Virus record (IMG/VR): IMGVR_UViG_3300042860_003408 | Coordinates: 21,866-85,865 of that record | Reading direction: 5' to 3' (one strand) | Length of the DNA stretch: 64,000 nucleotides | Origin: a virus | Part shown: positions 1 to 64,000 of the stretch, piece by piece | How positions within the stretch are numbered: position 1 is the stretch's first letter | Layout of the letters: every line of letters begins with the position of its first letter | Position numbers and translations under genes: made by a program | The notes under the pieces: generated by a model | Databases searched by the model: none | What the model saw: only the letters and a program-made list of their open reading frames with translations | Told to the model about the DNA's origin: nothing

Positions 1-218
1 AAAGGCTTAGAGTAGACTTTAAGGCTACAAAGGATTTAGGCAAGACTGTACTTCATTTAAACGAGCACTCAAATGGGTTTAATTATATGTTTAGATGGAG
101 AAAGAAAGACTCTAGAGCTGCATATGTCAATATGTATGAACTAATAATGTCTAGACAAAATAAAAGAGAACTGGCGAAATCAATAAAAGAAAATAGAACA
201 GATTATTTAGAATACTAA
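1..218 (+). CDS. C-terminal end of an upstream structural gene (partial)
   Basis: An open frame enters from the left edge and stops at TAA 216-218, one base before the next gene's ATG. About 72 residues are visible; they are basic and mixed, with a W-R-K-K segment in the middle and a D-Y-L-E-Y end. There is no domain I recognise. The immediate abutment to the ring/adaptor gene and the shared strand suggest it belongs to the same head-tail operon, so a virion or head-completion protein is a reasonable inference. The start lies outside the window, so length and family cannot be judged. Confidence 0.7.
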   Translation, partial: RLRVDFKATKDLGKTVLHLNEHSNGFNYMFRWRKKDSRAAYVNMYELIMSRQNKRELAKSIKENRTDYLEY

Positions 219-219
219 T

Positions 220-1161
220 ATGATTTATAATACAATTAGCGTTATGCAAGTTATATCAAAAGTACTTGCTGACCTAGACATAAAAGAAGATCCACAGCGC
301 ATAGCAGATATGATTGAATGGGCTAGCGAGGCTGTCGAAAAGATAGGCTCAGTTAAGCAGCTAGAGAGAGCAGTGTCTGGTGTAGATGGAGAAGAATACC
401 TAGAGATAAAGAATAGCCAAGCGAAATTACCGTTTGGCCTTTTCCGTTTAAATCAAGTAGGTTACAGCACATCAACTAATGGCCCATGGTTTCCAATGAA
501 GGTATCACAATCATCATTCAATAAATGGTCTGAATCAGGAACAAGCCCATACGACGTATCGGACATGGTAGTAAAAGATGCAGACATGATAGAGATGGTT
601 AAAATACTGTATCAAAAATACGAAGAGAATCCTGTATATGCATGGTTTTCTAAAGTAGACTATGAGAAGGCTCTCGAGATACTTAATACAAACCAGAATG
701 TAAGAACCCTCTTGTCAAATATGATCAAGAGAAATACAGGAAACAATACTAAGGTAGATAATTCCAATTTAGTATATTCAATTAAACCTGGATACATAAA
801 CACCAATGTTTCGTCTGGATACTTAAAATTAAGCTACGACAGGCAAATAACAGACGAGAATGGATTTCTAATGATACCAGATAAGCTTTCTTATATAGAG
901 GCAGTATATTGGTATATAGTAATGAAGTTGTCGTACCCGGAATGGAGAAGCGGAAAGATTAGGACTGATATATATATTGACGCCAAGACATCTTGGGCGT
1001 TCTATTGCAAACAGGCTTATGCTGAATCAATGATGCCAAACCAGGATGAAATGGAAACCATAAAGAATGTGTGGAACAGATTACTTCCAGATATGACTGC
1101 AGACAATGATTTCTATAGCAATATATCTAGCAGAGAAGTAGTATACAATAAAAATAGATAA
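220..1161 (+). CDS. Ring/adaptor (tail tubular-type) protein, crAss-like
   Basis: This 313-residue protein opens with a segment (Y-N-T-I-S-V, then A-D-M-I-E-W-A-x-E-A-V-E-K-I-G at about residues 28-43) of the kind I associate with the crAss-like ring/adaptor proteins that build the neck between portal and muzzle. It has no signal peptide or membrane segment. It begins one base after the previous stop and ends two bases before the muzzle gene, so the three are probably co-translated. The call rests on the remembered family pattern and on its position directly before the muzzle gene. A profile search against Crassvirales ring proteins would settle which ring it forms. Confidence 0.7.
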   Translation: MIYNTISVMQVISKVLADLDIKEDPQRIADMIEWASEAVEKIGSVKQLERAVSGVDGEEYLEIKNSQAKLPFGLFRLNQVGYSTSTNGPWFPMKVSQSSFNKWSESGTSPYDVSDMVVKDADMIEMVKILYQKYEENPVYAWFSKVDYEKALEILNTNQNVRTLLSNMIKRNTGNNTKVDNSNLVYSIKPGYINTNVSSGYLKLSYDRQITDENGFLMIPDKLSYIEAVYWYIVMKLSYPEWRSGKIRTDIYIDAKTSWAFYCKQAYAESMMPNQDEMETIKNVWNRLLPDMTADNDFYSNISSREVVYNKNR

Positions 1162-1163
1162 TT

Positions 1164-4100
1164 ATGCAAAGCAAAATAGGATCCGAACAAATAAATACGT
1201 TCACTGGAGGTATGAATCCAGATGTTGATGTCTCATCATCTAAGGCTAATTCATATATACATGCAGAAAATATTCGCATATCTCCTGATTCGTCTAGTTC
1301 TTTTGGAGCAATGTCTCCTCTAGAAGATGAGATCGTTAGCTTAAATGATGCGTTTGATGAGTCTACTATAGTGCATTCTGACTCTGTTAGGGATATAGCA
1401 GTAGTGTTTACAACAGACTCTTCATACACATATATCTATAGGATTTCTAAATCTGGAGAATCGCTCGTATCTAAGAAAATATTAAAGGTGGACTATGTTG
1501 TACAACCAAAAGTGTCTACTGTATTGAGATATGAGGACGACGACAACATTAGATTATATTGGACTGACGGAGTTGGTCAAATAAAATCCTATAATGTAGC
1601 TCCATCAAATGATAAGCCAACAATAACTATTACTCCTGAATCATCTATAAATATTATACCAGCATCAAATTTATCTGCTCCTATAATATCTGAGATAACA
1701 AGTGGCAAGTTAAATAGAGGTAGAATTCAATATGTATATAGAGGAACTAATGAATCAGGGTCATCTTCAGTTATGTCATCTGCAAGTAAGATTGTAGATT
1801 TAAAAGAAGAAGGAACTAATGAGATATTATTAGTTGACGATGGACAGCCAAATTCTGGGCTAGGAGTTAAATTAAAGATAGATAAAACAGAGTTAACTGG
1901 ATTTAACAGAATCAAATTGTATTCTATTTATTATGATAATTACTCGTCCACTCCAAAGATATCACTAATACTAGATACAAAGGTATTGGATATCACAGGA
2001 ACGCAATTGATATTTAATGACTATGGGACTTCTTATTTACAGGAGTTAACAATAGAAGAATTCGCACAAATAGGAATTTCATTTTTCTCGGCAAAATATA
2101 TAGACTCAAAAGATAATATATTATTTGCTGCTAATATATCTGATATAGAGTTTGATGTAGACTATGATACTAGGGCATACCAATTTAGCAATACAGAATA
2201 TGAAGATGCAATCATAGTAGAGGCTGGATATGTAAGACAATTTAGTACAACTAGTGGTTACTTGTATAATGCTATAAATATAATTCCAGAAGCAGGGATG
2301 GTATTGTCTGATTTGGTAAAAGAATGGGATATACTTACTTTAATTGATGGAAATGATTCATTTATAATAGTTGATAGTGTAGATGATTTAAATTCAAGAA
2401 TAGTATTTAAGAGCGCTATATACCCTAATTATTCGTCAGGCGACGATATAGAAATATCAGAAGGAGTATATGCAAAATATAGAGAAGCGACTGTATATAA
2501 TTCTAATGATGCCCCGACTATAATATTTTCTACAGACAGTATGGCCTTGGCTGATAATCACGATTGTATTCATAGAGAGATTTATGAAACTGAAAAATGG
2601 TCAGACTTAGAATATATATATAACAAGAATGGATTTCTAGGTGGAAGCGGACCAAACGTAAGTTATAAATATGTAAATACATATCTAATTGGAGCAGCAG
2701 AAGGATTAAGAACATCTACATATGAAGCATCTCCTTCAAATAAATTCATAGACGATAGGATAGTTAGATTAGGCGGAAATCAAAGCACTGTAGATAGCCT
2801 TCTGATAAACAAATCTGATGGAGCTCTTGAGTATCAGGATATATCTGAATTTGGAATTGAGGCTCATTCTGGTAAATTAGATTACTCAAACAGGCTGATA
2901 TCTGGAGCGCTTCAAAGCTACAAGAGAGATGAGATATACAGGTTTGGGGCTGTATTTTATTCAAAAGACGGAAGAAAGACAGATGTTAAATGGATAGCTG
3001 ATATACGATTTCCAGCAGGATATTTTGAAGACACTGTTAATAGATGGACTTCTTCTATGTTTGAAATGCCGGAAGACTTCTTAGCGAACTATGATGTAAA
3101 TTCTACGATAAAAAATAGACTAGACAAGCAGGAATTATTAGTGAAGCCGCTTGGAATTGAATTTGAATTTTCCAATCTAGATAGTATACCTGAAGTAGCA
3201 AAAATAGAGATAGTTAGGTGTAAGAGAGATGTTAACAATAGGACTATATACACGCAAGGAGTCTTGCAGAAAATAGGAACATTTACAAATCCTACAAAAG
3301 GCGACGAATTATACAATGACATAAAATACTATGACAGAAATAATTTAAACACATTAAGGCCACACTCAATCATATCTATGGGAGAGAATTATGGAATGGC
3401 ACCACTGGTCGCAGATACATACACCTCTTCTGGGTTCTCAGGAGCACAAACTCTTGGTTTCAATGAATTCTACAATACAAACCCTCTTAAGATTGGTAGA
3501 TTACTAGCAGGCGATTCAGCATCTATAACCATGTCTCCATATTACTCCTCAAGAACAAATAAGATGCTTATCTCTCCGGAGGTTTCGTATTACGGCGAAG
3601 ATTTCGCAATACAATTAGCTAGGATTCCGTCGAAGTATTTATCAATGGAAAGAGTTGTTAGTCCAAAAATAACGCCAGCTACAAGTAATACATCTTTAAG
3701 CGGAGGAGAGTCCGTGTCATATATTGGGTCTCCCCTGCATAGTAATCTTAGGTTTGAATACGAATCTGTCTTATGGCCATCAGCAATGTATGCTGGAGCT
3801 GATTTAACAGAAGATTTAATGGCTACTGGATATAAAGATACGATGTTCTTTATTTTAGGCCTAGCAGGAATGGACGTATTGAATTCAATGACATCTGAAA
3901 CGCTAGGAACAAATATAACTGAAAATGACTATAATGAGAAGTCTTATGATTTAACTCTTTCTTCGCCATTTTTAGAAGACTATTCTCCTAAGGTACTAAT
4001 ATCAGGAACCGGTCTTTTGTCTAGGGTTAATTTTGGAGATATGCCTCAGCTATGGACAAATCAATATACTTATAAAAGCGGATTTCCTGGATGTGATATT

Positions 4101-5840
4101 TTAAATATAGGCGGAACTAGCACTAGCAAGCCAATATACGCAGAGACTGCAGATGATTTATTTAATTCAGGATACCCATCACTAACATTTAAGTTTTATT
4201 CATCTTTAAATACAAGAGACGCCAATCTTGCTGCAAATGATAGCTATATATCTGAGCTTAAAACAATAGTAAGGAGCAGTAATGATATAGAAAGTTACAA
4301 TATAATGCGCAATCAGAGCGCTAGTTCTATGCCTGTGTTTAATATATTAGAATCTAGTTATGCGGCGCAGACGTCAGAAGCTGTAGCTCACCAGGATTAT
4401 ACTAATTCTACGTCAGTGGGGGGAGTATTATTTTATAATTTTTCAAAATCATTATCCAGTCAAATACCTTACGTTGTAAATGAGAAGTCAGACATAATAA
4501 GGGCTGAACTATTCTGGGATGACGACAAAAATAATAGGGCTAGCGCAACAAACATAGCTTCTCTAATAAATAGATCTAAAATATCTGGATTGCATGGAGC
4601 TGGACTTCTAATCAATACAGAAAGTGAGATTCCCTCTATATTTGGTATTGATGAGCACATGCGAAAATATAATGCAGGAACTTTAAATAGTAGATTTAGT
4701 GCATTAGAATCAAAGATAAGAGCTGGATTAACTACATATATTGTAGATATAAAGGCAAATAACATAGGAATCTATGGTGGTCCATCATACCAGGACAGGC
4801 AGTTCTCAGAGTACATATCTACTGGATACTATTTCTCTAACGATTCGGATGTTAAAAGCAAGGCTGTATTTGGCGGAGATACGTTTATATCAATGTTTGA
4901 ATATACGATAACATCTGCAAACGATCAAACTAAAGTAGGCTCAGAAGCAATGATGAGTAAGAATAACTGGTGGAATGACGTAGTTTTATCTCAAAGTACT
5001 AGAACCGCTGCCATCATACCATTGGAAACAGGTATAAATGTATTTAACGATGACGGTGTGTCTTTCACGGACTCAAACAATACCGTTATACAGGTGTTAT
5101 CAGGAGTATATTCTCCAGGAGCTAGCCATGGCGTAAAATATAGCAAGGCTCAGCAAAAAGACCAATACAATTATGATTCAGTATTTTCATCAGAAACTAC
5201 TGCAATTGGATTTACATCTGATATACTAAATGAAGAGCAATACAATAAGTACGACTGCAGGATAGTAAATTCTGAAAAGAAGTCCAACGACGAACTAGAT
5301 GATTCGTGGGCTATATTTAAGCCAGCAAATTATATAGATGTCGATACTAAATTTGGAGAAATAACTAGAATAGTAAGTCATTTTAATAAATTGTACTATT
5401 TCCAAGAAGATGGTATTGGCGTTGTCTCTGTAAATGAAAGATCTCTTATAACATCAGACGATGGGGCTGATTTAGCGCTTGGAACAGGAGGCATATTAAC
5501 TAGATACGACTACATATCTACTAGCGCTGGACTGTCTAAATTAAGCATAAAAGGGCTACTTCCAACTGAAAGTGGGATATATTGGGTCGACAAAGATAGG
5601 AATGCTATATTCAGAGTTGCTGGAGACGGTATAGACCAAGTATCTAGAACTAAGGGAGTTCAGGCGGATATAAATAAAAGCACTGATACATTTGGAACCA
5701 GGTCTCTTATTTGGAAGAATAAAAAACATGCCGAGGTTGTATTTTCTAATTTATATATTCCTAATAGAGAGTCTTTTGGATTGATGTCAAACACAGGAGA
5801 TGTCTTAGAGACAGACGATGAAAAAATAATTACTACATAA
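1164..5840 (+). CDS. Tail muzzle / stabilisation protein (P22 gp10-like class), crAss-like
   Basis: This 1,558-residue, beta-rich, Ser/Thr/Tyr-rich protein starts with T-F-T-G-G-M-N-P-D-V-D followed by N-S-Y-I-H-A-E-N-I-R-I. That is the N-terminal signature I know from phage stabilisation and crAss-like muzzle proteins. Near the C-terminus (about residues 1390-1470) is F-G-E-I-T-R-I-V-S-H-F-N-K-L-Y-Y-F-Q-E with a following S-V-N-E-R-S-L-I, also typical. In crAss-like virions this class closes the distal end of the short tail and retains the ejected cargo. It lies between the ring protein and the cargo-type genes, as expected. Its stop TAA overlaps the next ATG by one base. No truncation is seen. 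Confidence 0.85.
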   Translation: MQSKIGSEQINTFTGGMNPDVDVSSSKANSYIHAENIRISPDSSSSFGAMSPLEDEIVSLNDAFDESTIVHSDSVRDIAVVFTTDSSYTYIYRISKSGESLVSKKILKVDYVVQPKVSTVLRYEDDDNIRLYWTDGVGQIKSYNVAPSNDKPTITITPESSINIIPASNLSAPIISEITSGKLNRGRIQYVYRGTNESGSSSVMSSASKIVDLKEEGTNEILLVDDGQPNSGLGVKLKIDKTELTGFNRIKLYSIYYDNYSSTPKISLILDTKVLDITGTQLIFNDYGTSYLQELTIEEFAQIGISFFSAKYIDSKDNILFAANISDIEFDVDYDTRAYQFSNTEYEDAIIVEAGYVRQFSTTSGYLYNAINIIPEAGMVLSDLVKEWDILTLIDGNDSFIIVDSVDDLNSRIVFKSAIYPNYSSGDDIEISEGVYAKYREATVYNSNDAPTIIFSTDSMALADNHDCIHREIYETEKWSDLEYIYNKNGFLGGSGPNVSYKYVNTYLIGAAEGLRTSTYEASPSNKFIDDRIVRLGGNQSTVDSLLINKSDGALEYQDISEFGIEAHSGKLDYSNRLISGALQSYKRDEIYRFGAVFYSKDGRKTDVKWIADIRFPAGYFEDTVNRWTSSMFEMPEDFLANYDVNSTIKNRLDKQELLVKPLGIEFEFSNLDSIPEVAKIEIVRCKRDVNNRTIYTQGVLQKIGTFTNPTKGDELYNDIKYYDRNNLNTLRPHSIISMGENYGMAPLVADTYTSSGFSGAQTLGFNEFYNTNPLKIGRLLAGDSASITMSPYYSSRTNKMLISPEVSYYGEDFAIQLARIPSKYLSMERVVSPKITPATSNTSLSGGESVSYIGSPLHSNLRFEYESVLWPSAMYAGADLTEDLMATGYKDTMFFILGLAGMDVLNSMTSETLGTNITENDYNEKSYDLTLSSPFLEDYSPKVLISGTGLLSRVNFGDMPQLWTNQYTYKSGFPGCDILNIGGTSTSKPIYAETADDLFNSGYPSLTFKFYSSLNTRDANLAANDSYISELKTIVRSSNDIESYNIMRNQSASSMPVFNILESSYAAQTSEAVAHQDYTNSTSVGGVLFYNFSKSLSSQIPYVVNEKSDIIRAELFWDDDKNNRASATNIASLINRSKISGLHGAGLLINTESEIPSIFGIDEHMRKYNAGTLNSRFSALESKIRAGLTTYIVDIKANNIGIYGGPSYQDRQFSEYISTGYYFSNDSDVKSKAVFGGDTFISMFEYTITSANDQTKVGSEAMMSKNNWWNDVVLSQSTRTAAIIPLETGINVFNDDGVSFTDSNNTVIQVLSGVYSPGASHGVKYSKAQQKDQYNYDSVFSSETTAIGFTSDILNEEQYNKYDCRIVNSEKKSNDELDDSWAIFKPANYIDVDTKFGEITRIVSHFNKLYYFQEDGIGVVSVNERSLITSDDGADLALGTGGILTRYDYISTSAGLSKLSIKGLLPTESGIYWVDKDRNAIFRVAGDGIDQVSRTKGVQADINKSTDTFGTRSLIWKNKKHAEVVFSNLYIPNRESFGLMSNTGDVLETDDEKIITT

Positions 5841-6331
5841 TGAATAGCATAATATTTTCAGAACAAATAGATGCATTTTCTACATATGCCGACTCTAATC
5901 CAATTGAAGTATTCCACTTAGATGGAGATACGTATGGGATATATGAAACAGGCGAGATAAAGAACATTAACGGCGGATATAACGTTGGAGATAATATACA
6001 ATTTGTATCATTCTCTGTAAACACTAATCCGTCGGAAACAAAGGCTTTTGATAACGTAGAATTGCATTTTACAAATAACAATAGTAATCCACCGTCATAT
6101 GCATGGTTTACTAATACAAAGCAAAGTAGCTTGCAATCAACGAGCTCTGATTTCGACAACAGAGAAGGAACACATAAATTATCAATCCCAAGAGCTTCAT
6201 CAGACTTATTTGCTGACAGGATGAGGGACAAATTTATAATATGCAATTACGAGTTTATAAGAACTACGCATGATTCAAAATATTTCTCTTTGCCATATAT
6301 AAAAACAAAATTTAGATATTCATCAATATAA
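5840..6331 (+). CDS. Small probable structural protein, function unknown
   Basis: The product is 163 residues, polar and acidic, with no membrane segment and no motif I recognise. Its ATG shares one base with the stop of the muzzle gene (TAATG), and its own stop overlaps the next ATG in the same way. It is therefore translationally coupled inside the tail/cargo operon. Aromatic-rich beta-like stretches and this position make a tail accessory role plausible, but that is inference only. The start is fixed by the TAATG junction. Confidence 0.6.
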   Translation: MNSIIFSEQIDAFSTYADSNPIEVFHLDGDTYGIYETGEIKNINGGYNVGDNIQFVSFSVNTNPSETKAFDNVELHFTNNNSNPPSYAWFTNTKQSSLQSTSSDFDNREGTHKLSIPRASSDLFADRMRDKFIICNYEFIRTTHDSKYFSLPYIKTKFRYSSI

Positions 6332-8583
6332 TGAAGAAAACTAATAAGAAATTAAAAAAATATAAAGATGGTACTCCATGGTATATGGATGGCGCTATAA
6401 CAAAAGAAGGCAGTAGGGCTGCTAGTACTATAGGCGGAGTAGGCAATGTGGTATCAGGCGCTAGTACACTTGCGTCCTATTTCAATTCTGGCGACGAGGG
6501 GGATTTGTCAAACTACGTCACATCAACACTTGGGATGGCTGGGCAAGGAGCTGCAGCTGGAGCTGCATTAGGGCCATGGGGAGCTATAGCTGGAGGTGTT
6601 ATAGGAGGAGCAGCTGGACTAGTTATGCAGAAGAAAAAAGAAGCTGAATACAACAATAAAGTAATCCAGAAATCTATAAACAGCAATTTAGACTCAATAA
6701 GCATGGCGTCAAATAATATCAAGTCCCGCAATTCTATTTATTCTCCAAGGAATTATTCAGTTCCTGGATATAAAGATGGGGTTGCATCGGCAATCAATCC
6801 AAATGCACTAGTATCTAATGGAGAAGGGTTTAGGGACCCTATAACAGGCAGAGTTGGAACATTCCCAGGCGAGCCAAATAACAATGATAGTCTTGCTGTA
6901 CAATTACAAGAAGGAACATCTATATACTCAAATGCATACAAGCTTCCTTATGGTAAGAAACTAACACCGGCAAAGGCAATAGCTAAAATGGAAGCAGTAC
7001 AGAAAATTGACGACAAGATGGCTAAGTTTGGTGGACAAATAAATGATAACACTAAGAAGCTTAACGATATAAATAGAAAGAAGCAAACTGAATTGCTTAA
7101 TATGAATACACAAATAGAGAATATGGGAAAATCAAAACCTAAATTTATGCCTAAGTTTGCAGGAGGGACGCATTATTACACAGAACCATTGTCTACGTAC
7201 AGTAAACTTCCATTTGATAAAGCTACAGCAGAGAGGATGGCAAAACAAGGCATGTACTATTCTGGTGCAGACGAGAGCGGAAGACATAATTGGCATGCTC
7301 AGTTTAAACCTGAGATATCAGATAAATTTAATGAGGCGCAAAGAGCCGGTAAAATATATGCTGCTTTAACTGCTGATGAAAATGGATTAATGAGAATAGG
7401 TGGTGTTAGCAAGCTAGACCCAGTTGCAACTACAAATCTAGGAGCAGATAAAGAGCAGCTGCCTATATCTACCCAAGTAGCATCAGCGCAACAAGCTAAT
7501 CCATCGTACAATGGTATAGTGCCAGGAGTACTAGAGTCTGATTGGAATACAATGATGAATAGAGGAATTAAAGCTGGACAGCCTGGATATAACCCTGATT
7601 GGGTATTTAAAGGACAGGCGGTTCCGTTGTCAGAAGTACGAAGATCTGCAGCAGCAGGGGAACAAAATAGATATACTTTAGATAATACAGGTACAGCATG
7701 GATTCCAATGACTAATACGTCCACTAAGCCTATTTTAAAGCCCTCTACGGCAGTTTCTCCTCAAAAAGGTTCTACCCTACAGCAAGCACCAGCCGCTCAG
7801 GAAACGGCCTTAAAACAAGCCGAAACGCCAGCAGTAGCTACTCCAGCAATTGCGCCTAAAGTAGCAGCAGTTGAACCTCAGAAAGCAGCGACTGTTGAAG
7901 AGCCTAAAAAAGAGTTTACTGCAGAGAATGGATTGACAACAGAAGTGTTCAATAAAGGATTTGGAGACTATGCGTCCGAGCTTGGATACAACTTAGCATC
8001 ATTAGCGCCTGTAGCAGCCAATTGGTTTGGAGCTAAACCTGAATATGAGACTCCAAGATACGAAACTGCAATCAATCCAACATTGAGGGTTAATATGTCT
8101 AAGCAAGTGGAAGATGCTAGAAAGAAAAGTCAGATAGCTAGATATAACCAACGTGTTATGAATTCTGGAACTGGAGCGGGCACTACATTTGGAGCTTCTA
8201 CGTATGCAGCAGGGCTAAACAATTTAAATGCCATATCTGCTAATGCTGATAATATCAATAATGAATATAGAGCTAAATCTGCGGCAATATCAAATGAGAT
8301 AGCGTCTAGAAATGCTAATGTATTTAGAGAAAATCAGAAAAGTAGAATGCAGACTGATGCAAATGTTAGAGCACATAAGAAAGCAGCATTAGCTCAATTC
8401 TCTGATTATGCTCAAAATAAGCAATTGATGAAGAATCAGAAAGAAAGAGATATATTAAACTCAGAAGTGTTTGCGTCATTCGCTAATTTACCGGAAGCAG
8501 AAAGACAGAAGTTCTTTGGAATGATGACGTCTAAGAGGCCTGTATTTAAAAAGAAAACTACAACTAAAACAGCAACAACATAA
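6331..8583 (+). CDS. Ejected cargo-type protein with Gly/Ala hydrophobic segment
   Basis: This 750-residue protein has a basic N-terminus (K-K-T-N-K-K-L-K-K-Y). A Gly/Ala-rich hydrophobic stretch follows at about residues 66-110, with G-A-A-L-G-P-W-G-A-I-A-G-G-V-I-G, a glycine-zipper-like pattern that could insert in a membrane during ejection. A conserved-looking block comes next: N-P-N-A-L-V-S-N-G-E and F-P-G-E-P-N-N-N-D-S-L. Residues 470-540 are a Pro/Ala/Lys-rich linker, and the C-terminal third is Asn/Ala/Gln-rich and helical. This matches crAss-like capsid/tail cargo proteins that precede the polymerase gene. It is coupled by TAATG to both neighbours. The assignment is from memory of family patterns and gene order. 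Confidence 0.7.
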   Translation: MKKTNKKLKKYKDGTPWYMDGAITKEGSRAASTIGGVGNVVSGASTLASYFNSGDEGDLSNYVTSTLGMAGQGAAAGAALGPWGAIAGGVIGGAAGLVMQKKKEAEYNNKVIQKSINSNLDSISMASNNIKSRNSIYSPRNYSVPGYKDGVASAINPNALVSNGEGFRDPITGRVGTFPGEPNNNDSLAVQLQEGTSIYSNAYKLPYGKKLTPAKAIAKMEAVQKIDDKMAKFGGQINDNTKKLNDINRKKQTELLNMNTQIENMGKSKPKFMPKFAGGTHYYTEPLSTYSKLPFDKATAERMAKQGMYYSGADESGRHNWHAQFKPEISDKFNEAQRAGKIYAALTADENGLMRIGGVSKLDPVATTNLGADKEQLPISTQVASAQQANPSYNGIVPGVLESDWNTMMNRGIKAGQPGYNPDWVFKGQAVPLSEVRRSAAAGEQNRYTLDNTGTAWIPMTNTSTKPILKPSTAVSPQKGSTLQQAPAAQETALKQAETPAVATPAIAPKVAAVEPQKAATVEEPKKEFTAENGLTTEVFNKGFGDYASELGYNLASLAPVAANWFGAKPEYETPRYETAINPTLRVNMSKQVEDARKKSQIARYNQRVMNSGTGAGTTFGASTYAAGLNNLNAISANADNINNEYRAKSAAISNEIASRNANVFRENQKSRMQTDANVRAHKKAALAQFSDYAQNKQLMKNQKERDILNSEVFASFANLPEAERQKFFGMMTSKRPVFKKKTTTKTATT

Positions 8584-10523
8584 TGGTTAATTTATACGAT
8601 AATCCAGCACAAGCAAAATTTATAAATACATATGTTCCAATTCAATTTGAGCATCTATATAAATTAGCAGACAAAAGAGAAGCTGATATGGAAAAAGCAT
8701 ATGCAGCTATTGAGAAAGCAAGCTCTGTTGAGGCATTAGGCTCACTATCAGACGTAGACAATAAGTTATATGAACAAGAGTATATCACTCCAATAAAAAA
8801 CTTTATAGCTAATAATGTAAAAGATATGAGTTCGCTTGCAAATCCAAAAGTAAGGGCTCAGCTTAGTCAGTTAGTTCATAATGCAACAGCATCATCTGGG
8901 GCTAAAAATGCAATGGCCTCAAAAGCTATGTATGGTGAATATTTAAAGAATCTAGACCCTAGATGGGGTCAGGCTGGGATAGAACAGATAAAGACTCATA
9001 ATACATTCCAAAATGGTATATTCACTGGAAAGCCGTTGGAGTACTTTGATGTAGATGCAGTGGGCCAAAAGGTAATAAAAGGGATGGGTAGTAAATTAAT
9101 TAAATCTGCAACACCTGGAGATTGGAATGATTATTATGGACAGAGTCCAGAAGACATACGGTCTTATGTAAATGAAAGAGGATTGGAATTTGCGAATGAT
9201 CCATCTGCTATGTTGTACGCAAAGCAGGCACTGTCATCTGGCAGGGCATCTAAGGAGTATTATGAGCTAGACGAGAAAGGAAATCCAACAGGCATAAAGC
9301 CAGGCGCTGAAATTCAATTCATACAAGACGCCGTTTATGGTGCTGCATCAAAAGCAGCTACATTAGAAGGAAAGCCAAATAGAAGAATGGAGGCTATGTA
9401 TGACAGGTCTACTCAATTCGCATTACTTGGCGCAAGACAAGCTCATGAAGAAAAAATGAAGGACAAAGAGGATGCCCCAGAGCAAAAAATAAGCGTATTG
9501 GCCTCTATAAAAGGAATGGCAACTGACAACTTTGGTCAATCATTGGTACAGACAGCTGGCTCTAGAGTAGAAGAATTGCTTAAGGCTGGAGCTTCTAGAG
9601 CGGAATTAGTCGGACAGGTTGGCTCAGAGATAGTTCTTGCTGCTGAAAAGAATATAGAAAAACAACAATTAGAAGGGCAAATAAAGGAGCAGGAATCAAA
9701 CCTAAATTATCTACAAGCATCTGGGGATAAAAGTGCTGAGACGACAAGTAAGATAGCTGAGCTATCTAAATCAGTATCTGCTGCTAAAGCTAAATTCGCT
9801 GAAGTTGACAAACAATACGCATATGCAATAAGGTCTGCCGCACCAGTTATAATGAATAATGTAAGAGGGTTGAATAATTCAGTAGAAAAAGCTGGAACAC
9901 AAAGTTCTAGAATGATAACAATTAATGGAAAGAAACATCCATTCTTATCGACTGCAGATGTAGAGGACGCATCAACTGGATATGTAGATCCATTAGTTAT
10001 GAACGAATATGCTGGCATTTCACTTGGCGGAAAAACAAAAGCTACAGTTAAATCTACTGGGTCTCAAAGAGATATGATATCTGTATCATCAGCAAATCAA
10101 TTAAATGTTGTAAATCCAGTATCAAATTCTAAAACTAAATTTACAGAGACTGCTGTAATTAATAGAGCTACAGACGCAATAAACAATGCGTTAGCTAGCG
10201 GTAAATTAAATGGCAAAGTATTAGCTGAGGCTTCTGGGAAGATTAGAGTTACTGGGGCAGATGTAGATGCTCAATACTTAATGTATATACCAAAAGAGGA
10301 ATTAGAAGCAGCTTTAAGTTCAGTGCCAGGCTTTTCATCAGGAACTACAATATTAGCACTTAAGAATGCAGGGTATATATCAGAGGAGACTATATCTACA
10401 GAAAAAGGATTATATGGTGTAGTTGGAGATAGAAAGATGTATGTAGTACATGCAAACTCCAAAATACAAGATAATGCCATAACTGACAGGCTGACCAGTT
10501 CGGCAACGAAAATAAACAAATAA
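8583..10523 (+). CDS. Second ejected cargo-type protein, helical
   Basis: The product has 646 residues and is predicted largely helical. It begins with N-P-A-Q-A-K-F-I-N-T-Y-V-P-I-Q-F-E-H-L-Y-K-L-A-D, an N-terminal pattern I associate with the second crAss-like cargo protein. It is rich in Ala, Ser, Lys and Glu, with a coiled-coil-like stretch around residues 355-400 (E-Q-E-S-N-L-N-Y-L and A-E-L-S-K-S-V-S-A-A-K-A-K). No enzyme motif is visible. It starts by TAATG overlap with the previous cargo-type gene and ends 16 bases before the giant polymerase gene, so packaging and ejection with it is likely. Confidence 0.65.
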   Translation: MVNLYDNPAQAKFINTYVPIQFEHLYKLADKREADMEKAYAAIEKASSVEALGSLSDVDNKLYEQEYITPIKNFIANNVKDMSSLANPKVRAQLSQLVHNATASSGAKNAMASKAMYGEYLKNLDPRWGQAGIEQIKTHNTFQNGIFTGKPLEYFDVDAVGQKVIKGMGSKLIKSATPGDWNDYYGQSPEDIRSYVNERGLEFANDPSAMLYAKQALSSGRASKEYYELDEKGNPTGIKPGAEIQFIQDAVYGAASKAATLEGKPNRRMEAMYDRSTQFALLGARQAHEEKMKDKEDAPEQKISVLASIKGMATDNFGQSLVQTAGSRVEELLKAGASRAELVGQVGSEIVLAAEKNIEKQQLEGQIKEQESNLNYLQASGDKSAETTSKIAELSKSVSAAKAKFAEVDKQYAYAIRSAAPVIMNNVRGLNNSVEKAGTQSSRMITINGKKHPFLSTADVEDASTGYVDPLVMNEYAGISLGGKTKATVKSTGSQRDMISVSSANQLNVVNPVSNSKTKFTETAVINRATDAINNALASGKLNGKVLAEASGKIRVTGADVDAQYLMYIPKEELEAALSSVPGFSSGTTILALKNAGYISEETISTEKGLYGVVGDRKMYVVHANSKIQDNAITDRLTSSATKINK

Positions 10524-10539
10524 CAACAATTGCAAAATA

Positions 10540-13500
10540 ATGACAAGAGAAGACATTAAAAGGGCTTTGCAGGGTGAAGATACGAGATTTGGCGAATATG
10601 TTAGGTCTCGTAGCTCTGTTTATGGCCAAGGAAGAAGCGAACTTGACGAACTAAAACGCAGAAATGAATACGAAGAGGCTAAGCGCAAGCGCCCCTCTAA
10701 AGATGAACCTAAGCGCAAAGCGGCTCGCGATGAGTCAAAAGACGCAGAAGATGGGCAGAAAAAACTGCCACTTGAAAATGAAACTAAAAAAGGAAATGAT
10801 TATAACTTCTTTGCCGATTCATATAGAACGTTTGTAGGCGGAAAAAACCAGACAGAAATAGACAATGCTCTAGGAGAGTTAAAATACAACCTTCCTGTGT
10901 TTAAGTATTCATCAGATATGCTCTCATCAAAGGAGGTTCAATCTGATGAGGATTTATATAAGGCAGCTAGGTTTGCAAGGGAAATGCAGTCGAATGCCAA
11001 AGCACAGGCTTTATTTCAAAAAAATGAAGAACTGTCTGCAGAACAAGCCAGGCTTAAATCTCTATATGAAAGTGGAGATAAAAGCGTTTCTGCTGCATTC
11101 ATAAATAACGAGCCATGGAACCCAGAATCAAAAGGCAAAACAATATATAGTTTAACTGGGGCTGTGCAGCAAGGAGAAGGGCCTAGTTTTCTTGAGAAAG
11201 CAGATATGATGATGGGCGCGTCTCATGGATATGCTGAGTGGGAGCAAATGAAAGGAATGGTGAGTGGGTTATTTAGAACCGTTGGCACGTCATTGGTAGC
11301 AGCCGCTGTTGCTCCTGTTATATCTGTAATGGGCAAAGTATCTCTAGGAAATGCAGTTGGCAATATACTTGGAGGGCTTACACTTAAAACTGCAGCAGAT
11401 GTCGCAATTGATAAGCCGGTAGATCTAATATCAAATCTATCTGATGCAACTAGATTCTCAATGGGATATGTTCCAGCTGTAGCAGGTGGCCTAATCGGAG
11501 CTGGTGTTAATAAGTTTATGCCGTCTGGTGATGTAAGACAAGGTTATATTGATATAGACGACTCATTGGTTCCAGAAGATACTAAATATGCCTATTCAAA
11601 ATACAAGGACTTAATAAAAAACTGGTCAAAGGTTGGTGGAGATTTTGATGGTACAATTCCATCCATAGATGACGTGCTTGACGGAAAGGAGTCTCTACAC
11701 TCATATACTGGAGAAAAGGTTGGTAAATTTGACTCGGTATTAGCTAAAAAAACAAAAGATGCACAAGAAAGCATAAAGACTGACTTGAATGATCTTAGGA
11801 TGTGGGGAGCTCCATCTGAATATGCTACAAAGAAAGTAGAAGAAAATGACTGGTATTGGGGCAAGATGCTTAATACAAGTGGGATGTCTATGTCTGAGTT
11901 TGAAGGGCAGGTCGGCTTAATAGCATTAAATTCTGCTATATCTTTGGCTACAAAAAAGCCAACAATTGGAACTAAATTATTGTCTTCTCTAGCTCTTACT
12001 GGAGCTAACGCTGCTTTTGCTGTAAGAAGTAGAGATAGTGAATTCTTTTCTCAGTTTAGTCAAGCCTTTAACGAGAAGCAAGATGCTATACTTGGAGAGA
12101 ATGCTATATCTAAGATGTCATACGAAGAACTTCTATCTCATATATCTGAGCCAAAGGAAACTATGGACAAAGTAATGTCGCAATTTGGGAAGTATGATAA
12201 ATCTCAAGAGAGACATAAAAGAGAGACGCTAGAGATGCTTATTAGAACTGGAATTGTTAAATCAGATATACCTGGAATAAATGAAGCAGCAGTAGCCGCT
12301 AGCGATGGCTCGGATGAGCTTGCTAGACAATATAGGTCTATGATATACTCAGATATGGGTCAAAATGGATTAATGCTAGCTAGTTTAATGCCTATAAAAG
12401 GTGGTATTCCAAAGGCCATGCAAGGACTGGCAAAATCTACTTCTGATTATTATAAGAATCTATCATTATCGTCTTTTATTAGAAACAATAGAGCAGGAAG
12501 AGTTCTTGGAAAAACAGCTCAATTAGCATCAGAAGTTGGATGGGAGGCGTTTGTAGACGAACCTCTATTTGAAGAAATCCCACAAACAATGATGGATATG
12601 AAATTCAAAGAAGGCTCATTAAAAGAAAATGCAGGAATCTTTGGATCTTATTTGGATAAAAACAAAACCATAAGCACTGGCGCTAAAGCATTATTTGGAT
12701 TATCTGGAGACGAAAGATATGATAAAAACGCAGAATTGCTTGATACCTATTGGTCTACTGTTATGTCTGTAGCGTTTATGGGTGCAGGCAGAAACGTGAT
12801 ATCATCTCCTGCTCATATAAAAGAACTAAATAGAAGCTTTAATGCTGATAAATTATTTGATTCAGTTATAGAGCCAGGTATTAAGACATCTGCATTTAAA
12901 GCAAAGGCGTCTGCATATATAGGAGCTGTTAAGAATGGTCAATTTGATTTTGTAATTGAAAACTTAAAAGAACTTCAAAAGAATCCACCAGAAGGATATA
13001 CTGCAGAAGATATTACTAATGAAATTAAACTGGCTAAAAGAATTGCATCTATAGCTGATAGTAAATTTGTAAGAGAATATGCCAAGAAATCAGGTGGCTA
13101 TGGTTCAGAGGACCACTTATTGCTTACATCATTAATATCAGACCATGAGAACGCTGCAAGAGAAGGATATCTTGAGAGCAGAACGGCTAATGAAGCTGAG
13201 GCTAATCTTCTTGCTAATTTTGACGAGACTACATTTTCTAAATTAGTTACATCTATAAATACAACTAGGGAGGACGCAGATAAAATAAGCACTGGAGCTG
13301 CAATAGGTATTGCCATGCTTAGAAATAAACTAGCTGCTATTGCTACGATATCAGTGAATGACCCTCTTGAGTCTAAGGCTTCAAAAATAAAAAGCAACTT
13401 AATAACGAGAGCCGCATCAGATGATTTAGGAAGTGTATCTTCTAATTTAATAGATGCATTATTAAATGCTAAATTAATAACAGAGGAGCAGGGGGCTGAA

Positions 13501-16500
13501 CTTCTAAAAATAGAAAACTCTAAAGATCTTAGTGATGCAATTGATGAATTTGTTCCTATTGAGCTTAATGATGATATTAAGGACATGGCTTATGGATTAG
13601 TATCTTCATACGGAGCTCAATATGAAGAACATATGGCATCCATACTTAGAGGAGATCAAACTCTTTACAATAGAGAGAAAGACACAAAAGTAGATAGATT
13701 CCATGATGTAGACGAGCTCCTTGATATGCATAGAAAGTCTCTTGAATCTAATGAAAAAGAGCAGAGAGTTCTAGAGGCTGCTGAAACCAAAAGAGAAGAG
13801 AAAAAGAGGGAAGCTAAAACAAAGCCAGAAACAACTGTAGTAGCCGAGCCTGTTGTAGAACCTATTGTAGTTGAATTGGAATCATTAGAGCCAAAGTGGG
13901 AAATACCATCTGCTCCTGAAATAGTTGAATACGAAAGCCTAGAGTCTGCTCCAGAAGTAGAGACAGAGCAAGTTCCACCACTAGACGAGACAGATATTCC
14001 TCCATTAACTGAGGCCGACTTGAACTCATCAGTAAATAGAGCCGAGGAATTGTTAGCAGATGACAACTTCGATCCATTTAGCGATTACGATAAAGAGGAG
14101 GAGGCTGCTAAACAGGCCGCAGATAATCAGGAGGAGCAGGCTCCCACACAAGGAATTACAAATAATGGGACAATTTACCCAGTGCTGGACTTAAGTAAAA
14201 TAGATACAGATAATTTTATATATGTAACTCACCAAACAGATATCGTCGGGCTAGAACAAATTCTTTCAAGAGGGTTTGATATAAGGAATGGGCTAAATGG
14301 AACATCATTGTTTGGGAATACAGAATCTATTCAAAGCCAAATGGACAGTATTAATTCTGGACACGGCCATAGAGGGGCTAGCAGGATGATTGTATTCGCA
14401 TTCCCTAAATCAAAATTCGGGAATGTAAGGCAGCTGGATGAAATATCAGATATGCTTATCGATGAGGGAATATTTTCTATTCCCGGCCAATATGTATTTG
14501 GAGTATTCACCGAAAATAATAAGCCAATCACACAAGAAGCTGCTCCACAAAAATCCAAACAAGACGAGCTTAAGGAGAAATTAAACGCTAGACTAGCTCA
14601 CTTGGCTGATGTTGCCACGGATGTTCTTGGATCTAAAATGAATGCTACTGGAAAGCAATATTCAAGCAAAGACTTCTTACCAGCAATGACTGGGGTACTA
14701 GAGGTTATTATGGAGCTTGGATATACATCATTCGTAGATGTAGTATCTAATGCATCTGATGCTATGAAAGGAAATGCAGTACTTGCAGGTCTTATTGATA
14801 GAATTAGCCCTAAACAATGGAGAGCTGCTTATAACTCGGCTGCAGACTTTGCAGAAGGTACACAATCAGAGGAGGAAGTTATAGCCTATTCTAATGATGA
14901 TGTAAAAGCTATTGTTGCTGGAACATATAAGAAAGAAGAAGAGATCGATATCAATGAAGATTTAGAAGATCTTAATCAGCCAGAAAAGACTGAGGAAGAA
15001 GAGAATAAAGAAGCGTCTAAAGAGATATCAGAAATAGTTAAAGGCGCTGCTGCTATATCTATTGCAATGGAGAAAGAGGATTCTTCTGACTTTGTAAATA
15101 TAGATGACGAGGCTCCTGGCACAATTGACGAGGATAAAGTCTCAGTTAGATTTGGTAGATTGCCACATACACTATTTACGTCTAATCCAGAAATAATTAA
15201 ATGGTTAAAAACTCCAAAAGCCTTAGAAGGCGCTACATTTGAAATAGAGATATCTACAATACCTTTTGATAAAGTGCCACAATCTAGAAAGGACGCAGGA
15301 GACTATATCCCATTCGACATCAATAATCCTAATTCATGGAACGAGGCTGCAATATTTGTTAAAATAAAAGATAAAAATGGCGTAGTTAGACCATTGAATA
15401 TAAGCTTCCACAACATAGCAGTTAATAGCATGTTTGAGGATTCTGATGGCAATATGTATCCTAAGTTCAACGAACAGGATATCGCTGATTTAGTTGATTT
15501 TAGAAATAAGATAATAGCTTTATATGCAGAAAGCTTAGCAAATGGTTCTAATAAGGAATTAGTTGTATCTGGCGTATCTATAGGTAGAGCTAAGATAAAA
15601 TTAAACAGAAAGAATGGTAAGCCGGTACAGAGAAGCCTGTCTAAAATCAAAGGACTAATAGAAGGCTTTAATGGAGATTTCTCTACTATAAACAACAATA
15701 CATTAAGCTTAGCTTACGGTAGGGGGTGGAGAGGTAATTTTACTGTAGTTGGAATTGACGGAGTGATAGGTGATACTGATGAACAGAACTCTGGTAGTAT
15801 GTTTGCAGTAAAGATTGACCCTGTACTTGGAACTAAAAGAAAGATAAAATTAAATAAACGTAGATTCTCAGAAGATAAAGATACTGCAGAATTTATATAC
15901 AAACTACTTATAGACTGGAACATGTCTAAAGGTGAGTTAGCGTTAGACCGAGACGGAAATGTTGTTTTGGCCGGAGACGGTGCGTCTAATAGGTTAGGTA
16001 TATCAGCAGAAGGCTTATTGTCTAAGATAGTTAACTTTGGAAAAAGAACTCAAATTAATAAGAAGGACTTGCCAATGTTGACCCACCTGCTTCCAAAGCA
16101 ATTCTACGTAGAAGGCAATTCACTATATCTAGGAGAAGCTAAGTTTGACATATCAAATCCAGCTGGAATATCTCCTGAAATTAAAGCTCAGATAATAGAC
16201 TACATTAAGAATAACTTTAACTGGTCTATCAATGCTCATGACTTATGGAATCAAACTGGAGCTAATAGAAAGGTGGCTGATGTGTTTTCAGGTATCACCG
16301 ACTACTTCAGATCTAATCCAGAAGCTAAATCAATTAAGTTCTTTGAAGGAATGGAAATTAAGAGAGAGGACTTAGGTTTAACCTGGGAAGCTTGGATTGT
16401 TAAATACGATAAGCTTATATCTGACGTTGCCGATGATATCTTTGAATCTCCGTATACATTCTTAAATGATGTAGAGCTTGCAGATAGAATGGATAAGCCA

Positions 16501-19500
16501 ACTATCAAGAAAGTTGCAAAGAAAAAGACAGATGCCAAAGAAGCCGCTTTAGAGCCTGTTTCTGACACGCAAAAAGCAGATGTAGTAGAAACATCAACTA
16601 ACACTCAAAAGTCGCTAGAATCGCCTGAAAATGGCCTTAAAAGCGATGCTAGCGAGCAAGTTTCTGGTAAGAAGAAATTTAAGAAGAGGACTAGTGGCGA
16701 TGTAGATAAAATATCTGACTTAGGTGTAAATGCTGTTGGTCCTACAAGACTGTCAACTAGTCATGCAGAGGAAGATAATTTAACTAATAGCGAACAAGCT
16801 TGGGCTAGAAAAAGGATATCATCTCTTATTGAAATCAGTGATACTGAAATTGAAATGGAGAACGGTGATATTGCTATGGGTGTAGCTAACATCTTAAAGA
16901 ATATTATTACACTATTCTCTGGCGCAGAAAGAGGCACTGCTTACCACGAAGCATTTCACATTGTGTCTCTTGGGTTAATACCAAGAAATAGAAGGATGAT
17001 GATATATGACTCAGTTAGGCGTACTATACCATCATTGAGTGATGCTACAAATAAGGATATAGAGGAATACTTAGCCGAGGAATTTAGAGTATGGAGAGAG
17101 ACTAATAAGATCGGCATTAAGATACCGATGCTTAGATCTGTATTCAGAAAATTCTCCAACCTATTTACTGGAATGAAGTCTGCAAACAAGTCTGATATAA
17201 ATAGATTATTTGAGGATATCGAATACGGTATATTTAAAAACAAAAAAGGTCCAAAGGCTAAATCTGAGCAATCTAAATTCTTTACTAGATTCTATGTAGA
17301 TGGAGCTGCTAGAACTTTGAAGTCAAAAGGATTCAATGCTATCAATACATTGGATATGCAATACGAAGTAGCCAAGGGGTTAGCATTCTCATTCATAGAA
17401 TTATCTGGAGTTGAAAAAGTTTCTGATATCCGCAATATGAGTAAAGACGTACTATATGATAGTATTCTTGCAGAGTATGAATATATGGAAGAAAATGGAA
17501 TGGAAGATACATTGAAATATAAAATATATGAAGATATATTGGATAAATTTGATGAGGAAATAGTTCCATTAATAAATAAAGAATTATCTTCATTTGGGAT
17601 AGCCCCAGCTGTATTCGATGTAGATGGAAACGAAATAGAGGATAACGATAAAGATATCGTAAGTAACGAGATAGCTAAACATACAGTAGAATCATATAAG
17701 GTTCCTAAGTCTGATAATATTCCAATGGAGGTTAAATTCTTCTTATGGACTATCCCTCAAAAAGAGAAAAATGCAGACGGTGTTGTTGTAGATAAATTTA
17801 ACCCATTAACTGGCTTTAAATTATTCTACGACCAGACCACGTCGTGGGTTACAGTTGCAAGCGATTTAGGTCATTTGAAATCGTACACCGAGATGAGGAA
17901 TAAAATATATTCTCTTGGTGTTGTATCTGGTAATTTATTCTATAGAAGCGTATTAGATAAGCTTGACAATTCTAGCGATAGATTTAAAACAGCATTCTTT
18001 GCCGCAGTAAAATGTCATAGACATGACTTTGCGAGTATAGCATTTACTGGAGACAAAAATGGAAACATGGCTGAAGCCGACAGAAGACTTAGGGTTATAG
18101 AGTCAAAGGCTACAACTGCCAAGATAACTAAGCCAAAAGAATGGGGTGAGAACATGATGTCTATTGGATTTTTATTCTCTGATAGTGTTGATGGGCCAGT
18201 ATTTAACAAGGCTAATGCCGAGTCTATAATAGCCAGACATAAAGCACTTGTATCATTTGCCGGTAGATTAACAAATCCACTAGAAGCTGAAAAGATTACT
18301 GACGAGCAAATTACTGCTGCTATTAATGAGTATATTGATATATTTAATAAAATAGGCATATCTATAAACGATGCAACTATAGATGAGATAATCAAACATT
18401 CTTATCCAAATGCATCTAGAAAAAACGCTATAGCTAGTTTAATCACCCAATCAAAACCAGAACACCCATCATTTGTTCTTACCAACATCATAACAGACCT
18501 AGTTAAGAATGATGGAAAGCTTATAGTAAACAGGAAAGAGAAGGTAGATAGAAAAGAGATCTACAAGTCTCAGAAGTCGACAGGATTTATAGCTATGATG
18601 TATTTCAAGGCCAATCCAAATATAACAGAGACCACTTCTACCGGGGCTGATGGAGCCAAGGTATATGAGATATCTCTACCAAACTATGTGACAGAGACGG
18701 CAGAAAGAATATCTACTGACACTGAATACAGGGATAAAGTAATGCAATCTAGTTTTGCTTCAGGCAGGATTGGAGGAGCAGCTTTCGAAGGAGACAGAAC
18801 TACTGTTGGAGGCTCTATAGTACTAGACCAATTACAATCAGGTGAATCAAAGGGATTAAAGGTTAAGACATTCTTGAAATTCTATGAAGATAATTCTGGA
18901 GATAAAGGTAGAGATTACTTTGCACTATCTCCTATGGAGGATTATATGATGAAAATGGCAGCCACTAATTCTGGATATATGTTATGTCCTACTATGGCTG
19001 ATAAGAAATCGTGGTACATGTTTGCTGGCATTAAAATGCCGTCATTTAGCGTATCTAAACAAGAAGGAACTCCTATTGCTGTTGATATGAATTCATTGAA
19101 AGATGGGCTAGTTAGACAATCAATCACATTCCCTACAAAAACAGTAGCTATATTCAATGGATACTTTGAGGCAGAATATCTTGCAATGCAGGATGCTTGG
19201 AGTGCATGGAAGGTTGCAATGGGTAATAAAAATAAACTAGAACAAACATATCACTACGGCGGATTCTCACAAAGAGGTGCAAATAAATATACCACAAAAG
19301 GCAAATGGAATTCAGGACTTGGTAATGGTATGAAATTTAGGCATTTCGATGAAATTTCTATTGACATAAAAGGCGACGGCTCATTTGTAAATCTAAATGA
19401 ATATCAAGAGGAATTGATAGACCAATATGGAGTAATTAATGGGATGACTAGATTCTTTGAGGAAATGGATAGTAAAATATTCAATGCATCAAATGAAACT

Positions 19501-22500
19501 AAATTCCAAATAATGAATGCCACCTTGGCTAATTCAATATCTAGAGAATTAAAGTGGCTTGTTAAGAATGGCGCTATAACTGTACAGCACAAAAAGAATG
19601 GCGTATTCTATAAAAATAAGAAGCTAGATAAATCTATATTTAAAGATACTAGAGCTTACTTCATCAAACAATCTAATTTAAACTCAAAAGAATCTCTTGT
19701 TAGTGACTATGCCGACACGTCTGCTATTTACAATATGGTTGCTGAGCATATGGTGAACACATCCATATCTACAATAGAATTTGAAAAGATATTCTCAAAA
19801 GACCCTGCATTCCATAAAGATCCTGATGCTAAGATAAAAAGGTTATCTTCTATACTATCAACAGGTACTCCATGTTTATCTGAAACAGGAAGATCCACAT
19901 TTGTGTCTGCTGAGTTAAATGACAATGAAATACCTTCTCCTAATTTATCTGAGATAAAATCAAGGATGATTGCTGCTCATGTAAACGAAAGACATGGCGA
20001 TGAATTAAATATGACTTTTAATGAAATATTAGAGGCTATTAATTCTGGAAATATGGACGAGATAAATAAGTTATCAGACATCAAAATGATAATGAATATA
20101 GTTGATGCTCAGACTGCTGGATATAATAAAGTAAATGAAACAGACGCTTCTGTGTTCATATCTCCTGTTATGTATAGAGATATACTTAGAAAATTAGGAA
20201 GATGGAATGAAGACTTAAATGAGGCATTTGATTTATTGGAATCAGAAGATATGTCTTGGATGGAAGATTCTGCTAAATATCTAAAAGTGATGGAGCTTGC
20301 TCTTAATCCGCTTAAGATGATATATTATGGAGATAAGTTCAGTAATGGGTTAAATATTCCAAAACTAGACAAGATGGCAATGTTCTGTTTATTTAGATCT
20401 GTCGCTACAGGTGCAAATAAAGCTCTATATGAAAGGATGAACAATCCAGAAGATGGTGCAAGCAAAATAGATATGGTCGCATTCTCATCTGCTGTTAAGT
20501 CTGGGAATAATAATCCAATAGACTTCTTTGACAAAGACGGTAATGTATCTAACCTTGATAAGTTTACAGAAGAAATTCAGCACTTTGAATTCCTTAGACA
20601 TCAGCTTGAAACTGAAGCTCACGAGGAAGAGGAGGTTGGATTGGCAACTCAGGTTCAAAAAGTTGCAATGTCCAATATAGTGTCAGATAAAGTTTATTCA
20701 AATATAACAATAGGCGGAAATAAAGGTGCTACAGGAAGACAGTTAATAGAGGAATGGTCAAATGCATTAACAGAGATATCTAATAGGGGTAGAAATGATG
20801 TAGAGAATGAATTAGGAATTAAATACGAAGGCGGAGTATTGACTTTCGATAAAAAGAAATTATACGGATTCTTGCATTCAGAGGCAATCAAGTCTAATAT
20901 GACTGATGATGTCTACGAGACCCTTATGAAGGCAGCTGAGCCAAATAGCAGGATAACACTTCAGGCCATGGCTGATAGAGATTGGATTGAGAGCAAACTT
21001 GTTTCATTTATTATGAAGAAGACTCTTGATGTCAATACCCCAGGTGGTGCATTTATTCAGATGTCTACATTTGGTATAAATACACTTACAGACAGCATAA
21101 CTAGCGAAGGATATAAGCTTAATGGTGGAAGAAAGTTAAATTACATGAATGCTGACGGAAGCATGGATTGTGTCGTTTCTCTATCATTATTTAAAGATGT
21201 TTTGCCAGAGGATGTTAAGTTGATGTCTCCAGTTAAGCAAAGAGATTGGCTTTTAATGCATAATATAATCGGTCCTGACTCAGATCCTGCTGCATTAGGA
21301 TATCGTATTCCAACTCAAGGTATGTCATCTGTATCATCATTAAAGATTATAGATGTTATCCCTAAGATAATTGGAGATACTATAATTCTTCCAACAGAAT
21401 TCACTGCGCTCACAGGCTCTGACTTTGACGTTGACAAGTTGTATTTAGCTAGATATAACTATGCTAAAAACCCAGCTGGTCGATTCGAAAAGGTTGAGTT
21501 TGATGACAACAAGAAAAGTGAGAAGAATCCAGAGAAGTCTAAATGGCAAGTAAATTCAAATGCTGCTATCCAAAATAGATTGTTGGATGTAATGATGGCT
21601 GCAATAACAGAGCCATCTTCTATACATGAAACAAGGCTTCCATTAGATGCTACTACTAGTGTAATAAAGGACGATATTCTTCCAGACATAGACTCAGTTA
21701 CTGGCACTGGAGAAAAGCGAGGAGCTCTTATGTTTACATCACCTTCATATCAAACAGATAAGAAAGTTGAGTATTCTACAGGCAAGAAGAATTTGGGTAT
21801 AATGGCACTTGCTAATACAAACCATATTTATACGCAGATGACTAATCTGACTATAAATCCAAAACAAAGGACAGCCGCTAAACACGGAATATTTGAACTT
21901 GGAGGAATATATGGAGCTGACGGAATGCGTATATTGGACTGGCTATCTGCCATGATTAATGCTCACGTTGACGTTGCCAAAGATCCATATATCATACGAC
22001 TAGGTGTTAATGAACATACTGTTAATATGGTTGCATTCTTACTTAGAGCTGGTATTGGCGGAAACGCATTCTACTTCTTATCACAACCATCTTTAAAAGA
22101 GGCTTATGCTGAGGTTGAAGAATTTAATGGCAAATATGAAGTAAATAAAGATTCTGTTAAGAAGTTGCATGAAGTAATAAAGGACAAGCTACAGAAATAT
22201 AGAGCTATGGCTGCTAGAATTGATGGTGGTAAAAACGCTCAATACGTAGAATCTTTATTCGTTGAAGATAAATATGGTAGACGTGATATGCCGACAGGAG
22301 ATGTACTTAATAGTAGATCTAAATTAAAGTCTGGCCTAAATAAAGACTTGTCTAATTTTGATTATCTATTGCACCAGATATTGGTAATGGAAACTTATTT
22401 AGAATTACTTCCATATTCTAACGAATTATCTGAGCTTGTCAAATACTCTCAAATTGAGACCAAAAAACAAGGTAAATCATTTATAGCAAATAATGAGTTT

Positions 22501-25500
22501 ATTTCAAAAGTAAATTCATTGATATTGGATGATGATAATGGAACGTCTGTATTTAGTGGCGTAAGAAACTATTATGAATCTACACCATTGATGGCAAGGC
22601 TTAGAAATAGCTCTGGGTTAATAGTAGGAATAAGTCGTGGTTTATTATTTAGAACCTCTAGACAAGTATTATCTATTCTTAACAAAGTAAATATACTTGC
22701 AGGAAGAGAAGGTTTTGACAATAGCAAATTCATGCATGGCGTATCAAGGTATGTCGAGACGGCAATTAAGGATTCTTTTTATAGAAAATATGCAGAACAA
22801 AACGATATAGATATAAATAGCTTGTTCTTTGGAGAAGACACTGTCGCTAAGGAATTATTCCATATCAAGTCTGCTATAAATAACGGTCATTTACCTGGAT
22901 ATGAAAACAATGTCTTCTTGAAGGTATTGTCATATACTATGCATAGTAAATCAGAGGAGTCTTATCCAGACCATGTTACTATAGACTCATCTGCGAAGGA
23001 CGATAAAAATATTCAAGAGAAGATAAAGTACTATTTTTCTGAATTATTAAATCCAATACTTGAAGATGAATCGCAAGAAGGCCTTAGTGAACAAGAAATA
23101 AGCGCACTTAAATCTAGAAATAAAGATAGGGTTATGCTTAAGGATTTTGCTAAGAGATTCATACTATATCAATTTTATAGCACTGGTGACAATAGCGCAT
23201 TAAATTACGTTAAATTATCTGAGGATGATAGAATTTCACTGGAGATTAATTCAGGGTTAGTAGATGCTAATACTGGAGCACCAATCAAGATTGCACTATA
23301 CGACTTTATAGATGATGTGTTGACGGAACTGAATGAATTATCATATGAACATACTCCTGGAGTAGCGCTTCAAAATGATGTTAAATTCTTGGAAGATTTG
23401 TTCATTAGTAGATGGTGGGATAATGAACTAGTTCCAACTACCACTGCATATAAAGTAAGAAAAGGTCAATTTGATGAAGATGGGCATCCATTAGTAGATC
23501 AGAAACCTAAGAAAATGTCGACTAAAAAGATGCTTGGTATTGAATATGAATTGGAATTTATAGACACTGCTGCTAGACCTATTGGATCTACATCTGATGG
23601 AAAACATCCAGTATTTAAGCCATTCGTTAAGATAATCAAGACAGGCACCAATGGAAGACAGTTTGAAATACTATATAAATACATAGGAAACTCGACAAGG
23701 TCTAATGCTAAAGGCGATGTGTCTATTAAACCAGTATATGTTGCTGTTGACAAAAAAGGTAGCAAAGCATCTGGTCTTGCACTTATAGAGTCTAATTCAA
23801 AGACTTCTGTAATAAAGACAAACGAACTTCCACAGTCAAATATAAATTCATCTATATTCTCGAAAGAGGCTGGATTTGATAAAGTAAGCTGGTTTGATAT
23901 GTTTATGGGTCTTGAAGATAAGTTCGTTGAGAGCTTAGGTGCTAGCACAGTAGATAAAGCAGTGACTAATGCAATAGATAACAATAGTTATTCTATGTCT
24001 TATTTAGATAATGCTATAGAAGATGCTGGAATTACAGATAGCGCAAGGATAGCCTCAATGAGGGAGGAATTCGCTAGAGGCATTTTAAGCCGTTTTAACG
24101 AACTCAATTTACCGGATAATACAATTGCCCAGGAAGATAGAGAAAGTGCCTTAGAAGAGCTTAAAACAAGCGCAGAGGCCTATCTAGGACAATTTATTAG
24201 GAAAGTAGAAATGCAACCTAGCAATAATGCTAGAAGCATTAACATATACGCTGGTACTGGAGAAAATGCAAACTTAAGTAATCTCGCAATAAGACCATTT
24301 ACTTTGCCAACAGGATCCTCTAGGCTGAATATGATTAAGGGAGATATCAGCTTTACTAGCGTAGAGCAAGCGTTCCAATTAGCCAAATACACGTATACTG
24401 GAAATGTAAGAGATGATGGTAGCTGGCAGCCGCAAATGCTGTCTGGTGGAGGCTTTGGGAATGAGATGTCAAAAGAGGATGATGAGTTCAATTGGAAACT
24501 GGCTGGACAAATACAGAACAGTAAAAACCCTGCTGAGGCCAAAGCCCTGGGAAGACAATTTAAACATTTGGACGTAGATAGATGGAATAAAGCCTCTTCT
24601 TCTATCATGAAAGAGTTATTGCTAGAATCATTTAAACAAAACCCTGATGCACTTCAAGAATTATTAGCAACTGGGAACGCAATACTTACTCATACGCAAG
24701 ATAAAGGCAAGTGGAGTACTGAATTTCCTCGACTTCTTATGGAGGTTAGAGATGAATTAAACGCAGATCTTACTACAGAAGCAGAAGGCGAACAGGATTT
24801 AACTAATATTAACGAATCTAGCACGCTTACTGGATATCAAGGAAGAAAGTCTGATGTAGCAGACAATAGAGAATATAATTTCTATTCCACATCAGAAGAG
24901 GAGGCCAGGGATTATGGAAGTAATGTTTCTAAAAAACGAATAAGCCTAAATAACTTCTTATTTAAAACAGAATTACTACCCAATGGGACGTCTGTCTATA
25001 CAGAGGCCTATGATAAGATATATAAAGCATTTCAGGAAAAATATGGATCTCCATTTGATATATTGAATAATGGAACACCAGAAAAAATAGAGCTTATGAA
25101 TAAGTTCTTTGAAATGGTAAGAGAGGCTGGATTTAGTGGATATACAGAGATAAGAAAGAATAATAATTTTAGTCAATCAGATAATAGGTATATTGTTACG
25201 TTTAATCAAAAGTCTACTGCTAAATCAATTTCGATTGCATCTGAATTCACTAATCATTCTGGTGGCGCTTATGGTGCTGACACCTTCTGGGATCAAATTG
25301 GTAGAGAATATGGTGTAACTGATAATAGGCATTACAGACAAGAAGATAATAAGTCTTTATCTCAAGCGCTTAGAAATAAGAAAGTTGAAGCCACTGTTCT
25401 TACAACGGAACAGATGGATAAAGCTAGAACTGAGATAGAGAAATTGCTAGGCAAGAAATACCCGGATACAAAAGAAGGCAACCTGCAAGTAAGAAATTAT

Positions 25501-28500
25501 TATCAAGTGTCTAATGCAGATGCTGTATTTGCAATAGCAAAAATATCTGGAGATGCCAAATTTAATTCTGGAACTGTGTTCGGCGGAACAAACACTGCAG
25601 TTCAATTAGGAGTTCAATTAGGAAAGCCAGTATATGTATGGGATGTAACCTCTGAGCAATGGATGCGGTTTGTTCCGGAAATGCGAAAAGATGATAAGAT
25701 TGTAGGAAAGTTTGTCCCAACAAGCACTCCTATGCTCACAAAGAACTTCGCTGGCGTTGGTACTAGAGATATTGAAAACTATAATACTTTAAATAAGACT
25801 ACTAATCAGTGGGAGCCAAGAAAAGAGTATTTAGGAATAGAGAAAGAAAATGCCGCAAAACAGGCTATTAGAGATGTGTTTGAAAATACATTTAAAAATC
25901 AAGAAAACACTACAGCTAGTGAAGAAGAGCATGAGTCTACTATAAAATCTATAGAGGGAAAACAAGAATCGTTAAGTAAGCAAGACCAGGAAACTGTTAA
26001 TGAAGTATTTAATGATGGAGGAAAACCTAAGATACTTATAGCCAGCGAGACGTCAGACCCAGTATTCCATGTTAAGAAAATAAAAGAAATTGTAGCCAAC
26101 AGAAAGACTAATGGGGTAAATGCAATGTATCTTATAACAAAACATGACGGACTCCCATTGAAAGAATTGGCTGAATTAAAAATTCCTAAATTCTATCACT
26201 TCAGCATAACTACTCTTGGCGGCACTAAGTATGAGCCAGGCGTTATGAAATACGACGACTTATTAGATAGGATTGAGACATTTATAAAAGAAGGCCTTTT
26301 AAATCCAAATCTAATAACAGTTAGGATTGACCCTATCATTCCAGGAGTTACTAATTTTGATGACGTAGAGCGTGTAATAAAGAGAGCGTCAGAAATGGGA
26401 ATTAGGCAGATTAAGTTCAGTGTAATGGATAGCTATTCAGGATCTAAAAACGATAGATTTATAGTAGCTAAAATGAAGGAACTTGGCTACGATTTTGCAG
26501 CATATAAAACAAATGACAATATTAAATTTAGCGCTAAACAGGAGATAATAGATGAATTAAGTGTTAAAATGCGCGATCTTTGTAAGAAATATGGAATACG
26601 ACAATTAAGTTCTTGTGCTGAAAAAGTAAACGTAGACGGAGTTCAAAAATTAGGTTGTTTAAATGTTCAATCTATAAACGCTGCGATGGGAAGGACTGAT
26701 GTTACTCATGTCCAAGGAAATCAAAGACAAGATTGTAGTTGCTACGGGAATAAGGTGGATGCATTAAGATATAATGATAAATGCGCAAGTAGCTGTGTAT
26801 ATTGCTATGCAGGACATAACAGTGTTGTTTCGCTTAAGTATTATAATGAGGATGGTAGTCTAAAGGTAAATGATTTTACGAAGACATCAAATACTGAACA
26901 AGCAATTATCGAGCCGGAAGTGACACAAGAAAGATTCACTGAATTTGGGACTACGTATGCTTTTGGATTTGTTGACGGAAAAATGACTTCGGCAATGTAT
27001 CAGCAAGGAAATGGCGAATTTAATAATATGAATATGTTATCTGCAGAGAAGGCATATTCTAGATTGAAATCAAAAAGTGAAAATGCTGTCGTTAGTGAAG
27101 TAACGCCTGATACTCCATCAGAAGCTGATATAAATCTATTTGGAAAAGATATTGACTTAAGTAAGATTGGTATTCCTTATCAATTAAACGATGAGCAAGA
27201 AGCTGCATTGAAAGCAATAGAAGCATGGGTTAAAGATAAAACAATAACTACCCCATTCTCGCTATTAGGCTCTGCTGGTTCTGGTAAAACATCCATAACT
27301 AGAGTACTTATAAATGCACTTAGCAATGCTGAGATTACATATCAATTATTAGCTCCAACACATAGAGCTAAAGGTGTATTATCTAGAGCTACTGGCAAGA
27401 AAGCTAAAACATATCATGCTTACTTTCAATTAGTCCCAGAGGCCAGAGAGGTTGGTATGAAGCTTGAGTTTGGCGGAGCTACTAATTATGAATCTAATGT
27501 AGATCTATATATAATAGATGAGGTTTCTTTAATCTCAGATAAGAGTGTAGATGAAATACTTAAAGTTGCGGAAGCTACTGGAGCTAAAGTATTGTTTATT
27601 GGAGATCATGCTCAGTTATATCCTGTTGGAAATACTGACGCAAAAGGAATGCCTAAACAATCAATTGGGTTAGAATCTCCAACCAGCATAGTTCTTAATA
27701 AGGTTATGCGTGTTGCGAATGGAAATCCATTAGCAGATGTATTAAGTATTATGAGAATGTATCAGGCTCCTGGGCTTATGAATATCAATGGAACTGAATA
27801 TAATTTTACCGACCAGTCTAAAGCAATCTTCTCTAAGAGAGATGCATTTAACGACCAAGGCGGCGTTGTATTTGTAGGCGAAGCTGATAGAGCGAAAGCA
27901 GTAGAGCAATTTGTTGATATGTTCTTTACGTCAGAAGACTATTCTAAGGATGTTAATTTCGCTAAGATATTGGCATTTAGAAATGATGTAATAGACTCAA
28001 TGAATGCCTATGTTAGAGCTAAATTAGGAAAGAAAGGATTGATTGAGGTTGGAGAACAAGTCATAGGATATAGTCAAATAAAGGCTGGAAAGGTAGACTT
28101 GGTTGCGAACGACGATGAATATGTTGTTGACAGCATAGGAGCTCCTAGAGAGATTACGTCATACGCAGTGCCTGGAGTAACATTGAAAGTTGTTCCAATA
28201 GAAATACGAATGACTACTGGTGCTTCCGCTGGAGGCGTATTTAATTTATTAACTGATTATAGCGAAGAGAATATGCTTGCAATACGAGCGGCTATTCTTA
28301 AGCGGAAACAGGAGATAAGTAATATGGACTATCAAGAAAAAAGAGAGGCTAATAGAAACTTCTTTATTGCATTGACTAAAGATTTCATTACGCTTAAACC
28401 TATAAAAAATAGCTTAACTGATAACGAAAATGCGTCAAATAATTTAAAGGATAGAACTATTGGATTTACATACGCATCTACAGTACACAAAGCTCAAGGC

Positions 28501-28752
28501 GGAGAATATCAAAACGTTCTTGTTCTTGATTCGGACCTCAGAGGAATAGATAAAAACTTTGATGGATTAATTTACAGGAAAGCATTGTATACGGCTGTAT
28601 CTAGAGCTCGTAGAACTGCTACTGTAATTACTAATACTAAAAAATTAAACTCAGAGAAAAAACAAGTTTCAGCTGATGGAACTAAAATACCTGAGTCGTT
28701 TAAACCAAATAATAGTCTGATTGGAAATGAAAGACCGTCAGATAAATGTTAA
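10540..28752 (+). CDS. Giant virion polyprotein: RNA polymerase with peptidase, ART, NADAR, SLOG, DUF1848-like and SF1 helicase domains
   Basis: A single uninterrupted frame encodes 6,070 residues. In order: a charged N-terminus; an ADP-ribosyltransferase-like fold near 1225-1330 (Y-V-T-H then I-L-S-R-G-F); a zincin with H-E-A-F-H at 2136-2140 and a downstream E-Y-L-A-E-E near 2176; and the RNA polymerase, whose catalytic D-F-D-V-D lies at 3628-3632 (S-D-F-D-V-D-K-L-Y). After these come a NADAR domain at about 4567-4745, a second ART-like domain at about 4763-4893 (Y-S-T-S-E-E-E-A), a SLOG/Rossmann-like domain at about 4899-5098 (G-G-A-Y-G-A-D, later F-A-G-V-G-T-R) and a DUF1848-like domain at about 5160-5444 with C5415-x3-C5419-x2-C5422. 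The C-terminus is an SF1 helicase (G-S-A-G-S-G-K-T at 5577-5584, D-E at 5660-5661, V-S-R-A-R-R). Acidic and lysine-rich linkers (about 1068-1168 and 1988-2057) separate modules. The polymerase motif is the crAss-like virion type. Cleavage into several chains by the internal peptidase is inference. Confidence 0.85.
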   Translation: MTREDIKRALQGEDTRFGEYVRSRSSVYGQGRSELDELKRRNEYEEAKRKRPSKDEPKRKAARDESKDAEDGQKKLPLENETKKGNDYNFFADSYRTFVGGKNQTEIDNALGELKYNLPVFKYSSDMLSSKEVQSDEDLYKAARFAREMQSNAKAQALFQKNEELSAEQARLKSLYESGDKSVSAAFINNEPWNPESKGKTIYSLTGAVQQGEGPSFLEKADMMMGASHGYAEWEQMKGMVSGLFRTVGTSLVAAAVAPVISVMGKVSLGNAVGNILGGLTLKTAADVAIDKPVDLISNLSDATRFSMGYVPAVAGGLIGAGVNKFMPSGDVRQGYIDIDDSLVPEDTKYAYSKYKDLIKNWSKVGGDFDGTIPSIDDVLDGKESLHSYTGEKVGKFDSVLAKKTKDAQESIKTDLNDLRMWGAPSEYATKKVEENDWYWGKMLNTSGMSMSEFEGQVGLIALNSAISLATKKPTIGTKLLSSLALTGANAAFAVRSRDSEFFSQFSQAFNEKQDAILGENAISKMSYEELLSHISEPKETMDKVMSQFGKYDKSQERHKRETLEMLIRTGIVKSDIPGINEAAVAASDGSDELARQYRSMIYSDMGQNGLMLASLMPIKGGIPKAMQGLAKSTSDYYKNLSLSSFIRNNRAGRVLGKTAQLASEVGWEAFVDEPLFEEIPQTMMDMKFKEGSLKENAGIFGSYLDKNKTISTGAKALFGLSGDERYDKNAELLDTYWSTVMSVAFMGAGRNVISSPAHIKELNRSFNADKLFDSVIEPGIKTSAFKAKASAYIGAVKNGQFDFVIENLKELQKNPPEGYTAEDITNEIKLAKRIASIADSKFVREYAKKSGGYGSEDHLLLTSLISDHENAAREGYLESRTANEAEANLLANFDETTFSKLVTSINTTREDADKISTGAAIGIAMLRNKLAAIATISVNDPLESKASKIKSNLITRAASDDLGSVSSNLIDALLNAKLITEEQGAELLKIENSKDLSDAIDEFVPIELNDDIKDMAYGLVSSYGAQYEEHMASILRGDQTLYNREKDTKVDRFHDVDELLDMHRKSLESNEKEQRVLEAAETKREEKKREAKTKPETTVVAEPVVEPIVVELESLEPKWEIPSAPEIVEYESLESAPEVETEQVPPLDETDIPPLTEADLNSSVNRAEELLADDNFDPFSDYDKEEEAAKQAADNQEEQAPTQGITNNGTIYPVLDLSKIDTDNFIYVTHQTDIVGLEQILSRGFDIRNGLNGTSLFGNTESIQSQMDSINSGHGHRGASRMIVFAFPKSKFGNVRQLDEISDMLIDEGIFSIPGQYVFGVFTENNKPITQEAAPQKSKQDELKEKLNARLAHLADVATDVLGSKMNATGKQYSSKDFLPAMTGVLEVIMELGYTSFVDVVSNASDAMKGNAVLAGLIDRISPKQWRAAYNSAADFAEGTQSEEEVIAYSNDDVKAIVAGTYKKEEEIDINEDLEDLNQPEKTEEEENKEASKEISEIVKGAAAISIAMEKEDSSDFVNIDDEAPGTIDEDKVSVRFGRLPHTLFTSNPEIIKWLKTPKALEGATFEIEISTIPFDKVPQSRKDAGDYIPFDINNPNSWNEAAIFVKIKDKNGVVRPLNISFHNIAVNSMFEDSDGNMYPKFNEQDIADLVDFRNKIIALYAESLANGSNKELVVSGVSIGRAKIKLNRKNGKPVQRSLSKIKGLIEGFNGDFSTINNNTLSLAYGRGWRGNFTVVGIDGVIGDTDEQNSGSMFAVKIDPVLGTKRKIKLNKRRFSEDKDTAEFIYKLLIDWNMSKGELALDRDGNVVLAGDGASNRLGISAEGLLSKIVNFGKRTQINKKDLPMLTHLLPKQFYVEGNSLYLGEAKFDISNPAGISPEIKAQIIDYIKNNFNWSINAHDLWNQTGANRKVADVFSGITDYFRSNPEAKSIKFFEGMEIKREDLGLTWEAWIVKYDKLISDVADDIFESPYTFLNDVELADRMDKPTIKKVAKKKTDAKEAALEPVSDTQKADVVETSTNTQKSLESPENGLKSDASEQVSGKKKFKKRTSGDVDKISDLGVNAVGPTRLSTSHAEEDNLTNSEQAWARKRISSLIEISDTEIEMENGDIAMGVANILKNIITLFSGAERGTAYHEAFHIVSLGLIPRNRRMMIYDSVRRTIPSLSDATNKDIEEYLAEEFRVWRETNKIGIKIPMLRSVFRKFSNLFTGMKSANKSDINRLFEDIEYGIFKNKKGPKAKSEQSKFFTRFYVDGAARTLKSKGFNAINTLDMQYEVAKGLAFSFIELSGVEKVSDIRNMSKDVLYDSILAEYEYMEENGMEDTLKYKIYEDILDKFDEEIVPLINKELSSFGIAPAVFDVDGNEIEDNDKDIVSNEIAKHTVESYKVPKSDNIPMEVKFFLWTIPQKEKNADGVVVDKFNPLTGFKLFYDQTTSWVTVASDLGHLKSYTEMRNKIYSLGVVSGNLFYRSVLDKLDNSSDRFKTAFFAAVKCHRHDFASIAFTGDKNGNMAEADRRLRVIESKATTAKITKPKEWGENMMSIGFLFSDSVDGPVFNKANAESIIARHKALVSFAGRLTNPLEAEKITDEQITAAINEYIDIFNKIGISINDATIDEIIKHSYPNASRKNAIASLITQSKPEHPSFVLTNIITDLVKNDGKLIVNRKEKVDRKEIYKSQKSTGFIAMMYFKANPNITETTSTGADGAKVYEISLPNYVTETAERISTDTEYRDKVMQSSFASGRIGGAAFEGDRTTVGGSIVLDQLQSGESKGLKVKTFLKFYEDNSGDKGRDYFALSPMEDYMMKMAATNSGYMLCPTMADKKSWYMFAGIKMPSFSVSKQEGTPIAVDMNSLKDGLVRQSITFPTKTVAIFNGYFEAEYLAMQDAWSAWKVAMGNKNKLEQTYHYGGFSQRGANKYTTKGKWNSGLGNGMKFRHFDEISIDIKGDGSFVNLNEYQEELIDQYGVINGMTRFFEEMDSKIFNASNETKFQIMNATLANSISRELKWLVKNGAITVQHKKNGVFYKNKKLDKSIFKDTRAYFIKQSNLNSKESLVSDYADTSAIYNMVAEHMVNTSISTIEFEKIFSKDPAFHKDPDAKIKRLSSILSTGTPCLSETGRSTFVSAELNDNEIPSPNLSEIKSRMIAAHVNERHGDELNMTFNEILEAINSGNMDEINKLSDIKMIMNIVDAQTAGYNKVNETDASVFISPVMYRDILRKLGRWNEDLNEAFDLLESEDMSWMEDSAKYLKVMELALNPLKMIYYGDKFSNGLNIPKLDKMAMFCLFRSVATGANKALYERMNNPEDGASKIDMVAFSSAVKSGNNNPIDFFDKDGNVSNLDKFTEEIQHFEFLRHQLETEAHEEEEVGLATQVQKVAMSNIVSDKVYSNITIGGNKGATGRQLIEEWSNALTEISNRGRNDVENELGIKYEGGVLTFDKKKLYGFLHSEAIKSNMTDDVYETLMKAAEPNSRITLQAMADRDWIESKLVSFIMKKTLDVNTPGGAFIQMSTFGINTLTDSITSEGYKLNGGRKLNYMNADGSMDCVVSLSLFKDVLPEDVKLMSPVKQRDWLLMHNIIGPDSDPAALGYRIPTQGMSSVSSLKIIDVIPKIIGDTIILPTEFTALTGSDFDVDKLYLARYNYAKNPAGRFEKVEFDDNKKSEKNPEKSKWQVNSNAAIQNRLLDVMMAAITEPSSIHETRLPLDATTSVIKDDILPDIDSVTGTGEKRGALMFTSPSYQTDKKVEYSTGKKNLGIMALANTNHIYTQMTNLTINPKQRTAAKHGIFELGGIYGADGMRILDWLSAMINAHVDVAKDPYIIRLGVNEHTVNMVAFLLRAGIGGNAFYFLSQPSLKEAYAEVEEFNGKYEVNKDSVKKLHEVIKDKLQKYRAMAARIDGGKNAQYVESLFVEDKYGRRDMPTGDVLNSRSKLKSGLNKDLSNFDYLLHQILVMETYLELLPYSNELSELVKYSQIETKKQGKSFIANNEFISKVNSLILDDDNGTSVFSGVRNYYESTPLMARLRNSSGLIVGISRGLLFRTSRQVLSILNKVNILAGREGFDNSKFMHGVSRYVETAIKDSFYRKYAEQNDIDINSLFFGEDTVAKELFHIKSAINNGHLPGYENNVFLKVLSYTMHSKSEESYPDHVTIDSSAKDDKNIQEKIKYYFSELLNPILEDESQEGLSEQEISALKSRNKDRVMLKDFAKRFILYQFYSTGDNSALNYVKLSEDDRISLEINSGLVDANTGAPIKIALYDFIDDVLTELNELSYEHTPGVALQNDVKFLEDLFISRWWDNELVPTTTAYKVRKGQFDEDGHPLVDQKPKKMSTKKMLGIEYELEFIDTAARPIGSTSDGKHPVFKPFVKIIKTGTNGRQFEILYKYIGNSTRSNAKGDVSIKPVYVAVDKKGSKASGLALIESNSKTSVIKTNELPQSNINSSIFSKEAGFDKVSWFDMFMGLEDKFVESLGASTVDKAVTNAIDNNSYSMSYLDNAIEDAGITDSARIASMREEFARGILSRFNELNLPDNTIAQEDRESALEELKTSAEAYLGQFIRKVEMQPSNNARSINIYAGTGENANLSNLAIRPFTLPTGSSRLNMIKGDISFTSVEQAFQLAKYTYTGNVRDDGSWQPQMLSGGGFGNEMSKEDDEFNWKLAGQIQNSKNPAEAKALGRQFKHLDVDRWNKASSSIMKELLLESFKQNPDALQELLATGNAILTHTQDKGKWSTEFPRLLMEVRDELNADLTTEAEGEQDLTNINESSTLTGYQGRKSDVADNREYNFYSTSEEEARDYGSNVSKKRISLNNFLFKTELLPNGTSVYTEAYDKIYKAFQEKYGSPFDILNNGTPEKIELMNKFFEMVREAGFSGYTEIRKNNNFSQSDNRYIVTFNQKSTAKSISIASEFTNHSGGAYGADTFWDQIGREYGVTDNRHYRQEDNKSLSQALRNKKVEATVLTTEQMDKARTEIEKLLGKKYPDTKEGNLQVRNYYQVSNADAVFAIAKISGDAKFNSGTVFGGTNTAVQLGVQLGKPVYVWDVTSEQWMRFVPEMRKDDKIVGKFVPTSTPMLTKNFAGVGTRDIENYNTLNKTTNQWEPRKEYLGIEKENAAKQAIRDVFENTFKNQENTTASEEEHESTIKSIEGKQESLSKQDQETVNEVFNDGGKPKILIASETSDPVFHVKKIKEIVANRKTNGVNAMYLITKHDGLPLKELAELKIPKFYHFSITTLGGTKYEPGVMKYDDLLDRIETFIKEGLLNPNLITVRIDPIIPGVTNFDDVERVIKRASEMGIRQIKFSVMDSYSGSKNDRFIVAKMKELGYDFAAYKTNDNIKFSAKQEIIDELSVKMRDLCKKYGIRQLSSCAEKVNVDGVQKLGCLNVQSINAAMGRTDVTHVQGNQRQDCSCYGNKVDALRYNDKCASSCVYCYAGHNSVVSLKYYNEDGSLKVNDFTKTSNTEQAIIEPEVTQERFTEFGTTYAFGFVDGKMTSAMYQQGNGEFNNMNMLSAEKAYSRLKSKSENAVVSEVTPDTPSEADINLFGKDIDLSKIGIPYQLNDEQEAALKAIEAWVKDKTITTPFSLLGSAGSGKTSITRVLINALSNAEITYQLLAPTHRAKGVLSRATGKKAKTYHAYFQLVPEAREVGMKLEFGGATNYESNVDLYIIDEVSLISDKSVDEILKVAEATGAKVLFIGDHAQLYPVGNTDAKGMPKQSIGLESPTSIVLNKVMRVANGNPLADVLSIMRMYQAPGLMNINGTEYNFTDQSKAIFSKRDAFNDQGGVVFVGEADRAKAVEQFVDMFFTSEDYSKDVNFAKILAFRNDVIDSMNAYVRAKLGKKGLIEVGEQVIGYSQIKAGKVDLVANDDEYVVDSIGAPREITSYAVPGVTLKVVPIEIRMTTGASAGGVFNLLTDYSEENMLAIRAAILKRKQEISNMDYQEKREANRNFFIALTKDFITLKPIKNSLTDNENASNNLKDRTIGFTYASTVHKAQGGEYQNVLVLDSDLRGIDKNFDGLIYRKALYTAVSRARRTATVITNTKKLNSEKKQVSADGTKIPESFKPNNSLIGNERPSDKC

Positions 28753-28772
28753 TATAATAAGAGGAAAACAAC

Positions 28773-31700
28773 ATGTGCCCAAATATTAATGATAAAAAAA
28801 TAAGGAATGATTTTAATAAGATCGTTCAAGCGTTCGGTGGTCGACCAATGACTATTGATGAGTTTAAATACAAAGAATTGCGTGATGAGCGTAGCGGGGT
28901 CGATGACTTCGCTATGCAACATGCATACGCAGTTTGGGATAAAACAAATGGAGAGCCAAATTTAGACACTCCGGATATACTTAACTATTCTAAATTTGTA
29001 CTTAGTGGAGATAAGAAGTATAAGGCTGAATACGAGAAGAATGTAAATAATGGAGCTGGAATATTGCCTATATCTACAAATAGGGATTTATATAAAGAAC
29101 TAAATCTATTAAATGATGATGGAAATATCTTAACCTTCCCATACTCAAAGTTTCCTGACAATGAAAAAGGCGAGGCTAAATTCATAGAGGAGGTGTTTAA
29201 TAAAAAGTCGTCTAGAAATGACATCCAAGGTAAATACTCCTTATCGTTTAAAAAGTCCCCTAATAGTAAAGGTAGAGTTATATGGATAACTAAGCTGGAT
29301 GAGCCAAAAGAGCTGCAAGGCGAGATTGATTTTGATACTCCTGTATATAGCACACAAGAGAGATTGTCCGACTTATCTGAGGCTGATGAGATTATAGTTT
29401 CAAATTCGATTAAACAGACAGATGTTGTTCTATTTGGACATCCAACTATAGGAAAAAGTTTCCTTAAAAACAATGGAGCCGATAGTTTTATTTCTCTAGA
29501 TGACGACTATGCAGAAGAGATAAATAGAGAGGTTAGCGCCATTGCGATAAAATATAAAGTAGCCGAACATTTAGTGAAAGATGGCGGAAATATGCAATGG
29601 AACGTCGAGTATAACGATATGATGCAGAGGCTGTTTGATGCTGCCAAAAAAGAGGCCGCCTTATCTGGTAAAATGCTGTTCACGTCAAACACTAATTTAC
29701 TTAGAAACAATTCGTCTTCATTTGATAGAGTAATAAACTTAACTGATAAAGAATTCAAAGACAGGGCTAATGCTAGAGGAGTTAAGTATGATATTAATGA
29801 ATGGAAGGCTCAAATAAATGAAGTGGTAAGTAAATTTCCAAAAGAAAAAGTTATTACTACTGATAAATATCTATCCGACCTTCTTCCGAAAAAATCAACA
29901 GGAAATGACAGCGGAATAAATACTGTATTCGAGCAAAATCCAGAATTATCTAAAATTGGAACAAAGGAACAGTACTCACGGTATTTAGAAACGATATTTC
30001 CAGACAGCAAAGTAAAAGACATTGTATACCACGGAGGATCTCCTGCCGCAGATTTTAACAATCCTGAGTTTGGAACTAGTGGGTTCCATGGATTTTTTGC
30101 CACAATCAAAAGTGTTGCAGATGAATTCGCAAACAGATGGACTAGAAATAAGGGTACTACAGGAAAAACAAAGGCTATACTTGTTAACATACAAAATCCA
30201 GATATTACTGATAAATTGTACCAAGGAGAGTATAAAGAGTCTGTTGAATATATAAAAGCAAAGATAAATGAAGGCTCTAATGATGGAATTATAGCGACAA
30301 ATACAAATGATAAGTTCTCAGATAAGCTTGGGAGTTATGACCAATACGTCGTATTCGATAAGGAGCAGATTCATATTTTAGGCTCTAAGCAGGATATAGA
30401 AGGATTTAAGGCATTTGTAAAAACGACCGATTCTAAGGCGATTTCAGCCACTCAAAATAACGAGGATAGGCTAACCTCCATGTCTGCCGAGAAAGTGGCT
30501 CAGAACGTCTCTAAACGCCAAATAAAGGCCATTGTAAGAATAGCCGATGACCTTAGTAGAAGGTTTGGTGTAAAGTTCAATGTTATGAATAGAAATACAT
30601 CTATGTTTTATGGAGTTTCTAAGTCAATGAATACAGGAGCATATTATAAAGCTGGAGGCGCTGTATTTTTCTACGATACAATAAAGCCTAGTTATATTAT
30701 TCATGAAATGTTTGGTCACCCAATGATGTTTGCATTAAGAGCAAGCTCAGATCCAAAACATAGAGAGATATATGACGCGTTACTTGCGGAGGCAATGAAA
30801 AATACAGAGATAGTTAATGCTGTCAACAATTCATATATTGACGACGCTAAGACCATAAAAACATATGACGATGAAGTTGTAGGAGATGAAATAATTATTA
30901 GGTCTATAGAAAAAGAATATAACAATAGAGAGAATAGGAAGATAGCATACTTATGGTCTAGAGCTTTAAGAGCTCTGACAGAGACTATTAAAAGAATATT
31001 TGGAAACAACTCCATACCAACAGATATAAATCCATATATATCAATAGGAGATATGCTGGATTATGTATTGTACGGAAAGAATGCTGTTGATATATTATCT
31101 CTAGAGGATAAGGACTTAATGGCAAAGTCAGTCGACTCGATTACAAATGAAATAAAGGGAATAAATGGAGCTAACATAGCTATAGCTGAATTTCTTAATC
31201 TGTTTAAAAGCGATACTTCTAAGCAAAGAGCAATAGAGCATGGAATAAATGAATATTCAATTGAGAAAGAAAATGATTGTGCATATATTTTAGCATCATT
31301 CTCTCATCAGTTATACAAAATGTCTATTTCTAGAGATATAATAGTAGAAGATGGAAAAACAGGAAATCGCTTTGAGTTTAAAAAAGTTGATGATATATAT
31401 CAATTCCCAACTGACGATACTTTATATGGGTTAAAAAACTCTCACGTAATAGCATTTCTGAGGGCCGCTAGTAGGCTTGGAGATGGCGCCATTACAATTA
31501 AGTCAGATAGAACTGAGTTTATTGGCGTTATTATGAGATTTACTCCATCTATGCTTGTGTCTAAAATAGATGAAAATACAGTAGTCTTGTTTCCAGTAGA
31601 CAGAATGGCTGATATAGGCCCAGACTCATTTAATGTCTCATATAGAATGCTTGACTCAGAGATGGTTACATCGGATGAATTAAGTAAGTCTACAGCAATG

Positions 31701-34700
31701 GCTACAATGAATAGGGTTCTTTCTGGATTGAAATCTAAGCTGCATACAGCAGAGAGAAGTAAGAACGTTACTCAGTCCTATCTAGACTCATTGAAATTGC
31801 TAATAAAGGACGTTGAAAAACACGAGGCGATGGTTGGCATGATTAAATTTATAGAATTCTCTGCAAATGAAATCAAAGACGTAAGAGTCAAGCTTGATAA
31901 GATGGTAGTCCTTAAGAACACAGGCAAATGGCTTGATGATGAGCAGTTATTCGATATATCTAAGAACTTCCTATCTATGTATGACTCAGCAACAGCTGCT
32001 ATTAGTACAATTATAAACGACTCTCCGTCTATAGCCAAGGGCTTCCCAAAAGAAGATATAGATAGTCTTATTGCCACCGTAAGAAAGATTAGGTCTGAGA
32101 TTGATGATATCAAGTCAATGCTTATCGGGCTAAATGAATATCAATATGTCAATACTATAAAGAGAGAGGGGTTAAATTATAGATCCACTACAGTTAAAGG
32201 TATAACCAAGAAATCTTCAGACACTTCAGAGCAGACTGTATTTAGCGAGAGCGACGACATAGGTCAATTAACAATGCTTGTAGGTGCGATGGTGATGTCT
32301 CCTAAGGAGCAGCATAGAATACTATTTGCCAAGGTTGAGGAGGCTAAGATGAACGCTAGACGCACAATGGAGACTGATGGTGTGATTCTTGGTTTAAAAG
32401 AAAAATGGGACGCTGTTAGAGCTAAGAGAAAGTACGCTACATTCTCTAGATATATGGAGAAAAATGACAATGGCAAAACAACTGGATATCTTCTGTCTGA
32501 CTTAAAGTATGGTTCGTTCTACAAGAACTACGATATCTTTATGAATGACCTTAATTTCAGATACGGATTAACTGGTCATGGAGCAATTCCTATTGATGAA
32601 AAAGAAGCCGCTGAATTCCAAAAAGAAAAGAATGCTTGGATGGAGGCTAACGTTGAGCGCATATTCACTCCTGAGTATTATAAGCTAAGAGAGAATATAA
32701 GTCCTTCAACACAAGAGCTTATGACAGAATATGATGACATACTTAGATCTTTTTATTCTAAATTCAGAGATGAGAATGGAATAATAAGGACTGAAAGAAT
32801 GACCCTTGAAGATAAGGAAAGCTTGTTCGACATAAAGAAGAGAAAAGAAGCCTTATCTATGCTTACATACGCTGATGGTACCCCTAAGACTGTAGGTTCA
32901 TACGATTATAATGTAGCGATAGAACTTCAAGAATTCTACAAAGCTACCACTGATGGTATAAAATACAAATTCAATGTAGATGCATTTGAACGAGCCAAGG
33001 AAAACGCAAGAAAGACTTTGACTGCAGCTGAGTTCAAGGAATGGATGAAAGAGAATACTACCGTAAGACTTAAAGATGAGTTTTACGAGATGATTTCTTC
33101 ATCTGCCAATGAAATGCAATCTGAGAAATGGAAAGAACTCTACCAAATAAGAAAAGACCTACTTAAGTATAATAGAGATATGAATACTATGGAGGTTATA
33201 GGTACAAGGGTTGAGGCTAATAAGCACATAGCTGAGCTAATAAAAAGAATAGATAAAAAACTATCAGACACTCGAGTTAAGACAACATCTACTGCTAGAT
33301 TTAAATTTAAAGATATAGCGGAGGTTGTTCCTAATCAAGCCTATAATAGTGAAATAGAGAGATTATCAGCAGATAAATCATCGGCTGGCGTTAATGCTCT
33401 GAATGAATTTAAAAAGAATTCAGGGTATTATAATAAAAAAGGTAAATTTACTCTATATTCTCACTGGTCAAAAATAGTTCCAAAGAATAAGTCGTTTATA
33501 GAGATCTCTCCGAACTTCATATGGCAAGAGCTAGACGAAAGTTCTCCATTATATAATAAGGATTATGATAAGTCTAGAGAGAAATATGGTATGCAACCAA
33601 AACGCTCAATGTATGATAACTCTAAGGAATATAATAGATTAACTTCAAACAAAGAAGATAAGGAATTTTTAGAAGCGTATAGAAGTGCTATGCAAAAAGC
33701 AAATGAGAACTACTTCTATATGAATAGGTCTAATCCAAATAGATTGCCTCAAATATCTACATCATTCTTTGCAAAGGTTGTTAGAGGCAGCAATTGGATA
33801 TCTGGATTTATAAAAGCGTTGAAAGACTCTATGAATTATATGCCTGAGGATTTATTTATTGGGGATTCAGATTCGAGTGGTAAATATTATGCCGACGGCA
33901 CAGCTGTTAAGCATATACCAACTAGATATAGAACGATGCTTGAGGATACAAATATGATATCCAGGGATTTACTTGGCTCATTTGCTATGTATTACTCGTC
34001 ATCTCTTAATTTCGTTGAGATGTCTAAGGTTCGTGGAACCATAGAAACTATACTAGAAGGGCTTAGAAATGTTCAGATACATGATCCAAAAGGGAAAGAG
34101 GTTAAGACTGGCGGTAGAATGTACCAAAAAGCCGCAGAGTTTGTTAACTCAGAAGTTTATGGTGATGATAAAGTAAGCGCACTTGAATTCTCAATATCTA
34201 GAGGCAATATCGCTACGTCACTATATAATATGATTAGGCGAATGTTTAACAAAGAAAAAGTTACTTCTGGTAGAATCGGCTCCGTATCTGTAGACAAGTT
34301 TATAAAGGCAATAATATCTTATACTAGGATAGTCAATCTTGGATATAATATAAAATCTATATTCAGTAACTTTGGTGGTGCTAAGGTTCAGCAAAAAATA
34401 GAAGCATCAATGGGCTCATTCTTTACAGAAAAAGGACTTATGTTTGCTAATAAAGAAATAGCTCTACGTTTGCCTAGCATAGTAGCTTCATCCACTAATA
34501 GAAGCAATGATAAGATAACGTCTCTTATGAGATATTTTGGCATTACAAGAAGCAACGAGTCGGATATGAAAAACTTGCATGGATGGAAATTTGCAAGATA
34601 TGTAGAAGATAAATTCTGGTATGGCCCATACGAGGCTGGCGACTTTGCAATAAAGGCTCCGTCTATGATAGCTATACTAGACAACTTTAGGTTGTATGAA

Positions 34701-35804
34701 GGTGAATTTTATAGTAGAGAGCAATTCTTAACTAGATTTTTCCCTGGCGCTCAAAGAAAAGAAGGGGCTAGGGAATGGGATTTGATAAAAGATACACTAT
34801 ACTCTGCATACAGCGTTGCTGACAACAATCTAGTAATAGATCCAAAATATGCTGAATATATAACTCCAGAGCTAGAAAATCAAGTAAGCTTACTTTCAGC
34901 ATCTATGTCTCGTAAATTAGATGGATCGTTAACTGGAACAGAGAGAACTGCAGCACATAGAAATCTAGTTGGCTCAATGATGCTTTTACATAAGAATTAC
35001 TTATTGTGGGCAATCCAAGATAGGTTCCATCCAAAAATGTATAGGTACGATCTAGGGGTAGAGACTAGTGGTATCTATAGATGGGGTAATTTAAAGACGG
35101 CTCCAAAAATATGGATGAATATGTTGTTCATGAAAATGTCAAATGTCAACGAGAAATACGAGTACAGTCAAAGGTACTCAGCACAAAGGCTTGCTAAGGA
35201 ATTCACGTTCTTTATAGCATTGTCTGCTGCAGCAACTATATTTAGCAAGTACGCAATCGGGGACGATGATGATAAGATAAAAGAGTCATGGGAGATGTTA
35301 ATATATTTATTGATGGCTCGTGTTACTATGGAGGTTGGTGCCATGATGTCTCCATCCGATGTTTATAATCTGCAGAAAGAACCATTTGGTACTATAGGTA
35401 TAATTACACAAGGCAGAGAGATATTAGATATGGTTGGAGATGGTTCTTATGGAGACATAGTTAGAACCGGACACTATGAAGGCTTTAGGAAGATAGATAA
35501 ATCATTATTGAAAATCATACCTATAGCTAAGCAATATCAACCATACATTGGAAATCCCAACTTTAAGAAAGATGATGCGTTTCTAAATGAAAGTATGTTT
35601 ATACCATATAGTAGGGTTAGAGATTTTATTTGGCCTGAAAACTGGAATGCAAGAGCTAGAGAGAAATCTAAGCAATTGCTTCAAAAGAAACAAGACAAAG
35701 AAAATATGCTAAGAGATGCAGGCGTAGATCCTGAAGAAATAAAAAGAATGAGAAAAAAATCTGAACACATTCGGGATTCTATAAAAAGAGAATACGGTTA
35801 TTAA
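28773..35804 (+). CDS. Second giant virion polyprotein: P-loop kinase-like, ART and metallopeptidase domains
   Basis: This 2,343-residue protein starts 20 bases after the polymerase gene, with GAGGAAAA before ATG. Visible modules are a P-loop kinase-like domain with G-H-P-T-I-G-K-S at 222-229 followed by L-D-D-D-Y, and an ADP-ribosyltransferase domain of the polyvalent-protein type at about 414-551 (Y-H-G-G, G-F-F-A-T, N-D-G-I-I, Y-V-V-F-D-K-E-Q-I-H-I-L-G). Next is a metallopeptidase-like site H-E-M-F-G-H at 644-649. The remaining 1,600 residues are helical and unrecognised; a C-terminal region near 1985-2120 (F-F-P-G-A-Q-R-K, W-A-I-Q-D-R-F-H-P) resembles large polyvalent-protein-associated domains. 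It is the last gene of the + block, so packaging alongside the polymerase is the natural inference. H-E-x-x-x-H is one residue longer than the common H-E-x-x-H. Confidence 0.75.
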   Translation: MCPNINDKKIRNDFNKIVQAFGGRPMTIDEFKYKELRDERSGVDDFAMQHAYAVWDKTNGEPNLDTPDILNYSKFVLSGDKKYKAEYEKNVNNGAGILPISTNRDLYKELNLLNDDGNILTFPYSKFPDNEKGEAKFIEEVFNKKSSRNDIQGKYSLSFKKSPNSKGRVIWITKLDEPKELQGEIDFDTPVYSTQERLSDLSEADEIIVSNSIKQTDVVLFGHPTIGKSFLKNNGADSFISLDDDYAEEINREVSAIAIKYKVAEHLVKDGGNMQWNVEYNDMMQRLFDAAKKEAALSGKMLFTSNTNLLRNNSSSFDRVINLTDKEFKDRANARGVKYDINEWKAQINEVVSKFPKEKVITTDKYLSDLLPKKSTGNDSGINTVFEQNPELSKIGTKEQYSRYLETIFPDSKVKDIVYHGGSPAADFNNPEFGTSGFHGFFATIKSVADEFANRWTRNKGTTGKTKAILVNIQNPDITDKLYQGEYKESVEYIKAKINEGSNDGIIATNTNDKFSDKLGSYDQYVVFDKEQIHILGSKQDIEGFKAFVKTTDSKAISATQNNEDRLTSMSAEKVAQNVSKRQIKAIVRIADDLSRRFGVKFNVMNRNTSMFYGVSKSMNTGAYYKAGGAVFFYDTIKPSYIIHEMFGHPMMFALRASSDPKHREIYDALLAEAMKNTEIVNAVNNSYIDDAKTIKTYDDEVVGDEIIIRSIEKEYNNRENRKIAYLWSRALRALTETIKRIFGNNSIPTDINPYISIGDMLDYVLYGKNAVDILSLEDKDLMAKSVDSITNEIKGINGANIAIAEFLNLFKSDTSKQRAIEHGINEYSIEKENDCAYILASFSHQLYKMSISRDIIVEDGKTGNRFEFKKVDDIYQFPTDDTLYGLKNSHVIAFLRAASRLGDGAITIKSDRTEFIGVIMRFTPSMLVSKIDENTVVLFPVDRMADIGPDSFNVSYRMLDSEMVTSDELSKSTAMATMNRVLSGLKSKLHTAERSKNVTQSYLDSLKLLIKDVEKHEAMVGMIKFIEFSANEIKDVRVKLDKMVVLKNTGKWLDDEQLFDISKNFLSMYDSATAAISTIINDSPSIAKGFPKEDIDSLIATVRKIRSEIDDIKSMLIGLNEYQYVNTIKREGLNYRSTTVKGITKKSSDTSEQTVFSESDDIGQLTMLVGAMVMSPKEQHRILFAKVEEAKMNARRTMETDGVILGLKEKWDAVRAKRKYATFSRYMEKNDNGKTTGYLLSDLKYGSFYKNYDIFMNDLNFRYGLTGHGAIPIDEKEAAEFQKEKNAWMEANVERIFTPEYYKLRENISPSTQELMTEYDDILRSFYSKFRDENGIIRTERMTLEDKESLFDIKKRKEALSMLTYADGTPKTVGSYDYNVAIELQEFYKATTDGIKYKFNVDAFERAKENARKTLTAAEFKEWMKENTTVRLKDEFYEMISSSANEMQSEKWKELYQIRKDLLKYNRDMNTMEVIGTRVEANKHIAELIKRIDKKLSDTRVKTTSTARFKFKDIAEVVPNQAYNSEIERLSADKSSAGVNALNEFKKNSGYYNKKGKFTLYSHWSKIVPKNKSFIEISPNFIWQELDESSPLYNKDYDKSREKYGMQPKRSMYDNSKEYNRLTSNKEDKEFLEAYRSAMQKANENYFYMNRSNPNRLPQISTSFFAKVVRGSNWISGFIKALKDSMNYMPEDLFIGDSDSSGKYYADGTAVKHIPTRYRTMLEDTNMISRDLLGSFAMYYSSSLNFVEMSKVRGTIETILEGLRNVQIHDPKGKEVKTGGRMYQKAAEFVNSEVYGDDKVSALEFSISRGNIATSLYNMIRRMFNKEKVTSGRIGSVSVDKFIKAIISYTRIVNLGYNIKSIFSNFGGAKVQQKIEASMGSFFTEKGLMFANKEIALRLPSIVASSTNRSNDKITSLMRYFGITRSNESDMKNLHGWKFARYVEDKFWYGPYEAGDFAIKAPSMIAILDNFRLYEGEFYSREQFLTRFFPGAQRKEGAREWDLIKDTLYSAYSVADNNLVIDPKYAEYITPELENQVSLLSASMSRKLDGSLTGTERTAAHRNLVGSMMLLHKNYLLWAIQDRFHPKMYRYDLGVETSGIYRWGNLKTAPKIWMNMLFMKMSNVNEKYEYSQRYSAQRLAKEFTFFIALSAAATIFSKYAIGDDDDKIKESWEMLIYLLMARVTMEVGAMMSPSDVYNLQKEPFGTIGIITQGREILDMVGDGSYGDIVRTGHYEGFRKIDKSLLKIIPIAKQYQPYIGNPNFKKDDAFLNESMFIPYSRVRDFIWPENWNARAREKSKQLLQKKQDKENMLRDAGVDPEEIKRMRKKSEHIRDSIKREYGY

Positions 35805-35840
35805 TTTTGCGGTTACAACAATATAACTAGCAACAAGACA

Positions 35841-35884
35841 AAAAAAAGACTACTATTGAGTAAAATCAGTAATAGTCTTTTTTT
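35841..35884. terminator. Bidirectional intrinsic terminator between convergent blocks
   Basis: An inverted repeat of about 16 bp (35,844-35,859 with 35,866-35,881) has one mismatch, one G-U pair and a six-base loop. It is preceded by an A-run and followed by a T-run, so it works as an intrinsic terminator on both strands. It lies between the stop of the second polyprotein gene (35,804, +) and the stop of the first - strand gene (35,888), where transcription of the two arms converges. Confidence 0.9.
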
Positions 35885-35887
35885 ATT

Positions 35888-36478
35888 TTAAGCCAACTTG
35901 ATACCTTTTAGAGAATCAATTAAAGCGCTATCAAATTCATCAATATATGCTGTTGCTAAATCAAACTTCTTATCTTTCAATTGCAATACATCATTAGACG
36001 TTTTAATAGGCTCTATAGCAGATACCATTAAGGCATTATAGAGATTCGAATTAAATGTTGAATTCCAAAAGCTTAATATCTTCTTTTTTATTTCTACATC
36101 AATTTCGAAGTACTTGTTTAGCTTAACTTTCTCATAGGTTTCAATATATTTTTCTATTATAGAGAATGAGTATACATCTAAAAATGTAGGCTCATTTTCT
36201 TTATCAGAAAATCTAGCAGAATATTTTGATTTAAAATTTTCGTTTTCCTCAAATTGGTCAATCTTTAATCTACTGGACATCTCCGTATTAATTGCAACTT
36301 TAAATGAGTTTTCTATATCAGGTGTATTTAAATCATAAATATACCCATTATAGACAGCGTGGCAGTCATTTTTAAGCAAAGACCACCAATCTGCATATTT
36401 ATCAAATATTAGCGGCAATAATAAATAAAAAGATAGATTAAGACCATCAGGAAATTGTTTCAATTCCATCATTTTCAT
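35888..36478 (-). CDS. Hypothetical protein at the end of the nuclease operon
   Basis: The product has 196 residues, is acidic and rich in aromatic residues and Lys, with no recognised motif. The start at 36,478 is supported by a GGAG-type Shine-Dalgarno eight bases upstream. It overlaps the 3' end of the PD-(D/E)XK nuclease gene by 32 bases. It is the last gene of the - strand block before the terminator. The overlap suggests co-expression and perhaps a partner role with the nuclease, but nothing in the sequence shows a function. Confidence 0.55.
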   Translation of the reverse strand: MKMMELKQFPDGLNLSFYLLLPLIFDKYADWWSLLKNDCHAVYNGYIYDLNTPDIENSFKVAINTEMSSRLKIDQFEENENFKSKYSARFSDKENEPTFLDVYSFSIIEKYIETYEKVKLNKYFEIDVEIKKKILSFWNSTFNSNLYNALMVSAIEPIKTSNDVLQLKDKKFDLATAYIDEFDSALIDSLKGIKLA

Positions 36479-37442
36479 AATATTCTCTCCTATAATCCCA
36501 TAAATTATTGACTGTATGCCAATGTATTTCTGAGATAGTTTTATTTATTCTTGGTATTTCTGGTTCTAATAATTCAGGACTTACAGAGAAAACTCTACAG
36601 TCATATGGACTATTATTTTTGATTGCAACTATGTACGTCTCAAACGACCAATCAGAAAGGTCGACTTCTTTTATGTTTTTCATATACCAAATTATAGCCA
36701 TCCAGTAAAAAGCCATTTGACCTGCATATTCATACTCTACAAACGATTTTTTAAAGTTTGAGGTGTCTACAGTGGTCTTTATGTCTATTAGTTGAATCAC
36801 TTTATTTTCTTCATCAACAGTTAATCTGTCAATTAATGATTTGCATTGGTATACTATGTTGTCTTCTAACTTATACTCCCAGTTTATATGGAATTCGTTT
36901 TTAGCCCAGAATTTATCAGAGTCTTCTCTAAATAGCAATTCTTTGGCTTTTTTGTGTAATAACACGTTTTCTTTTGTTATTTTAAGACCATTTAACTCAG
37001 CCCAACTCATCGTTTTCACTGAATTTGACTCTGACCTCAAGAACTTAATGTACTGCTTCAATTTTAAGGCCATTTCTAGCCCCTTAGCGGCACTTTCTTC
37101 GTCTTTCTTACCTGTAGTACTATAGTTATTTTTAAATGCCTCTAAGGCCTTTAAAATAGGCTTCTCGGCCTTGCTATTAATATAGTCTTGACAGAATTTC
37201 TTTTGTTGCGCAGAGCTTGGTGTTTCAAAAGTTAATACCTTGTATTCTTTCTTGAACTCCTCCTGCTGTAGTAGATACATATGAGTCATTATGCCCTTAT
37301 CTATATACTTTCCTTTTAATCCCCCGTCTTTCCCATCTAACATATCTCGGTAGTCTTTAGGCGATATTTCAAATCGCTTAAGACCACTTCTTGAGATACG
37401 TGAATTGTCATCATAATAAGGGATAGTTATATCCATTGTCAT
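36447..37442 (-). CDS. PD-(D/E)XK superfamily nuclease (phage exonuclease)
   Basis: The 331-residue protein carries the PD-(D/E)XK (RecB/Cas4-like) motif set. A G-I-M-T-H motif at about 50-54 supplies the early His; L-I-D-R-L at 203-207 gives the acidic residue, L-I-D-I-K at 218-222 gives the D-x-K pair, and A-G-Q-M-A-F-Y-W at 240-247 gives the downstream Gln. The best reading is a 5'-3' or processing exonuclease used in phage recombination and replication, which fits a neighbourhood of SSB, Sak4-like ATPase and primase. The start lies two bases after the stop of the preceding gene. An endonuclease role cannot be excluded from motifs alone. Confidence 0.8.
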   Translation of the reverse strand: MTMDITIPYYDDNSRISRSGLKRFEISPKDYRDMLDGKDGGLKGKYIDKGIMTHMYLLQQEEFKKEYKVLTFETPSSAQQKKFCQDYINSKAEKPILKALEAFKNNYSTTGKKDEESAAKGLEMALKLKQYIKFLRSESNSVKTMSWAELNGLKITKENVLLHKKAKELLFREDSDKFWAKNEFHINWEYKLEDNIVYQCKSLIDRLTVDEENKVIQLIDIKTTVDTSNFKKSFVEYEYAGQMAFYWMAIIWYMKNIKEVDLSDWSFETYIVAIKNNSPYDCRVFSVSPELLEPEIPRINKTISEIHWHTVNNLWDYRREYYENDGIETIS

Positions 37443-37444
37443 AA

Positions 37445-37750
37445 TTACGCTGCCATTTTTTCACCAAAGAATTCTTCATACATTACTGTAATCTCTTCCT
37501 TAGTTTTAATTGCATTTCTTTTTTTGTTTCGAATTTGAAGTAATTTGTTCAAATCAACATTTTCAATATTCTCCATTGCTTTATTGAAATCATTTTCAGA
37601 TTCAATAATGGCATCTTCCAGCGAGTCATAAGACGATTGAAATTTGCGTTTAAACGCTCTTTCTACTAATGGCTCTTTCAACTTTTTCATGACATCTTCA
37701 GTCATGTTATAGAACTTTTTAAATAAAGTTACTTCTTTTTTTTCTGACAT
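37445..37750 (-). CDS. Hypothetical helical protein
   Basis: The product has 101 residues, is highly charged and mostly helical (K-K-F-Y-N-M-T-E-D-V-M-K-K-L-K-E, later D-L-N-K-L-L-Q-I-R-N-K-K). It has no Cys pairs, no membrane segment and no recognised domain. It sits in an uninterrupted - strand run, four bases after the upstream gene and two bases before the nuclease gene, so it is expressed with the nuclease. A small DNA- or protein-binding accessory factor is possible but not shown. Confidence 0.5.
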   Translation of the reverse strand: MSEKKEVTLFKKFYNMTEDVMKKLKEPLVERAFKRKFQSSYDSLEDAIIESENDFNKAMENIENVDLNKLLQIRNKKRNAIKTKEEITVMYEEFFGEKMAA

Positions 37751-37754
37751 AATT

Positions 37755-38075
37755 TTAAAAATTTTGATTTACTTTTTCAAATGTTTCAAATTCAATTATT
37801 GTGATCTTAATAACATCTGTTTTTTGAGGTTGCTTTTCAGCAGTTTTTGTGTTCCAATTCGGTATAAACCCACTGAACGATCCGCCAATTGAGACAAATC
37901 CAGAATACCCTGTTGATGCATTTATATTCTTATCTCCTACTGTACCATTATATTGATTAGTACAAACAATAAAAGTACCAGGCTTATGCTCATATATACA
38001 TCCTGCATATCCATTTATTGTTCCAAAAAGCATGGTTCCAGGGCTAATTCCTCTAAATATTTCACTAACACTCAT
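37755..38075 (-). CDS. Hypothetical beta-rich protein
   Basis: The product has 106 residues, Gly-, Ser- and Thr-rich and predicted beta-stranded (T-M-L-F-G-T-I-N-G-Y-A-G, then G-F-V-S-I-G-G-S-F-S-G-F), with a more helical tail. There is no recognised domain and no signal peptide. A GAAGGA purine run lies just upstream of the start. A stable GAAA-loop hairpin sits at 38,103-38,124 in its leader. It heads a short operon running through the nuclease gene. Confidence 0.5.
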   Translation of the reverse strand: MSVSEIFRGISPGTMLFGTINGYAGCIYEHKPGTFIVCTNQYNGTVGDKNINASTGYSGFVSIGGSFSGFIPNWNTKTAEKQPQKTDVIKITIIEFETFEKVNQNF

Positions 38076-38102
38076 TTCATTCCTTCTATAATTAAATAAG
38101 TT

Positions 38103-38124
38103 GCGAGCAGATTTCTCTGCCCGC
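38103..38124 (-). promoter_or_regulatory. GNRA-type hairpin in the leader of the 38,075 gene
   Basis: Read on the - strand, a nine-base-pair stem (GCGGGCAGA with TCTGCTCGC) closes on a GAAA tetraloop. One pair is G-U in the - strand RNA but would be an A-C mismatch in + strand RNA, so the element fits function in - strand RNA. It is followed by AT-rich sequence without a clean T-run, so it is not a clear terminator. Its stem sequence resembles two longer stems at 59,690-59,735 and 63,140-63,202. Confidence 0.55.
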
Positions 38125-38152
38125 TTCCAAATATTGCGAGTATTCGGAGTTG

Positions 38153-39385
38153 TTATTTTTTGATATATGATTCTATACTTTCTACATAAACAGCATCAGA
38201 TTTTTTAATCCATCTGTTATATAGTCTACACAAAACATATATTGTTCCGTTATCTTCTAGTTCGATATTTTTAATTATCTCACCGTCGTCTTCTATTTCC
38301 GCATTGCATTCTTTTTCGTTGCAGAAAGTGAAGTTATCGTAAGTCATATAGGCTATATCGCCTATTTTTCCGCATTCTGGACATACAGCTTTTTCTACTT
38401 CAATATATTCATCTCTGATTAAATTATAGTATCCGCTCTCCAATATTTCCTCAAACATTAACGACTGTTCTTTTCCTGAAACCTCTACGGCATTCATCTT
38501 CAGCAATGTTCTAGTAAAGAAATTCGATTCTAATACCTTATTTTTGCGTTTAGATTTTCCTGCTGGAAGCGCATACCTACTCGAAGGGATATATGTCACT
38601 ACTTCTTTCTTGTGATCATATCTTGTATTTCCCATTGTATTGAAAATATCAGATATCATAAGATATGTATTATCCAATACTTTGATATTTACTGTTTCGA
38701 ACCCACTGTGTGGTTCAAAATAACCAGAAGATATATTGGCTGCAGAAACTTCAAGCCCATTTCTTTTTAGCGCACCAACATCTGTCGATGTGCCGTAATT
38801 TGGAGAAAATCCATATTTTGTATAAATTTCGCTTGAATCCTTTTTGAATTTATCACTTGCAATGGTTAACCCATTTGTATGTGTAATAAAATCAGACGAA
38901 CCCTTTCTGTCCAATTGCAATACCATGTTACAGTCTTTGAAGAACTTCATGTTTGCAGCAGAAGATCCGTTGCATCCTGTTTCCTCAAATCTGAAAAATA
39001 CAGATTTAATATTATCAAAATCTGACATAGCTTGAAGACAAGCGTATACTCCGCATTTATCATCTCCTCCAACGCCAACTTGGCAAATATCAGATTGATT
39101 GTATGCGGTTCTCTCTTTTTCTGCTATCGCAAATAAAGTGTCTTCAAATATATATATTTTTCTGTTTTTGCACATCTGATGGACTGTATCTGTGTGAGAC
39201 ACTATACATTTATATCCATTCTCTCCAGATCCTTTAGTAGCATAAATGTTTCCAAATGAATCTTTTTCAATAGATACTCCATCTATCTTTGACAGATACT
39301 TCTCTATGAATTCGTTTATCAACTTGTCTTCCTTTACGGTTGACTGTATTGATAATACTTTTATTAATAAATCTTTGTTTATCAT
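38153..39385 (-). CDS. M20-type metallopeptidase (peptidase T-like) with C-terminal zinc ribbon
   Basis: The 410-residue protein shows the dinuclear metallopeptidase motif series in order: H64-T-D66, G-G-D-D109-K, E134-E135-T-G, D159 and P-H226-S-G. A second Cys set (C335-x2-C338 ... C355-x4-C360) forms a probable zinc ribbon near the C-terminus, which ordinary M20 peptidases lack. M20 enzymes trim di- or tripeptides or remove acyl groups; the substrate here is unknown. Its ATG overlaps the stop of the upstream 830-residue gene (ATGA), so they are coupled. A cytosolic peptidase in a phage replication arm is unusual. All expected metal ligands appear present, so it is probably active. Confidence 0.7.
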   Translation of the reverse strand: MINKDLLIKVLSIQSTVKEDKLINEFIEKYLSKIDGVSIEKDSFGNIYATKGSGENGYKCIVSHTDTVHQMCKNRKIYIFEDTLFAIAEKERTAYNQSDICQVGVGGDDKCGVYACLQAMSDFDNIKSVFFRFEETGCNGSSAANMKFFKDCNMVLQLDRKGSSDFITHTNGLTIASDKFKKDSSEIYTKYGFSPNYGTSTDVGALKRNGLEVSAANISSGYFEPHSGFETVNIKVLDNTYLMISDIFNTMGNTRYDHKKEVVTYIPSSRYALPAGKSKRKNKVLESNFFTRTLLKMNAVEVSGKEQSLMFEEILESGYYNLIRDEYIEVEKAVCPECGKIGDIAYMTYDNFTFCNEKECNAEIEDDGEIIKNIELEDNGTIYVLCRLYNRWIKKSDAVYVESIESYIKK

Positions 39386-41874
39386 TCTTGTACTAAATCT
39401 TTTAATTTGATTAATAGCGCTCTATATTTGAATGAAAAATATAATTCTTCATTTATCATAGACAAAGAAGATACAGTTTTCAATGTATAATCAGAAGAGT
39501 TCGCTATTTCTTTTTGAAGTGCCAATATTTCATTTTCATATCTTCCTCTTGTAGAGAGAATTGCTTCTTTCGATACAGACAGCTCTTTTGCAGTATACCC
39601 AGACAATAACATTACTTTTGCAACGTACTTATCGATATTCTTTTCTGCAAGCTTTATAATAGCCTTTCTGTTTGCATTATATAGATTAGACTCTAAAATC
39701 GGACCAATTATAGACAGTTGCTCTATCGCTTTAATTTCAATTTCTGTTGGATTTTTTGGAACAACTACTGTTAGTTTTGATTTCAATAATTGCAACGACA
39801 TGGTTGTACACGTTTCGTCATAATAAATTTTCTCAGCATCTGATATGGTCGTAGCTCCATAAATACAAGGCCTGTAAGAAACATCGCAATTGTGAGAAAA
39901 TAAAAATTCATGAATTCTATATTGCAATTCTCCGAATGAAGTATCCATTTTAATAAAATTTAACTTTGAATTAAATTCATATTTTCCACGAGTTCCTGTC
40001 GACAAAAAATCTTTTGTAACTGGTCCTTTAAGCATAGTCCCGTCTTCTGTCTGCAGGCCTCCTGAATTTATAATAATAACCTTGTTGTCAGTCATTAATT
40101 TAATATGCCTATTACATACAGCGCCTAATTCCAATTCAGTTAAATTACTCTTACTGCTCAGTACGGCTCCACAAATCTTACATGTGCGTTGTTTTGCGGC
40201 CTCTATGTATAATTCTGGACTATTGATATTTATAGCTCCAATTGGAAGTGAAATATCGTTTTTTCCAACTGCAGATGAAGTTGCTACAGCTAAACCGTCT
40301 TTATTTACAAGAACAGTGCTTAAACTGTCAAAATAAGGCATCTCTAGGGCTGCGTTTAAATTTGAAATTTTAATTTTTGGGAAGCCGCTTCTAAGGTGTC
40401 CTGCTATTCCTGATTCATTTGAATGAACAAGATTACAATTCTTAAGACCTTGTAGATATGCTACCATTGAATTATACGTACTGCTATCGGTGTAGTAAAG
40501 TCTGTCTGCGTACATTTTCTTTGTTTCTTTATCAAACCAAATTAATGCGCGACCTTTAATTTTTGTTAGATCCTCGTCAAGCCGTATATACAACTTAACA
40601 AGTTCTTTGTTTTTTGCATAAAACATAATTTTCTCCTTTTGCTCTGGATATCTCATACATGAGTTCCATAATGTGCCGCCATACGATGCACTATAAGAAG
40701 AGCTATTGTAATATTTGATTATATCATCTCCTTCTACAATTATGTTTTTTACATTATTTCTTTCTGCTAACGCTTTCTTATCTAATTCAATCTTTTCATT
40801 AATTTTTTCGATAAATTTATTCGTCTCAGAAACAACTTCAATTATCTTATTGCAATAATCAATATCACTGCATTTCGATTCAATTGGAGCTCTATATTTT
40901 ACGACAATTTGATTGCCGGTATATGTGTTTAATTCCGTTTTTTCTCTTACTTCGGTATTTTTTAAAAAATATTCTAGGTTATTCTCCATAAAATCAAATG
41001 TATTCGATATTATATTTGATATAGAATATTCAGAAAAGAACTTTTGCTTTACTTCTTTTTTAAATATATTTTCTGTGAATATAGCGGTATTTTTTAAATA
41101 CTCATCTATATACGTTAATATAACTTCGAATTCTTTAAGTTTTATAGCTATTTTATCTCCATGATTCTTTGAATATGAAGCATAATATCTTTCTGATACT
41201 TGTTTTGCTATTTTCTTTGTCTTTGATTTAGATATTGTCGTACCTATAATACTTGAGCGAAATGGGTCCATGTAGGATATCATGTGTCTAATAATCATAA
41301 TATCTATCATTTCATCACTTAATATCTCATAGAATCTAATTTCTTTCTTCTCTGTAGAGTCAGAATAAATTTTATTTGCGAAACAAGAAGCTATCCTGTT
41401 TAAGTTCGTAGTCATCTCTCCAAACTCATGTATTAATGAAGAAAAGATTAATGCCGAAAACTTAGACTTAGATATTGCTGTTATTTTTGACGAATCAGAA
41501 TCAGATATATAATCAAAGAAATTTAAATTCGAAGATTTAATATACCTTGTTTTTATAGCTCCATTTTTTAGTTTTTTTGATATGTAATCATTTTTATATG
41601 ATAATAATAGATTAGAAAAATTATTAGAAAGAACTAATTCTAGTGATTTATTATCACTTTTATAATAGTCATTTACAACATTCTCTGTATATACATTTAT
41701 TTTATCAAGAAAGCTAAACAATTTTGTTAAAAAAACAACATGATTATGCTTCTTTTTAGCCTTATTCTCTTCTATGATTTTATCTTTTGATTTATAAAAT
41801 CCATAAATTCCCATATTGCGAATAACAGCGCTAAATTCTCTTGCAATCAACAGTTGTTCGTTGATATGTTGCAT
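39382..41874 (-). CDS. Large conserved phage protein with G-T-L-x-x-S-C-M motif, function unknown
   Basis: About 830 residues with the start at 41,874, chosen because it follows the previous stop by two bases; an in-frame ATG at 41,895 would overlap that gene. The N-terminal half is helical and Lys/Ser-rich. The middle (about 395-490) has Y-G-G-T-L-W-N-S-C-M-R-Y followed by K-G-R-A-L-I-W-F-D and A-D-R-L-Y-Y-T, a pattern I recall from conserved tailed-phage proteins of unknown function. A zinc-finger-like C-K-I-C with a downstream C-N-R-H lies near 570-600. No enzyme can be named. Neighbouring genes suggest a replication or early-takeover role. Confidence 0.6.
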   Translation of the reverse strand: MQHINEQLLIAREFSAVIRNMGIYGFYKSKDKIIEENKAKKKHNHVVFLTKLFSFLDKINVYTENVVNDYYKSDNKSLELVLSNNFSNLLLSYKNDYISKKLKNGAIKTRYIKSSNLNFFDYISDSDSSKITAISKSKFSALIFSSLIHEFGEMTTNLNRIASCFANKIYSDSTEKKEIRFYEILSDEMIDIMIIRHMISYMDPFRSSIIGTTISKSKTKKIAKQVSERYYASYSKNHGDKIAIKLKEFEVILTYIDEYLKNTAIFTENIFKKEVKQKFFSEYSISNIISNTFDFMENNLEYFLKNTEVREKTELNTYTGNQIVVKYRAPIESKCSDIDYCNKIIEVVSETNKFIEKINEKIELDKKALAERNNVKNIIVEGDDIIKYYNSSSYSASYGGTLWNSCMRYPEQKEKIMFYAKNKELVKLYIRLDEDLTKIKGRALIWFDKETKKMYADRLYYTDSSTYNSMVAYLQGLKNCNLVHSNESGIAGHLRSGFPKIKISNLNAALEMPYFDSLSTVLVNKDGLAVATSSAVGKNDISLPIGAININSPELYIEAAKQRTCKICGAVLSSKSNLTELELGAVCNRHIKLMTDNKVIIINSGGLQTEDGTMLKGPVTKDFLSTGTRGKYEFNSKLNFIKMDTSFGELQYRIHEFLFSHNCDVSYRPCIYGATTISDAEKIYYDETCTTMSLQLLKSKLTVVVPKNPTEIEIKAIEQLSIIGPILESNLYNANRKAIIKLAEKNIDKYVAKVMLLSGYTAKELSVSKEAILSTRGRYENEILALQKEIANSSDYTLKTVSSLSMINEELYFSFKYRALLIKLKDLVQE

Positions 41875-41876
41875 TG

Positions 41877-42740
41877 TTATAATACTACTGCACATTTATA
41901 TTTATTTTCGTTAATATCAAATATTGCTTTAAACGTGAATGATGTTATTATTTTTTCATCTAATAGCATCAGTAAATATCTTGCCCATTTCTTAGATACT
42001 CTTATCATTGGAATTTTTAATTCATAAGTATCAAATGAAACTGTTATGACCTTTGTTCTTTCTTGGAAATCAGTTGTTCCAGAAAATTTATCATACCCAA
42101 TAATAGGCCTTGATAAAACCTCAAATGGATTTATTATAAATCTTTCTGCAAATTTTTTTGACGTATCAGAAGACATTCTCTGATATAAAGCAGTTTTCTT
42201 TCCAGAATACGCATTTGTAAGCATAAATGCCGTGAATGACTCCTTTGTAAGGCTCTCTCCAAATATCGAAGTTGAAGTGTAAATAAACCCTTCATTTGTG
42301 CTCGATCTTGACATCGAATACAACATCATTCTTTTTGTTCCGTATGAAATTGTTTCTGGCTCTAATTCAAATGAAAAATCATAAATCTCTATTGAGTATG
42401 ACTTTGAAACATCTGCATGTCTCTTCGCATTTGAGTTCATTGCAGCCTCTATTTCGGCTATGTCTGAAAATGAATACGTTATGGCACTTGCTGGAACTAT
42501 TGTCCCTAATACGACTGTTTTTGAGTTAGACACCCTTTCTGTAAAAAAAGAGGCCTCATCTTGTAGTGACTTGTTTTGGAATGGAACACCATTTACATCG
42601 CAAACGCTACCATTCATTATCTTGCATTTTAATCCAGTTTTTACTGAAAATGCAATATATTCAGACAAATCAAGTTCAGCTGCTTTCATTGTCGCCGCTC
42701 TACTGCCAAATATATTTTTACTAGTTGGTATCTTTATCAT
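41877..42740 (-). CDS. Hypothetical protein
   Basis: The product has 287 residues, mixed alpha/beta and rich in Ser/Thr and Phe, with no recognised motif or membrane segment. Its leader contains a 64-nt tRNA-like element (42,760-42,824). It ends two bases before the large conserved phage protein, so the two are probably expressed together. No function can be assigned from sequence. Confidence 0.5.
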   Translation of the reverse strand: MIKIPTSKNIFGSRAATMKAAELDLSEYIAFSVKTGLKCKIMNGSVCDVNGVPFQNKSLQDEASFFTERVSNSKTVVLGTIVPASAITYSFSDIAEIEAAMNSNAKRHADVSKSYSIEIYDFSFELEPETISYGTKRMMLYSMSRSSTNEGFIYTSTSIFGESLTKESFTAFMLTNAYSGKKTALYQRMSSDTSKKFAERFIINPFEVLSRPIIGYDKFSGTTDFQERTKVITVSFDTYELKIPMIRVSKKWARYLLMLLDEKIITSFTFKAIFDINENKYKCAVVL

Positions 42741-42759
42741 TTTTATTAATTTTAATTGT

Positions 42760-42824
42760 TGTCTATACAGGACTCGAACCTGTGACCTCGGATTTATCCG
42801 CGCACTCCCACCGCGCTAATAGAC
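42760..42824 (-). ncRNA. tRNA-like element lacking an anticodon loop
   Basis: On the - strand the ends pair as GTCTAT/ATAGAC. A T arm (ACAGG, loop TTCGAGT, CCTGT) is perfect, a D arm (GCGC, loop GGTGGGAGT, GCGC) is canonical, and the variable segment AGGTC is normal. Where an anticodon arm of 17 nt should be, only CGGAT-AA-ATCCG is present, a self-complementary stem with no room for a seven-base loop. It is therefore about seven bases short and cannot read a codon. It lies ten bases after the primase stop and just before the next gene. It may be a decayed tRNA or a tRNA mimic. Confidence 0.6.
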
Positions 42825-42834
42825 TTCCAGTTTG

Positions 42835-43824
42835 TTATTGGATTGATATTTTTGACTTCATAAAAAGCTCGGCCTCTTTGAGACTAAACTTTTTTGCGAA
42901 ATCACTAATATCCTTTGTTTTGTATTTTTTATTAATGAACAAGAAATCGAAGCTATATTTGCTTACTATTTTTCTTGTAAACTGGACACCAGTTCTATCT
43001 CTATCATAAAAAATAACTATTTTTTTAAACCTCTCTTTGAGTTTGTTTAAAACAATCTCCGGAATCATTGTAGATTCACTTGGCGGAGAAATTGCATTAT
43101 ATCCTAATTCATGTAAAACCATTACGTCTTTCAGTGATTTAGTTATAATAAGCACATCCCCGCCTTCTGGAAGTTGCTCATATCCCATTATATCTAATGA
43201 CGATAAATTGCCCCTCCATTTGTTTATCTTTTTTCCAAGTGGTCTGTAGATTTTAAATTTGTCAAATACCTTATACGAATAAATTGGATCTTCTTTCGTA
43301 TAAGTTGCCTTTATCTCTCCATCTACTGAGTACAGAGATATCGCGTTAACTCGATAAGTGGAAAGTGTTTTTTCAGATATTCCAAATTCAGCCCAAAACG
43401 CAAGGTCTTGAGCTGTCATTGCTTTTCTTTTTACAGATATCTGCTTCTTCCTGCTAACGAATGTATATTTGCTACTAGGCTTATTGCTCATCTTATATCC
43501 GACATTAAAGTCACTAATAATCTGGCTCATCACTTCACTATACTTTCGTAGACCGAAAAGGTTTTTTACAAATTTAAATGCGTCTCCGCAATCGCCATTG
43601 GCTAAGTCTTTATATAATAGAGCGTTATCCCTATTGCTTACAAAAATGCCAAATGACGGATTTGAGTCTTCTCTGAGAGGAGATTTAATTGTCTGTCCGA
43701 CTCTTATATCTCCTATATACTTTCTAAAAATGTCATATTCTGACACTATTTCAAGTACATCACTTTTCGTTATCATGCTCTTAGACTCGGTATCGCTTAT
43801 ATGTTTTTTTGTATCATAAAGCAT
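42835..43824 (-). CDS. DnaG-like DNA primase (TOPRIM)
   Basis: The 329-residue protein has an N-terminal primase segment (S-P-L-R-E-D-S-N-P-S-F near 48-58, then D-L-A-N-G-D-C-G-D-A-F at 73-83) and a TOPRIM domain at about 222-300 (V-L-I-I-T-K-S-L-K-D-V-M-V-L, then I-F-Y-D-R-D-R-T-G-V). D274 and D276 form the D-x-D metal pair. The position normally held by the TOPRIM glutamate appears to be Lys229, with D233 nearby. There is no CHC2 zinc finger or DnaB-binding tail, so it is a short form. It lies next to SSB and the Sak4-like ATPase, as expected of a replication operon. Confidence 0.8.
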   Translation of the reverse strand: MLYDTKKHISDTESKSMITKSDVLEIVSEYDIFRKYIGDIRVGQTIKSPLREDSNPSFGIFVSNRDNALLYKDLANGDCGDAFKFVKNLFGLRKYSEVMSQIISDFNVGYKMSNKPSSKYTFVSRKKQISVKRKAMTAQDLAFWAEFGISEKTLSTYRVNAISLYSVDGEIKATYTKEDPIYSYKVFDKFKIYRPLGKKINKWRGNLSSLDIMGYEQLPEGGDVLIITKSLKDVMVLHELGYNAISPPSESTMIPEIVLNKLKERFKKIVIFYDRDRTGVQFTRKIVSKYSFDFLFINKKYKTKDISDFAKKFSLKEAELFMKSKISIQ

Positions 43825-43837
43825 TTTTACTTTTTAT

Positions 43838-44434
43838 TTAGAATGGAGAATCTTCTACTGTTGCTGTTTTTGGCGTTGCTCCAAACACGCTTGCAGAAGT
43901 TTCAGCTTCTGGCTCGGTATCAAGAACTTGTCTTTCAAACTTATCAATAGATAATTGGCTAATTTTTGAATCCGACGAGCTAATCGTCATAGGCTCAATA
44001 AATGTGTATTTATAATATCTTGGAAGTCCGGTAAAACCGTTATTTCCATATACTACCTTAAGACGCACTTTGGTCTTTGGAGCGTTATTAATTAACGCAA
44101 CCACCCATGCAGCAAAACCTGCGAACGAGTCACCTGTAAATACTAATACTTCTTTAGGATAAAAACACTTAAGGATTTGCATAATCCTTTTTACCTGGCC
44201 ATCAGCCTTTGCTTGTAATGATTCATCTGATTCATCACCAAATTTCTTTGGTTCATATTCAGTTTGACTTACTTTAGCTCCATCTCTTTCGAACAAGATC
44301 TCAATGTATTCGTTTCCGTTAGTCGATCTGTCTTGTTTCGCCGATACAAGGTCCACATTCTCATGTATCCCTGCATCTAGGTATTTAACGTCTTTAGTTT
44401 CAACGTTAAAACCGATACTTGTATTAAATATCAT
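43838..44434 (-). CDS. Single-stranded DNA-binding protein, crAss-like
   Basis: About 198 residues from the ATG at 44,434, which follows the upstream TGA by two bases; an upstream TTG at 44,440 is less likely. The core is beta-rich with R-Y-Y-K-Y-T-F-I-E-P-M-T around 148-159. The C-terminus is a disordered acidic tail ending E-D-S-P-F, the same kind of tip (acidic, then Pro-Phe) that cellular SSB uses to recruit partners. Neighbours are the Sak4-like ATPase upstream and primase downstream. The family call rests on the tail, the size and the operon context. Confidence 0.7.
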   Translation of the reverse strand: MIFNTSIGFNVETKDVKYLDAGIHENVDLVSAKQDRSTNGNEYIEILFERDGAKVSQTEYEPKKFGDESDESLQAKADGQVKRIMQILKCFYPKEVLVFTGDSFAGFAAWVVALINNAPKTKVRLKVVYGNNGFTGLPRYYKYTFIEPMTISSSDSKISQLSIDKFERQVLDTEPEAETSASVFGATPKTATVEDSPF

Positions 44435-44436
44435 AT

Positions 44437-45174
44437 TCAATCTTTTATATATATTCTATCCCAATGAGCAGTAATTCTGCCCTCATCATCACTCTCTGCC
44501 ACAACAATTTCTTTTCCACGTAAGTGAGCCTGTCTTGCTTCCACAATAAAGTCTCCTCCTCCATTGAAATTGAAAATTGTCTGATTTTTAACGCGATAAC
44601 AATACGCTATTGCGTCTGCATCTGCGGCTACCAATCTAGCAGTTTTTCCTGATAAGTCTATTGACATTTCTGACAACTCTTTTCCTTCTTTGTTAATCAA
44701 CGTATCTTTTACGTGGGCAACTAGAATTAAGTGAGGAGTTAGCGTCCTAAACATATCTATAACTTTAAAAAATGCTTCTCTAAGATAAAGGTATCCGCCT
44801 CCATTTGGAAGCTTTCTGACATCTCCAGTATAGGTTTTGCCCATTGGAGTATCTTTATATAGTTTAAGAGCTAAATCTAAAACTATATCCTCTAGCTTAG
44901 TTGCATTATCTATAGTTATATATTGATATGCATATCCTTTTACTTCTTCGTTTTTAGTCTTAATGCTTAATGCAATCTCAGATAAATCTGAAACTGATTT
45001 TGCTTTTACTACTAACGCTTCTATATAATCATATCCATCTTCTAAGTCAATTATTAAATTGCCTTCTAATCTAGATGCGACTTCTGATTTCCCCGCTTTT
45101 GGTTTCCCAAAATAAATGAAGAACTTAGGATTACTGCTTGTTGGTTTTTGTTTAATTGTAGGTAATGTAATCAT
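44437..45174 (-). CDS. Sak4-like / AAA_24 RecA-fold ATPase
   Basis: The 245-residue protein has Walker A G-K-P-K-A-G-K-S at 23-30 and a Walker B-like Y-I-T-I-D-N at 85-90. An H-L-I-L-V-A-H-V-K-D strand follows near 147-156, typical of the phage AAA_24/Sak4 family that assists annealing and recombination on single-stranded DNA. It is coupled to the SSB gene downstream (TGA, two bases, ATG). A TAATCAA motif lies four bases before its start, and four ten-base repeats lie upstream at 45,205-45,244. The exact reaction (annealing or loading) is not shown by sequence. Confidence 0.75.
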   Translation of the reverse strand: MITLPTIKQKPTSSNPKFFIYFGKPKAGKSEVASRLEGNLIIDLEDGYDYIEALVVKAKSVSDLSEIALSIKTKNEEVKGYAYQYITIDNATKLEDIVLDLALKLYKDTPMGKTYTGDVRKLPNGGGYLYLREAFFKVIDMFRTLTPHLILVAHVKDTLINKEGKELSEMSIDLSGKTARLVAADADAIAYCYRVKNQTIFNFNGGGDFIVEARQAHLRGKEIVVAESDDEGRITAHWDRIYIKD

Positions 45175-45204
45175 TTTTTGATTATTTTTCTACGCATAAA
45201 AAAG

Positions 45205-45244
45205 ATTTGAATGTATTTGAATTTATTTGAATTTATTTGAATTG
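45205..45244. repeat. Four tandem 10-bp repeats upstream of the ATPase gene
   Basis: The + strand shows four direct copies of ATTTGAATKT with exact ten-base spacing (starting 45,205, 45,215, 45,225 and 45,235). Ten bases is one helical turn, so every copy faces the same side of DNA, as for a phased operator. A single matching copy lies at 47,447-47,456 upstream of the DnaB-partner gene. The array sits between the gene ending at 45,255 and the ATPase start at 45,174. Confidence 0.75.
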
Positions 45245-45254
45245 CGCGGTTTTA

Positions 45255-45842
45255 TTAGCGAATTACGTTATAAATTAAGTAATTTACAGCATTGATTTCA
45301 GAACGGTTCAATCCGTAGATAGAAGCAGCACCAATAGTAGTTGTAGGGATTATGCTATAACCAACTTTGATGAAGTTGCTAAATACTTGAACTTTGATAC
45401 CGTCAACATAAGTCACATAAAGAGCGTCAGTTGTTGCTGGACGAGTATATACATAACTCATACGATAAGCATTTGCACGAGCAAATTCTGCACGACGAGC
45501 TTCTTCTTCAATGCGAGCTTTTTCTGCGGAAAATGCAGAGATTTTTGATACAATTGTAGACCAATCTTTGATTAAGTCATATACGGGCTTGTATCCTTTT
45601 TCACGGGCGTAATCAGGACGTTCTACCCAATTTACATCGTGATTTTTTGCAGTGCCGAATGTCAATAAGCTGCCTGCGCCTGCGTATTGAATGCCACGTT
45701 TTACATCAGGATTATCAAGGCCTGCTACTGTCAAGTTAGTATATCGTTTTGTAAGGATATCTACCAAACCTTTTTTGTAAAAACCACGTGGATCGTTAGC
45801 CAAAGTTGGCAATTCTACTGCAAATTTAAATGTATCTTTCAT
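45255..45842 (-). CDS. Hypothetical protein in the replication operon
   Basis: The product has 195 residues. It has a K-R-G-I-Q-Y-A-G-A-G-S-L-L-T-F-G-T segment near 48-64, an Ala/Glu/Arg-rich helix near 104-126 (A-R-I-E-E-E-A-R-R-A-E-F-A-R-A) and a beta-rich C-terminus. By eye its base composition is richer in G+C than the neighbouring genes, which might mark high expression or a different origin. It lies between the Sak4-like ATPase and DnaB helicase genes and is followed by the 10-bp repeat array. I do not recognise a domain. Confidence 0.55.
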   Translation of the reverse strand: MKDTFKFAVELPTLANDPRGFYKKGLVDILTKRYTNLTVAGLDNPDVKRGIQYAGAGSLLTFGTAKNHDVNWVERPDYAREKGYKPVYDLIKDWSTIVSKISAFSAEKARIEEEARRAEFARANAYRMSYVYTRPATTDALYVTYVDGIKVQVFSNFIKVGYSIIPTTTIGAASIYGLNRSEINAVNYLIYNVIR

Positions 45843-45855
45843 AAAATGAACGTTT

Positions 45856-46854
45856 TTAATTTTTTATATCTAATTTTAATTGACTGTCATTTTCGACGGT
45901 CGTTTGTTTTGGTTCTATTAAGTTATTATGCTTTAAATCATTAATGAATCTTAATATTTTAGAGTCTCCTTCCCTATTTTTAGTGAAGTGCAAGTACACC
46001 ATGTCTTTTGTTGGCAGATTCTCGTATCCATACGTCAATATGCCTAAGATTTCCGGTCTATGAATAATTATAACATAGTCGCTTGCTTGAAACACAGCAT
46101 CAGATGAGGCAATATCACTTCTTTGAGGATAATGCAATGAAGGGTTGTTAATCCTTTCTGGCGCTTCAATATTTCTATTCATTTGTGCTATTTGAATAAT
46201 TGACGTTTTGCCAATTTTCTTTAAAGCTATTAATTCCTTTTCTAGTTCCACTATTACAGATCTTTCAGAATCCGAGTTTGAATTTCCCCTTACCAATAAA
46301 GTGTGATCTATAATCACTACAAGCCATTTATCTTTGGCTATTGTTTTTTGGAAAAATTCTATTGTAGCTTTTATTTCGTTTACAGTTCCGGGATTATCCA
46401 CATAATATACTGGATAGTCCTTTATTGTTCGAGCCTTTGATTCTATCTCGCTAAATTCATCGTCGGATATAGCTCCTTTATCCGATGCCGAGTACAACTC
46501 AGAAGTAGTTTTTCTTAATTTATAAGAGAGTTTTCTACCGATTTGCTTAGCTGAAATCATTTCAAAGCTAAAGCTTAAAACAACAACTGCTTCATCTTTA
46601 TTTAAATCTATAATGTCTGTTTCTAATGTATTTACAAATGATGATTTACCGCTTCCAGATATACCTGCTATAGTATATACTGCATTTGGTTCAATTCCGC
46701 CCATTGCTAGCTTATTGAATTTATCCCATCTGGTTCGCAATGATCTTACAATAAATCTTCTTCTGTCATTAATGTATTTTACTATATCACTCGTAGCACT
46801 TGATATGTGCTTGAATTCAAGTATTTTTGGTTGGTTAAACAACTTCGGTTCCAT
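45856..46854 (-). CDS. DnaB-like replicative DNA helicase (RecA-type core only)
   Basis: The 332-residue protein has Walker A G-I-S-G-S-G-K-S at 64-71, Walker B W-L-V-V-I-I-D-H at 177-184 with T-L-L-V-R-G following, and the DnaB H3-like region I-I-Q-I-A-Q-M-N-R, then S-D-I-A-S-S-D-A-V. It lacks the N-terminal primase-interaction domain of cellular DnaB and corresponds to the C-terminal helicase core, as in other crAss-like phages. Its start overlaps the upstream 188-residue gene by 20 bases, so the two are coupled. It probably unwinds the fork with the primase and SSB encoded nearby. Confidence 0.85.
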   Translation of the reverse strand: MEPKLFNQPKILEFKHISSATSDIVKYINDRRRFIVRSLRTRWDKFNKLAMGGIEPNAVYTIAGISGSGKSSFVNTLETDIIDLNKDEAVVVLSFSFEMISAKQIGRKLSYKLRKTTSELYSASDKGAISDDEFSEIESKARTIKDYPVYYVDNPGTVNEIKATIEFFQKTIAKDKWLVVIIDHTLLVRGNSNSDSERSVIVELEKELIALKKIGKTSIIQIAQMNRNIEAPERINNPSLHYPQRSDIASSDAVFQASDYVIIIHRPEILGILTYGYENLPTKDMVYLHFTKNREGDSKILRFINDLKHNNLIEPKQTTVENDSQLKLDIKN

Positions 46855-47401
46855 AGGAAATTGTTTTTGGCTCGTCTGAATAAATAATAGCTTTGGATTT
46901 TTCCAAATAAACTAAATATTCTTCTGAGGTTAACCATTTATACATTCTTTTCATATAACTCATTTTGTTTGAAGCTCTTTTTTCTGCTAGCTCAGCCTTT
47001 AGGGCTGTCATCACTTCGTTGTGCTTAGTTTCGCTTTTGCCTACTAATTTATTATAGACAACACGTGCTCTATTTACATCGCTTCTTAAGTAATCTCTAG
47101 ATCCGTCTGTTCGAATCGAGTATACTGGGTATGAGTCGTAAAATTCACTGAAAAAATCTTTTGTTCCGATGGCCTTTTCCATTTCTGGAGTCAATTTTAG
47201 TCTTGATAAGGTTGGAGTGAATAAAGAATCTTTTGTAAATATGTTTAAGCTAATTAGTTTATCAATATCTGAACCACTTATGTTTAGTGTTTCTTTTATC
47301 GGTGCGATATTAATTTTATCGATAACTAGCCTAATTAATAGAAACTGGTTGATTGTTAATTTGAGGCGTTTAGCCTCCAGCAAATCTAGTTCTACCAGCA
47401 T
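46835..47401 (-). CDS. Probable DnaB partner / loader, crAss-like conserved protein
   Basis: The 188-residue protein is helical, with an N-terminal helix-turn-helix-like half (L-T-I-N-Q-F-L-L-I-R, then I-S-G-S-D-I-D-K-L-I-S) and a conserved-looking C-terminal part (R-S-D-V-N-R-A-R-V-V-Y-N-K-L, then M-S-Y-M-K-R-M-Y-K-W-L-T-S-E-E-Y-L). It overlaps the helicase gene by 20 bases. The overlap and helical make-up suggest a protein that supplies the missing N-terminal or loading function for DnaB; this is inference. A single ATTTGAATTG box lies 46 bases upstream. Confidence 0.55.
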   Translation of the reverse strand: MLVELDLLEAKRLKLTINQFLLIRLVIDKINIAPIKETLNISGSDIDKLISLNIFTKDSLFTPTLSRLKLTPEMEKAIGTKDFFSEFYDSYPVYSIRTDGSRDYLRSDVNRARVVYNKLVGKSETKHNEVMTALKAELAEKRASNKMSYMKRMYKWLTSEEYLVYLEKSKAIIYSDEPKTISYGTEVV

Positions 47402-47713
47402 AGTATGTTTTTTATTGTGTTTAAAAAATCTGTACTATTTGGATATATTTGAATTGATTTGTATGGGAAACAATAAAATATATAAGTTCAAGGTCATGTG
47501 CACATCTTATATTACTGGCATGGCTCAGATTATTTTATTGTTTTTATTTTTAAATAAGTATATTTTCTACTCTCGTACCCTCACTTGAACGGTTAAAGTT
47601 CAATCTGTGTAGATTTAGGCTATTCATACATACTTATTTTTTTTGTTGAAATTAGGGACTCGAACCCAACTATTGATTTTTTGTCACAAAAATAATAGGA
47701 CCATTAATTTCTT
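47402..47713. other. 312-nt spacer with a tRNA-like element and hairpins
   Basis: No gene is seen in this spacer. On the - strand it holds the tRNA-like element at 47,647-47,711. Downstream of that is a six-base-pair hairpin near 47,587-47,606 (TTGAAC, loop TTTAACC, GTTCAA), then AT-rich sequence with an ATTTGAATTG box at 47,447-47,456. The spacer separates two co-directional genes, so it would be transcribed as leader or released RNA. Confidence 0.5.
47647..47711 (-). ncRNA. tRNA-like element lacking a D arm
   Basis: It starts two bases after the stop of the gene at 47,714. The ends pair perfectly over seven bases (GAAATTA/TAATTTC), next to a T-arm core GGG-TTCGAGT-CCC. A hairpin TTTT-TGTGACA-AAAA in the middle resembles an anticodon arm; shifted by one it would present GTG. 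The roughly ten bases before it are too few for a D arm. The total is about 65 nt, the same as the element at 42,760. It may be a reduced or decayed tRNA. Confidence 0.5.
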
Positions 47714-48475
47714 TTACAAGACGAAGTCAAATTCTATTGCTTCAGGAATTGCTTCATTTGATATTGATTCTTGTCCTGCCTCAGCAGAACCGCTTTCTTT
47801 AAGAGCTTCGCTCTCTTTTACTAACTCATCAAACTTTTCAGTTTCAAAGGTAATAAACTTTTTTGTCTTTTCTGCTTTTTCCAAAGCAAGTATTAATGCA
47901 TCTTTCGTTAATACAGAGTCTTTTTCTACGAACTTCTCTATTATCTGATTAAGATTTAATCCTGCGATTGAAATGTTTTCAAGGCCAAATAATTTCTCTT
48001 CTTTTGAATTTGATATCATTTTGGCTGTATGAGAGCAATCTGCTAGAAAATATTTTACTAAATCTTCTGTTGTGTTAATTACAACATAGATTTGCTCTTT
48101 TACACCTCTAAAGTAAGAGGACATGCAATCTCTGTTAAAAATAGATGATACAACTCTTTCTGGCCCAAGCAATGACAATATGTTTTTTAATTCCACGTTA
48201 TCTTCTTTTGACCCAAATTTTATTAAATCATCGCCAATACATTTGTGTTTTAACACCTCTATATTGTGTCTTGAGCATTCGTACTTAAATGAATCTACTC
48301 CTGTTGAACTAAAATTATTTCTTCTAATTCTTTCAAGGGCTGTAGCTTTTATTATTCTTTTTGAATAATATTCAAAGTCAGTAACGATTGGAATTACTCC
48401 AGTCATATCAGACATCCTGTTTACTATGTCTATTACTAGGCTGTTCTCAACTCCTTTTTCTACTAAGTATACCAT
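47714..48475 (-). CDS. Hypothetical protein
   Basis: The product has 253 residues, alpha/beta, with an acidic Glu/Ser-rich C-terminal tail (about 215-253) that looks disordered. The centre includes C-I-G-D-D-L-I-K-F-G-S-K-E-D and several scattered Cys but no clear metal site. It starts two bases after the upstream gene ends (48,478), so it is co-expressed with it. No domain is recognised. Confidence 0.5.
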   Translation of the reverse strand: MVYLVEKGVENSLVIDIVNRMSDMTGVIPIVTDFEYYSKRIIKATALERIRRNNFSSTGVDSFKYECSRHNIEVLKHKCIGDDLIKFGSKEDNVELKNILSLLGPERVVSSIFNRDCMSSYFRGVKEQIYVVINTTEDLVKYFLADCSHTAKMISNSKEEKLFGLENISIAGLNLNQIIEKFVEKDSVLTKDALILALEKAEKTKKFITFETEKFDELVKESEALKESGSAEAGQESISNEAIPEAIEFDFVL

Positions 48476-48477
48476 GG

Positions 48478-48909
48478 TTATTCTTCAAATTTGAAATCGG
48501 TATCCTTATTGAAGTTGTCAATCATTTCAGATAGTTTATCTATCTCAACATTTATTTCCTGAAGATCACCATCGATTTTCTTTTTAGAAATAACGCCGTT
48601 TGTTGTGTACTTCTTAAGGCCCAATAGTTTTACTTTTTGTTCTTTAAGCTGTTGCAATGCGAAAATGGTTGGATATATACAATCCTCTGGCAAGTCTTCA
48701 ATTTTCTTTAAGCCCATATTAGCTGCTTGAATAGCAACTTTTATGCCTACTAATTTAATTGAATCCGAAATGATTGTTTTCATTAAGGCATCAACATTGT
48801 AGTGTGATTTTGATTTGTCAACTTGATTGAACGCATATATACGTTCCCAATTTTTTTTAATGTCACTTATTAGCGACTCGCGTTTTGAAATTAATTCGTT
48901 TGTTTTCAT
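48478..48909 (-). CDS. Hypothetical helical / coiled-coil protein
   Basis: The product has 143 residues, Lys/Glu/Ile-rich, with heptad-like C-terminal helices (I-N-V-E-I-D-K-L-S-E-M-I-D-N-F). There is no enzyme motif. The leader holds two T-W-A-T-C-A-A motifs (48,916-48,922 and 48,930-48,936 on the + strand reading) and, further upstream, the tRNA-like element at 48,960-49,037. It is followed after two bases by the next gene. Confidence 0.5.
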   Translation of the reverse strand: MKTNELISKRESLISDIKKNWERIYAFNQVDKSKSHYNVDALMKTIISDSIKLVGIKVAIQAANMGLKKIEDLPEDCIYPTIFALQQLKEQKVKLLGLKKYTTNGVISKKKIDGDLQEINVEIDKLSEMIDNFNKDTDFKFEE

Positions 48910-48959
48910 ATGATTTTGATAATTTTTTATTGATTAATTAAAATCATAGACTGGAAATC

Positions 48960-49037
48960 GTAAGGATTTTGGATTTGAACCAAATAGCCCACTAACTCAG
49001 GCTCGAATTATAAACCTGCCATAGTTGCATCCCCTTA
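48960..49037 (-). ncRNA. tRNA-like element with six-base anticodon-position loop
   Basis: On the - strand the ends TAAGGGG/ATCCTTA pair over six of seven positions, and the T arm (TTTGG, TTCAAAT, CCAAA) is perfect. A three-pair D-like stem encloses TATGGCAG, which has the conserved GG. The middle hairpin AATTC-GAGCCT-GAGTT has only a six-base loop without U33. At 77-78 nt the length is normal for a tRNA, but the decoding loop is not. It lies upstream of the gene starting at 48,909. Confidence 0.5.
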
Positions 49038-49070
49038 TTTTATACAGACTACACGCATGCTATCTTTTAT

Positions 49071-49115
49071 GGAGTTACCCAATAGCAATACATGTAGTTT
49101 GACGGAGTTACCCAA
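49071..49115. repeat. Pair of 12-bp direct repeats in the 48,910-49,136 spacer
   Basis: GGAGTTACCCAA occurs at 49,071-49,082 and again at 49,104-49,115, 33 bases apart start to start. The copies are exact over 12 bases and lie just downstream of the gene ending at 49,137 on the - strand. They could be protein-binding sites or parts of an RNA structure; nothing decides between these. Confidence 0.6.
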
Positions 49116-49136
49116 CTGTAATTTTTTTTGAATACG

Positions 49137-49622
49137 CTATTCCTCGTTTTCGATAATGACAAGGTGATTGCCATTATGAATTCTATCAGCAATGATTTCA
49201 GCGAAGCTTAATCCTTTCTGATATCTAAAAATTCGGGACTTTCCTCCCTTTTTGTCTTTTATCCTAAGATTTACCTCATCCTCACCGTCGTCTGGTAATT
49301 CTGGGTCTTCGTCGCTTAAATAAGCTGAGAATAAAAGACGGATGACCGAATTTCGGTCGTTTGTGGCAAATAATACTGCTATTGATTTAGCGCAAAGACT
49401 AGAAGCATATACCAAATCTTTCTTTTCAACATCGAGTTTTGCCAAGATGTCTTGTACCACAGTAAGGAAATCCTTACGTGGTTGAGTTAGATTTAGTATT
49501 TTAATACGGCTAGTAGCCATTATTATGCTTCCATCGTCAAGAACAAGTACTTTGCTATCGTATACCGACAACTCCCCTATGAGGATTGTCAGCAATGCTT
49601 TTTCTACTTCTCCTAGCTTCAT
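49137..49622 (-). CDS. Hypothetical protein
   Basis: The product has 161 residues. The N-terminal two thirds are alpha/beta (V-L-V-L-D-D-G-S-I-I-M-A-T). An acidic turn-rich segment P-E-L-P-D-D-G-E-D-E-V sits near 112-122, and the end is acidic. A GGAG Shine-Dalgarno precedes the start closely. It lies 20 bases after the 163-residue gene and shares its somewhat higher GC. No domain is recognised. Confidence 0.55.
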   Translation of the reverse strand: MKLGEVEKALLTILIGELSVYDSKVLVLDDGSIIMATSRIKILNLTQPRKDFLTVVQDILAKLDVEKKDLVYASSLCAKSIAVLFATNDRNSVIRLLFSAYLSDEDPELPDDGEDEVNLRIKDKKGGKSRIFRYQKGLSFAEIIADRIHNGNHLVIIENEE

Positions 49623-49642
49623 GTCGACTCCTTTCTACGAGA

Positions 49643-50134
49643 TTACTCGTTTTCAGACTCGAATTGAGCTGCGGCCCGGTTGTTTGCTTCTTTTGCTGCT
49701 TTCAAGGCTGCAATTTGAGCGTCAACATCTTCGCGAATAATTGTCAAACGTACGATTTCTCCATCGTTTGCAGAATTTGCGATTTCGTTAGCTACAACGT
49801 AGTTGCCGAAAATATTACGAACTCCATCAGTCTCACCTTCGTATTGTGAAGATTTTTTGATGATTGACTCGATCTGTTGATCGTTTAGCTTCAATGGAGC
49901 GTTTGCATCTCCGTTAATTGCTGTGACCCGGATACCTCCAGTGAGGTCCAACTCGCGAATAGACTTAACGCGAACAGATTCAATTGTTGTAAGAACTGCT
50001 GGTTTAGCAATACGAACATCTTCTGATTTATTTTTGTGGTTGTCATCCACATCTACGGTTTTAAACGTGTGTAAGTGCTGGCCATAAAATTGACCGATTA
50101 ATACTTTTGGACTTACTTTTTTATTTGGGTGCAT
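49643..50134 (-). CDS. Hypothetical protein with strong Shine-Dalgarno
   Basis: The product has 163 residues, with a basic N-terminus (H-P-N-K-K-V-S-P-K), a beta-rich middle (I-R-V-T-A-I-N-G-D) and an Ala/Glu/Asn-rich helical C-terminus (A-A-L-K-A-A-K-E-A-N-N-R-A-A). AAAGGAGGT stands seven bases before the ATG, unlike most right-arm genes, which suggests high expression. A TTGATAA motif (+ reading) lies at 50,171-50,177. It is the first gene after the 2.2 kb non-coding island. A nucleic-acid-binding role is possible but unproven. Confidence 0.55.
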   Translation of the reverse strand: MHPNKKVSPKVLIGQFYGQHLHTFKTVDVDDNHKNKSEDVRIAKPAVLTTIESVRVKSIRELDLTGGIRVTAINGDANAPLKLNDQQIESIIKKSSQYEGETDGVRNIFGNYVVANEIANSANDGEIVRLTIIREDVDAQIAALKAAKEANNRAAAQFESENE

Positions 50135-52327
50135 TTTTACCTCCTTTTTTAAAATTGATTTTTACTTGTTTTGATAACTTTTATTCCCAATGGTGCGCCT
50201 GAAAGGATTACATAACTCAAGGGAATCCATTTATAGGGTAAAAATATTTTTCCCAGACTCCTTCAATGCTAGTTGTTCCACACGGTACTAGACCCTGCAT
50301 TGGCACACCTAAGGTACTTAATATTTTTAAAGAAAATAGTCACGTTAATTACGATAACGTACAGGATCTTCACCTGCTCCGGATAACTTATATACTTACT
50401 CTGCAATGCTGGAGTGCATCGTTTTCGGTATAGCCATAGCCACTCAGACAATATTTATATGTAAATGCGAAATAAGGCCATTTAGAGGCTCATACAGACA
50501 CTTTCTTGCAGGAAATGTAGTTCTGTACTACTCCAAAATCAGGATGGCTTAAAACGCCTTAAAATACGTTGTTGCTTTTATATACATATATGCAAATTTG
50601 AGATTTCTTCAACATTTGCCTCTATATCTCGGCATCGCGGGGAAATATGGTTGGGATAGAAGTATTGCAATGGCTAGTTGCCTGCGTTCTATAGCATTTT
50701 TTCTCGGATTTGTCCCGAGCCAGTACCATAATAAAGGAATGTATATAGGAATGTTTCCTGTTTGGAAATTGCCTAAATCATAATTGATCTTATAGCGACT
50801 CTCATCTAGTTCCTTCTATTCTAATGTGATAGGGTGTCCTAAGTCTTGTAGTGCCCCTTGAAGTGCACGCATCAATGGATTTGATTCCATCTAGATCTAT
50901 TGTTTTCTATCGGGCCAGCTGACCGATAATTTTAATTGCGCTGGTATGTAGACTACTATCGTGTGACTACTTTTATTACATCAGGCAAGGATTACTCGCA
51001 AAGGCTATGAATTCACTTTTACTTTCATTGGTGTACCGCCGCTCCTTTGGACAGATTGGTAGGCTTGCTTTCATGTGTTCTGCTTGGCTTGCAGTACCTT
51101 ATGTATTCGGTAGTTGGTCCAAGGATTCACGACTCGTAATATTGAATTCAATTTATGGTTTTTTACAGTGTTTGACCATCCACTGACTTATTTTCTGCGT
51201 ATTGATTGCAGGACTCATACTTACCGAGACAGGGTAGTACTACGAAATTCAAATAAGATTTGCTTGATGTCTGGCTAGGACATCTGACGCTATACACGCT
51301 ATAGCAGCGGGGATTTTTTTTCTCGTCCCTAGAGTAACAATTTCGTTATGCATATTTTAGCCTGCAGGACGGCATTAACTGTTTCCATGATTGTTTCCGT
51401 GTTATAAATCAGTTAAACTCGAACACGTCGATTGCGCTAAGACCATTCAGGGGGTCACGTATTATTCCAAATACTACTAGCCGTCTCAGTTTTCTATATT
51501 TTACCCTCTATAGATTGTGCACACTTGACTGTGCGTGTAATTACATTCGCTACTTACTCCGAAGATTTCACTACTAGTGCATACAATTTTTCTGTATTTT
51601 TCAGCGCGGTTCCAAAGCCTACAACTGAATATTATGTCATTATTTTAGCTGACTTGCATTACCGCATAAATTCGCATCTCTCCATCTAAGGATCAGGGTG
51701 TTTTACGGACGTCTTCCCCTCGGTTTTGTTTAAAATTCTTTTTACCCGGCTTTTCCCTCTCAACTACTTGCGTTCATTGCATGGTTAAATCCAACTCCTG
51801 TTTTTTATCGACCTTTAAACTAGTTCGCCTGCTTGTTATTTCACTTGGCTCGTGACTGCTCCATGTCGCTGAACTCGCGCATTACTAATAATAAAATGAC
51901 ACCAAAGTGCCCGTGTCTTCCATTTCCACCATCCCTACTTCGCATTCAGGACTGAGATTCGAACTCAGAAATATTATTTCATAACGATTTTTTGTCTAAT
52001 AGGCAGATTTATTCCTACTGTGCTGCTCGCAACCCCATGTTGCGCATTGCTTCGGATCCTAACTTAAACTTTAATTGTTAATATGTATTTGATTACACTC
52101 TATTTAGTATTGCAGTCCATCTCATACTGCGGTCTTTAAGCCAATTTTGCCGATTGGTTTTAGGAATACTGTTCGACAAGCTTTTGTTCTTGTCTAGCCC
52201 AATTACATTTCTGCAATCTTATCAGTAGTTTTATCGTCCACTACAGCTTAGCGATGACGCGCATGTTAACCGTTTTATATAGCGCCATGCATTGGCTGCG
52301 CTCTCCTATTTTTCAACATAGGATAAT
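50135..52327. other. 2.2 kb non-coding island, GC-richer than its surroundings
   Basis: No convincing gene is found on either strand: open stretches are short and lack the start context of neighbouring genes. Rough counts on several 60-base lines give about 32-50% GC, against about 30% in adjacent coding sequence. Contents include a perfect T arm inside a tRNA-like element (51,945-52,062). Hairpins include GATGTC-CTAGCCA-GACATC near 51,267, ACGTTA with TAACGT near 50,350, TATCGG with CCGATA near 50,918, and a palindromic GGGTAAAAATATTTTTCCC near 50,236. Short-hairpin density is not above chance. A large structured RNA, an array of degenerate RNAs or a packaging/origin region are all possible. 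Confidence 0.6.
51945..52062 (-). ncRNA. Long tRNA-like element with perfect T arm
   Basis: The T arm CTGAG-TTCGAAT-CTCAG is perfect (51,952-51,968 on the + strand). The bases after it (TCCTGA) can pair with TTAGGA about 110 nt upstream, including one G-U, giving an acceptor-like stem. Between them lies a perfect hairpin CGCAAC-ATGGG-GTTGCG and no recognisable anticodon arm. At about 118 nt it is too long for a simple tRNA. The 5' end is uncertain. Confidence 0.35.
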
Positions 52328-52687
52328 TTAGTTATCTTTTGTTTCAACAAGGACAAATTGTCCGTCATCTAACTTAAGATACATGTTTCCGTTATCTACA
52401 GGGATATATCCATCTTCTACATCAGAAGAACTGATATAGTCAATATTATTGAACGAGTCTTTATAACCGTCCAATTTCCTGTAAAGTTCAAATATTCTTG
52501 ATTTTGCTAATTTTATTTTTATAGCCAAGCTATCAATTGCCTTTTTCATGTTGACTGAAACCTCTTCTTCTTTAATGTAGGTAATTTCTACTTGATAGAG
52601 TGTTTCCAACTGGCCTCTTACGTATATATACGGTTTAATTCGCTTAGAAATACTAAGCATAGAATTTACAATTTCTATGTTTGTCAT
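52328..52687 (-). CDS. Hypothetical protein
   Basis: The product has 119 residues, with a helical first two thirds (K-A-I-D-S-L-A-I-K-I-K-L-A-K-S-R-I-F-E-L) and a C-terminal acidic beta hairpin (D-N-G-N-M-Y-L-K-L-D-D-G-Q-F-V-L-V). There is no membrane segment or known motif. It is the last gene before the non-coding island and lies 11 bases after the membrane-anchored protein gene. Coiled-coil pairing with a neighbour is possible. Confidence 0.5.
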   Translation of the reverse strand: MTNIEIVNSMLSISKRIKPYIYVRGQLETLYQVEITYIKEEEVSVNMKKAIDSLAIKIKLAKSRIFELYRKLDGYKDSFNNIDYISSSDVEDGYIPVDNGNMYLKLDDGQFVLVETKDN

Positions 52688-52698
52688 ATTCTTGTATT

Positions 52699-53103
52699 TT
52701 ATATTAGCATTATCACTTCTGAAATATCCATCCCAGGCGCTACATCGAGCAATACTATCGGAACTGGCAATTCTTCAATTTGAGCAACTAATTGCTCTTC
52801 ATCTCCAGTGTCACTGTCTACGCATTTTTCATTATGCGTAATATTGTCAGCTACTACTGTTAACTCTCGAAGTTCAACAGGACCAAACTCTTCTACCACT
52901 GGCATTTCCTCCTCCAAAACAACAGGAGATTCTGGCATGTCAATTAGTAGTTTTTGTTGAAATACAATTGATTTCTCAATTATTTTTCCCTCTTTGTATG
53001 CAAAGACTTCTTTTTCAGGCTTACTTGCACCTATTCCTACTGTCAACCCAAACGAGAACGACATGAAGAATAATATGGTACTAATTATACCCTTTTTCTT
53101 CAT
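52699..53103 (-). CDS. Small membrane-anchored or exported protein
   Basis: The product has 134 residues. The N-terminus (M-K-K-K-G-I-I-S-T-I-L-F-F-M-S-F-S-F-G-L) is a signal peptide or single membrane anchor. The rest is acidic, with Val/Pro/Glu-rich repeats (P-V-V-L-E-E-E-M-P-V-V-E-E), so it would lie outside the cytoplasm. It overlaps the upstream 290-residue gene by 23 bases. A second membrane-anchored small protein is encoded at 54,026-54,406. Envelope modification or superinfection exclusion is conceivable but not shown. Confidence 0.5.
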   Translation of the reverse strand: MKKKGIISTILFFMSFSFGLTVGIGASKPEKEVFAYKEGKIIEKSIVFQQKLLIDMPESPVVLEEEMPVVEEFGPVELRELTVVADNITHNEKCVDSDTGDEEQLVAQIEELPVPIVLLDVAPGMDISEVIMLI

Positions 53104-53953
53104 AATCTTTTCGTTTTAAAAGTTCATTTCGTTTTAACGGAGAGCAGTGCTTTATAATCGAATCGATTCTTCTGCATACTGCTGTTCTATCACTCAAACC
53201 TTCCACCTCGCTTATAAAACTAATAGTTTTAGGGTCGTTTATGTAATAGTTTTTCATTGAAGACACTTTTGATAGAGTATCAACCACCATCATAGGGCGA
53301 CCTTCTTTTTCAAGAGGCGTTCTTCTGTTGATAGAATCATTCATAATCAAAGCAACATCCATATCGCTCCACGATTTTAAATGCTTCTTAATTGACAAAA
53401 ATGCTTTTGGTGCGCCATCATTCAATAGCGTATTTACAATGTATCTATCCCATAACTCAAATGGTTCATGGTTTTTGTACGCTTCGCGGATCGCTATCCA
53501 CGCTTTTGCATTTGGTAAAGCAGATTTATTCATTGAATTGAATATCTCCACTGCCTCTGCAATGTTTTTTGTAAACGAATGTGACATCAAAAAATCAAGC
53601 TGCTTCTTTTCAGGGTATTGCTTGTAGTTATCTTTTGTTACACGTTCATTAATTGTTTCCACCGGGGTAAACTCAATTACTTGTTGAGCTCCCATTGTTA
53701 TCGCTCTCATGCGATCTGGACCTACGACAAGAGATAATAAATCCTTGTCTATTTCAGACGGCGCCAATGCTTTCGCAATATTTTCAACATTGTTTCCAAT
53801 AGTGAATTGTAAGGCAGCCGACAATACTAGATATACTGCGTCCATTTGTTTTTCTAGAAAATCCTTTTCTTTGGAGCTTCTAGCTTTCAAAAAACGTTTC
53901 TCTAGTAATGAATGAAATTCCAGCATTTCTTTTGCGGTCATTTCAAATTTCAT
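53081..53953 (-). CDS. Hypothetical helical protein
   Basis: The product has 290 residues and is almost entirely helical (F-H-S-L-L-E-K-R-F-L-K-A-R-S-S-K-E-K-D-F-L). There is no membrane segment or catalytic motif. A GGAGGG Shine-Dalgarno lies just before the ATG and a TTGATAA motif (+ reading) at 53,968-53,974. It overlaps the downstream membrane-protein gene. It shares the sigma-factor neighbourhood but I cannot assign a role. Confidence 0.5.
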   Translation of the reverse strand: MKFEMTAKEMLEFHSLLEKRFLKARSSKEKDFLEKQMDAVYLVLSAALQFTIGNNVENIAKALAPSEIDKDLLSLVVGPDRMRAITMGAQQVIEFTPVETINERVTKDNYKQYPEKKQLDFLMSHSFTKNIAEAVEIFNSMNKSALPNAKAWIAIREAYKNHEPFELWDRYIVNTLLNDGAPKAFLSIKKHLKSWSDMDVALIMNDSINRRTPLEKEGRPMMVVDTLSKVSSMKNYYINDPKTISFISEVEGLSDRTAVCRRIDSIIKHCSPLKRNELLKRKDYEEKGYN

Positions 53954-54025
53954 TTTTCCCTCCTTTTTTGATAAAAGTTAATAATTTTTTTAAGACATTC
54001 AATTCAGTAATTTTTGGCCAAAAAG

Positions 54026-54406
54026 TTAGCTAGAATTTATGTCTATCAGATCAGATCTTGCTGCGTGCTCGCCTGGTGGCGCTTTTGCATTAAGATTAAT
54101 CACTTGCGACTTATCATGACTTCTTGAAACGAAAGTCATGGTAAGCATAGAGTGTCTGTTTGAATAGGACTCCACTTTCGTATTTGTCTGCAACTTCACT
54201 GAGACTGCAGTATACTTAATGGTATTCTCGGGCAAGACAACATCTAAATTAGTTACTAAGGCAGATATAGCTAGTACATCTTTCTTCAGCTCTGCTAGTT
54301 TAACTTCATCAGAAGCTATTATTGCAGAACTATAACCAACCGCGAAAAAGCTAAGGAGATACACTAGTCTTACTAGCATTTCCCATGTTTGATACATCTT
54401 CTTCAT
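54026..54406 (-). CDS. Single-pass membrane protein overlapping the sigma-factor gene (candidate anti-sigma or accessory)
   Basis: The product has 126 residues with one membrane segment at about 10-32 (L-V-R-L-V-Y-L-L-S-F-F-A-V-G-Y). The remainder contains a Ser/Thr-rich beta-like domain and would face outward if the positive-inside rule holds. The gene overlaps the ECF-type sigma gene by 56 bases, which implies coupled translation. ECF sigma genes are often followed by a membrane anti-sigma gene, so that role is a reasonable hypothesis. The small cytoplasmic N-terminus argues for caution. Confidence 0.5.
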   Translation of the reverse strand: MKKMYQTWEMLVRLVYLLSFFAVGYSSAIIASDEVKLAELKKDVLAISALVTNLDVVLPENTIKYTAVSVKLQTNTKVESYSNRHSMLTMTFVSRSHDKSQVINLNAKAPPGEHAARSDLIDINSS

Positions 54407-54956
54407 CTTTTTTGAAATTGTTGATTAGTTTTTTTCTTTGACGACTTATTGTCGCTTTTACAGTTCCAATGGAAACCTTTAACTCATCTGCAATTTGCTG
54501 ATAAGTATATTCTTTTCCATATCGAAGGTCCATAATACGCCTAGAAGACTCTGGCATATCATCAATAATCTCCTCTATCGAGGATCTTGATTGTTTATTA
54601 ATAAGGTCTTTTTCAGGATTAGAGTTATCGGTGTAAATAACCTCGAATGTCTCATCATCGTCAATACTTATATTGCTATTCTCAAGAGCGCCACTCCTGA
54701 TTTTATCAATAATCACATTGTTTGTAACCTTTTTAACCCACATCTCGAACGAAATATCCTTTGAATATTTATGAATATTTCTGAAAATTTTAGCTATTAT
54801 TTCAGACGAAATATCTTCTTCATCTTCATTGTTTTTAAATACATTTCGCACTAATCGCCTTACAACTGGCTCGTATTCTTTGTATAAAACTAAAAATGCT
54901 TTCTGATTGTTTGATTTTGCCAAGTCGACAAATTCTTTTGTTTCTTCTTTTGTCAT
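54351..54956 (-). CDS. RNA polymerase sigma factor, ECF-like sigma-70 family
   Basis: The 201-residue protein has sigma region 2 at about 20-95 (Y-E-P-V-V-R-R-L-V, D-I-S-S-E-I-I-A-K-I-F-R-N-I, then W-V-K-K-V-T-N-N-V-I-I-D). Region 4 is at about 135-185 (M-P-E-S-S-R-R-I-M-D-L-R-Y, then Y-T-Y-Q-Q-I-A-D-E-L and V-S-I-G-T-V-K-A-T-I-S-R). There is no region 3, which fits ECF factors. It would direct host RNA polymerase to phage promoters, complementing the virion polymerase. Its leader contains a hairpin and a possible pseudoknot (54,974-55,048). It overlaps the membrane-protein gene downstream. Confidence 0.85.
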   Translation of the reverse strand: MTKEETKEFVDLAKSNNQKAFLVLYKEYEPVVRRLVRNVFKNNEDEEDISSEIIAKIFRNIHKYSKDISFEMWVKKVTNNVIIDKIRSGALENSNISIDDDETFEVIYTDNSNPEKDLINKQSRSSIEEIIDDMPESSRRIMDLRYGKEYTYQQIADELKVSIGTVKATISRQRKKLINNFKKDEEDVSNMGNASKTSVSP

Positions 54957-54973
54957 AACTGTTATTTTTGTAT

Positions 54974-55048
54974 CCTTATGCTATATTCCAAGCATAAGGC
55001 CTATCCGGCTTTAATTACCACCATAACCGGACGTAGTTTTCCTGGTGG
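54974..55048 (-). promoter_or_regulatory. Structured leader of the sigma gene: H-type pseudoknot and 8-bp hairpin
   Basis: In - strand order, CCACC (55,048-55,044) pairs with GGTGG (55,022-55,018), while TCCGG (55,031-55,027) pairs with CCGGA (55,008-55,004). The two five-base stems interleave as in an H-type pseudoknot. A perfect eight-base hairpin CCTTATGC/GCATAAGG (54,999-54,974) follows, with a ten-base loop. The element starts seven bases after the TGA of the upstream gene and ends 17 bases before the sigma ATG. Confidence 0.45.
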
Positions 55049-55055
55049 GTTTCCC

Positions 55056-55715
55056 TCATTTCTTTTCATTTAGAATTATTTTAGGGGTTGTTCTTCTCAT
55101 TTTAACTCTTCCAAATTCATTTAAATAGTATTCATTTCCAGTTTTTGCTAAATATGTAGCTTTTTTATCAACTTTCCATGCATTTTTCATTAAATTCAAA
55201 ACTCTATCTAGCTCCAAAGTACTTTTTGGTCTATTAGTCGTCTTTATTGGATTTCTAAATTGTTCATAACATATTGAGTATTTTGCTTTTTCTACAATAT
55301 ACTCATTTTTTTCAGAATCCCATGGAGCAGTTATATCCCACTCTATTACTTTATATATATCTGGATTGCGCCAAATATCAATAAATGATTCTTTCTTCAA
55401 GTTTGAGCAATAAAATTTACCCATAGATATTTTAGCCAGGGTTTTATTTATTAATGAAGCTCTTTTCTCGTTTGTCATACCAAAAAATAATGTCCATAAC
55501 TCATACTTATATTTTGAATTAAATAGGATTAATAAATCTGGTAAGTTTTCATCACTTAGTCCAAGCGATATTCTTTTGCAAGCGCGACTCCAATATTCCA
55601 TAAATATATGATGACTTTGCGGATACAATATCTGCATTGCAACTCTATATTTAACGTCCTCTGACATCCAAATAGGACACCACCCAGGATTATTTTTGTT
55701 ATTTTCCCAATACAT
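55056..55715 (-). CDS. Hypothetical protein, Trp-rich
   Basis: The product has 219 residues with many Trp and Tyr residues (W-C-P-I-W-M-S near the start, E-W-D-I-T-A-P-W-D in the middle) and a Lys-rich C-terminus. There is no recognised motif or membrane segment. A TAATCAA motif lies one base before the ATG. The TGA stop is followed after seven bases by the pseudoknot of the sigma leader; reading through would add about 15 residues before TAA. Function unknown. Confidence 0.5.
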   Translation of the reverse strand: MYWENNKNNPGWCPIWMSEDVKYRVAMQILYPQSHHIFMEYWSRACKRISLGLSDENLPDLLILFNSKYKYELWTLFFGMTNEKRASLINKTLAKISMGKFYCSNLKKESFIDIWRNPDIYKVIEWDITAPWDSEKNEYIVEKAKYSICYEQFRNPIKTTNRPKSTLELDRVLNLMKNAWKVDKKATYLAKTGNEYYLNEFGRVKMRRTTPKIILNEKK

Positions 55716-55897
55716 ATTGATTATGTTAGAATTAAAAAAATTTATATCTGCTTAATGCATATCTTTAATACGCCAACACTTCGTATGGATGCTAAAGGCG
55801 TTTATGAATTGAATTCACAAATGCCAATGTAAGCAATAGTTTAGCTAGAATATAAGCTCAATTGGCCAAAACATTTGGTTTCTTTGCTTATATTTCA

Positions 55898-56326
55898 CTA
55901 GAACGGTAATTCGTTCAACATAAATTCTTTTAAATCTTGTTCTTTTAACTTTTGATTAAAACACTCATTTCTTGCTAAATTCAGCAATGACTTCTTAGCA
56001 ATAGAATTACTAATTTGTCTTTCAAAAATAGAAAATAATAAATTTAACGACGCATCAAAACCCTTAAACTTATTCAATGAATTTAAATTAGACTTCAAAT
56101 TGCAAAACAGATTCCATTCGTTTTCATTTATAAGATTTACATTCTTAATCGTGTACCTATTATTTTTCCATAATTTAAGACCTTCAATCTTTTCTAATTC
56201 TTCAAGGTCATTGCTTTCCTTTAATGTGTAAATGTTTAGTCCTAAGTAATCATTATAACCATATGTATCGAATCTATGAATGTTTATATTCTTATTCTCC
56301 TGGTCAAATGTTGCTAAGACTACCAT
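55898..56326 (-). CDS. Hypothetical protein
   Basis: The product has 142 residues, alpha/beta, Asn/Leu-rich, ending E-L-P-F. Its start shares one base with the stop of the membrane-protein gene upstream, so the two form a coupled pair. The 182-nt spacer after it holds an ACGCC/GGCGT stem but no gene. No domain is recognised. Confidence 0.45.
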   Translation of the reverse strand: MVVLATFDQENKNINIHRFDTYGYNDYLGLNIYTLKESNDLEELEKIEGLKLWKNNRYTIKNVNLINENEWNLFCNLKSNLNSLNKFKGFDASLNLLFSIFERQISNSIAKKSLLNLARNECFNQKLKEQDLKEFMLNELPF

Positions 56327-56691
56327 TATGTTGCTTCTTTAAATAATAAATAGTTTAATGATTTCTTTCTCTTTATTATTGTCTCCAGTGCAGTATCTTT
56401 GCTTGACGATCGCTGAAATATATCTTTATTATGAGATAGTTCAACAATTGCTATTACATAGAAAATGTAATTTACTACTGGTATCAATGGTTTTAGTAAG
56501 GCCAAGAAAAAAGCCCATGTCTTGAACATTGTCCGTCCAAGCGCCTTTGCTTCTTTTTCCTTAAAACCTCTGTTTTTGTACGCCCATACCTTTTCCTCGA
56601 ACAATATTCTTAGGCAAGATATTGTTAGGTCTAAGTATAATATCACTATAGCGATATATACTCCTAAAAATGTAACTAATAATTCTGTCAT
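56326..56691 (-). CDS. Two-pass membrane protein
   Basis: The product has 121 residues with two hydrophobic segments at about 4-26 (V-T-F-L-G-V-Y-I-A-I-V-I-L-Y-L) and 56-82 (F-F-L-A-L-L-K-P-L-I-P-V-V-N-Y). A charged loop K-N-R-G-F-K-E-K-E-A-K lies between them, and the tail is basic. A TTGATAA motif (+ reading) is at 56,719-56,725. It is coupled to the downstream gene. Phage inner-membrane proteins of this size can affect lysis or exclusion; no specific role is visible. Confidence 0.5.
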   Translation of the reverse strand: MTELLVTFLGVYIAIVILYLDLTISCLRILFEEKVWAYKNRGFKEKEAKALGRTMFKTWAFFLALLKPLIPVVNYIFYVIAIVELSHNKDIFQRSSSKDTALETIIKRKKSLNYLLFKEAT

Positions 56692-57094
56692 TTCTCTTTT
56701 TTTTAATTGTTTTTTATTTTGATAATAAAGTTTGCAATAAGACAGGATTTATGAGTTGTTCAAATAGATACCCCTTCTTAGGTGTCCACAAATTAGCATT
56801 GATAGGTTTGCTAGCACCTACCTTCCCGTCTACATATTTTCATAATCAACTAAGTCTTTTGTTTAGTCTAATTTGAATTCATCCTCCACCGACCACTTTT
56901 ATGCTTATGTAGTCTTTTCTTATTGCAATCGTAGGCAGTCACCGCATTGAAGGGTAGGCCCGAAGCCCGACTGCCCTAGAGCATGATTAACCAGCGTAAG
57001 CTAGTTCAACATACTCATTTCTGAATTGAATTGTTTTGTTGCCATTTATTGGCGTATATAGTCCTATCTATACCAATTCTGACGCCAATCAATA
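56692..57094. other. 403-nt spacer with long-stem RNA structures
   Basis: No gene is found. On the - strand an eight-base-pair stem ATTGGCGT/ACGCCAAT (57,082-57,089 with 57,048-57,055) encloses a second hairpin TATAG/CTATA. A seven-base-pair stem GGCAGTC/GACTGCC (56,969-56,975 with 56,934-56,940) encloses a GGC-TTCGG-GCC hairpin. A six-base-pair stem TAGGTG/CACCTA (56,815-56,820 with 56,779-56,784) lies further on. The GC-rich middle stands out from AT-rich flanks, so a structured RNA is likely. No known family was recognised. Confidence 0.45.
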
Positions 57095-57349
57095 CTATAC
57101 ACCCCCTTTTGTTATCTTATTCCCTGAAAATGAAAAACCTTTCATCCTTTTTATTTGTGAGCAAAAATCATTAAATGTTTTTATTTCATTTTTTGGTTTT
57201 TGTTCAATATAAAACAAATGAGAATAAAATCTATTTTCACCTTCACTAGAATATACTCCTACACAAATTACTTGAATATTTTTTATTTCTTCAAATAAAT
57301 TTTGTATCGACTCTTTTAGTGTAGCTCCATTGCATGTAATTGTCTTCAT
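57095..57349 (-). CDS. Hypothetical small protein
   Basis: The product has 84 residues, alpha/beta (I-Q-V-I-C-V-G-V-Y-S-S-E-G, then H-L-F-Y-I-E-Q-K-P-K) with a basic Gly-rich tail. There is no recognised motif. It has an AT-rich leader without a Shine-Dalgarno and is followed by the structured 56,692-57,094 spacer. Function unknown. Confidence 0.45.
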   Translation of the reverse strand: MKTITCNGATLKESIQNLFEEIKNIQVICVGVYSSEGENRFYSHLFYIEQKPKNEIKTFNDFCSQIKRMKGFSFSGNKITKGGV

Positions 57350-57437
57350 TCTTAATTTTTAATTAGTGGAGGTGGGGCTTTCGAGGTCCCGTCTTGCTCG
57401 TCCATGATACAGCCTATTCCATTGCTGGTTTTTCGGG

Positions 57438-57767
57438 CTATATTTCGTATAGTTTTAGGCCGACTCTTCTATTGATTTCATCAACAAGAGCATAGCCTAT
57501 CCTAATTCCATCAGTTACTGAAATAATAGTATCGTTGTCATGAAAATCCAATAACTGAACCTCGCGATTCACTATTGCTTTTAAGTCAGCATTACTGTAA
57601 TTTTTCAATAACTTATTTCGTAATTTCTTTTGCTTTTTAATGTCGCGTATTCTTACAACAACCTTGATTGAATTTGTAAAATTAGTGAACAGTTTTATTG
57701 TGGCAACAACTTCCTCTCTGCTATCGTTTGAGTGCAAAGATACTCGATTAAAATCTTCTTGCTTCAT
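57438..57767 (-). CDS. Hypothetical small basic protein
   Basis: The product has 109 residues with a strongly basic centre (R-I-R-D-I-K-K-Q-K-K-L-R-N-K-L-L-K-N-Y) and alpha/beta flanks. A TAATCAA motif (57,777-57,783 in + reading) lies nine bases before the start. The basic helix might bind nucleic acid. There is no recognised domain and no membrane segment. Confidence 0.45.
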   Translation of the reverse strand: MKQEDFNRVSLHSNDSREEVVATIKLFTNFTNSIKVVVRIRDIKKQKKLRNKLLKNYSNADLKAIVNREVQLLDFHDNDTIISVTDGIRIGYALVDEINRRVGLKLYEI

Positions 57768-57883
57768 CTTATATTATTGATTAATAAATTTATTGTTTAG
57801 GGTACTCATGTTCACACACTTTCCCCATGGGCCGTTTGGTAACGACATCCACCAATTGACGATTTAACTGGCTGTACGATCGT

Positions 57884-58165
57884 CTATTTCGTTCGGTAAA
57901 TCCAATCGTATTTAAATGATTTACCTATTTCTGGTATTTCGTCTCTTTCCAGTCTTAATGGAAAGTTTACATATGCTCCAGAATTGTTTTTTGAATTAAA
58001 TTCTACTCTGGGCATTTCAAATACGTAAATTTCATTGTTTTTTGATATTTCTATCTTATTACATTCGATTTCAATTGGATTTTTTGCTGTAGTCCACCCA
58101 TGCTCTTCCATTAATTTTGAAAAAGACACAGATATTTTTTCTCCTGGGTTAATTTTTGTTTCCAT
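57884..58165 (-). CDS. Hypothetical small protein
   Basis: The product has 93 residues, beta-rich (K-I-S-V-S-F-S-K-L, I-Y-V-F-E-M-P-R-V-E-F) with an acidic-basic mix. It begins three bases after the stop of the 56-residue gene upstream, so the small genes at 58.1-58.5 kb form one operon. No domain is recognised. It is followed by a spacer with a GACGAT/ATCGTC stem. Confidence 0.45.
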   Translation of the reverse strand: METKINPGEKISVSFSKLMEEHGWTTAKNPIEIECNKIEISKNNEIYVFEMPRVEFNSKNNSGAYVNFPLRLERDEIPEIGKSFKYDWIYRTK

Positions 58166-58168
58166 TGA

Positions 58169-58339
58169 CTAGTCTATTTCTTTTATTTTCACTCTGAAGA
58201 TTTGACCCTCAATTTCAAATTCATGCAACTCTCCATCTGAATTATTGAACTCTTCTTTGTCTAAACATTCAATTTTTGTTGCATTACATGCTTTTTTTAT
58301 TTCATCTGAATGAAACTGCAATACTTTTTCTAATTCCAT
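58169..58339 (-). CDS. Very small hypothetical protein (56 residues)
   Basis: The frame encodes 56 residues, acidic and helical then beta (L-E-K-V-L-Q-F-H-S-D-E-I-K-K-A, later H-E-F-E-I-E-G-Q-I-F-R-V-K-I). The stop TAG is three bases before the next gene's ATG and the start overlaps the 31-residue frame upstream. Codon use and the tight spacing support a real gene. No function is visible. Confidence 0.5.
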   Translation of the reverse strand: MELEKVLQFHSDEIKKACNATKIECLDKEEFNNSDGELHEFEIEGQIFRVKIKEID

Positions 58340-58397
58340 GCAATTCACTTGTACATAATACGCCTGTATTTAATAATTTTTCTTTTGTCCACTTCAT
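58302..58397 (-). CDS. Possible 31-residue ORF in the small-gene operon
   Basis: The ATG lies one base after the TGA of the 43-residue gene (TGATATG), typical of translational coupling. The frame runs 31 codons (M-K-W-T-K-E-K-L-L) and overlaps the start of the 56-residue gene. It is short, and the only support is the junction, so it could be a chance frame. Confidence 0.3.
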   Translation of the reverse strand: MKWTKEKLLNTGVLCTSELHGIRKSIAVSFR

Positions 58398-58398
58398 A

Positions 58399-58530
58399 TC
58401 AAATCCTTTCCTTTTTAGTGAATGGATTCATTTTTGGCTTTTTCTTGCCTTTTATAGCAATTATCTCCTTGGCAATAATCTCCTTTGTCCCAGGACCGGT
58501 TTTGTCTCTTAATCTAATTGTGTTTCCCAT
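58399..58530 (-). CDS. Very small basic protein (43 residues)
   Basis: The frame encodes 43 residues, Lys-rich and helical (K-E-I-I-A-K-E-I-I-A-I-K-G-K-K-K-P-K). A TAATCAA motif ends one base before the ATG, the context seen at other right-arm genes, which supports the start. It heads the small-gene operon running to 57,884 and follows the tRNA-like element at 58,570-58,771. A nucleic-acid-binding role is possible from charge alone. Confidence 0.5.
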   Translation of the reverse strand: MGNTIRLRDKTGPGTKEIIAKEIIAIKGKKKPKMNPFTKKERI

Positions 58531-58569
58531 ATTGATTACAGAATTTGTTGTTTTTAACTATTTTAATTG

Positions 58570-58771
58570 TGGGGATAGCCAGAGTCGAACTAGCTATTTT
58601 AATCTTCTTTAATGCCTATATCTACAATTGCTTTTCGAAATCCAATTATGTTTATTTGCATTCAGGTGAGATTACGTGATTAGGGTATGCCTAGTCTTGC
58701 AAGTCGGCGAACAGTTATCATCTGTTCTCGGCCTTAGGCATAGATTTCCCCATCCATTTCACTCTATCCCC
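58570..58771 (-). ncRNA. 202-nt tRNA-like RNA with perfect acceptor stem, T arm and inserted domain
   Basis: The - strand ends pair perfectly as GGGGATA/TATCCCC. The T arm GCTAG-TTCGACT-CTGGC adjoins with five pairs (one G-U). About 160 nt replace the D and anticodon arms. They include a perfect eight-base stem TATGCCTA/TAGGCATA enclosing GAACAG-ATGATAA-CTGTTC, whose seven-base loop has U33 and the triplet GAT, as in tRNA-Ile. A 20-codon frame starting M-Q-I-N-I-I-G-F-R-K lies in the 3' part. It recalls tmRNA in layout but is shorter and lacks the usual tmRNA 5' motif. Confidence 0.5.
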
Positions 58772-58779
58772 GTATTTTG

Positions 58780-58861
58780 TGCCACTTTAGAGATTCGAAC
58801 TCATCAGTCCATTTCTGGTTTCCGGTTCCTTATTAGGGCTATCATCCCAATAAGTAGTGGC
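58780..58861 (-). ncRNA. 82-nt tRNA-like element with ATGATAG loop
   Basis: The ends GCCACT/AGTGGC pair, and a T-arm core GAG-TTCGAAT-CTC is present with only three pairs. A central hairpin (CTTATT, GGG, loop ATGATAG, CCC, AATAAG) has a seven-base loop with U33 and GAT at the decoding positions. No D arm is seen, and about 30 nt separate the hairpin from the T arm. It ends eight bases before the 5' end of the neighbouring 202-nt element, so the two are in tandem. Confidence 0.4.
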
Positions 58862-59241
58862 GTTTGGTTAAAGCAATGAAGACTAATTTACTATCACCTA
58901 TCATTAATAGAAGATTAAGATTTGCGCTTGCATCATTGCTTTAATTTTTGACTCTTATTTGCAGTTAGTATCATACTGTATAAGTCAATTTCAGTCCTTG
59001 CAGTGGAATAAATATTTGTACGTAGTTTTCTCCACATGGGAGGACGTGGCTCGATTAGTATTACGATTGCAATCTCTACAAACTATTTCACGCTCTTTTT
59101 ACATATTTACATCTAACAAACTAATCACCTGCATGTGATTGATAATTATATCACTAAGCTACATTCACACTTAAGTGAAGAGGCTATTCTTAGATTTTTC
59201 GTCCTTAATTATCTATTGCTTCAATCTGAAATTGATTTATT
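58862..59241. other. 380-nt spacer, possible decayed gene fragment
   Basis: No intact gene is seen. On the - strand an open frame at 58,991-59,098 would read V-C-R-D-C-N-R with a later F-H-C-K-D, a zinc-ribbon-like pattern, but it has no usable start: an ATG-TAA sits directly before it. A second frame in the same stretch also reads well for about 30 codons. This looks like a small decayed gene or chance. The rest is AT-rich leader. Confidence 0.3.
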
Positions 59242-59658
59242 TTAAAGCAGGCTTGTTTCTGAACTGCTTTTTAATATCTTTGTTATTTCTTCTATTTTTT
59301 GAATATCTGAAATATCTTTGTTGTTTGTTGACAATATTTGAACTAGCTTAGAAGCAGTATATTCTTCTTCTGACGAATACTTCTTGTATTTGTCAATCTG
59401 ACTTTGAATTAACTTTACCTTGGCATTTAATTTCTCTAGTTCATCTTCCTTTACCTTGACTAAATCTACCCATTCGTAAAGAGATATATTTGTTCCTTGA
59501 TTGATTGTCCACACCATTCCGAATTCATCTGATGCCGTTGCGTACTGATTATTTACTGATTTAACAGTATATATTCCATCTTTTAGACCATTGTTTCTCG
59601 CCCCTGTCACACTTATTGTCTCACCTCCTTTTAGGTCTGATACTGATATTTTTTTCAT
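59242..59658 (-). CDS. Hypothetical protein with SH3-like N-terminus and coiled coil
   Basis: The product has 138 residues. The N-terminal 70 form beta strands (L-K-G-G-E-T-I-S-V-T-G, G-I-Y-T-V-K-S-V, W-T-I-N-Q-G-T). A Lys/Glu coiled-coil region follows (E-D-E-L-E-K-L-N-A-K-V-K-L-I-Q-S-Q-I-D-K-Y-K-K). The ATG lies 26 bases after an intrinsic terminator, so expression may depend on read-through or a promoter inside that short leader. No function is known. Confidence 0.5.
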   Translation of the reverse strand: MKKISVSDLKGGETISVTGARNNGLKDGIYTVKSVNNQYATASDEFGMVWTINQGTNISLYEWVDLVKVKEDELEKLNAKVKLIQSQIDKYKKYSSEEEYTASKLVQILSTNNKDISDIQKIEEITKILKSSSETSLL

Positions 59659-59684
59659 CTTTTTGTTTTTGTTTGGTTTTATTT

Positions 59685-59735
59685 TAAAAAGCGAGACAGA
59701 GTGAAAAGTGGTTTCACACCACTATCTGTCTCGCT
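59685..59735 (-). terminator. Intrinsic terminator / attenuator with two alternative inner hairpins
   Basis: A perfect 11-base-pair stem (AGCGAGACAGA with TCTGTCTCGCT, 59,690-59,700 and 59,725-59,735) is followed on the - strand by TTTTT. Inside, two hairpins compete in + coordinates: GTGAAA (59,701-59,706) with TTTCAC (59,712-59,717), or AGTGG (59,707-59,711) with CCACT (59,719-59,723). It lies between tRNA-Glu and the 59,658 gene. Confidence 0.8.
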
Positions 59736-59818
59736 AAAAACTATAAATATTCTTGCAAATATTGATTTTGCTCATTTGTAGCCCGCGCGGCAATCTTTGA
59801 ATATTTATGTTTTATTGT

Positions 59819-59889
59819 AGCCCCACGAGGAATCGAACCCCGCTTCTTAGACTGAAGGTCTATTGTCCTAACCGATAGACGATAGGGCC
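59819..59889 (-). tRNA. tRNA-Glu (TTC)
   Basis: A canonical 71-72 nt cloverleaf. The acceptor GGCCCTA pairs with TGGGGCT (G-U allowed). The D arm is GTCT/GGAC with a GG-containing loop, the anticodon loop is CCTTCAG, and the T arm uses GGTTCGATTCC. The D-arm pattern GTCTATCGGTTAGGAC is typical of Glu. Position 33 is C rather than T and one pair of the anticodon stem is mismatched. No CCA is encoded. It is the only ordinary tRNA recognised in the window. Confidence 0.85.
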
Positions 59890-60113
59890 GTGTACAAGGG
59901 CGGCAAATTAATGCACTAATTGTACTTCTTTTAACTTATAAAAGTTACCCTTGCAAGAACCATAATACTATTAAAGCATACACTTTTGTAGATTATGGAA
60001 AGAAATAAATAGAGATTCTAAATCATGATTAGGTATTTAGCACACATCAATGGATACCTCCTTTTAGAATTTGCTTTTACCTGAGTACTCTTAGATAGTT
60101 TAATCTTATTTAT

Positions 60114-60227
60114 TTACTTATTATTTTTTAGAGCATTTGCTTTTTGCTTGTTTTCAAGCTTTGCTTCTCTTACGAATGTTCTTAACTTGCGCTTCATTCG
60201 CTTAATTCTTCTCTGATTTACTGTCAT
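60114..60227 (-). CDS. Very small, highly basic protein (37 residues)
   Basis: The frame encodes 37 residues, with Arg/Lys making up about a third (Q-R-R-I-K-R-M-K-R-K-L-R-T-F-V-R). A TAATCAA motif lies seven bases before the ATG, as at neighbouring genes, which supports the start. It is preceded by an 86-residue gene 18 bases upstream. A nucleic-acid- or ribosome-binding role is plausible from charge only. Confidence 0.55.
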   Translation of the reverse strand: MTVNQRRIKRMKRKLRTFVREAKLENKQKANALKNNK

Positions 60228-60245
60228 ACTGTTATTGATTAATAG

Positions 60246-60506
60246 TTAGTTTCTTTCTCTTAATGCATGAAAACAAAATAATTCTTCTCTTACTGAAATA
60301 TCCATAGATATTCCTGTTGAGATTTTAGATAAAAATGTATATGCATCTCTCAGTGACCTTCTTTTTCCCTCTACAGTTTCATCCATAGATAATTTTTCAA
60401 GCTTATGACTAAGCTCTCTCAACGACATCATTTCTGCGGCTGATAAATTTATTTGACACCCTTCAATTGAATTCGAAAATATACTTTTGATTTCCTGCTT
60501 TTTCAT
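60246..60506 (-). CDS. Hypothetical small helical protein
   Basis: The product has 86 residues and is helical (E-M-M-S-L-R-E-L-S-H-K-L-E-K-L-S-M-D-E-T), with no recognised motif. It starts two bases after the Cys-rich protein gene ends, so they are co-expressed. No Shine-Dalgarno is seen. Function unknown. Confidence 0.45.
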   Translation of the reverse strand: MKKQEIKSIFSNSIEGCQINLSAAEMMSLRELSHKLEKLSMDETVEGKRRSLRDAYTFLSKISTGISMDISVREELFCFHALRERN

Positions 60507-60508
60507 GT

Positions 60509-61003
60509 CTATTTAGTTTTATTGTTAATAAATCTTGCAGAGTCCCAATTATATAACCCTCTTAATTCAGATATATCACAATCAATTTTACCAGTTTTAT
60601 CTGATAATTTGAATTGAGATCGCATAGAAGCCCTTATTTCAAATATAGGTATTCTGTGCTTACTGGCGTATTGAATTATAATTTCACGTACTTTCCCTCT
60701 TCTCTCTACCAATACTTCTTGCTTTTCAGTTTCAACTAATCCGCAATATCTTGGTCCACATCCGAAATAACAATAACTCAATTTACATGAAATGCTTTTT
60801 GCTTTACATCCATTTTTTGTTAGATTTGAGCATCCTGTACAACAAAGCGTGTTGTCAGGTATCTTCGAATGAGATTCTCTGCTTTTAACACAAGTTGTAA
60901 TTCCGTTTTCAATTTTAATATCGCAAAAATTGCCTTGACGGTTTATTTCATCAAGAATACGACATATCTGTAAATACTTTTTCTTTTTTGTTGTTTTGTT
61001 CAT
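60509..61003 (-). CDS. Cysteine-rich small protein
   Basis: About 164 residues from the ATG at 61,003, which directly follows a TAATCAA motif; the frame is open further upstream but that part lies in the structured spacer. The centre is Cys-rich (C-C-T-G-C-S-N-L, G-C-K-A-K-S-I-S-C-K-L-S-Y-C-Y-F-G-C, R-Y-C), enough for a metal cluster or two zinc sites. Similar short Cys-rich proteins occur in phages and bacteria without known function. The C-terminus is helical and basic. Confidence 0.55.
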   Translation of the reverse strand: MNKTTKKKKYLQICRILDEINRQGNFCDIKIENGITTCVKSRESHSKIPDNTLCCTGCSNLTKNGCKAKSISCKLSYCYFGCGPRYCGLVETEKQEVLVERRGKVREIIIQYASKHRIPIFEIRASMRSQFKLSDKTGKIDCDISELRGLYNWDSARFINNKTK

Positions 61004-61713
61004 ATTGATTATGATTAGTTGTTTTTCGATTAAGCCATACATATCTATTTTAGGCGTCCCCATAGGGATATTGCTCGCTTTGGATATGTATGGCTCAAGA
61101 TTTCCGGCTATAACGGGAATAAATAGAGGACACTTGCGCCTATTTATTGCTTGTATTTCACAAGGCTATTTAAATACTTATCTCGATCCTTTCGAGACAC
61201 CACTTCCTCTCCAACTCCTCTCTAATTAGCCAACCTATTCGAATAGGAAATGACAGTTGCCTAATCACTGACAGGTAGCAGTTCTTAACCAATCATGAAG
61301 TTTAATACGATTCTCACGTACCATCCCTTTCGACTCCGAAGAGACCTGCTTCCAAGGGCCATATAGTTCTTGTCTATATGGACAGATAACGATTCCGTAC
61401 GGGTTCTTAACCAATCAGCTTTGTGGGCTCACTACGCGATTGACCGCAGCATGCTCTTTTCTAAGAATAATACGCCTTACTTTAGCGATAGCACTCGTTT
61501 TACGGACGAAAAACCGTGATTAGAGCTTTAAGGTATGATAACCCCTGCATCATGTACAATAATCACAAGACACTCATTTCCCACTTGCTTAAGAACTGAT
61601 ACCAATTACCATAAGGCAATTAATGTCTACGCTTTTAAACAGTAGCTCAGGATTGAGAACGCTGCTACTTGCATTAACATGTGATTTTGGGATAAATCCC
61701 TTGTAGAGAACTC
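61004..61713. other. 710-nt structured spacer with direct repeats
   Basis: No gene is seen. The + strand has a perfect eight-base hairpin with a seven-base loop (61,359-61,366 and 61,374-61,381), a 15-bp direct repeat GTTCTTAACCAATCA at 61,281-61,295 and 61,403-61,417, and smaller stems (AGTAG/CTACT near 61,640; GGGAT/ATCCC near 61,690). On the - strand the repeat reads TGATTGGTTAAGAAC, which resembles a tRNA D loop, but no complete tRNA could be folded. The sequence is GC-richer than its flanks. Confidence 0.45.
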
Positions 61714-62070
61714 TTATTGAGCAGTTTTTTTATTACTTTCCCTGCCTAGAGCCAGTAATAATGTCGTTGTTACTACAATTATTGATAGGTCAACAATATG
61801 TATTTGTTCGCCTCCCATTATTTTCATGCTCATAGCTACTATGAACACCGAAAATATCATTACGATTATTCTAGTTTTTCTTTTTAATGGTTTTTCAAAT
61901 ATATTCCTTAGAAGCATTACCGCTAATGAAAAATTTGTCAATAAAAAGATAGACATAATAATAAGATCAAATGCTTTTAGTTTTCCCAATATCAATACAA
62001 GTGTCATGCTCATAAATGATATAATTAATAGAAACCAAGAGCCCATTTGGATAATTTTTTTCTCTTCCAT
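61714..62070 (-). CDS. Four-pass membrane protein
   Basis: The product has 118 residues with four hydrophobic segments (about 10-27, 33-52, 66-82 and 90-107) separated by short basic loops (K-P-L-K-R-K-T-R). A TAATCAA motif lies eight bases before the ATG. Small phage multi-pass proteins may act as holins or exclusion factors, but no family is recognised. An overlapping frame (61,967-62,158) starting from GTG is judged a shadow. Confidence 0.55.
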   Translation of the reverse strand: MEEKKIIQMGSWFLLIISFMSMTLVLILGKLKAFDLIIMSIFLLTNFSLAVMLLRNIFEKPLKRKTRIIVMIFSVFIVAMSMKIMGGEQIHIVDLSIIVVTTTLLLALGRESNKKTAQ

Positions 62071-62244
62071 ACATATTATTGATTAATAGTTTCCCGGCTA
62101 TAAATAGTTTCGTCTTAATTTTCAAAGACTCGTCAGGGGAATTTACAACCACAAGCACGCTCTTCTTGCATACACGATATTTTTGCCGCTTGCTTTTTGA
62201 GTCGTCCTTGTGGTATTTTATTTTCTTACTACCATTGAATTGAA

Positions 62245-62502
62245 TTAGAATTTAAAGTTCCATTCATGCATCCTAAATGTTGGTTTGCAAAATTGCGGCT
62301 TTTCATTTATCTTTTGGTAGCTTATTTTCTTTTCAGATTGAATCTCATTTCGCAGAACTAATTCGTATTCGCGATTAATTATTTGCATTTCATAGATTGT
62401 TGAATTAACTCTCTTTGAATCGTCAATAACTATCACTTCTTCTTCATAGTTTCTTGGCTCATGAAATATTGGAGGCCCAGTTCCTATTATAATTATAAAC
62501 AT
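62245..62502 (-). CDS. Hypothetical small protein
   Basis: The product has 85 residues, with a hydrophobic beta start (F-I-I-I-I-G-T-G-P) and acidic and then basic segments. There is no recognised motif. Its ATG lies one base after the stop of the 74-residue gene upstream. A 174-nt spacer without a convincing gene follows. Function unknown. Confidence 0.45.
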   Translation of the reverse strand: MFIIIIGTGPPIFHEPRNYEEEVIVIDDSKRVNSTIYEMQIINREYELVLRNEIQSEKKISYQKINEKPQFCKPTFRMHEWNFKF

Positions 62503-62503
62503 G

Positions 62504-62728
62504 TTACAATGTATTATAGTATTCTATAGCATCTTTTATCTTTAAGTACTCATTTTTACCTCTTAATTTTGAGGTGTTCCATTGCACTTTATATCTAACA
62601 GAATTATCTATTAGATTAATTGCTATTATCAATTTAGCTGCAATGTGTTTCTTTACAAATCTGTGATATACAATTTCTTTCTCTGGTTTTTCGAGAACTG
62701 TTATTAGTTCAAAGTTTCTTGCTGCCAT
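62504..62728 (-). CDS. Hypothetical small basic protein
   Basis: The product has 74 residues, alpha/beta and basic (H-R-F-V-K-K-H-I-A-A-K-L-I-I-A-I-N). There is no recognised domain. It begins five bases after the 116-residue gene ends and is followed within one base by the next gene, so three small genes are co-transcribed. Function unknown. Confidence 0.45.
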   Translation of the reverse strand: MAARNFELITVLEKPEKEIVYHRFVKKHIAAKLIIAINLIDNSVRYKVQWNTSKLRGKNEYLKIKDAIEYYNTL

Positions 62729-62733
62729 ATTGT

Positions 62734-63084
62734 TTATTTATTATGTTTTCTTCGTACTTGTTCACCAATCATCATAAATTTCCAAAATAGCACATATTGC
62801 AATTCCTTGTTAACCATTCCACCTCTTTCAATAAAGCTAATTATATTAGACAAGTGGTCGCTTCCTATATCTGCTAATGCAATTATAGAGTTATTTCCAG
62901 TTGTCCAAATTTCATTAACCCCATCATTTTCTGCACTTGCTGCAGCGGCTGCCGATTGAACTATTTTTAATAGGTACTGCTCTCTTTGAGTTAGACTCCC
63001 ATTCATTTGTAGCCTAATAGAGCCATGCTGAATCAATTTTAAGAAGTTTTTCTTTCTTGCCTTGACTTGATTGTCTGTTGCCAT
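62734..63084 (-). CDS. Hypothetical small protein
   Basis: The product has 116 residues, with a basic N-terminus, an Ala-rich helix (I-V-Q-S-A-A-A-A-A-S-A) and helical remainder. A TTATCAA motif lies two bases before the ATG, preceded by the long-stem structure at 63,140-63,202. There is no membrane segment; no domain is recognised. Confidence 0.45.
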   Translation of the reverse strand: MATDNQVKARKKNFLKLIQHGSIRLQMNGSLTQREQYLLKIVQSAAAAASAENDGVNEIWTTGNNSIIALADIGSDHLSNIISFIERGGMVNKELQYVLFWKFMMIGEQVRRKHNK

Positions 63085-63139
63085 TTTTGATAAATGTTAA
63101 TTGTTTTATATTGAGTTTGTTATATTCAATTTAAAATAC

Positions 63140-63246
63140 GGAGCAGAGATTTTGGCTGCCTTGCTAATAATTATTTCGCTTTCGGACTTATATCTCTGCT
63201 CCTCTACTTTTGTGGTTTATTACCACTAAACCCTAACGCTTTAGGG
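63140..63246 (-). promoter_or_regulatory. Structured leader: perfect 11-bp stem plus two short hairpins
   Basis: GGAGCAGAGAT (63,140-63,150) pairs perfectly with ATCTCTGCTCC (63,192-63,202) around a 41-base interior. Upstream in - strand order are GTGGT/ACCAC (63,212-63,226) and CCCTAA-AGCG-TTAGGG (63,231-63,246), the last right after the stop of the 63,248 gene. There is no T-run, so this is more likely a leader or processed RNA than a terminator. Confidence 0.6.
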
Positions 63247-63247
63247 A

Positions 63248-63661
63248 TTATTTGTCGTCTAATAGACTTATTATCTTTACGAAGAACCACACTATTCCTA
63301 TTAACAAGAATATATTAAATGATATTCCAAAGTAAATCAAATAGAATATTATTGCTATCCATGTTGTATTGCAATAAGGGCATAGCCCTAATGGCTTAGA
63401 TAATTTTGCAATTAATCTATAATACCATTTTGCATTTATTTCTTCATCTTCCCAGCTTGCATCATCAAAACAGTCCCACACTTTAACCTTTACAATTTGC
63501 TTAGTTGTTGATTTTTCAACCATCTTAATAAGCCACAATGCATACCAATTGAATATTTGGCCAGGTCGCATAAATGCCTGAAATGCCATTCCAAGCATAG
63601 CTATTGCTGCTCCAAAAAGGAACAGCAATAGTATAGTTTGAATGTTAATCGACTGTAGCAT
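63248..63661 (-). CDS. Membrane protein with C-x-x-C motif
   Basis: About 137 residues from the ATG at 63,661. This start is chosen because the hydrophobic segment begins at once and the overlap with the upstream gene is only 17 bases; ATGs at 63,679 and 63,700 are alternatives. Membrane segments lie near 6-28 and 95-130 (W-I-A-I-I-F-Y-L-I-Y-F-G-I). Between them is a soluble acidic part, then L-G-L-C-P-Y-C-N-T-T-W just before the second hydrophobic region, which might bind metal or be redox-active. Small proteins with C-x-x-C before a membrane helix occur in phages without known role. Confidence 0.5.
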   Translation of the reverse strand: MLQSINIQTILLLFLFGAAIAMLGMAFQAFMRPGQIFNWYALWLIKMVEKSTTKQIVKVKVWDCFDDASWEDEEINAKWYYRLIAKLSKPLGLCPYCNTTWIAIIFYLIYFGISFNIFLLIGIVWFFVKIISLLDDK

Positions 63662-63992
63662 ACTTGTAGTTATTTGCATTGCTGAATCGAGCTGCCGCAT
63701 ACAATTCTTCGTCTGCAGTTAAAGCGCGAACATCGTGTTTTTCTACCCATACAGTACAACCATTATTACAAAAACGTACATTCAATGGTTTGTGACCGCT
63801 TTTGTCGTTTTGAAGAATTTTTGCAATAGTTTTTGGATATATGTAAGAGCATTCACAATCAGCTACGCGATTAACAGTTACTACTAATGAGCCTACTGCT
63901 AATTCTTTTGGCTTTTCAGCTTCTTTTTCCGGTACATCGCTAACTACTGCCCCTGCAATAGCTTCAGTCATTTGAACTGCTGTCATTTTCAT
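63645..63992 (-). CDS. Hypothetical protein
   Basis: The product has 115 residues. A short Ala/Glu-rich N-terminus is followed by beta strands (V-G-S-L-V-V-T-V-N-R-V) and several Cys (D-C-E-C-S-Y, F-C-N-N-G-C), which might bind metal. The C-terminus is Ala/Tyr/Asn-rich. It overlaps the downstream membrane-protein gene by 17 bases with the start chosen there. It is the right-most gene in the window, and its ATG lies close to the window end, so its leader is not visible. Confidence 0.5.
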   Translation of the reverse strand: MKMTAVQMTEAIAGAVVSDVPEKEAEKPKELAVGSLVVTVNRVADCECSYIYPKTIAKILQNDKSGHKPLNVRFCNNGCTVWVEKHDVRALTADEELYAAARFSNANNYKYATVD

Positions 63993-64000
63993 TGTTAAAT

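What the first reader, a model, noticed from the sequence alone, without database searches (positions are those of the whole stretch)
10540..28752. A 6,070-residue virion polymerase polyprotein carrying at least seven other domains
One uninterrupted frame links a zincin, the D-F-D-V-D RNA polymerase, ART-like folds, NADAR, a SLOG-like domain, a DUF1848-like Cys domain and an SF1 helicase. Seen: the motifs and their order. Known: crAss-like phages package a single-chain virion RNA polymerase, and polyvalent proteins carry peptidase and ART domains. Inferred: the whole set enters the cell with the DNA and is released by the internal peptidase.
Basis: partly seen in the sequence, partly recalled or inferred. 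Interest (0 to 1): 0.8.

Follow-up and report, generated by a model that had tools for sequence, protein, structure and literature searches.

The report
Cysteine-coupled giant phage virion RNA polymerase
This is the giant RNA polymerase that a crAss-like gut-type phage carries in its particle, with several accessory enzyme domains attached. Wherever relatives split this chain into separate proteins, both new ends carry a cysteine, which suggests that phages keep the pieces tied end to end by disulfide bonds until they reach the host cell.

Summary
The 6,070-aa frame is real. It is the virion RNA polymerase (vRNAP) of a crAss-like phage: the core matches phi14:2 gp66 at E=1e-43. NADAR, SLOG/DprA-like, DUF1848 and SF1 helicase domains are confirmed, and a zincin motif is invariant in relatives. 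The two ART folds are not supported; a weak ART-PolyVal match lies in the next ORF. Giant fused vRNAPs are normal in Suoliviridae (4.3-6.4 kaa), so size is not new. This one has the longest accessory tail of 122 relatives.

The giant ends ...SDKC* and the next protein starts MCPN. Across about 200 relatives, nearly every break between vRNAP-block genes carries a cysteine on both sides (break 2: 113/122 and 121/122; held-out set 14/14). The chain end carries none (0/98), and five fully fused 5.1-5.6-kaa chains have no cysteine at all. The rule also holds where the partner gene is on the opposite strand. I infer head-to-tail disulfides in the virion, opened in the reducing cytoplasm. Release by the internal peptidase is not shown. 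Existing reduced/non-reduced virion mass spectra of phiCrAss001 could test the coupling.

The parts
10540..28752 (+). Giant vRNAP ORF, 6,070 aa; 14 Cys in total, the last one being the final residue
11557..13179 (+). N-terminal conserved region, aa 340-880; homologs in 32 relatives; function unknown
15184..16491 (+). Well-folded unnamed domain, aa 1549-1984 (model pLDDT mostly 75-97), resembling the same part of other crAss giants (cr50_1, BFVD E=2e-27)
16777..17409 (+). Zincin-like metallopeptidase region, aa 2080-2290; HEAFH at aa 2136-2140, invariant Glu at 2176
17464..22140 (+). RNA polymerase region homologous to phi14:2 gp66, aa 2309-3867
21421..21435 (+). Catalytic D-F-D-V-D motif, aa 3628-3632 (DFDID in phi14:2)
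24265..24702 (+). NADAR domain, aa 4576-4721
   Evidence: PF08719 E=2.7e-13; NCBIfam TIGR02464 E=3e-10
24772..25221 (+).
25222..25899 (+). SLOG/DprA-like domain, aa 4895-5120
   Evidence: phrog_768 E=1.1e-10
26074..26811 (+). DUF1848 domain, aa 5179-5424, ending in conserved CxC...CxxxCxxC, a radical-SAM-like cysteine motif
   Evidence: PF08902 E=2.2e-18; alignment
27181..28626 (+). SF1 helicase, RecD/Dda-like, aa 5548-6029
   Evidence: PF13604, PF13538; phrog_325 E=5.6e-58
28747..28749 (+). C-terminal break cysteine (aa 6070, ...RPSDKC*)
28773..35804 (+). Downstream chain protein (gp65-like), 2,343 aa, starts MCPN; only two Cys (aa 2 and 836)
28776..28778 (+). N-terminal break cysteine of the downstream protein (aa 2)
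29955..30404 (+). Weak ART-PolyVal match in the downstream protein
   Evidence: PF18760 E=2.6e-5, below the curated cut-off
6331..10523 (+). Two upstream Cys-free ORFs (750 and 646 aa), corresponding in position to other cargo/ejection proteins; no break cysteines
1164..5840 (+). 1,558-aa virion structural protein upstream of the cargo block
   Evidence: phrog_28748 E=5e-113

Best explanation
[quoted passage not shown] It is packaged with the gp65-like protein encoded next to it and enters the host cell with the DNA to transcribe early genes and blunt host responses. Phages of this group keep the vRNAP block as one continuous thread. Some do this by gene fusion; where the chain is divided into two or three genes, they pair a cysteine at the C-terminus of one piece with a cysteine at the N-terminus of the next. 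These cysteines most likely form head-to-tail disulfides in the virion, so that the pieces are drawn through the narrow tail in order. In the reducing cytoplasm the bonds open and the pieces separate. Shown: the domains, the break-cysteine rule and its absence at chain ends and in fused chains. Inferred: the disulfide itself, ordered threading, release on reduction, and the roles of the accessory enzymes.
For: RNA polymerase homology, E=1.2e-43. Homologs found in virions. Break-cysteine rule (dereplicated): at 122 splits after the polymerase, Cys in the last 8 residues 113/122 and in the first 9 of the next protein 121/122, against 14/148 (last 6) and 10/148 (first 9) in other long ORFs. C-terminus of the last protein: 0/98. 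Polymerase N-terminus: 59/61 when split from the upstream piece, 5/62 when fused. Five fully fused chains of 5.1-5.6 kaa have no Cys at all. Eleven middle proteins have Cys only at both ends, and 13 giants of 3.7-4.9 kaa have a single Cys at or within a few residues of the C-terminus. On the polymerase tree, 8 of 8 independent contrasts of split versus fused go with Cys (sign test p=0.008). Nine of nine distinct opposite-strand partner proteins also end in Cys. Break 1 lies anywhere from 263 to about 3,200 aa before DxDxD, yet carries Cys. Next-gene start codons occur in all three frames relative to the stop, with gaps from -20 to +718 nt. Held-out genome contigs: 7/7 break-2 and 7/7 break-1 junctions carry both Cys. 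phiCrAss001 virions contain structural disulfides, and cargo must pass constrictions under 50 A (PMC10172136).
Against: No biochemical evidence for the bond was found, and the phages assemble in a reducing, often anaerobic cell. Nine junctions lack Cys in the last 8 residues; most of these have one a little further in, but L090 has none in the last 40. Many recoded relatives, and the window itself (DUF1848 and five others), have interior cysteines. Relatives are not independent: there are only 8 clean evolutionary contrasts for break 2, and for break 1 about 5.6 of 10 agree, none oppose and 4.4 are uninformative. In-virion presence of the window's C-terminal bay is not tested.
Confidence: 0.6

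Rival explanations
1. The terminal cysteines are functional but not joined by a disulfide to the neighbouring piece: they act as packaging or docking tags, or as a non-covalent interface between the subunits of the polymerase complex.
For: C-terminal contexts share a loose pattern (Lys common before and after Cys) and N-termini often read CPN, which could be recognition motifs.
Against: It does not explain why chain ends carry none (0/98), why fused chains lose both, or why otherwise Cys-free proteins keep exactly one Cys per broken end.
Confidence: 0.22
2. One reading: the polyprotein is cut after injection by its internal zincin, which releases the domains.
For: Zincin active-site residues are invariant and present in 98 of 116 fused giants. 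Zincins in polyvalent proteins are predicted to process them (PMC5512222).
Against: Several complete single-chain vRNAPs lack HExxH at that position. No cleavage data. The zincin sits next to the place where other phages break the chain, but HExxH is also present in some broken chains. It can coexist with the disulfide model.
Confidence: 0.15
3. The cysteines are a by-product of a nucleotide-level signal at gene junctions (translational coupling, readthrough or frameshifting).
For: Many junctions are tightly spaced (median gap 2 nt).
Against: The rule holds when the partner gene is on the opposite strand (9/9). All three frames and gaps up to +718 nt occur, and both TGT and TGC are used.
Confidence: 0.02
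4. The terminal cysteines bind a metal shared between pieces.
For: One Cys from each side is available, and some contexts are His-Cys.
Against: Only 1 of 117 C-termini has a second Cys, and His is near in only 17/117 C-termini and 16/117 N-termini: too few ligands.
Confidence: 0.04

Closest known systems
phi14:2 gp66 virion RNA polymerase (PDB 6VR4) with gp65 and gp67
   Same: Homologous polymerase core with DxDxD, gene order after the virion block, a gp65-like protein downstream
   Different: In phi14:2 the chain is three proteins with two cysteine-bearing breaks; here the first two are fused and a bay of accessory domains is added
Giant fused vRNAPs of Suoliviridae (cr118_1, cr50_1, cr130_1, cr272_1)
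   Same: Single ORF with zincin and polymerase, next ORF gp65-like, terminal Cys pair at the break; some carry helicase, NADAR, SLOG or DUF1848
   Different: The window combines the most of these accessory domains and the longest tail after DxDxD (2,445 aa; 122 compared); cr272_1 is longer overall (6,386 aa)
Polyvalent proteins of phages and conjugative elements (PMC5512222)
   Same: Multidomain, next to virion genes, zincin, predicted to be injected
   Different: Polymerase is the gp66 type, not the N4 type; ART is not confirmed in the giant
N4 virion RNA polymerase and P23-45 tape-measure-fused RNA polymerase
   Same: Giant phage polymerases delivered with the DNA
   Different: Different polymerase lineages or fusions; the break-cysteine rule was not examined there
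Phage NAD+/ADP-ribose counter-defence modules (PMC9503650)
   Same: NADAR and SLOG domains predicted to process ADP-ribose signals
   Different: Here they are built into the virion polymerase chain rather than standalone

Membership tests
crAss-like virion RNA polymerase | Sequence homology to phi14:2 gp66 including DxDxD | tested here: met
   6vr4_A E=1.2e-43 with DFDVD aligned to DFDID
crAss-like virion RNA polymerase | Encoded downstream of a Crassvirales structural block (TerL, portal, MCP) | tested here: met
   TerL phrog_6681 E=2e-138, portal phrog_6547 E=2e-156, MCP phrog_11589 E=1e-135 in the same record
crAss-like virion RNA polymerase | Two double-psi beta-barrels in one chain | not tested
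   No model made of the polymerase core; homology only
crAss-like virion RNA polymerase | Present in the virion | not testable with these tools
   Shown for homologs, not for this phage
Polyvalent protein | Several unrelated enzymatic domains in one polypeptide next to virion genes | tested here: met
Polyvalent protein | Zincin-like metallopeptidase | tested here: met
   Invariant HExxH plus third Glu in a 33-sequence alignment; the fold match in PDB is not significant
Polyvalent protein | ART domain (common, not obligatory) | tested here: inconclusive
   Not supported in the giant; weak ART-PolyVal in the next ORF
Disulfide-coupled chain (proposed) | Cys at both ends of each gene break, none at chain ends or in fused chains | tested here: met
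Disulfide-coupled chain (proposed) | The two cysteines are actually bonded in the virion | not testable with these tools
   Needs non-reducing mass spectrometry or gels

The most novel reading that the evidence does not exclude
crAss-like phages and relatives keep their virion RNA polymerase block as one covalent thread, by gene fusion or by head-to-tail disulfides between dedicated terminal cysteines placed at whatever point the chain is broken. This would be a redox-released protein train for ordered ejection through the phage tail, a principle not described in the papers searched here.
Probability: 0.58. Interest if true: 0.88.

Novelty: new variant of a known kind. Interest (0 to 1): 0.76.

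Why it matters
How megadalton-scale cargo leaves a phage capsid in order through a narrow tail and then becomes active is an open question for the most abundant gut phages. A simple sequence rule (a cysteine on both sides of every break, none at the chain ends) makes a covalent, redox-released thread directly testable, including with mass spectra that have already been taken. It would also give a way to recognise cargo-chain members, their order and wrongly annotated start codons in uncultured phages. The shuffled accessory bay shows where to look for injected counter-defence enzymes.

Tried and rejected
ART folds in the giant: Pfam at E<=10, own HMMs across 198 relatives and two AlphaFold models gave no support. 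Foldseek against PDB gave no significant hit for either model. A first IMG/VR scan with the single window protein found nothing; alignment queries were needed. Readthrough, frameshift or translational coupling as the cause of the terminal Cys was rejected by frame and gap spread and by opposite-strand partners. A metal site was judged unlikely for lack of ligands. An intein relic or native chemical ligation was considered and dropped: no intein sequence, and the downstream Cys is usually not the first residue after Met. Size as a novelty was rejected. No paper in the held library mentions DUF1848, and none found ties terminal cysteines to crAss vRNAP. The phi14:2 structure paper is not held, so prior mention there cannot be excluded.

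Full report
What is there. The frame 10540-28752 (+) is open for 6,070 codons under the standard code. The window is positions 21866-85865 of an 85,865-bp virus record. The part before the window encodes crAss-type terminase, portal and major capsid protein (E about 1e-135 to 1e-156). The ORF follows a virion structural protein and two Cys-free proteins and is followed by a 2,343-aa protein. The polymerase region aligns with the crystallised vRNAP of phi14:2 (6vr4_A, E=1.2e-43), with D-F-D-V-D on D-F-D-I-D. NADAR, DUF1848 and helicase pass Pfam cut-offs. The SLOG/DprA-like domain matches PHROG 768, has relatives in 25 other chains and models well. The zincin has invariant H2136, E2137, H2140 and E2176 in a 33-sequence alignment. 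The two ART folds fail every test made here; a weak ART-PolyVal match is in the next ORF instead.

How ordinary it is. Single-ORF vRNAPs of 4,328-6,386 aa occur in every Suoliviridae genome inspected in which the ORF was complete. A review states up to about 6,000 aa, and multidomain transcription proteins were described by Yutin et al. 2021 (PMC7886860). Giant size and multidomain character are therefore known. The tail after the polymerase is a bay of interchangeable enzymes: helicase, NADAR, DUF1848, SLOG, DUF7831, RNase H and PDDEXK occur in relatives, and where several are present their order is shuffled. L035 has DUF1848-NADAR-x-SLOG, L068 has helicase-DUF1848-SLOG, and L111, L120 and L137 carry helicase-SLOG near the polymerase protein's N-terminus. 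The window has the longest such tail of 122 and the most of these domains among 198 chains.

The unexpected observation. Comparing the ends of the block proteins showed that the giants, which are very poor in cysteine, end in Cys, and that the next protein begins with one. In phi14:2, where the chain is three genes, both junctions show the pair: gp67 ...TIC*, gp66 MACK...ECK*, gp65 MSCK. In phiCrAss001, gp47 (2,341 aa) has one Cys, at position 2,339; gp50 has Cys at 5, 1,334 and 2,404; gp49 has one, at 5. gp47 is on the opposite strand from gp50.

Survey and controls. From 198 chains (IMG/VR and GenBank phages), with no use of cysteine in choosing start codons, break 2 shows C-terminal Cys in 113/122 and N-terminal Cys in 121/122. 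The end of the last protein shows 0/98. Polymerase N-termini show Cys in 59/61 short (split) and 5/62 long (fused) proteins; of those five, three follow an ORF that itself ends in Cys. Other long ORFs in the same loci show 14/148 and 10/148. Five fully fused proteins of 5,065-5,639 aa contain no cysteine. Eleven middle proteins have cysteine only at both ends, and thirteen giants have exactly one, at or within a few residues of the C-terminus. On a polymerase tree, break 2 gives 8 independent contrasts, all agreeing (p=0.008); break 1 gives about 5.6 agreeing, none opposing and 4.4 uninformative of 10. As a held-out test I applied the rule to phage contigs binned in genome assemblies: 7/7 break-2 and 7/7 break-1 junctions carry both cysteines, and a fused C-terminus carries none. 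Loci cut off before a junction (L211, L218, L224, L228, L230) and L227, a doubtful relative, were not scored. Some of these contigs resemble survey members, so they are not fully independent. The apparent exception crAss002 is explained by an annotated start 36 codons too early: L184, a near-identical relative, starts MSCTPSN, the same internal Met-Ser-Cys.

Alternatives tested. Frames of the next gene relative to the stop are 90, 29 and 24 in the three phases, with gaps from -20 to +718 nt; with the opposite-strand partners (9/9) this argues strongly against readthrough, frameshifting or coupling. Break 1 ranges from 263 to about 3,200 residues before DxDxD, so the cysteine goes with the break and not with one homologous domain. 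Lack of additional Cys or His argues against a metal site.

Mechanism. The simplest reading is that the pieces of the thread must stay covalently joined up to ejection: by peptide bond when fused, by disulfide when split. phiCrAss001 virions contain intermolecular disulfides elsewhere, and its cargo must partly unfold to pass constrictions under 50 A. Reduction in the cytoplasm would separate the pieces. In the window this links a 6,070-aa and a 2,343-aa protein. The accessory enzymes would then be delivered at once: NADAR and SLOG against ADP-ribose-type signals (as proposed for phages in PMC9503650), the helicase for early DNA transactions, DUF1848 unknown but with a conserved CX3CX2C radical-SAM-like motif. 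These roles are inference. Whether the zincin cuts the chain is open. It is conserved, but several complete single-chain vRNAPs lack it.

Limits. The disulfide is not shown. Papers under subscription, including the phi14:2 structure paper, could not be read. Common descent of breaks in related phages lowers the effective sample size. Genome completeness of the window's record is unknown.

Noticed in passing
window 54351-54956 (-): A 201-aa protein with sigma-70 region 2 and region 4 domains (Pfam E about 1e-11), a phage-encoded ECF-type sigma factor.
   Followed up: no
window 50135-52327: About 2.2 kb without any ORF of 80 aa or more under the standard code and without an Rfam match, between two minus-strand genes.
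   Followed up: partly
window 26074-26811 and homologs in L035, L013, L068, L063, L083, L084: DUF1848 conserves CxC then CxxxCxxC at its C-terminal end, like a radical-SAM cluster motif in an unusual position; weak profile matches to radical SAM and photolyase/SplB-like families.
   Followed up: partly
L015 (crAss002) 12711-25448: The annotated start of gp33 appears to be 36 codons too early; the terminal-cysteine rule and L184 point to an internal Met-Ser-Cys start.
   Followed up: yes
L019 (cr108_1) 17842-18133: The polymerase gene is interrupted inside the catalytic loop (...AGSD | ...YDIDK...) by about 290 bp, possibly a self-splicing intron.
   Followed up: no
L003, L004, L007, L009-L014, L016 and most Suoliviridae-type IMG/VR loci: TAG is recoded in the giant ORF of 59 of 198 chains; the window's ORF and its nearest relatives (L024, L029, L030, L032) use the standard code.
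   Followed up: partly
L111, L120, L137: Helicase plus SLOG modules sit near the N-terminus of the polymerase protein, just after break 1, a second insertion site for the same accessory set.
   Followed up: no
window 38153-39385 (-): A 410-aa protein matching a phage peptidase family (phrog_4191 E=2e-47) with weak M42 similarity, in the replication-side gene block.
   Followed up: no

What the first reader, a model, noticed from the sequence alone, without database searches (positions are those of the whole stretch)
50135..52327. 2.2 kb non-coding island, GC-richer than the genes around it
Phage genomes rarely leave 2 kb empty. In an AT-rich genome, spacers are normally the most AT-rich parts, yet this one is richer in GC than its neighbours by rough count. 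That is the classic signature of structured RNA. A perfect T arm lies inside it. It may encode one or more large phage RNAs (the size class of GOLLD/ROOL-type ornate RNAs) or an unknown element. I cannot assign a family.
Basis: partly seen in the sequence, partly recalled or inferred. Interest (0 to 1): 0.7.

Follow-up and report, generated by a model that had tools for sequence, protein, structure and literature searches.

The report
Candidate two-kilobase RNA of crass-like phages
Between the same genes, many crass-like phages carry an unannotated stretch of about 2,100 bases that encodes no protein but shows the paired-base changes of a folded RNA, which would make it one of the largest structured RNAs known in viruses of bacteria, with its job still unknown.

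Summary
Window 50135-52327 has no credible ORF and is the longest ORF-free stretch of the window (next 1,076 nt). It is not a local oddity. An ORF-free gap, mean 2,149 nt (sd 154, 53 gaps), lies in the same place in crass-like phages of Suoliviridae and in environmental relatives: downstream of a phage sigma factor and directly before one conserved gene family. No Rfam family matches it. Stop-free runs equal shuffled expectation, also with TAG or TGA read through. Helices with compensatory changes exceed a phylogeny-preserving null in all three groups tested and are near or below null in the flanking genes. A two-hairpin element (loop UCGUAAU) at window 50332-50389 is found by a model trained only on other groups (E = 3e-6). 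G-U outnumber A-C pairs 27 to 2, which points to RNA of the gene strand. Best reading: a new, very large structured phage RNA, probably part of an RNA-protein particle. In several relatives one motif occurs both inside the RNA and over the start of the next gene, suggesting feedback like that of ribosomal proteins; the window lacks this motif. Expression is untested. The GC and T-arm cues do not generalise. GOLLD/ROOL membership fails.

The parts
50135..52327 (-). Candidate large structured non-coding RNA region (nominal limits are the neighbouring reading frames; true 5' and 3' ends unknown). RNA position p = 52328 minus window coordinate.
   Evidence: No ORF over 61 aa; length and place conserved; covariation in its own clade.
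50332..50389 (-). Two-hairpin element: GCAGG/CCUGU stem (50377-50373 with 50365-50361), then ACGUUA/UAACGU stem (50360-50355 with 50347-50342) with loop UCGUAAU
   Evidence: Covariation; R1 search; out-of-sample R2 match 50336-50377, E 3.3e-6; G-U 27 vs A-C 2.
50957..51077 (-). Core block shared by the eight group-A gaps aligned: GCAAG...CUUGC helix around a GUCCAAA-loop hairpin, then a GUCAC motif
   Evidence: R3 match (training member); pair counts. No convincing match outside group A.
51046..51052 (-). GUCCAAA loop; hairpins with a CUCCAAA or GUCCAAA loop and fully changed stems recur in many other gaps
   Evidence: in the window the stem is only 3 bp (read from the sequence).
50851..50868 (-). 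Hairpin with a UUCAAG (T-loop-like) loop; stem covaries in all four pairs across 7 of 8 group-A gaps
51952..51968 (-).
49643..50134 (-). Gene directly 3' of the gap (163 aa); same homology network in all 54 loci where this gene could be read
   Evidence: no Pfam or PHROG family at a convincing E-value; AlphaFold model with mean pLDDT 79 and no PDB fold match at E <= 0.001.
52328..52687 (-). Gene directly 5' of the gap (119 aa); homologous to the gene at the same place in Loutivirinae
54351..54956 (-). Phage RNA polymerase sigma factor that anchors the synteny

Best explanation
The stretch is the gene of a large (about 2 kb) structured non-coding RNA, read on the minus strand together with the phage genes around it (sigma factor, RNA, a conserved small gene, then replication genes). 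Shown by computation: conserved place, conserved size, absence of coding, RNA-type covariation with G-U pairs on the gene strand, and a two-hairpin signature shared between the window and other crass-like groups. Inferred: that it is transcribed and processed into one RNA, and that it works as the scaffold of an RNA-protein particle made during the replication phase. Inferred more weakly: that the protein encoded directly after it binds the RNA and limits its own translation. In several relatives a copy of one small motif lies inside the RNA and a copy overlaps the start region of that gene, which is the layout of ribosomal-protein feedback (recalled); the window's own clade lacks this motif. 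I give about 0.75 to 'structured RNA family' and about 0.2 to the feedback step.
For: Gap in the same place in 61 of 64 rows examined (63 loci plus the window); the other 3 are loci cut off before it. Length mean 2149, sd 154, in 53 gaps. Downstream gene is one homology network in 54 of 54 loci where it could be read. Not coding under three codes. Covarying helices, gap vs null: group C 34 vs mean 10.4 (max 20), group B 14 vs 7.7 (max 13), window clade strict 4 vs 0.1 (max 1); flanking genes 0-1. Watson-Crick-only helices 28 and 30 in gaps vs 0, 0, 2 and 4 in flanks. R1: the 28 matches with E < 0.08 all lie in gaps on the gene strand (14 of the 28 are training rows). R2, trained without the window's clade, finds the window at E 3.3e-6. 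A scan by RNA motif alone finds 32 contigs; 19 of the 22 with both flanks have gaps of 2025-2330 nt. Motif copies inside the RNA and at the next gene's start: 39 in 114 kb of gaps vs 14 in 1.66 Mb elsewhere; covariation.
Against: No transcript was seen. RNAalifold energies against column shuffles do not separate gaps from coding flanks. Group B's excess of helices over null is small (14 vs max 13). The window's clade lacks the collinear motifs of groups B, C and D, R3 finds no convincing match outside its clade, and the two-hairpin element sits near the 3' end there (0.80-0.89 of the length) but at 0.19-0.42 elsewhere, so full-length homology is not proven. R2 also gave one off-gap match (L012, minus strand, E 0.024). 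One phage each of two other crassvirus families lacks such a gap.
Confidence: 0.72

Rival explanations
1. A very long regulatory leader of the operon that follows: the structures control translation or transcription of the downstream genes in cis and no free RNA exists.
For: Same strand and directly upstream of a gene conserved in all 54 readable loci; in several groups the last hairpin overlaps the start region of that gene.
Against: 2.1 kb of constant length is far more than a leader needs (inference); conserved motifs lie 1-2 kb upstream of the gene.
Confidence: 0.12
2. Several independent small RNAs or ribozymes packed in one spacer, not one RNA.
For: Most well supported helices are local; neighbouring spacers of relatives hold Hatchet ribozymes and RAGATH RNAs; the two-hairpin element changes place between groups.
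Against: Collinear order of motifs within groups B, C and D and constant total length; no Rfam ribozyme in the window's gap or at gathering score in the gaps of the 13 related loci scanned.
Confidence: 0.1
3. A DNA element such as a replication origin or packaging site.
For: Lies upstream of the DNA polymerase gene in relatives.
Against: G-U 27 vs A-C 2 in the two-hairpin element indicates pairing in RNA of one strand; no iterons: the repeat finder found only short two-copy families.
Confidence: 0.05
4. A decayed, frameshifted or recoded protein gene.
For: Some crass-like phages reassign TAG or TGA (PMC10136315, passages seen).
Against: Stop-free runs equal shuffles under three codes in 53 gaps; neighbours read normally in table 11.
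Confidence: 0.01

Closest known systems
GOLLD RNA (Rfam)
   Same: Large structured RNA encoded by phages, function unknown (PMC12286853, passages seen).
   Different: No Rfam match; many GOLLD exceed 800 nt (PMC12286853 passage) while this is about 2.1 kb; no adjacent tRNA island.
ROOL RNA (Rfam)
   Same: Large phage and prophage RNA with elaborate structure, no protein partner known (PMC12286853, passages seen).
   Different: No match; different neighbourhood; ROOL's smaller size is recalled.
Ribosomal protein autoregulation (recalled)
   Same: A motif inside the RNA is repeated at the start region of the adjacent gene in several relatives.
   Different: No binding shown; motif absent from the window; the protein has no recognised RNA-binding family.
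tmRNA / permuted tmRNA
   Same: Structured RNA in the same region of crass-like genomes.
   Different: Separate loci upstream of the sigma gene; no match in the gap.

Membership tests
GOLLD | match to the Rfam covariance model | tested here: not met
   No match at gathering score or at E <= 5 in the gap.
GOLLD | forms RNA nanocage | not testable with these tools
   Needs cryo-EM.
ROOL | match to the Rfam covariance model | tested here: not met
ROOL | often encoded near a tRNA island | tested here: not met
   In the window ARAGORN calls only tRNA-Glu at 59817-59889, and Rfam adds one tRNA at 42759-42825.
tmRNA | tRNA-like domain and tag frame | tested here: not met
   ARAGORN and Rfam searches give none in the gap.
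Group I / group II intron | match to catalytic core models | tested here: not met
   group I introns were found elsewhere in L005 and L009.
Hatchet / RAGATH ribozymes | match to Rfam models | tested here: not met
   None in the window's gap; present in other spacers of relatives.
Proposed crass-like 2 kb RNA family (groups B, C, D) | about 2.1 kb ORF-free gap between the sigma cluster and the conserved downstream gene | tested here: met
Proposed crass-like 2 kb RNA family (groups B, C, D) | two-hairpin UCGUAAU element | tested here: met
   R2 trained without group A: E 3.3e-6 in the window.
Proposed crass-like 2 kb RNA family (groups B, C, D) | collinear motifs (CGAGAAUAUGUUA, AAAAGGUAGG, GAGAACCG, GUGCCAACCG, GCGCAAC hairpin) | tested here: not met
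   None found in the window or as an ordered set in group A.
Proposed crass-like 2 kb RNA family (groups B, C, D) | expressed as an RNA | not testable with these tools
   No RNA-seq available.

The most novel reading that the evidence does not exclude
Suoliviridae-like crass phages carry a ribosome-scale non-coding RNA of nearly constant length, unlike any known RNA family, that is the core of a phage-encoded ribonucleoprotein particle whose protein component is encoded next to it and, in part of the group, controls its own synthesis through a mimic of its RNA binding site.
Probability: 0.25. Interest if true: 0.95.

Novelty: new variant of a known kind. Interest (0 to 1): 0.8.

Why it matters
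If real, a 2.1 kb structured RNA, longer than the GOLLD class that PMC12286853 calls the largest of the three it studied (passage), has gone unannotated in deposited genomes of one of the families of abundant human gut phages. It would give RNA biologists a new large fold to solve and phage biologists a candidate for a conserved, non-protein part of the crass infection programme. The covariance signatures here make it testable in existing gut metatranscriptomes.

Tried and rejected
Coding in another code: rejected. GC as a sign of structure: not general. T arm as part of a tRNA or tmRNA: not supported. RNAalifold energy z-scores: first looked good, then shown not to separate gaps from coding flanks, so not used as evidence. 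Kissing loop between the CCAAA loop and a complementary stretch: no consistent partner in the 21 gaps tested. R3 as a bridge from the window's clade to other groups: no convincing out-of-sample match. TROVE/Ro60 as the neighbouring protein: it is beside a 905 nt gap in crAss001, but four large proteins near the Suoliviridae gaps do not match it and the window's record has none. Fold of the downstream protein: no PDB match at E <= 0.001. First exact-pattern scan for the two-hairpin element in viral contigs: 0. The search for related loci with the window's downstream protein: none confirmed; tblastn in phages: none.

Rows dropped: gaps of L039, L050 and L063 were left out of length and coding statistics (cut or split); five identical gaps were removed; near-identical rows were thinned for covariation. 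Several IMG/VR loci are the same genomes as RefSeq cr phages (for example L037, L048, L051, L062 have gaps identical to L007, L016, L021, L020), so loci are not all independent.

Full report
What was checked. The window is part of an 85,865-base viral record. The stretch 50135-52327 lies between two minus-strand genes and holds no ORF above 61 aa. It is the longest ORF-free stretch of the window by a factor of two. Its GC is 0.391, against about 0.33-0.34 in the flanks. Rfam at gathering score finds only two tRNAs in the whole window, and a permissive scan of the gap lists nothing up to E = 5.

Synteny. A weak blastn match (40 nt, E about 2) to cr53_1 fell in an unannotated 2.1 kb gap of that phage. 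Other Suoliviridae records showed the same: sigma factor, usually a small gene, a gene of about 450-570 aa, one or two small genes, a gap of about 1.9-2.5 kb, then two conserved small genes and, further on, DNA polymerase (not every stretch reached the polymerase and L015 and L017 bear no annotation). A few of these records carry short or opposite-strand CDS calls inside the gap. Protein comparison ties the window to them: the gene just 5' of the gap, the gene just 3', a further downstream gene and the sigma factor are homologous. A scan of IMG/VR with the sigma alignment gave 44 loci. A mechanical gap finder found a gap of more than 700 nt in 61 of 64 rows (63 loci plus the window); the 3 misses are loci cut off before the gap. 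After removal of 5 identical gaps 56 remain. In 53 of them (3 cut or split ones dropped) length is 2149 on average, sd 154, range 1731-2514. The gene directly 3' forms one homology network in all 54 loci where it could be read. A second scan that used only an RNA motif of groups B and C found 32 contigs. In 30 of 32 the motif is outside any ORF of 75 aa or more, and in 19 of the 22 with both flanks the gap measures 2025-2330 nt; the other 3 measure 532, 1062 and 1561.

Not coding. Over 53 gaps the mean longest stop-free run on the gene strand is 70.4 codons, against 68.4 in dinucleotide shuffles. With TAG or TGA read as sense the values are near expectation, 89.1 vs 90.9 and 93.3 vs 86.9.

Structure. 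The gaps fall into groups: A (window, L022-L024, L026, L027, L029-L031), B, C and D, plus L008 alone; the window joins group A by its sigma and short blastn matches rather than by overall gap similarity. Using a null that moves the observed substitutions along the tree to other sites, helices of four or more pairs with at least two double-sided changes number 34 in group C (null mean 10.4, maximum 20 of 15 nulls) and 14 in group B (7.7, maximum 13); flanking genes give 1 each. In the window's own clade the strict count is 4 against 0.1 (maximum 1 of 20 nulls) and the looser count 9 against 2.2 (maximum 6); flanks give 0-1. With Watson-Crick pairs only, gaps give 28 and 30 helices and flanks 0, 0, 2 and 4. 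The best single helix is a GCGCAAC-loop hairpin in group C, 7 of 7 pairs covarying. Groups B, C and D share an ordered set of motifs. An earlier test by RNAalifold energy proved unspecific, since coding flanks score alike, and is not used.

The link to the window. A two-hairpin element with loop UCGUAAU lies at window 50332-50389. On 14 sequences its pairs show 30 double-sided changes against 11.2 in shuffles (0 of 500 reach it), and sliding the partners by 1-3 columns destroys the signal. Among its pair cells G-U are 27 and A-C 2, as expected for RNA of the gene strand. Model R1 over 53 sources (956 kb) gives 28 matches with E below 0.08, all in gaps and on the gene strand; 14 of these are training rows. 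Of the 30 weaker matches (E 0.086-4.6) 11 are in gaps (my count). Model R2, trained on groups B and C only, searched over 25 sources, finds the window at E = 3.3e-6, L030 at 5.5e-5, L031 at 0.004, L029 at 0.023, L008 at 0.031, L022 at 0.2, L032 at 0.35, and two off-gap matches, L012 at 0.024 and L009 at 1.7, both on the other strand. A hairpin with a UUCAAG/UUCGAG loop at window 50851-50868 covaries at all four pairs in 7 of 8 group-A gaps. Hairpins with a CUCCAAA or GUCCAAA loop recur in many gaps with unrelated stem sequences.

A regulatory clue in relatives. In groups B and C the last hairpin of many gaps overlaps the start region of the next gene. It has the form NNNNNUC - hairpin with an AUCA loop - AUCAAAAAG - GANNNNN, and its outer stem covaries (30 double-sided changes against 10.1 in shuffles, 0 of 500). 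A second copy lies 280-600 nt into the gap in several group B gaps and one group D gap. The search finds 39 in 114 kb of gaps and 14, mostly weak, in 1.66 Mb outside; one of the 14 (L058) lies just past an ORF start that my gap finder placed too early. The window lacks it. This is the layout of a protein that binds an RNA and its own message (inference). The protein's AlphaFold model (mean pLDDT 79) has no PDB match at E <= 0.001.

Limits. Phage crAss001 (Steigviridae) and crAss002 (Intestiviridae) have no such gap and no convincing R1 match (best E 0.018 on the minus strand of L070). Crevaviridae were not examined. The window's clade lacks the ordered motifs of B, C and D, R3 does not leave its clade, and the two-hairpin element sits at 0.80-0.89 of the length in group A but at 0.19-0.42 elsewhere, with a second match at 0.96 in L057. 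So either the RNA was rearranged or only part of it is shared. No transcript data were available.

Literature. Full-text searches of the PMC library for crAss-like or Crassvirales phages with non-coding, structured or large RNA terms, and for Suoliviridae and GOLLD, gave no report of this region that I could see (listings seen). Term searches inside PMC7886860, PMC10136315, PMC12386605, PMC11054128 and PMC12697116 found no mention (passages only). Term searches in PMC12118408 and PMC8375218, which report RNA-seq of other crass phages, showed no mention either (passages only). Preprint servers and subscription journals were not covered.

Verdict. A new candidate family of very large structured phage RNA; known in kind (GOLLD and ROOL are large phage RNAs), unknown in family, size and function.

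Noticed in passing
L030:1690-1880 and L046:5200-5421: Rfam permuted tmRNA (RF04321) upstream of the sigma gene in crass-like phages; deposited records also annotate tmRNA there (for example).
   Followed up: no
L004-L007, L009, L035, spacers upstream of the sigma gene: Hatchet ribozymes and RAGATH-7, -9, -20 and -22 RNAs recur in small spacers of Suoliviridae.
   Followed up: no
L067:43286-44190 (crAss001 95965-96869): A 905 nt spacer beside a TROVE/Ro60 gene in crAss001; Rfam places a 144 nt tRNA match, possibly with an intron, inside it at L067:43774-43917.
   Followed up: partly
window 58166-59241: Second longest ORF-free stretch of the window, 1,076 nt.
   Followed up: no
window 42759-42825: tRNA found by Rfam but not by ARAGORN.
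   Followed up: no
L010:12119-12304, L013:9380-9541, L018:6510-6947, L019:11356-11793: Annotated CDS inside the RNA gap in deposited records, probably spurious.
   Followed up: partly
L005:6469-6758 and L009:6367-6611: Group I introns upstream of the sigma gene.
   Followed up: no
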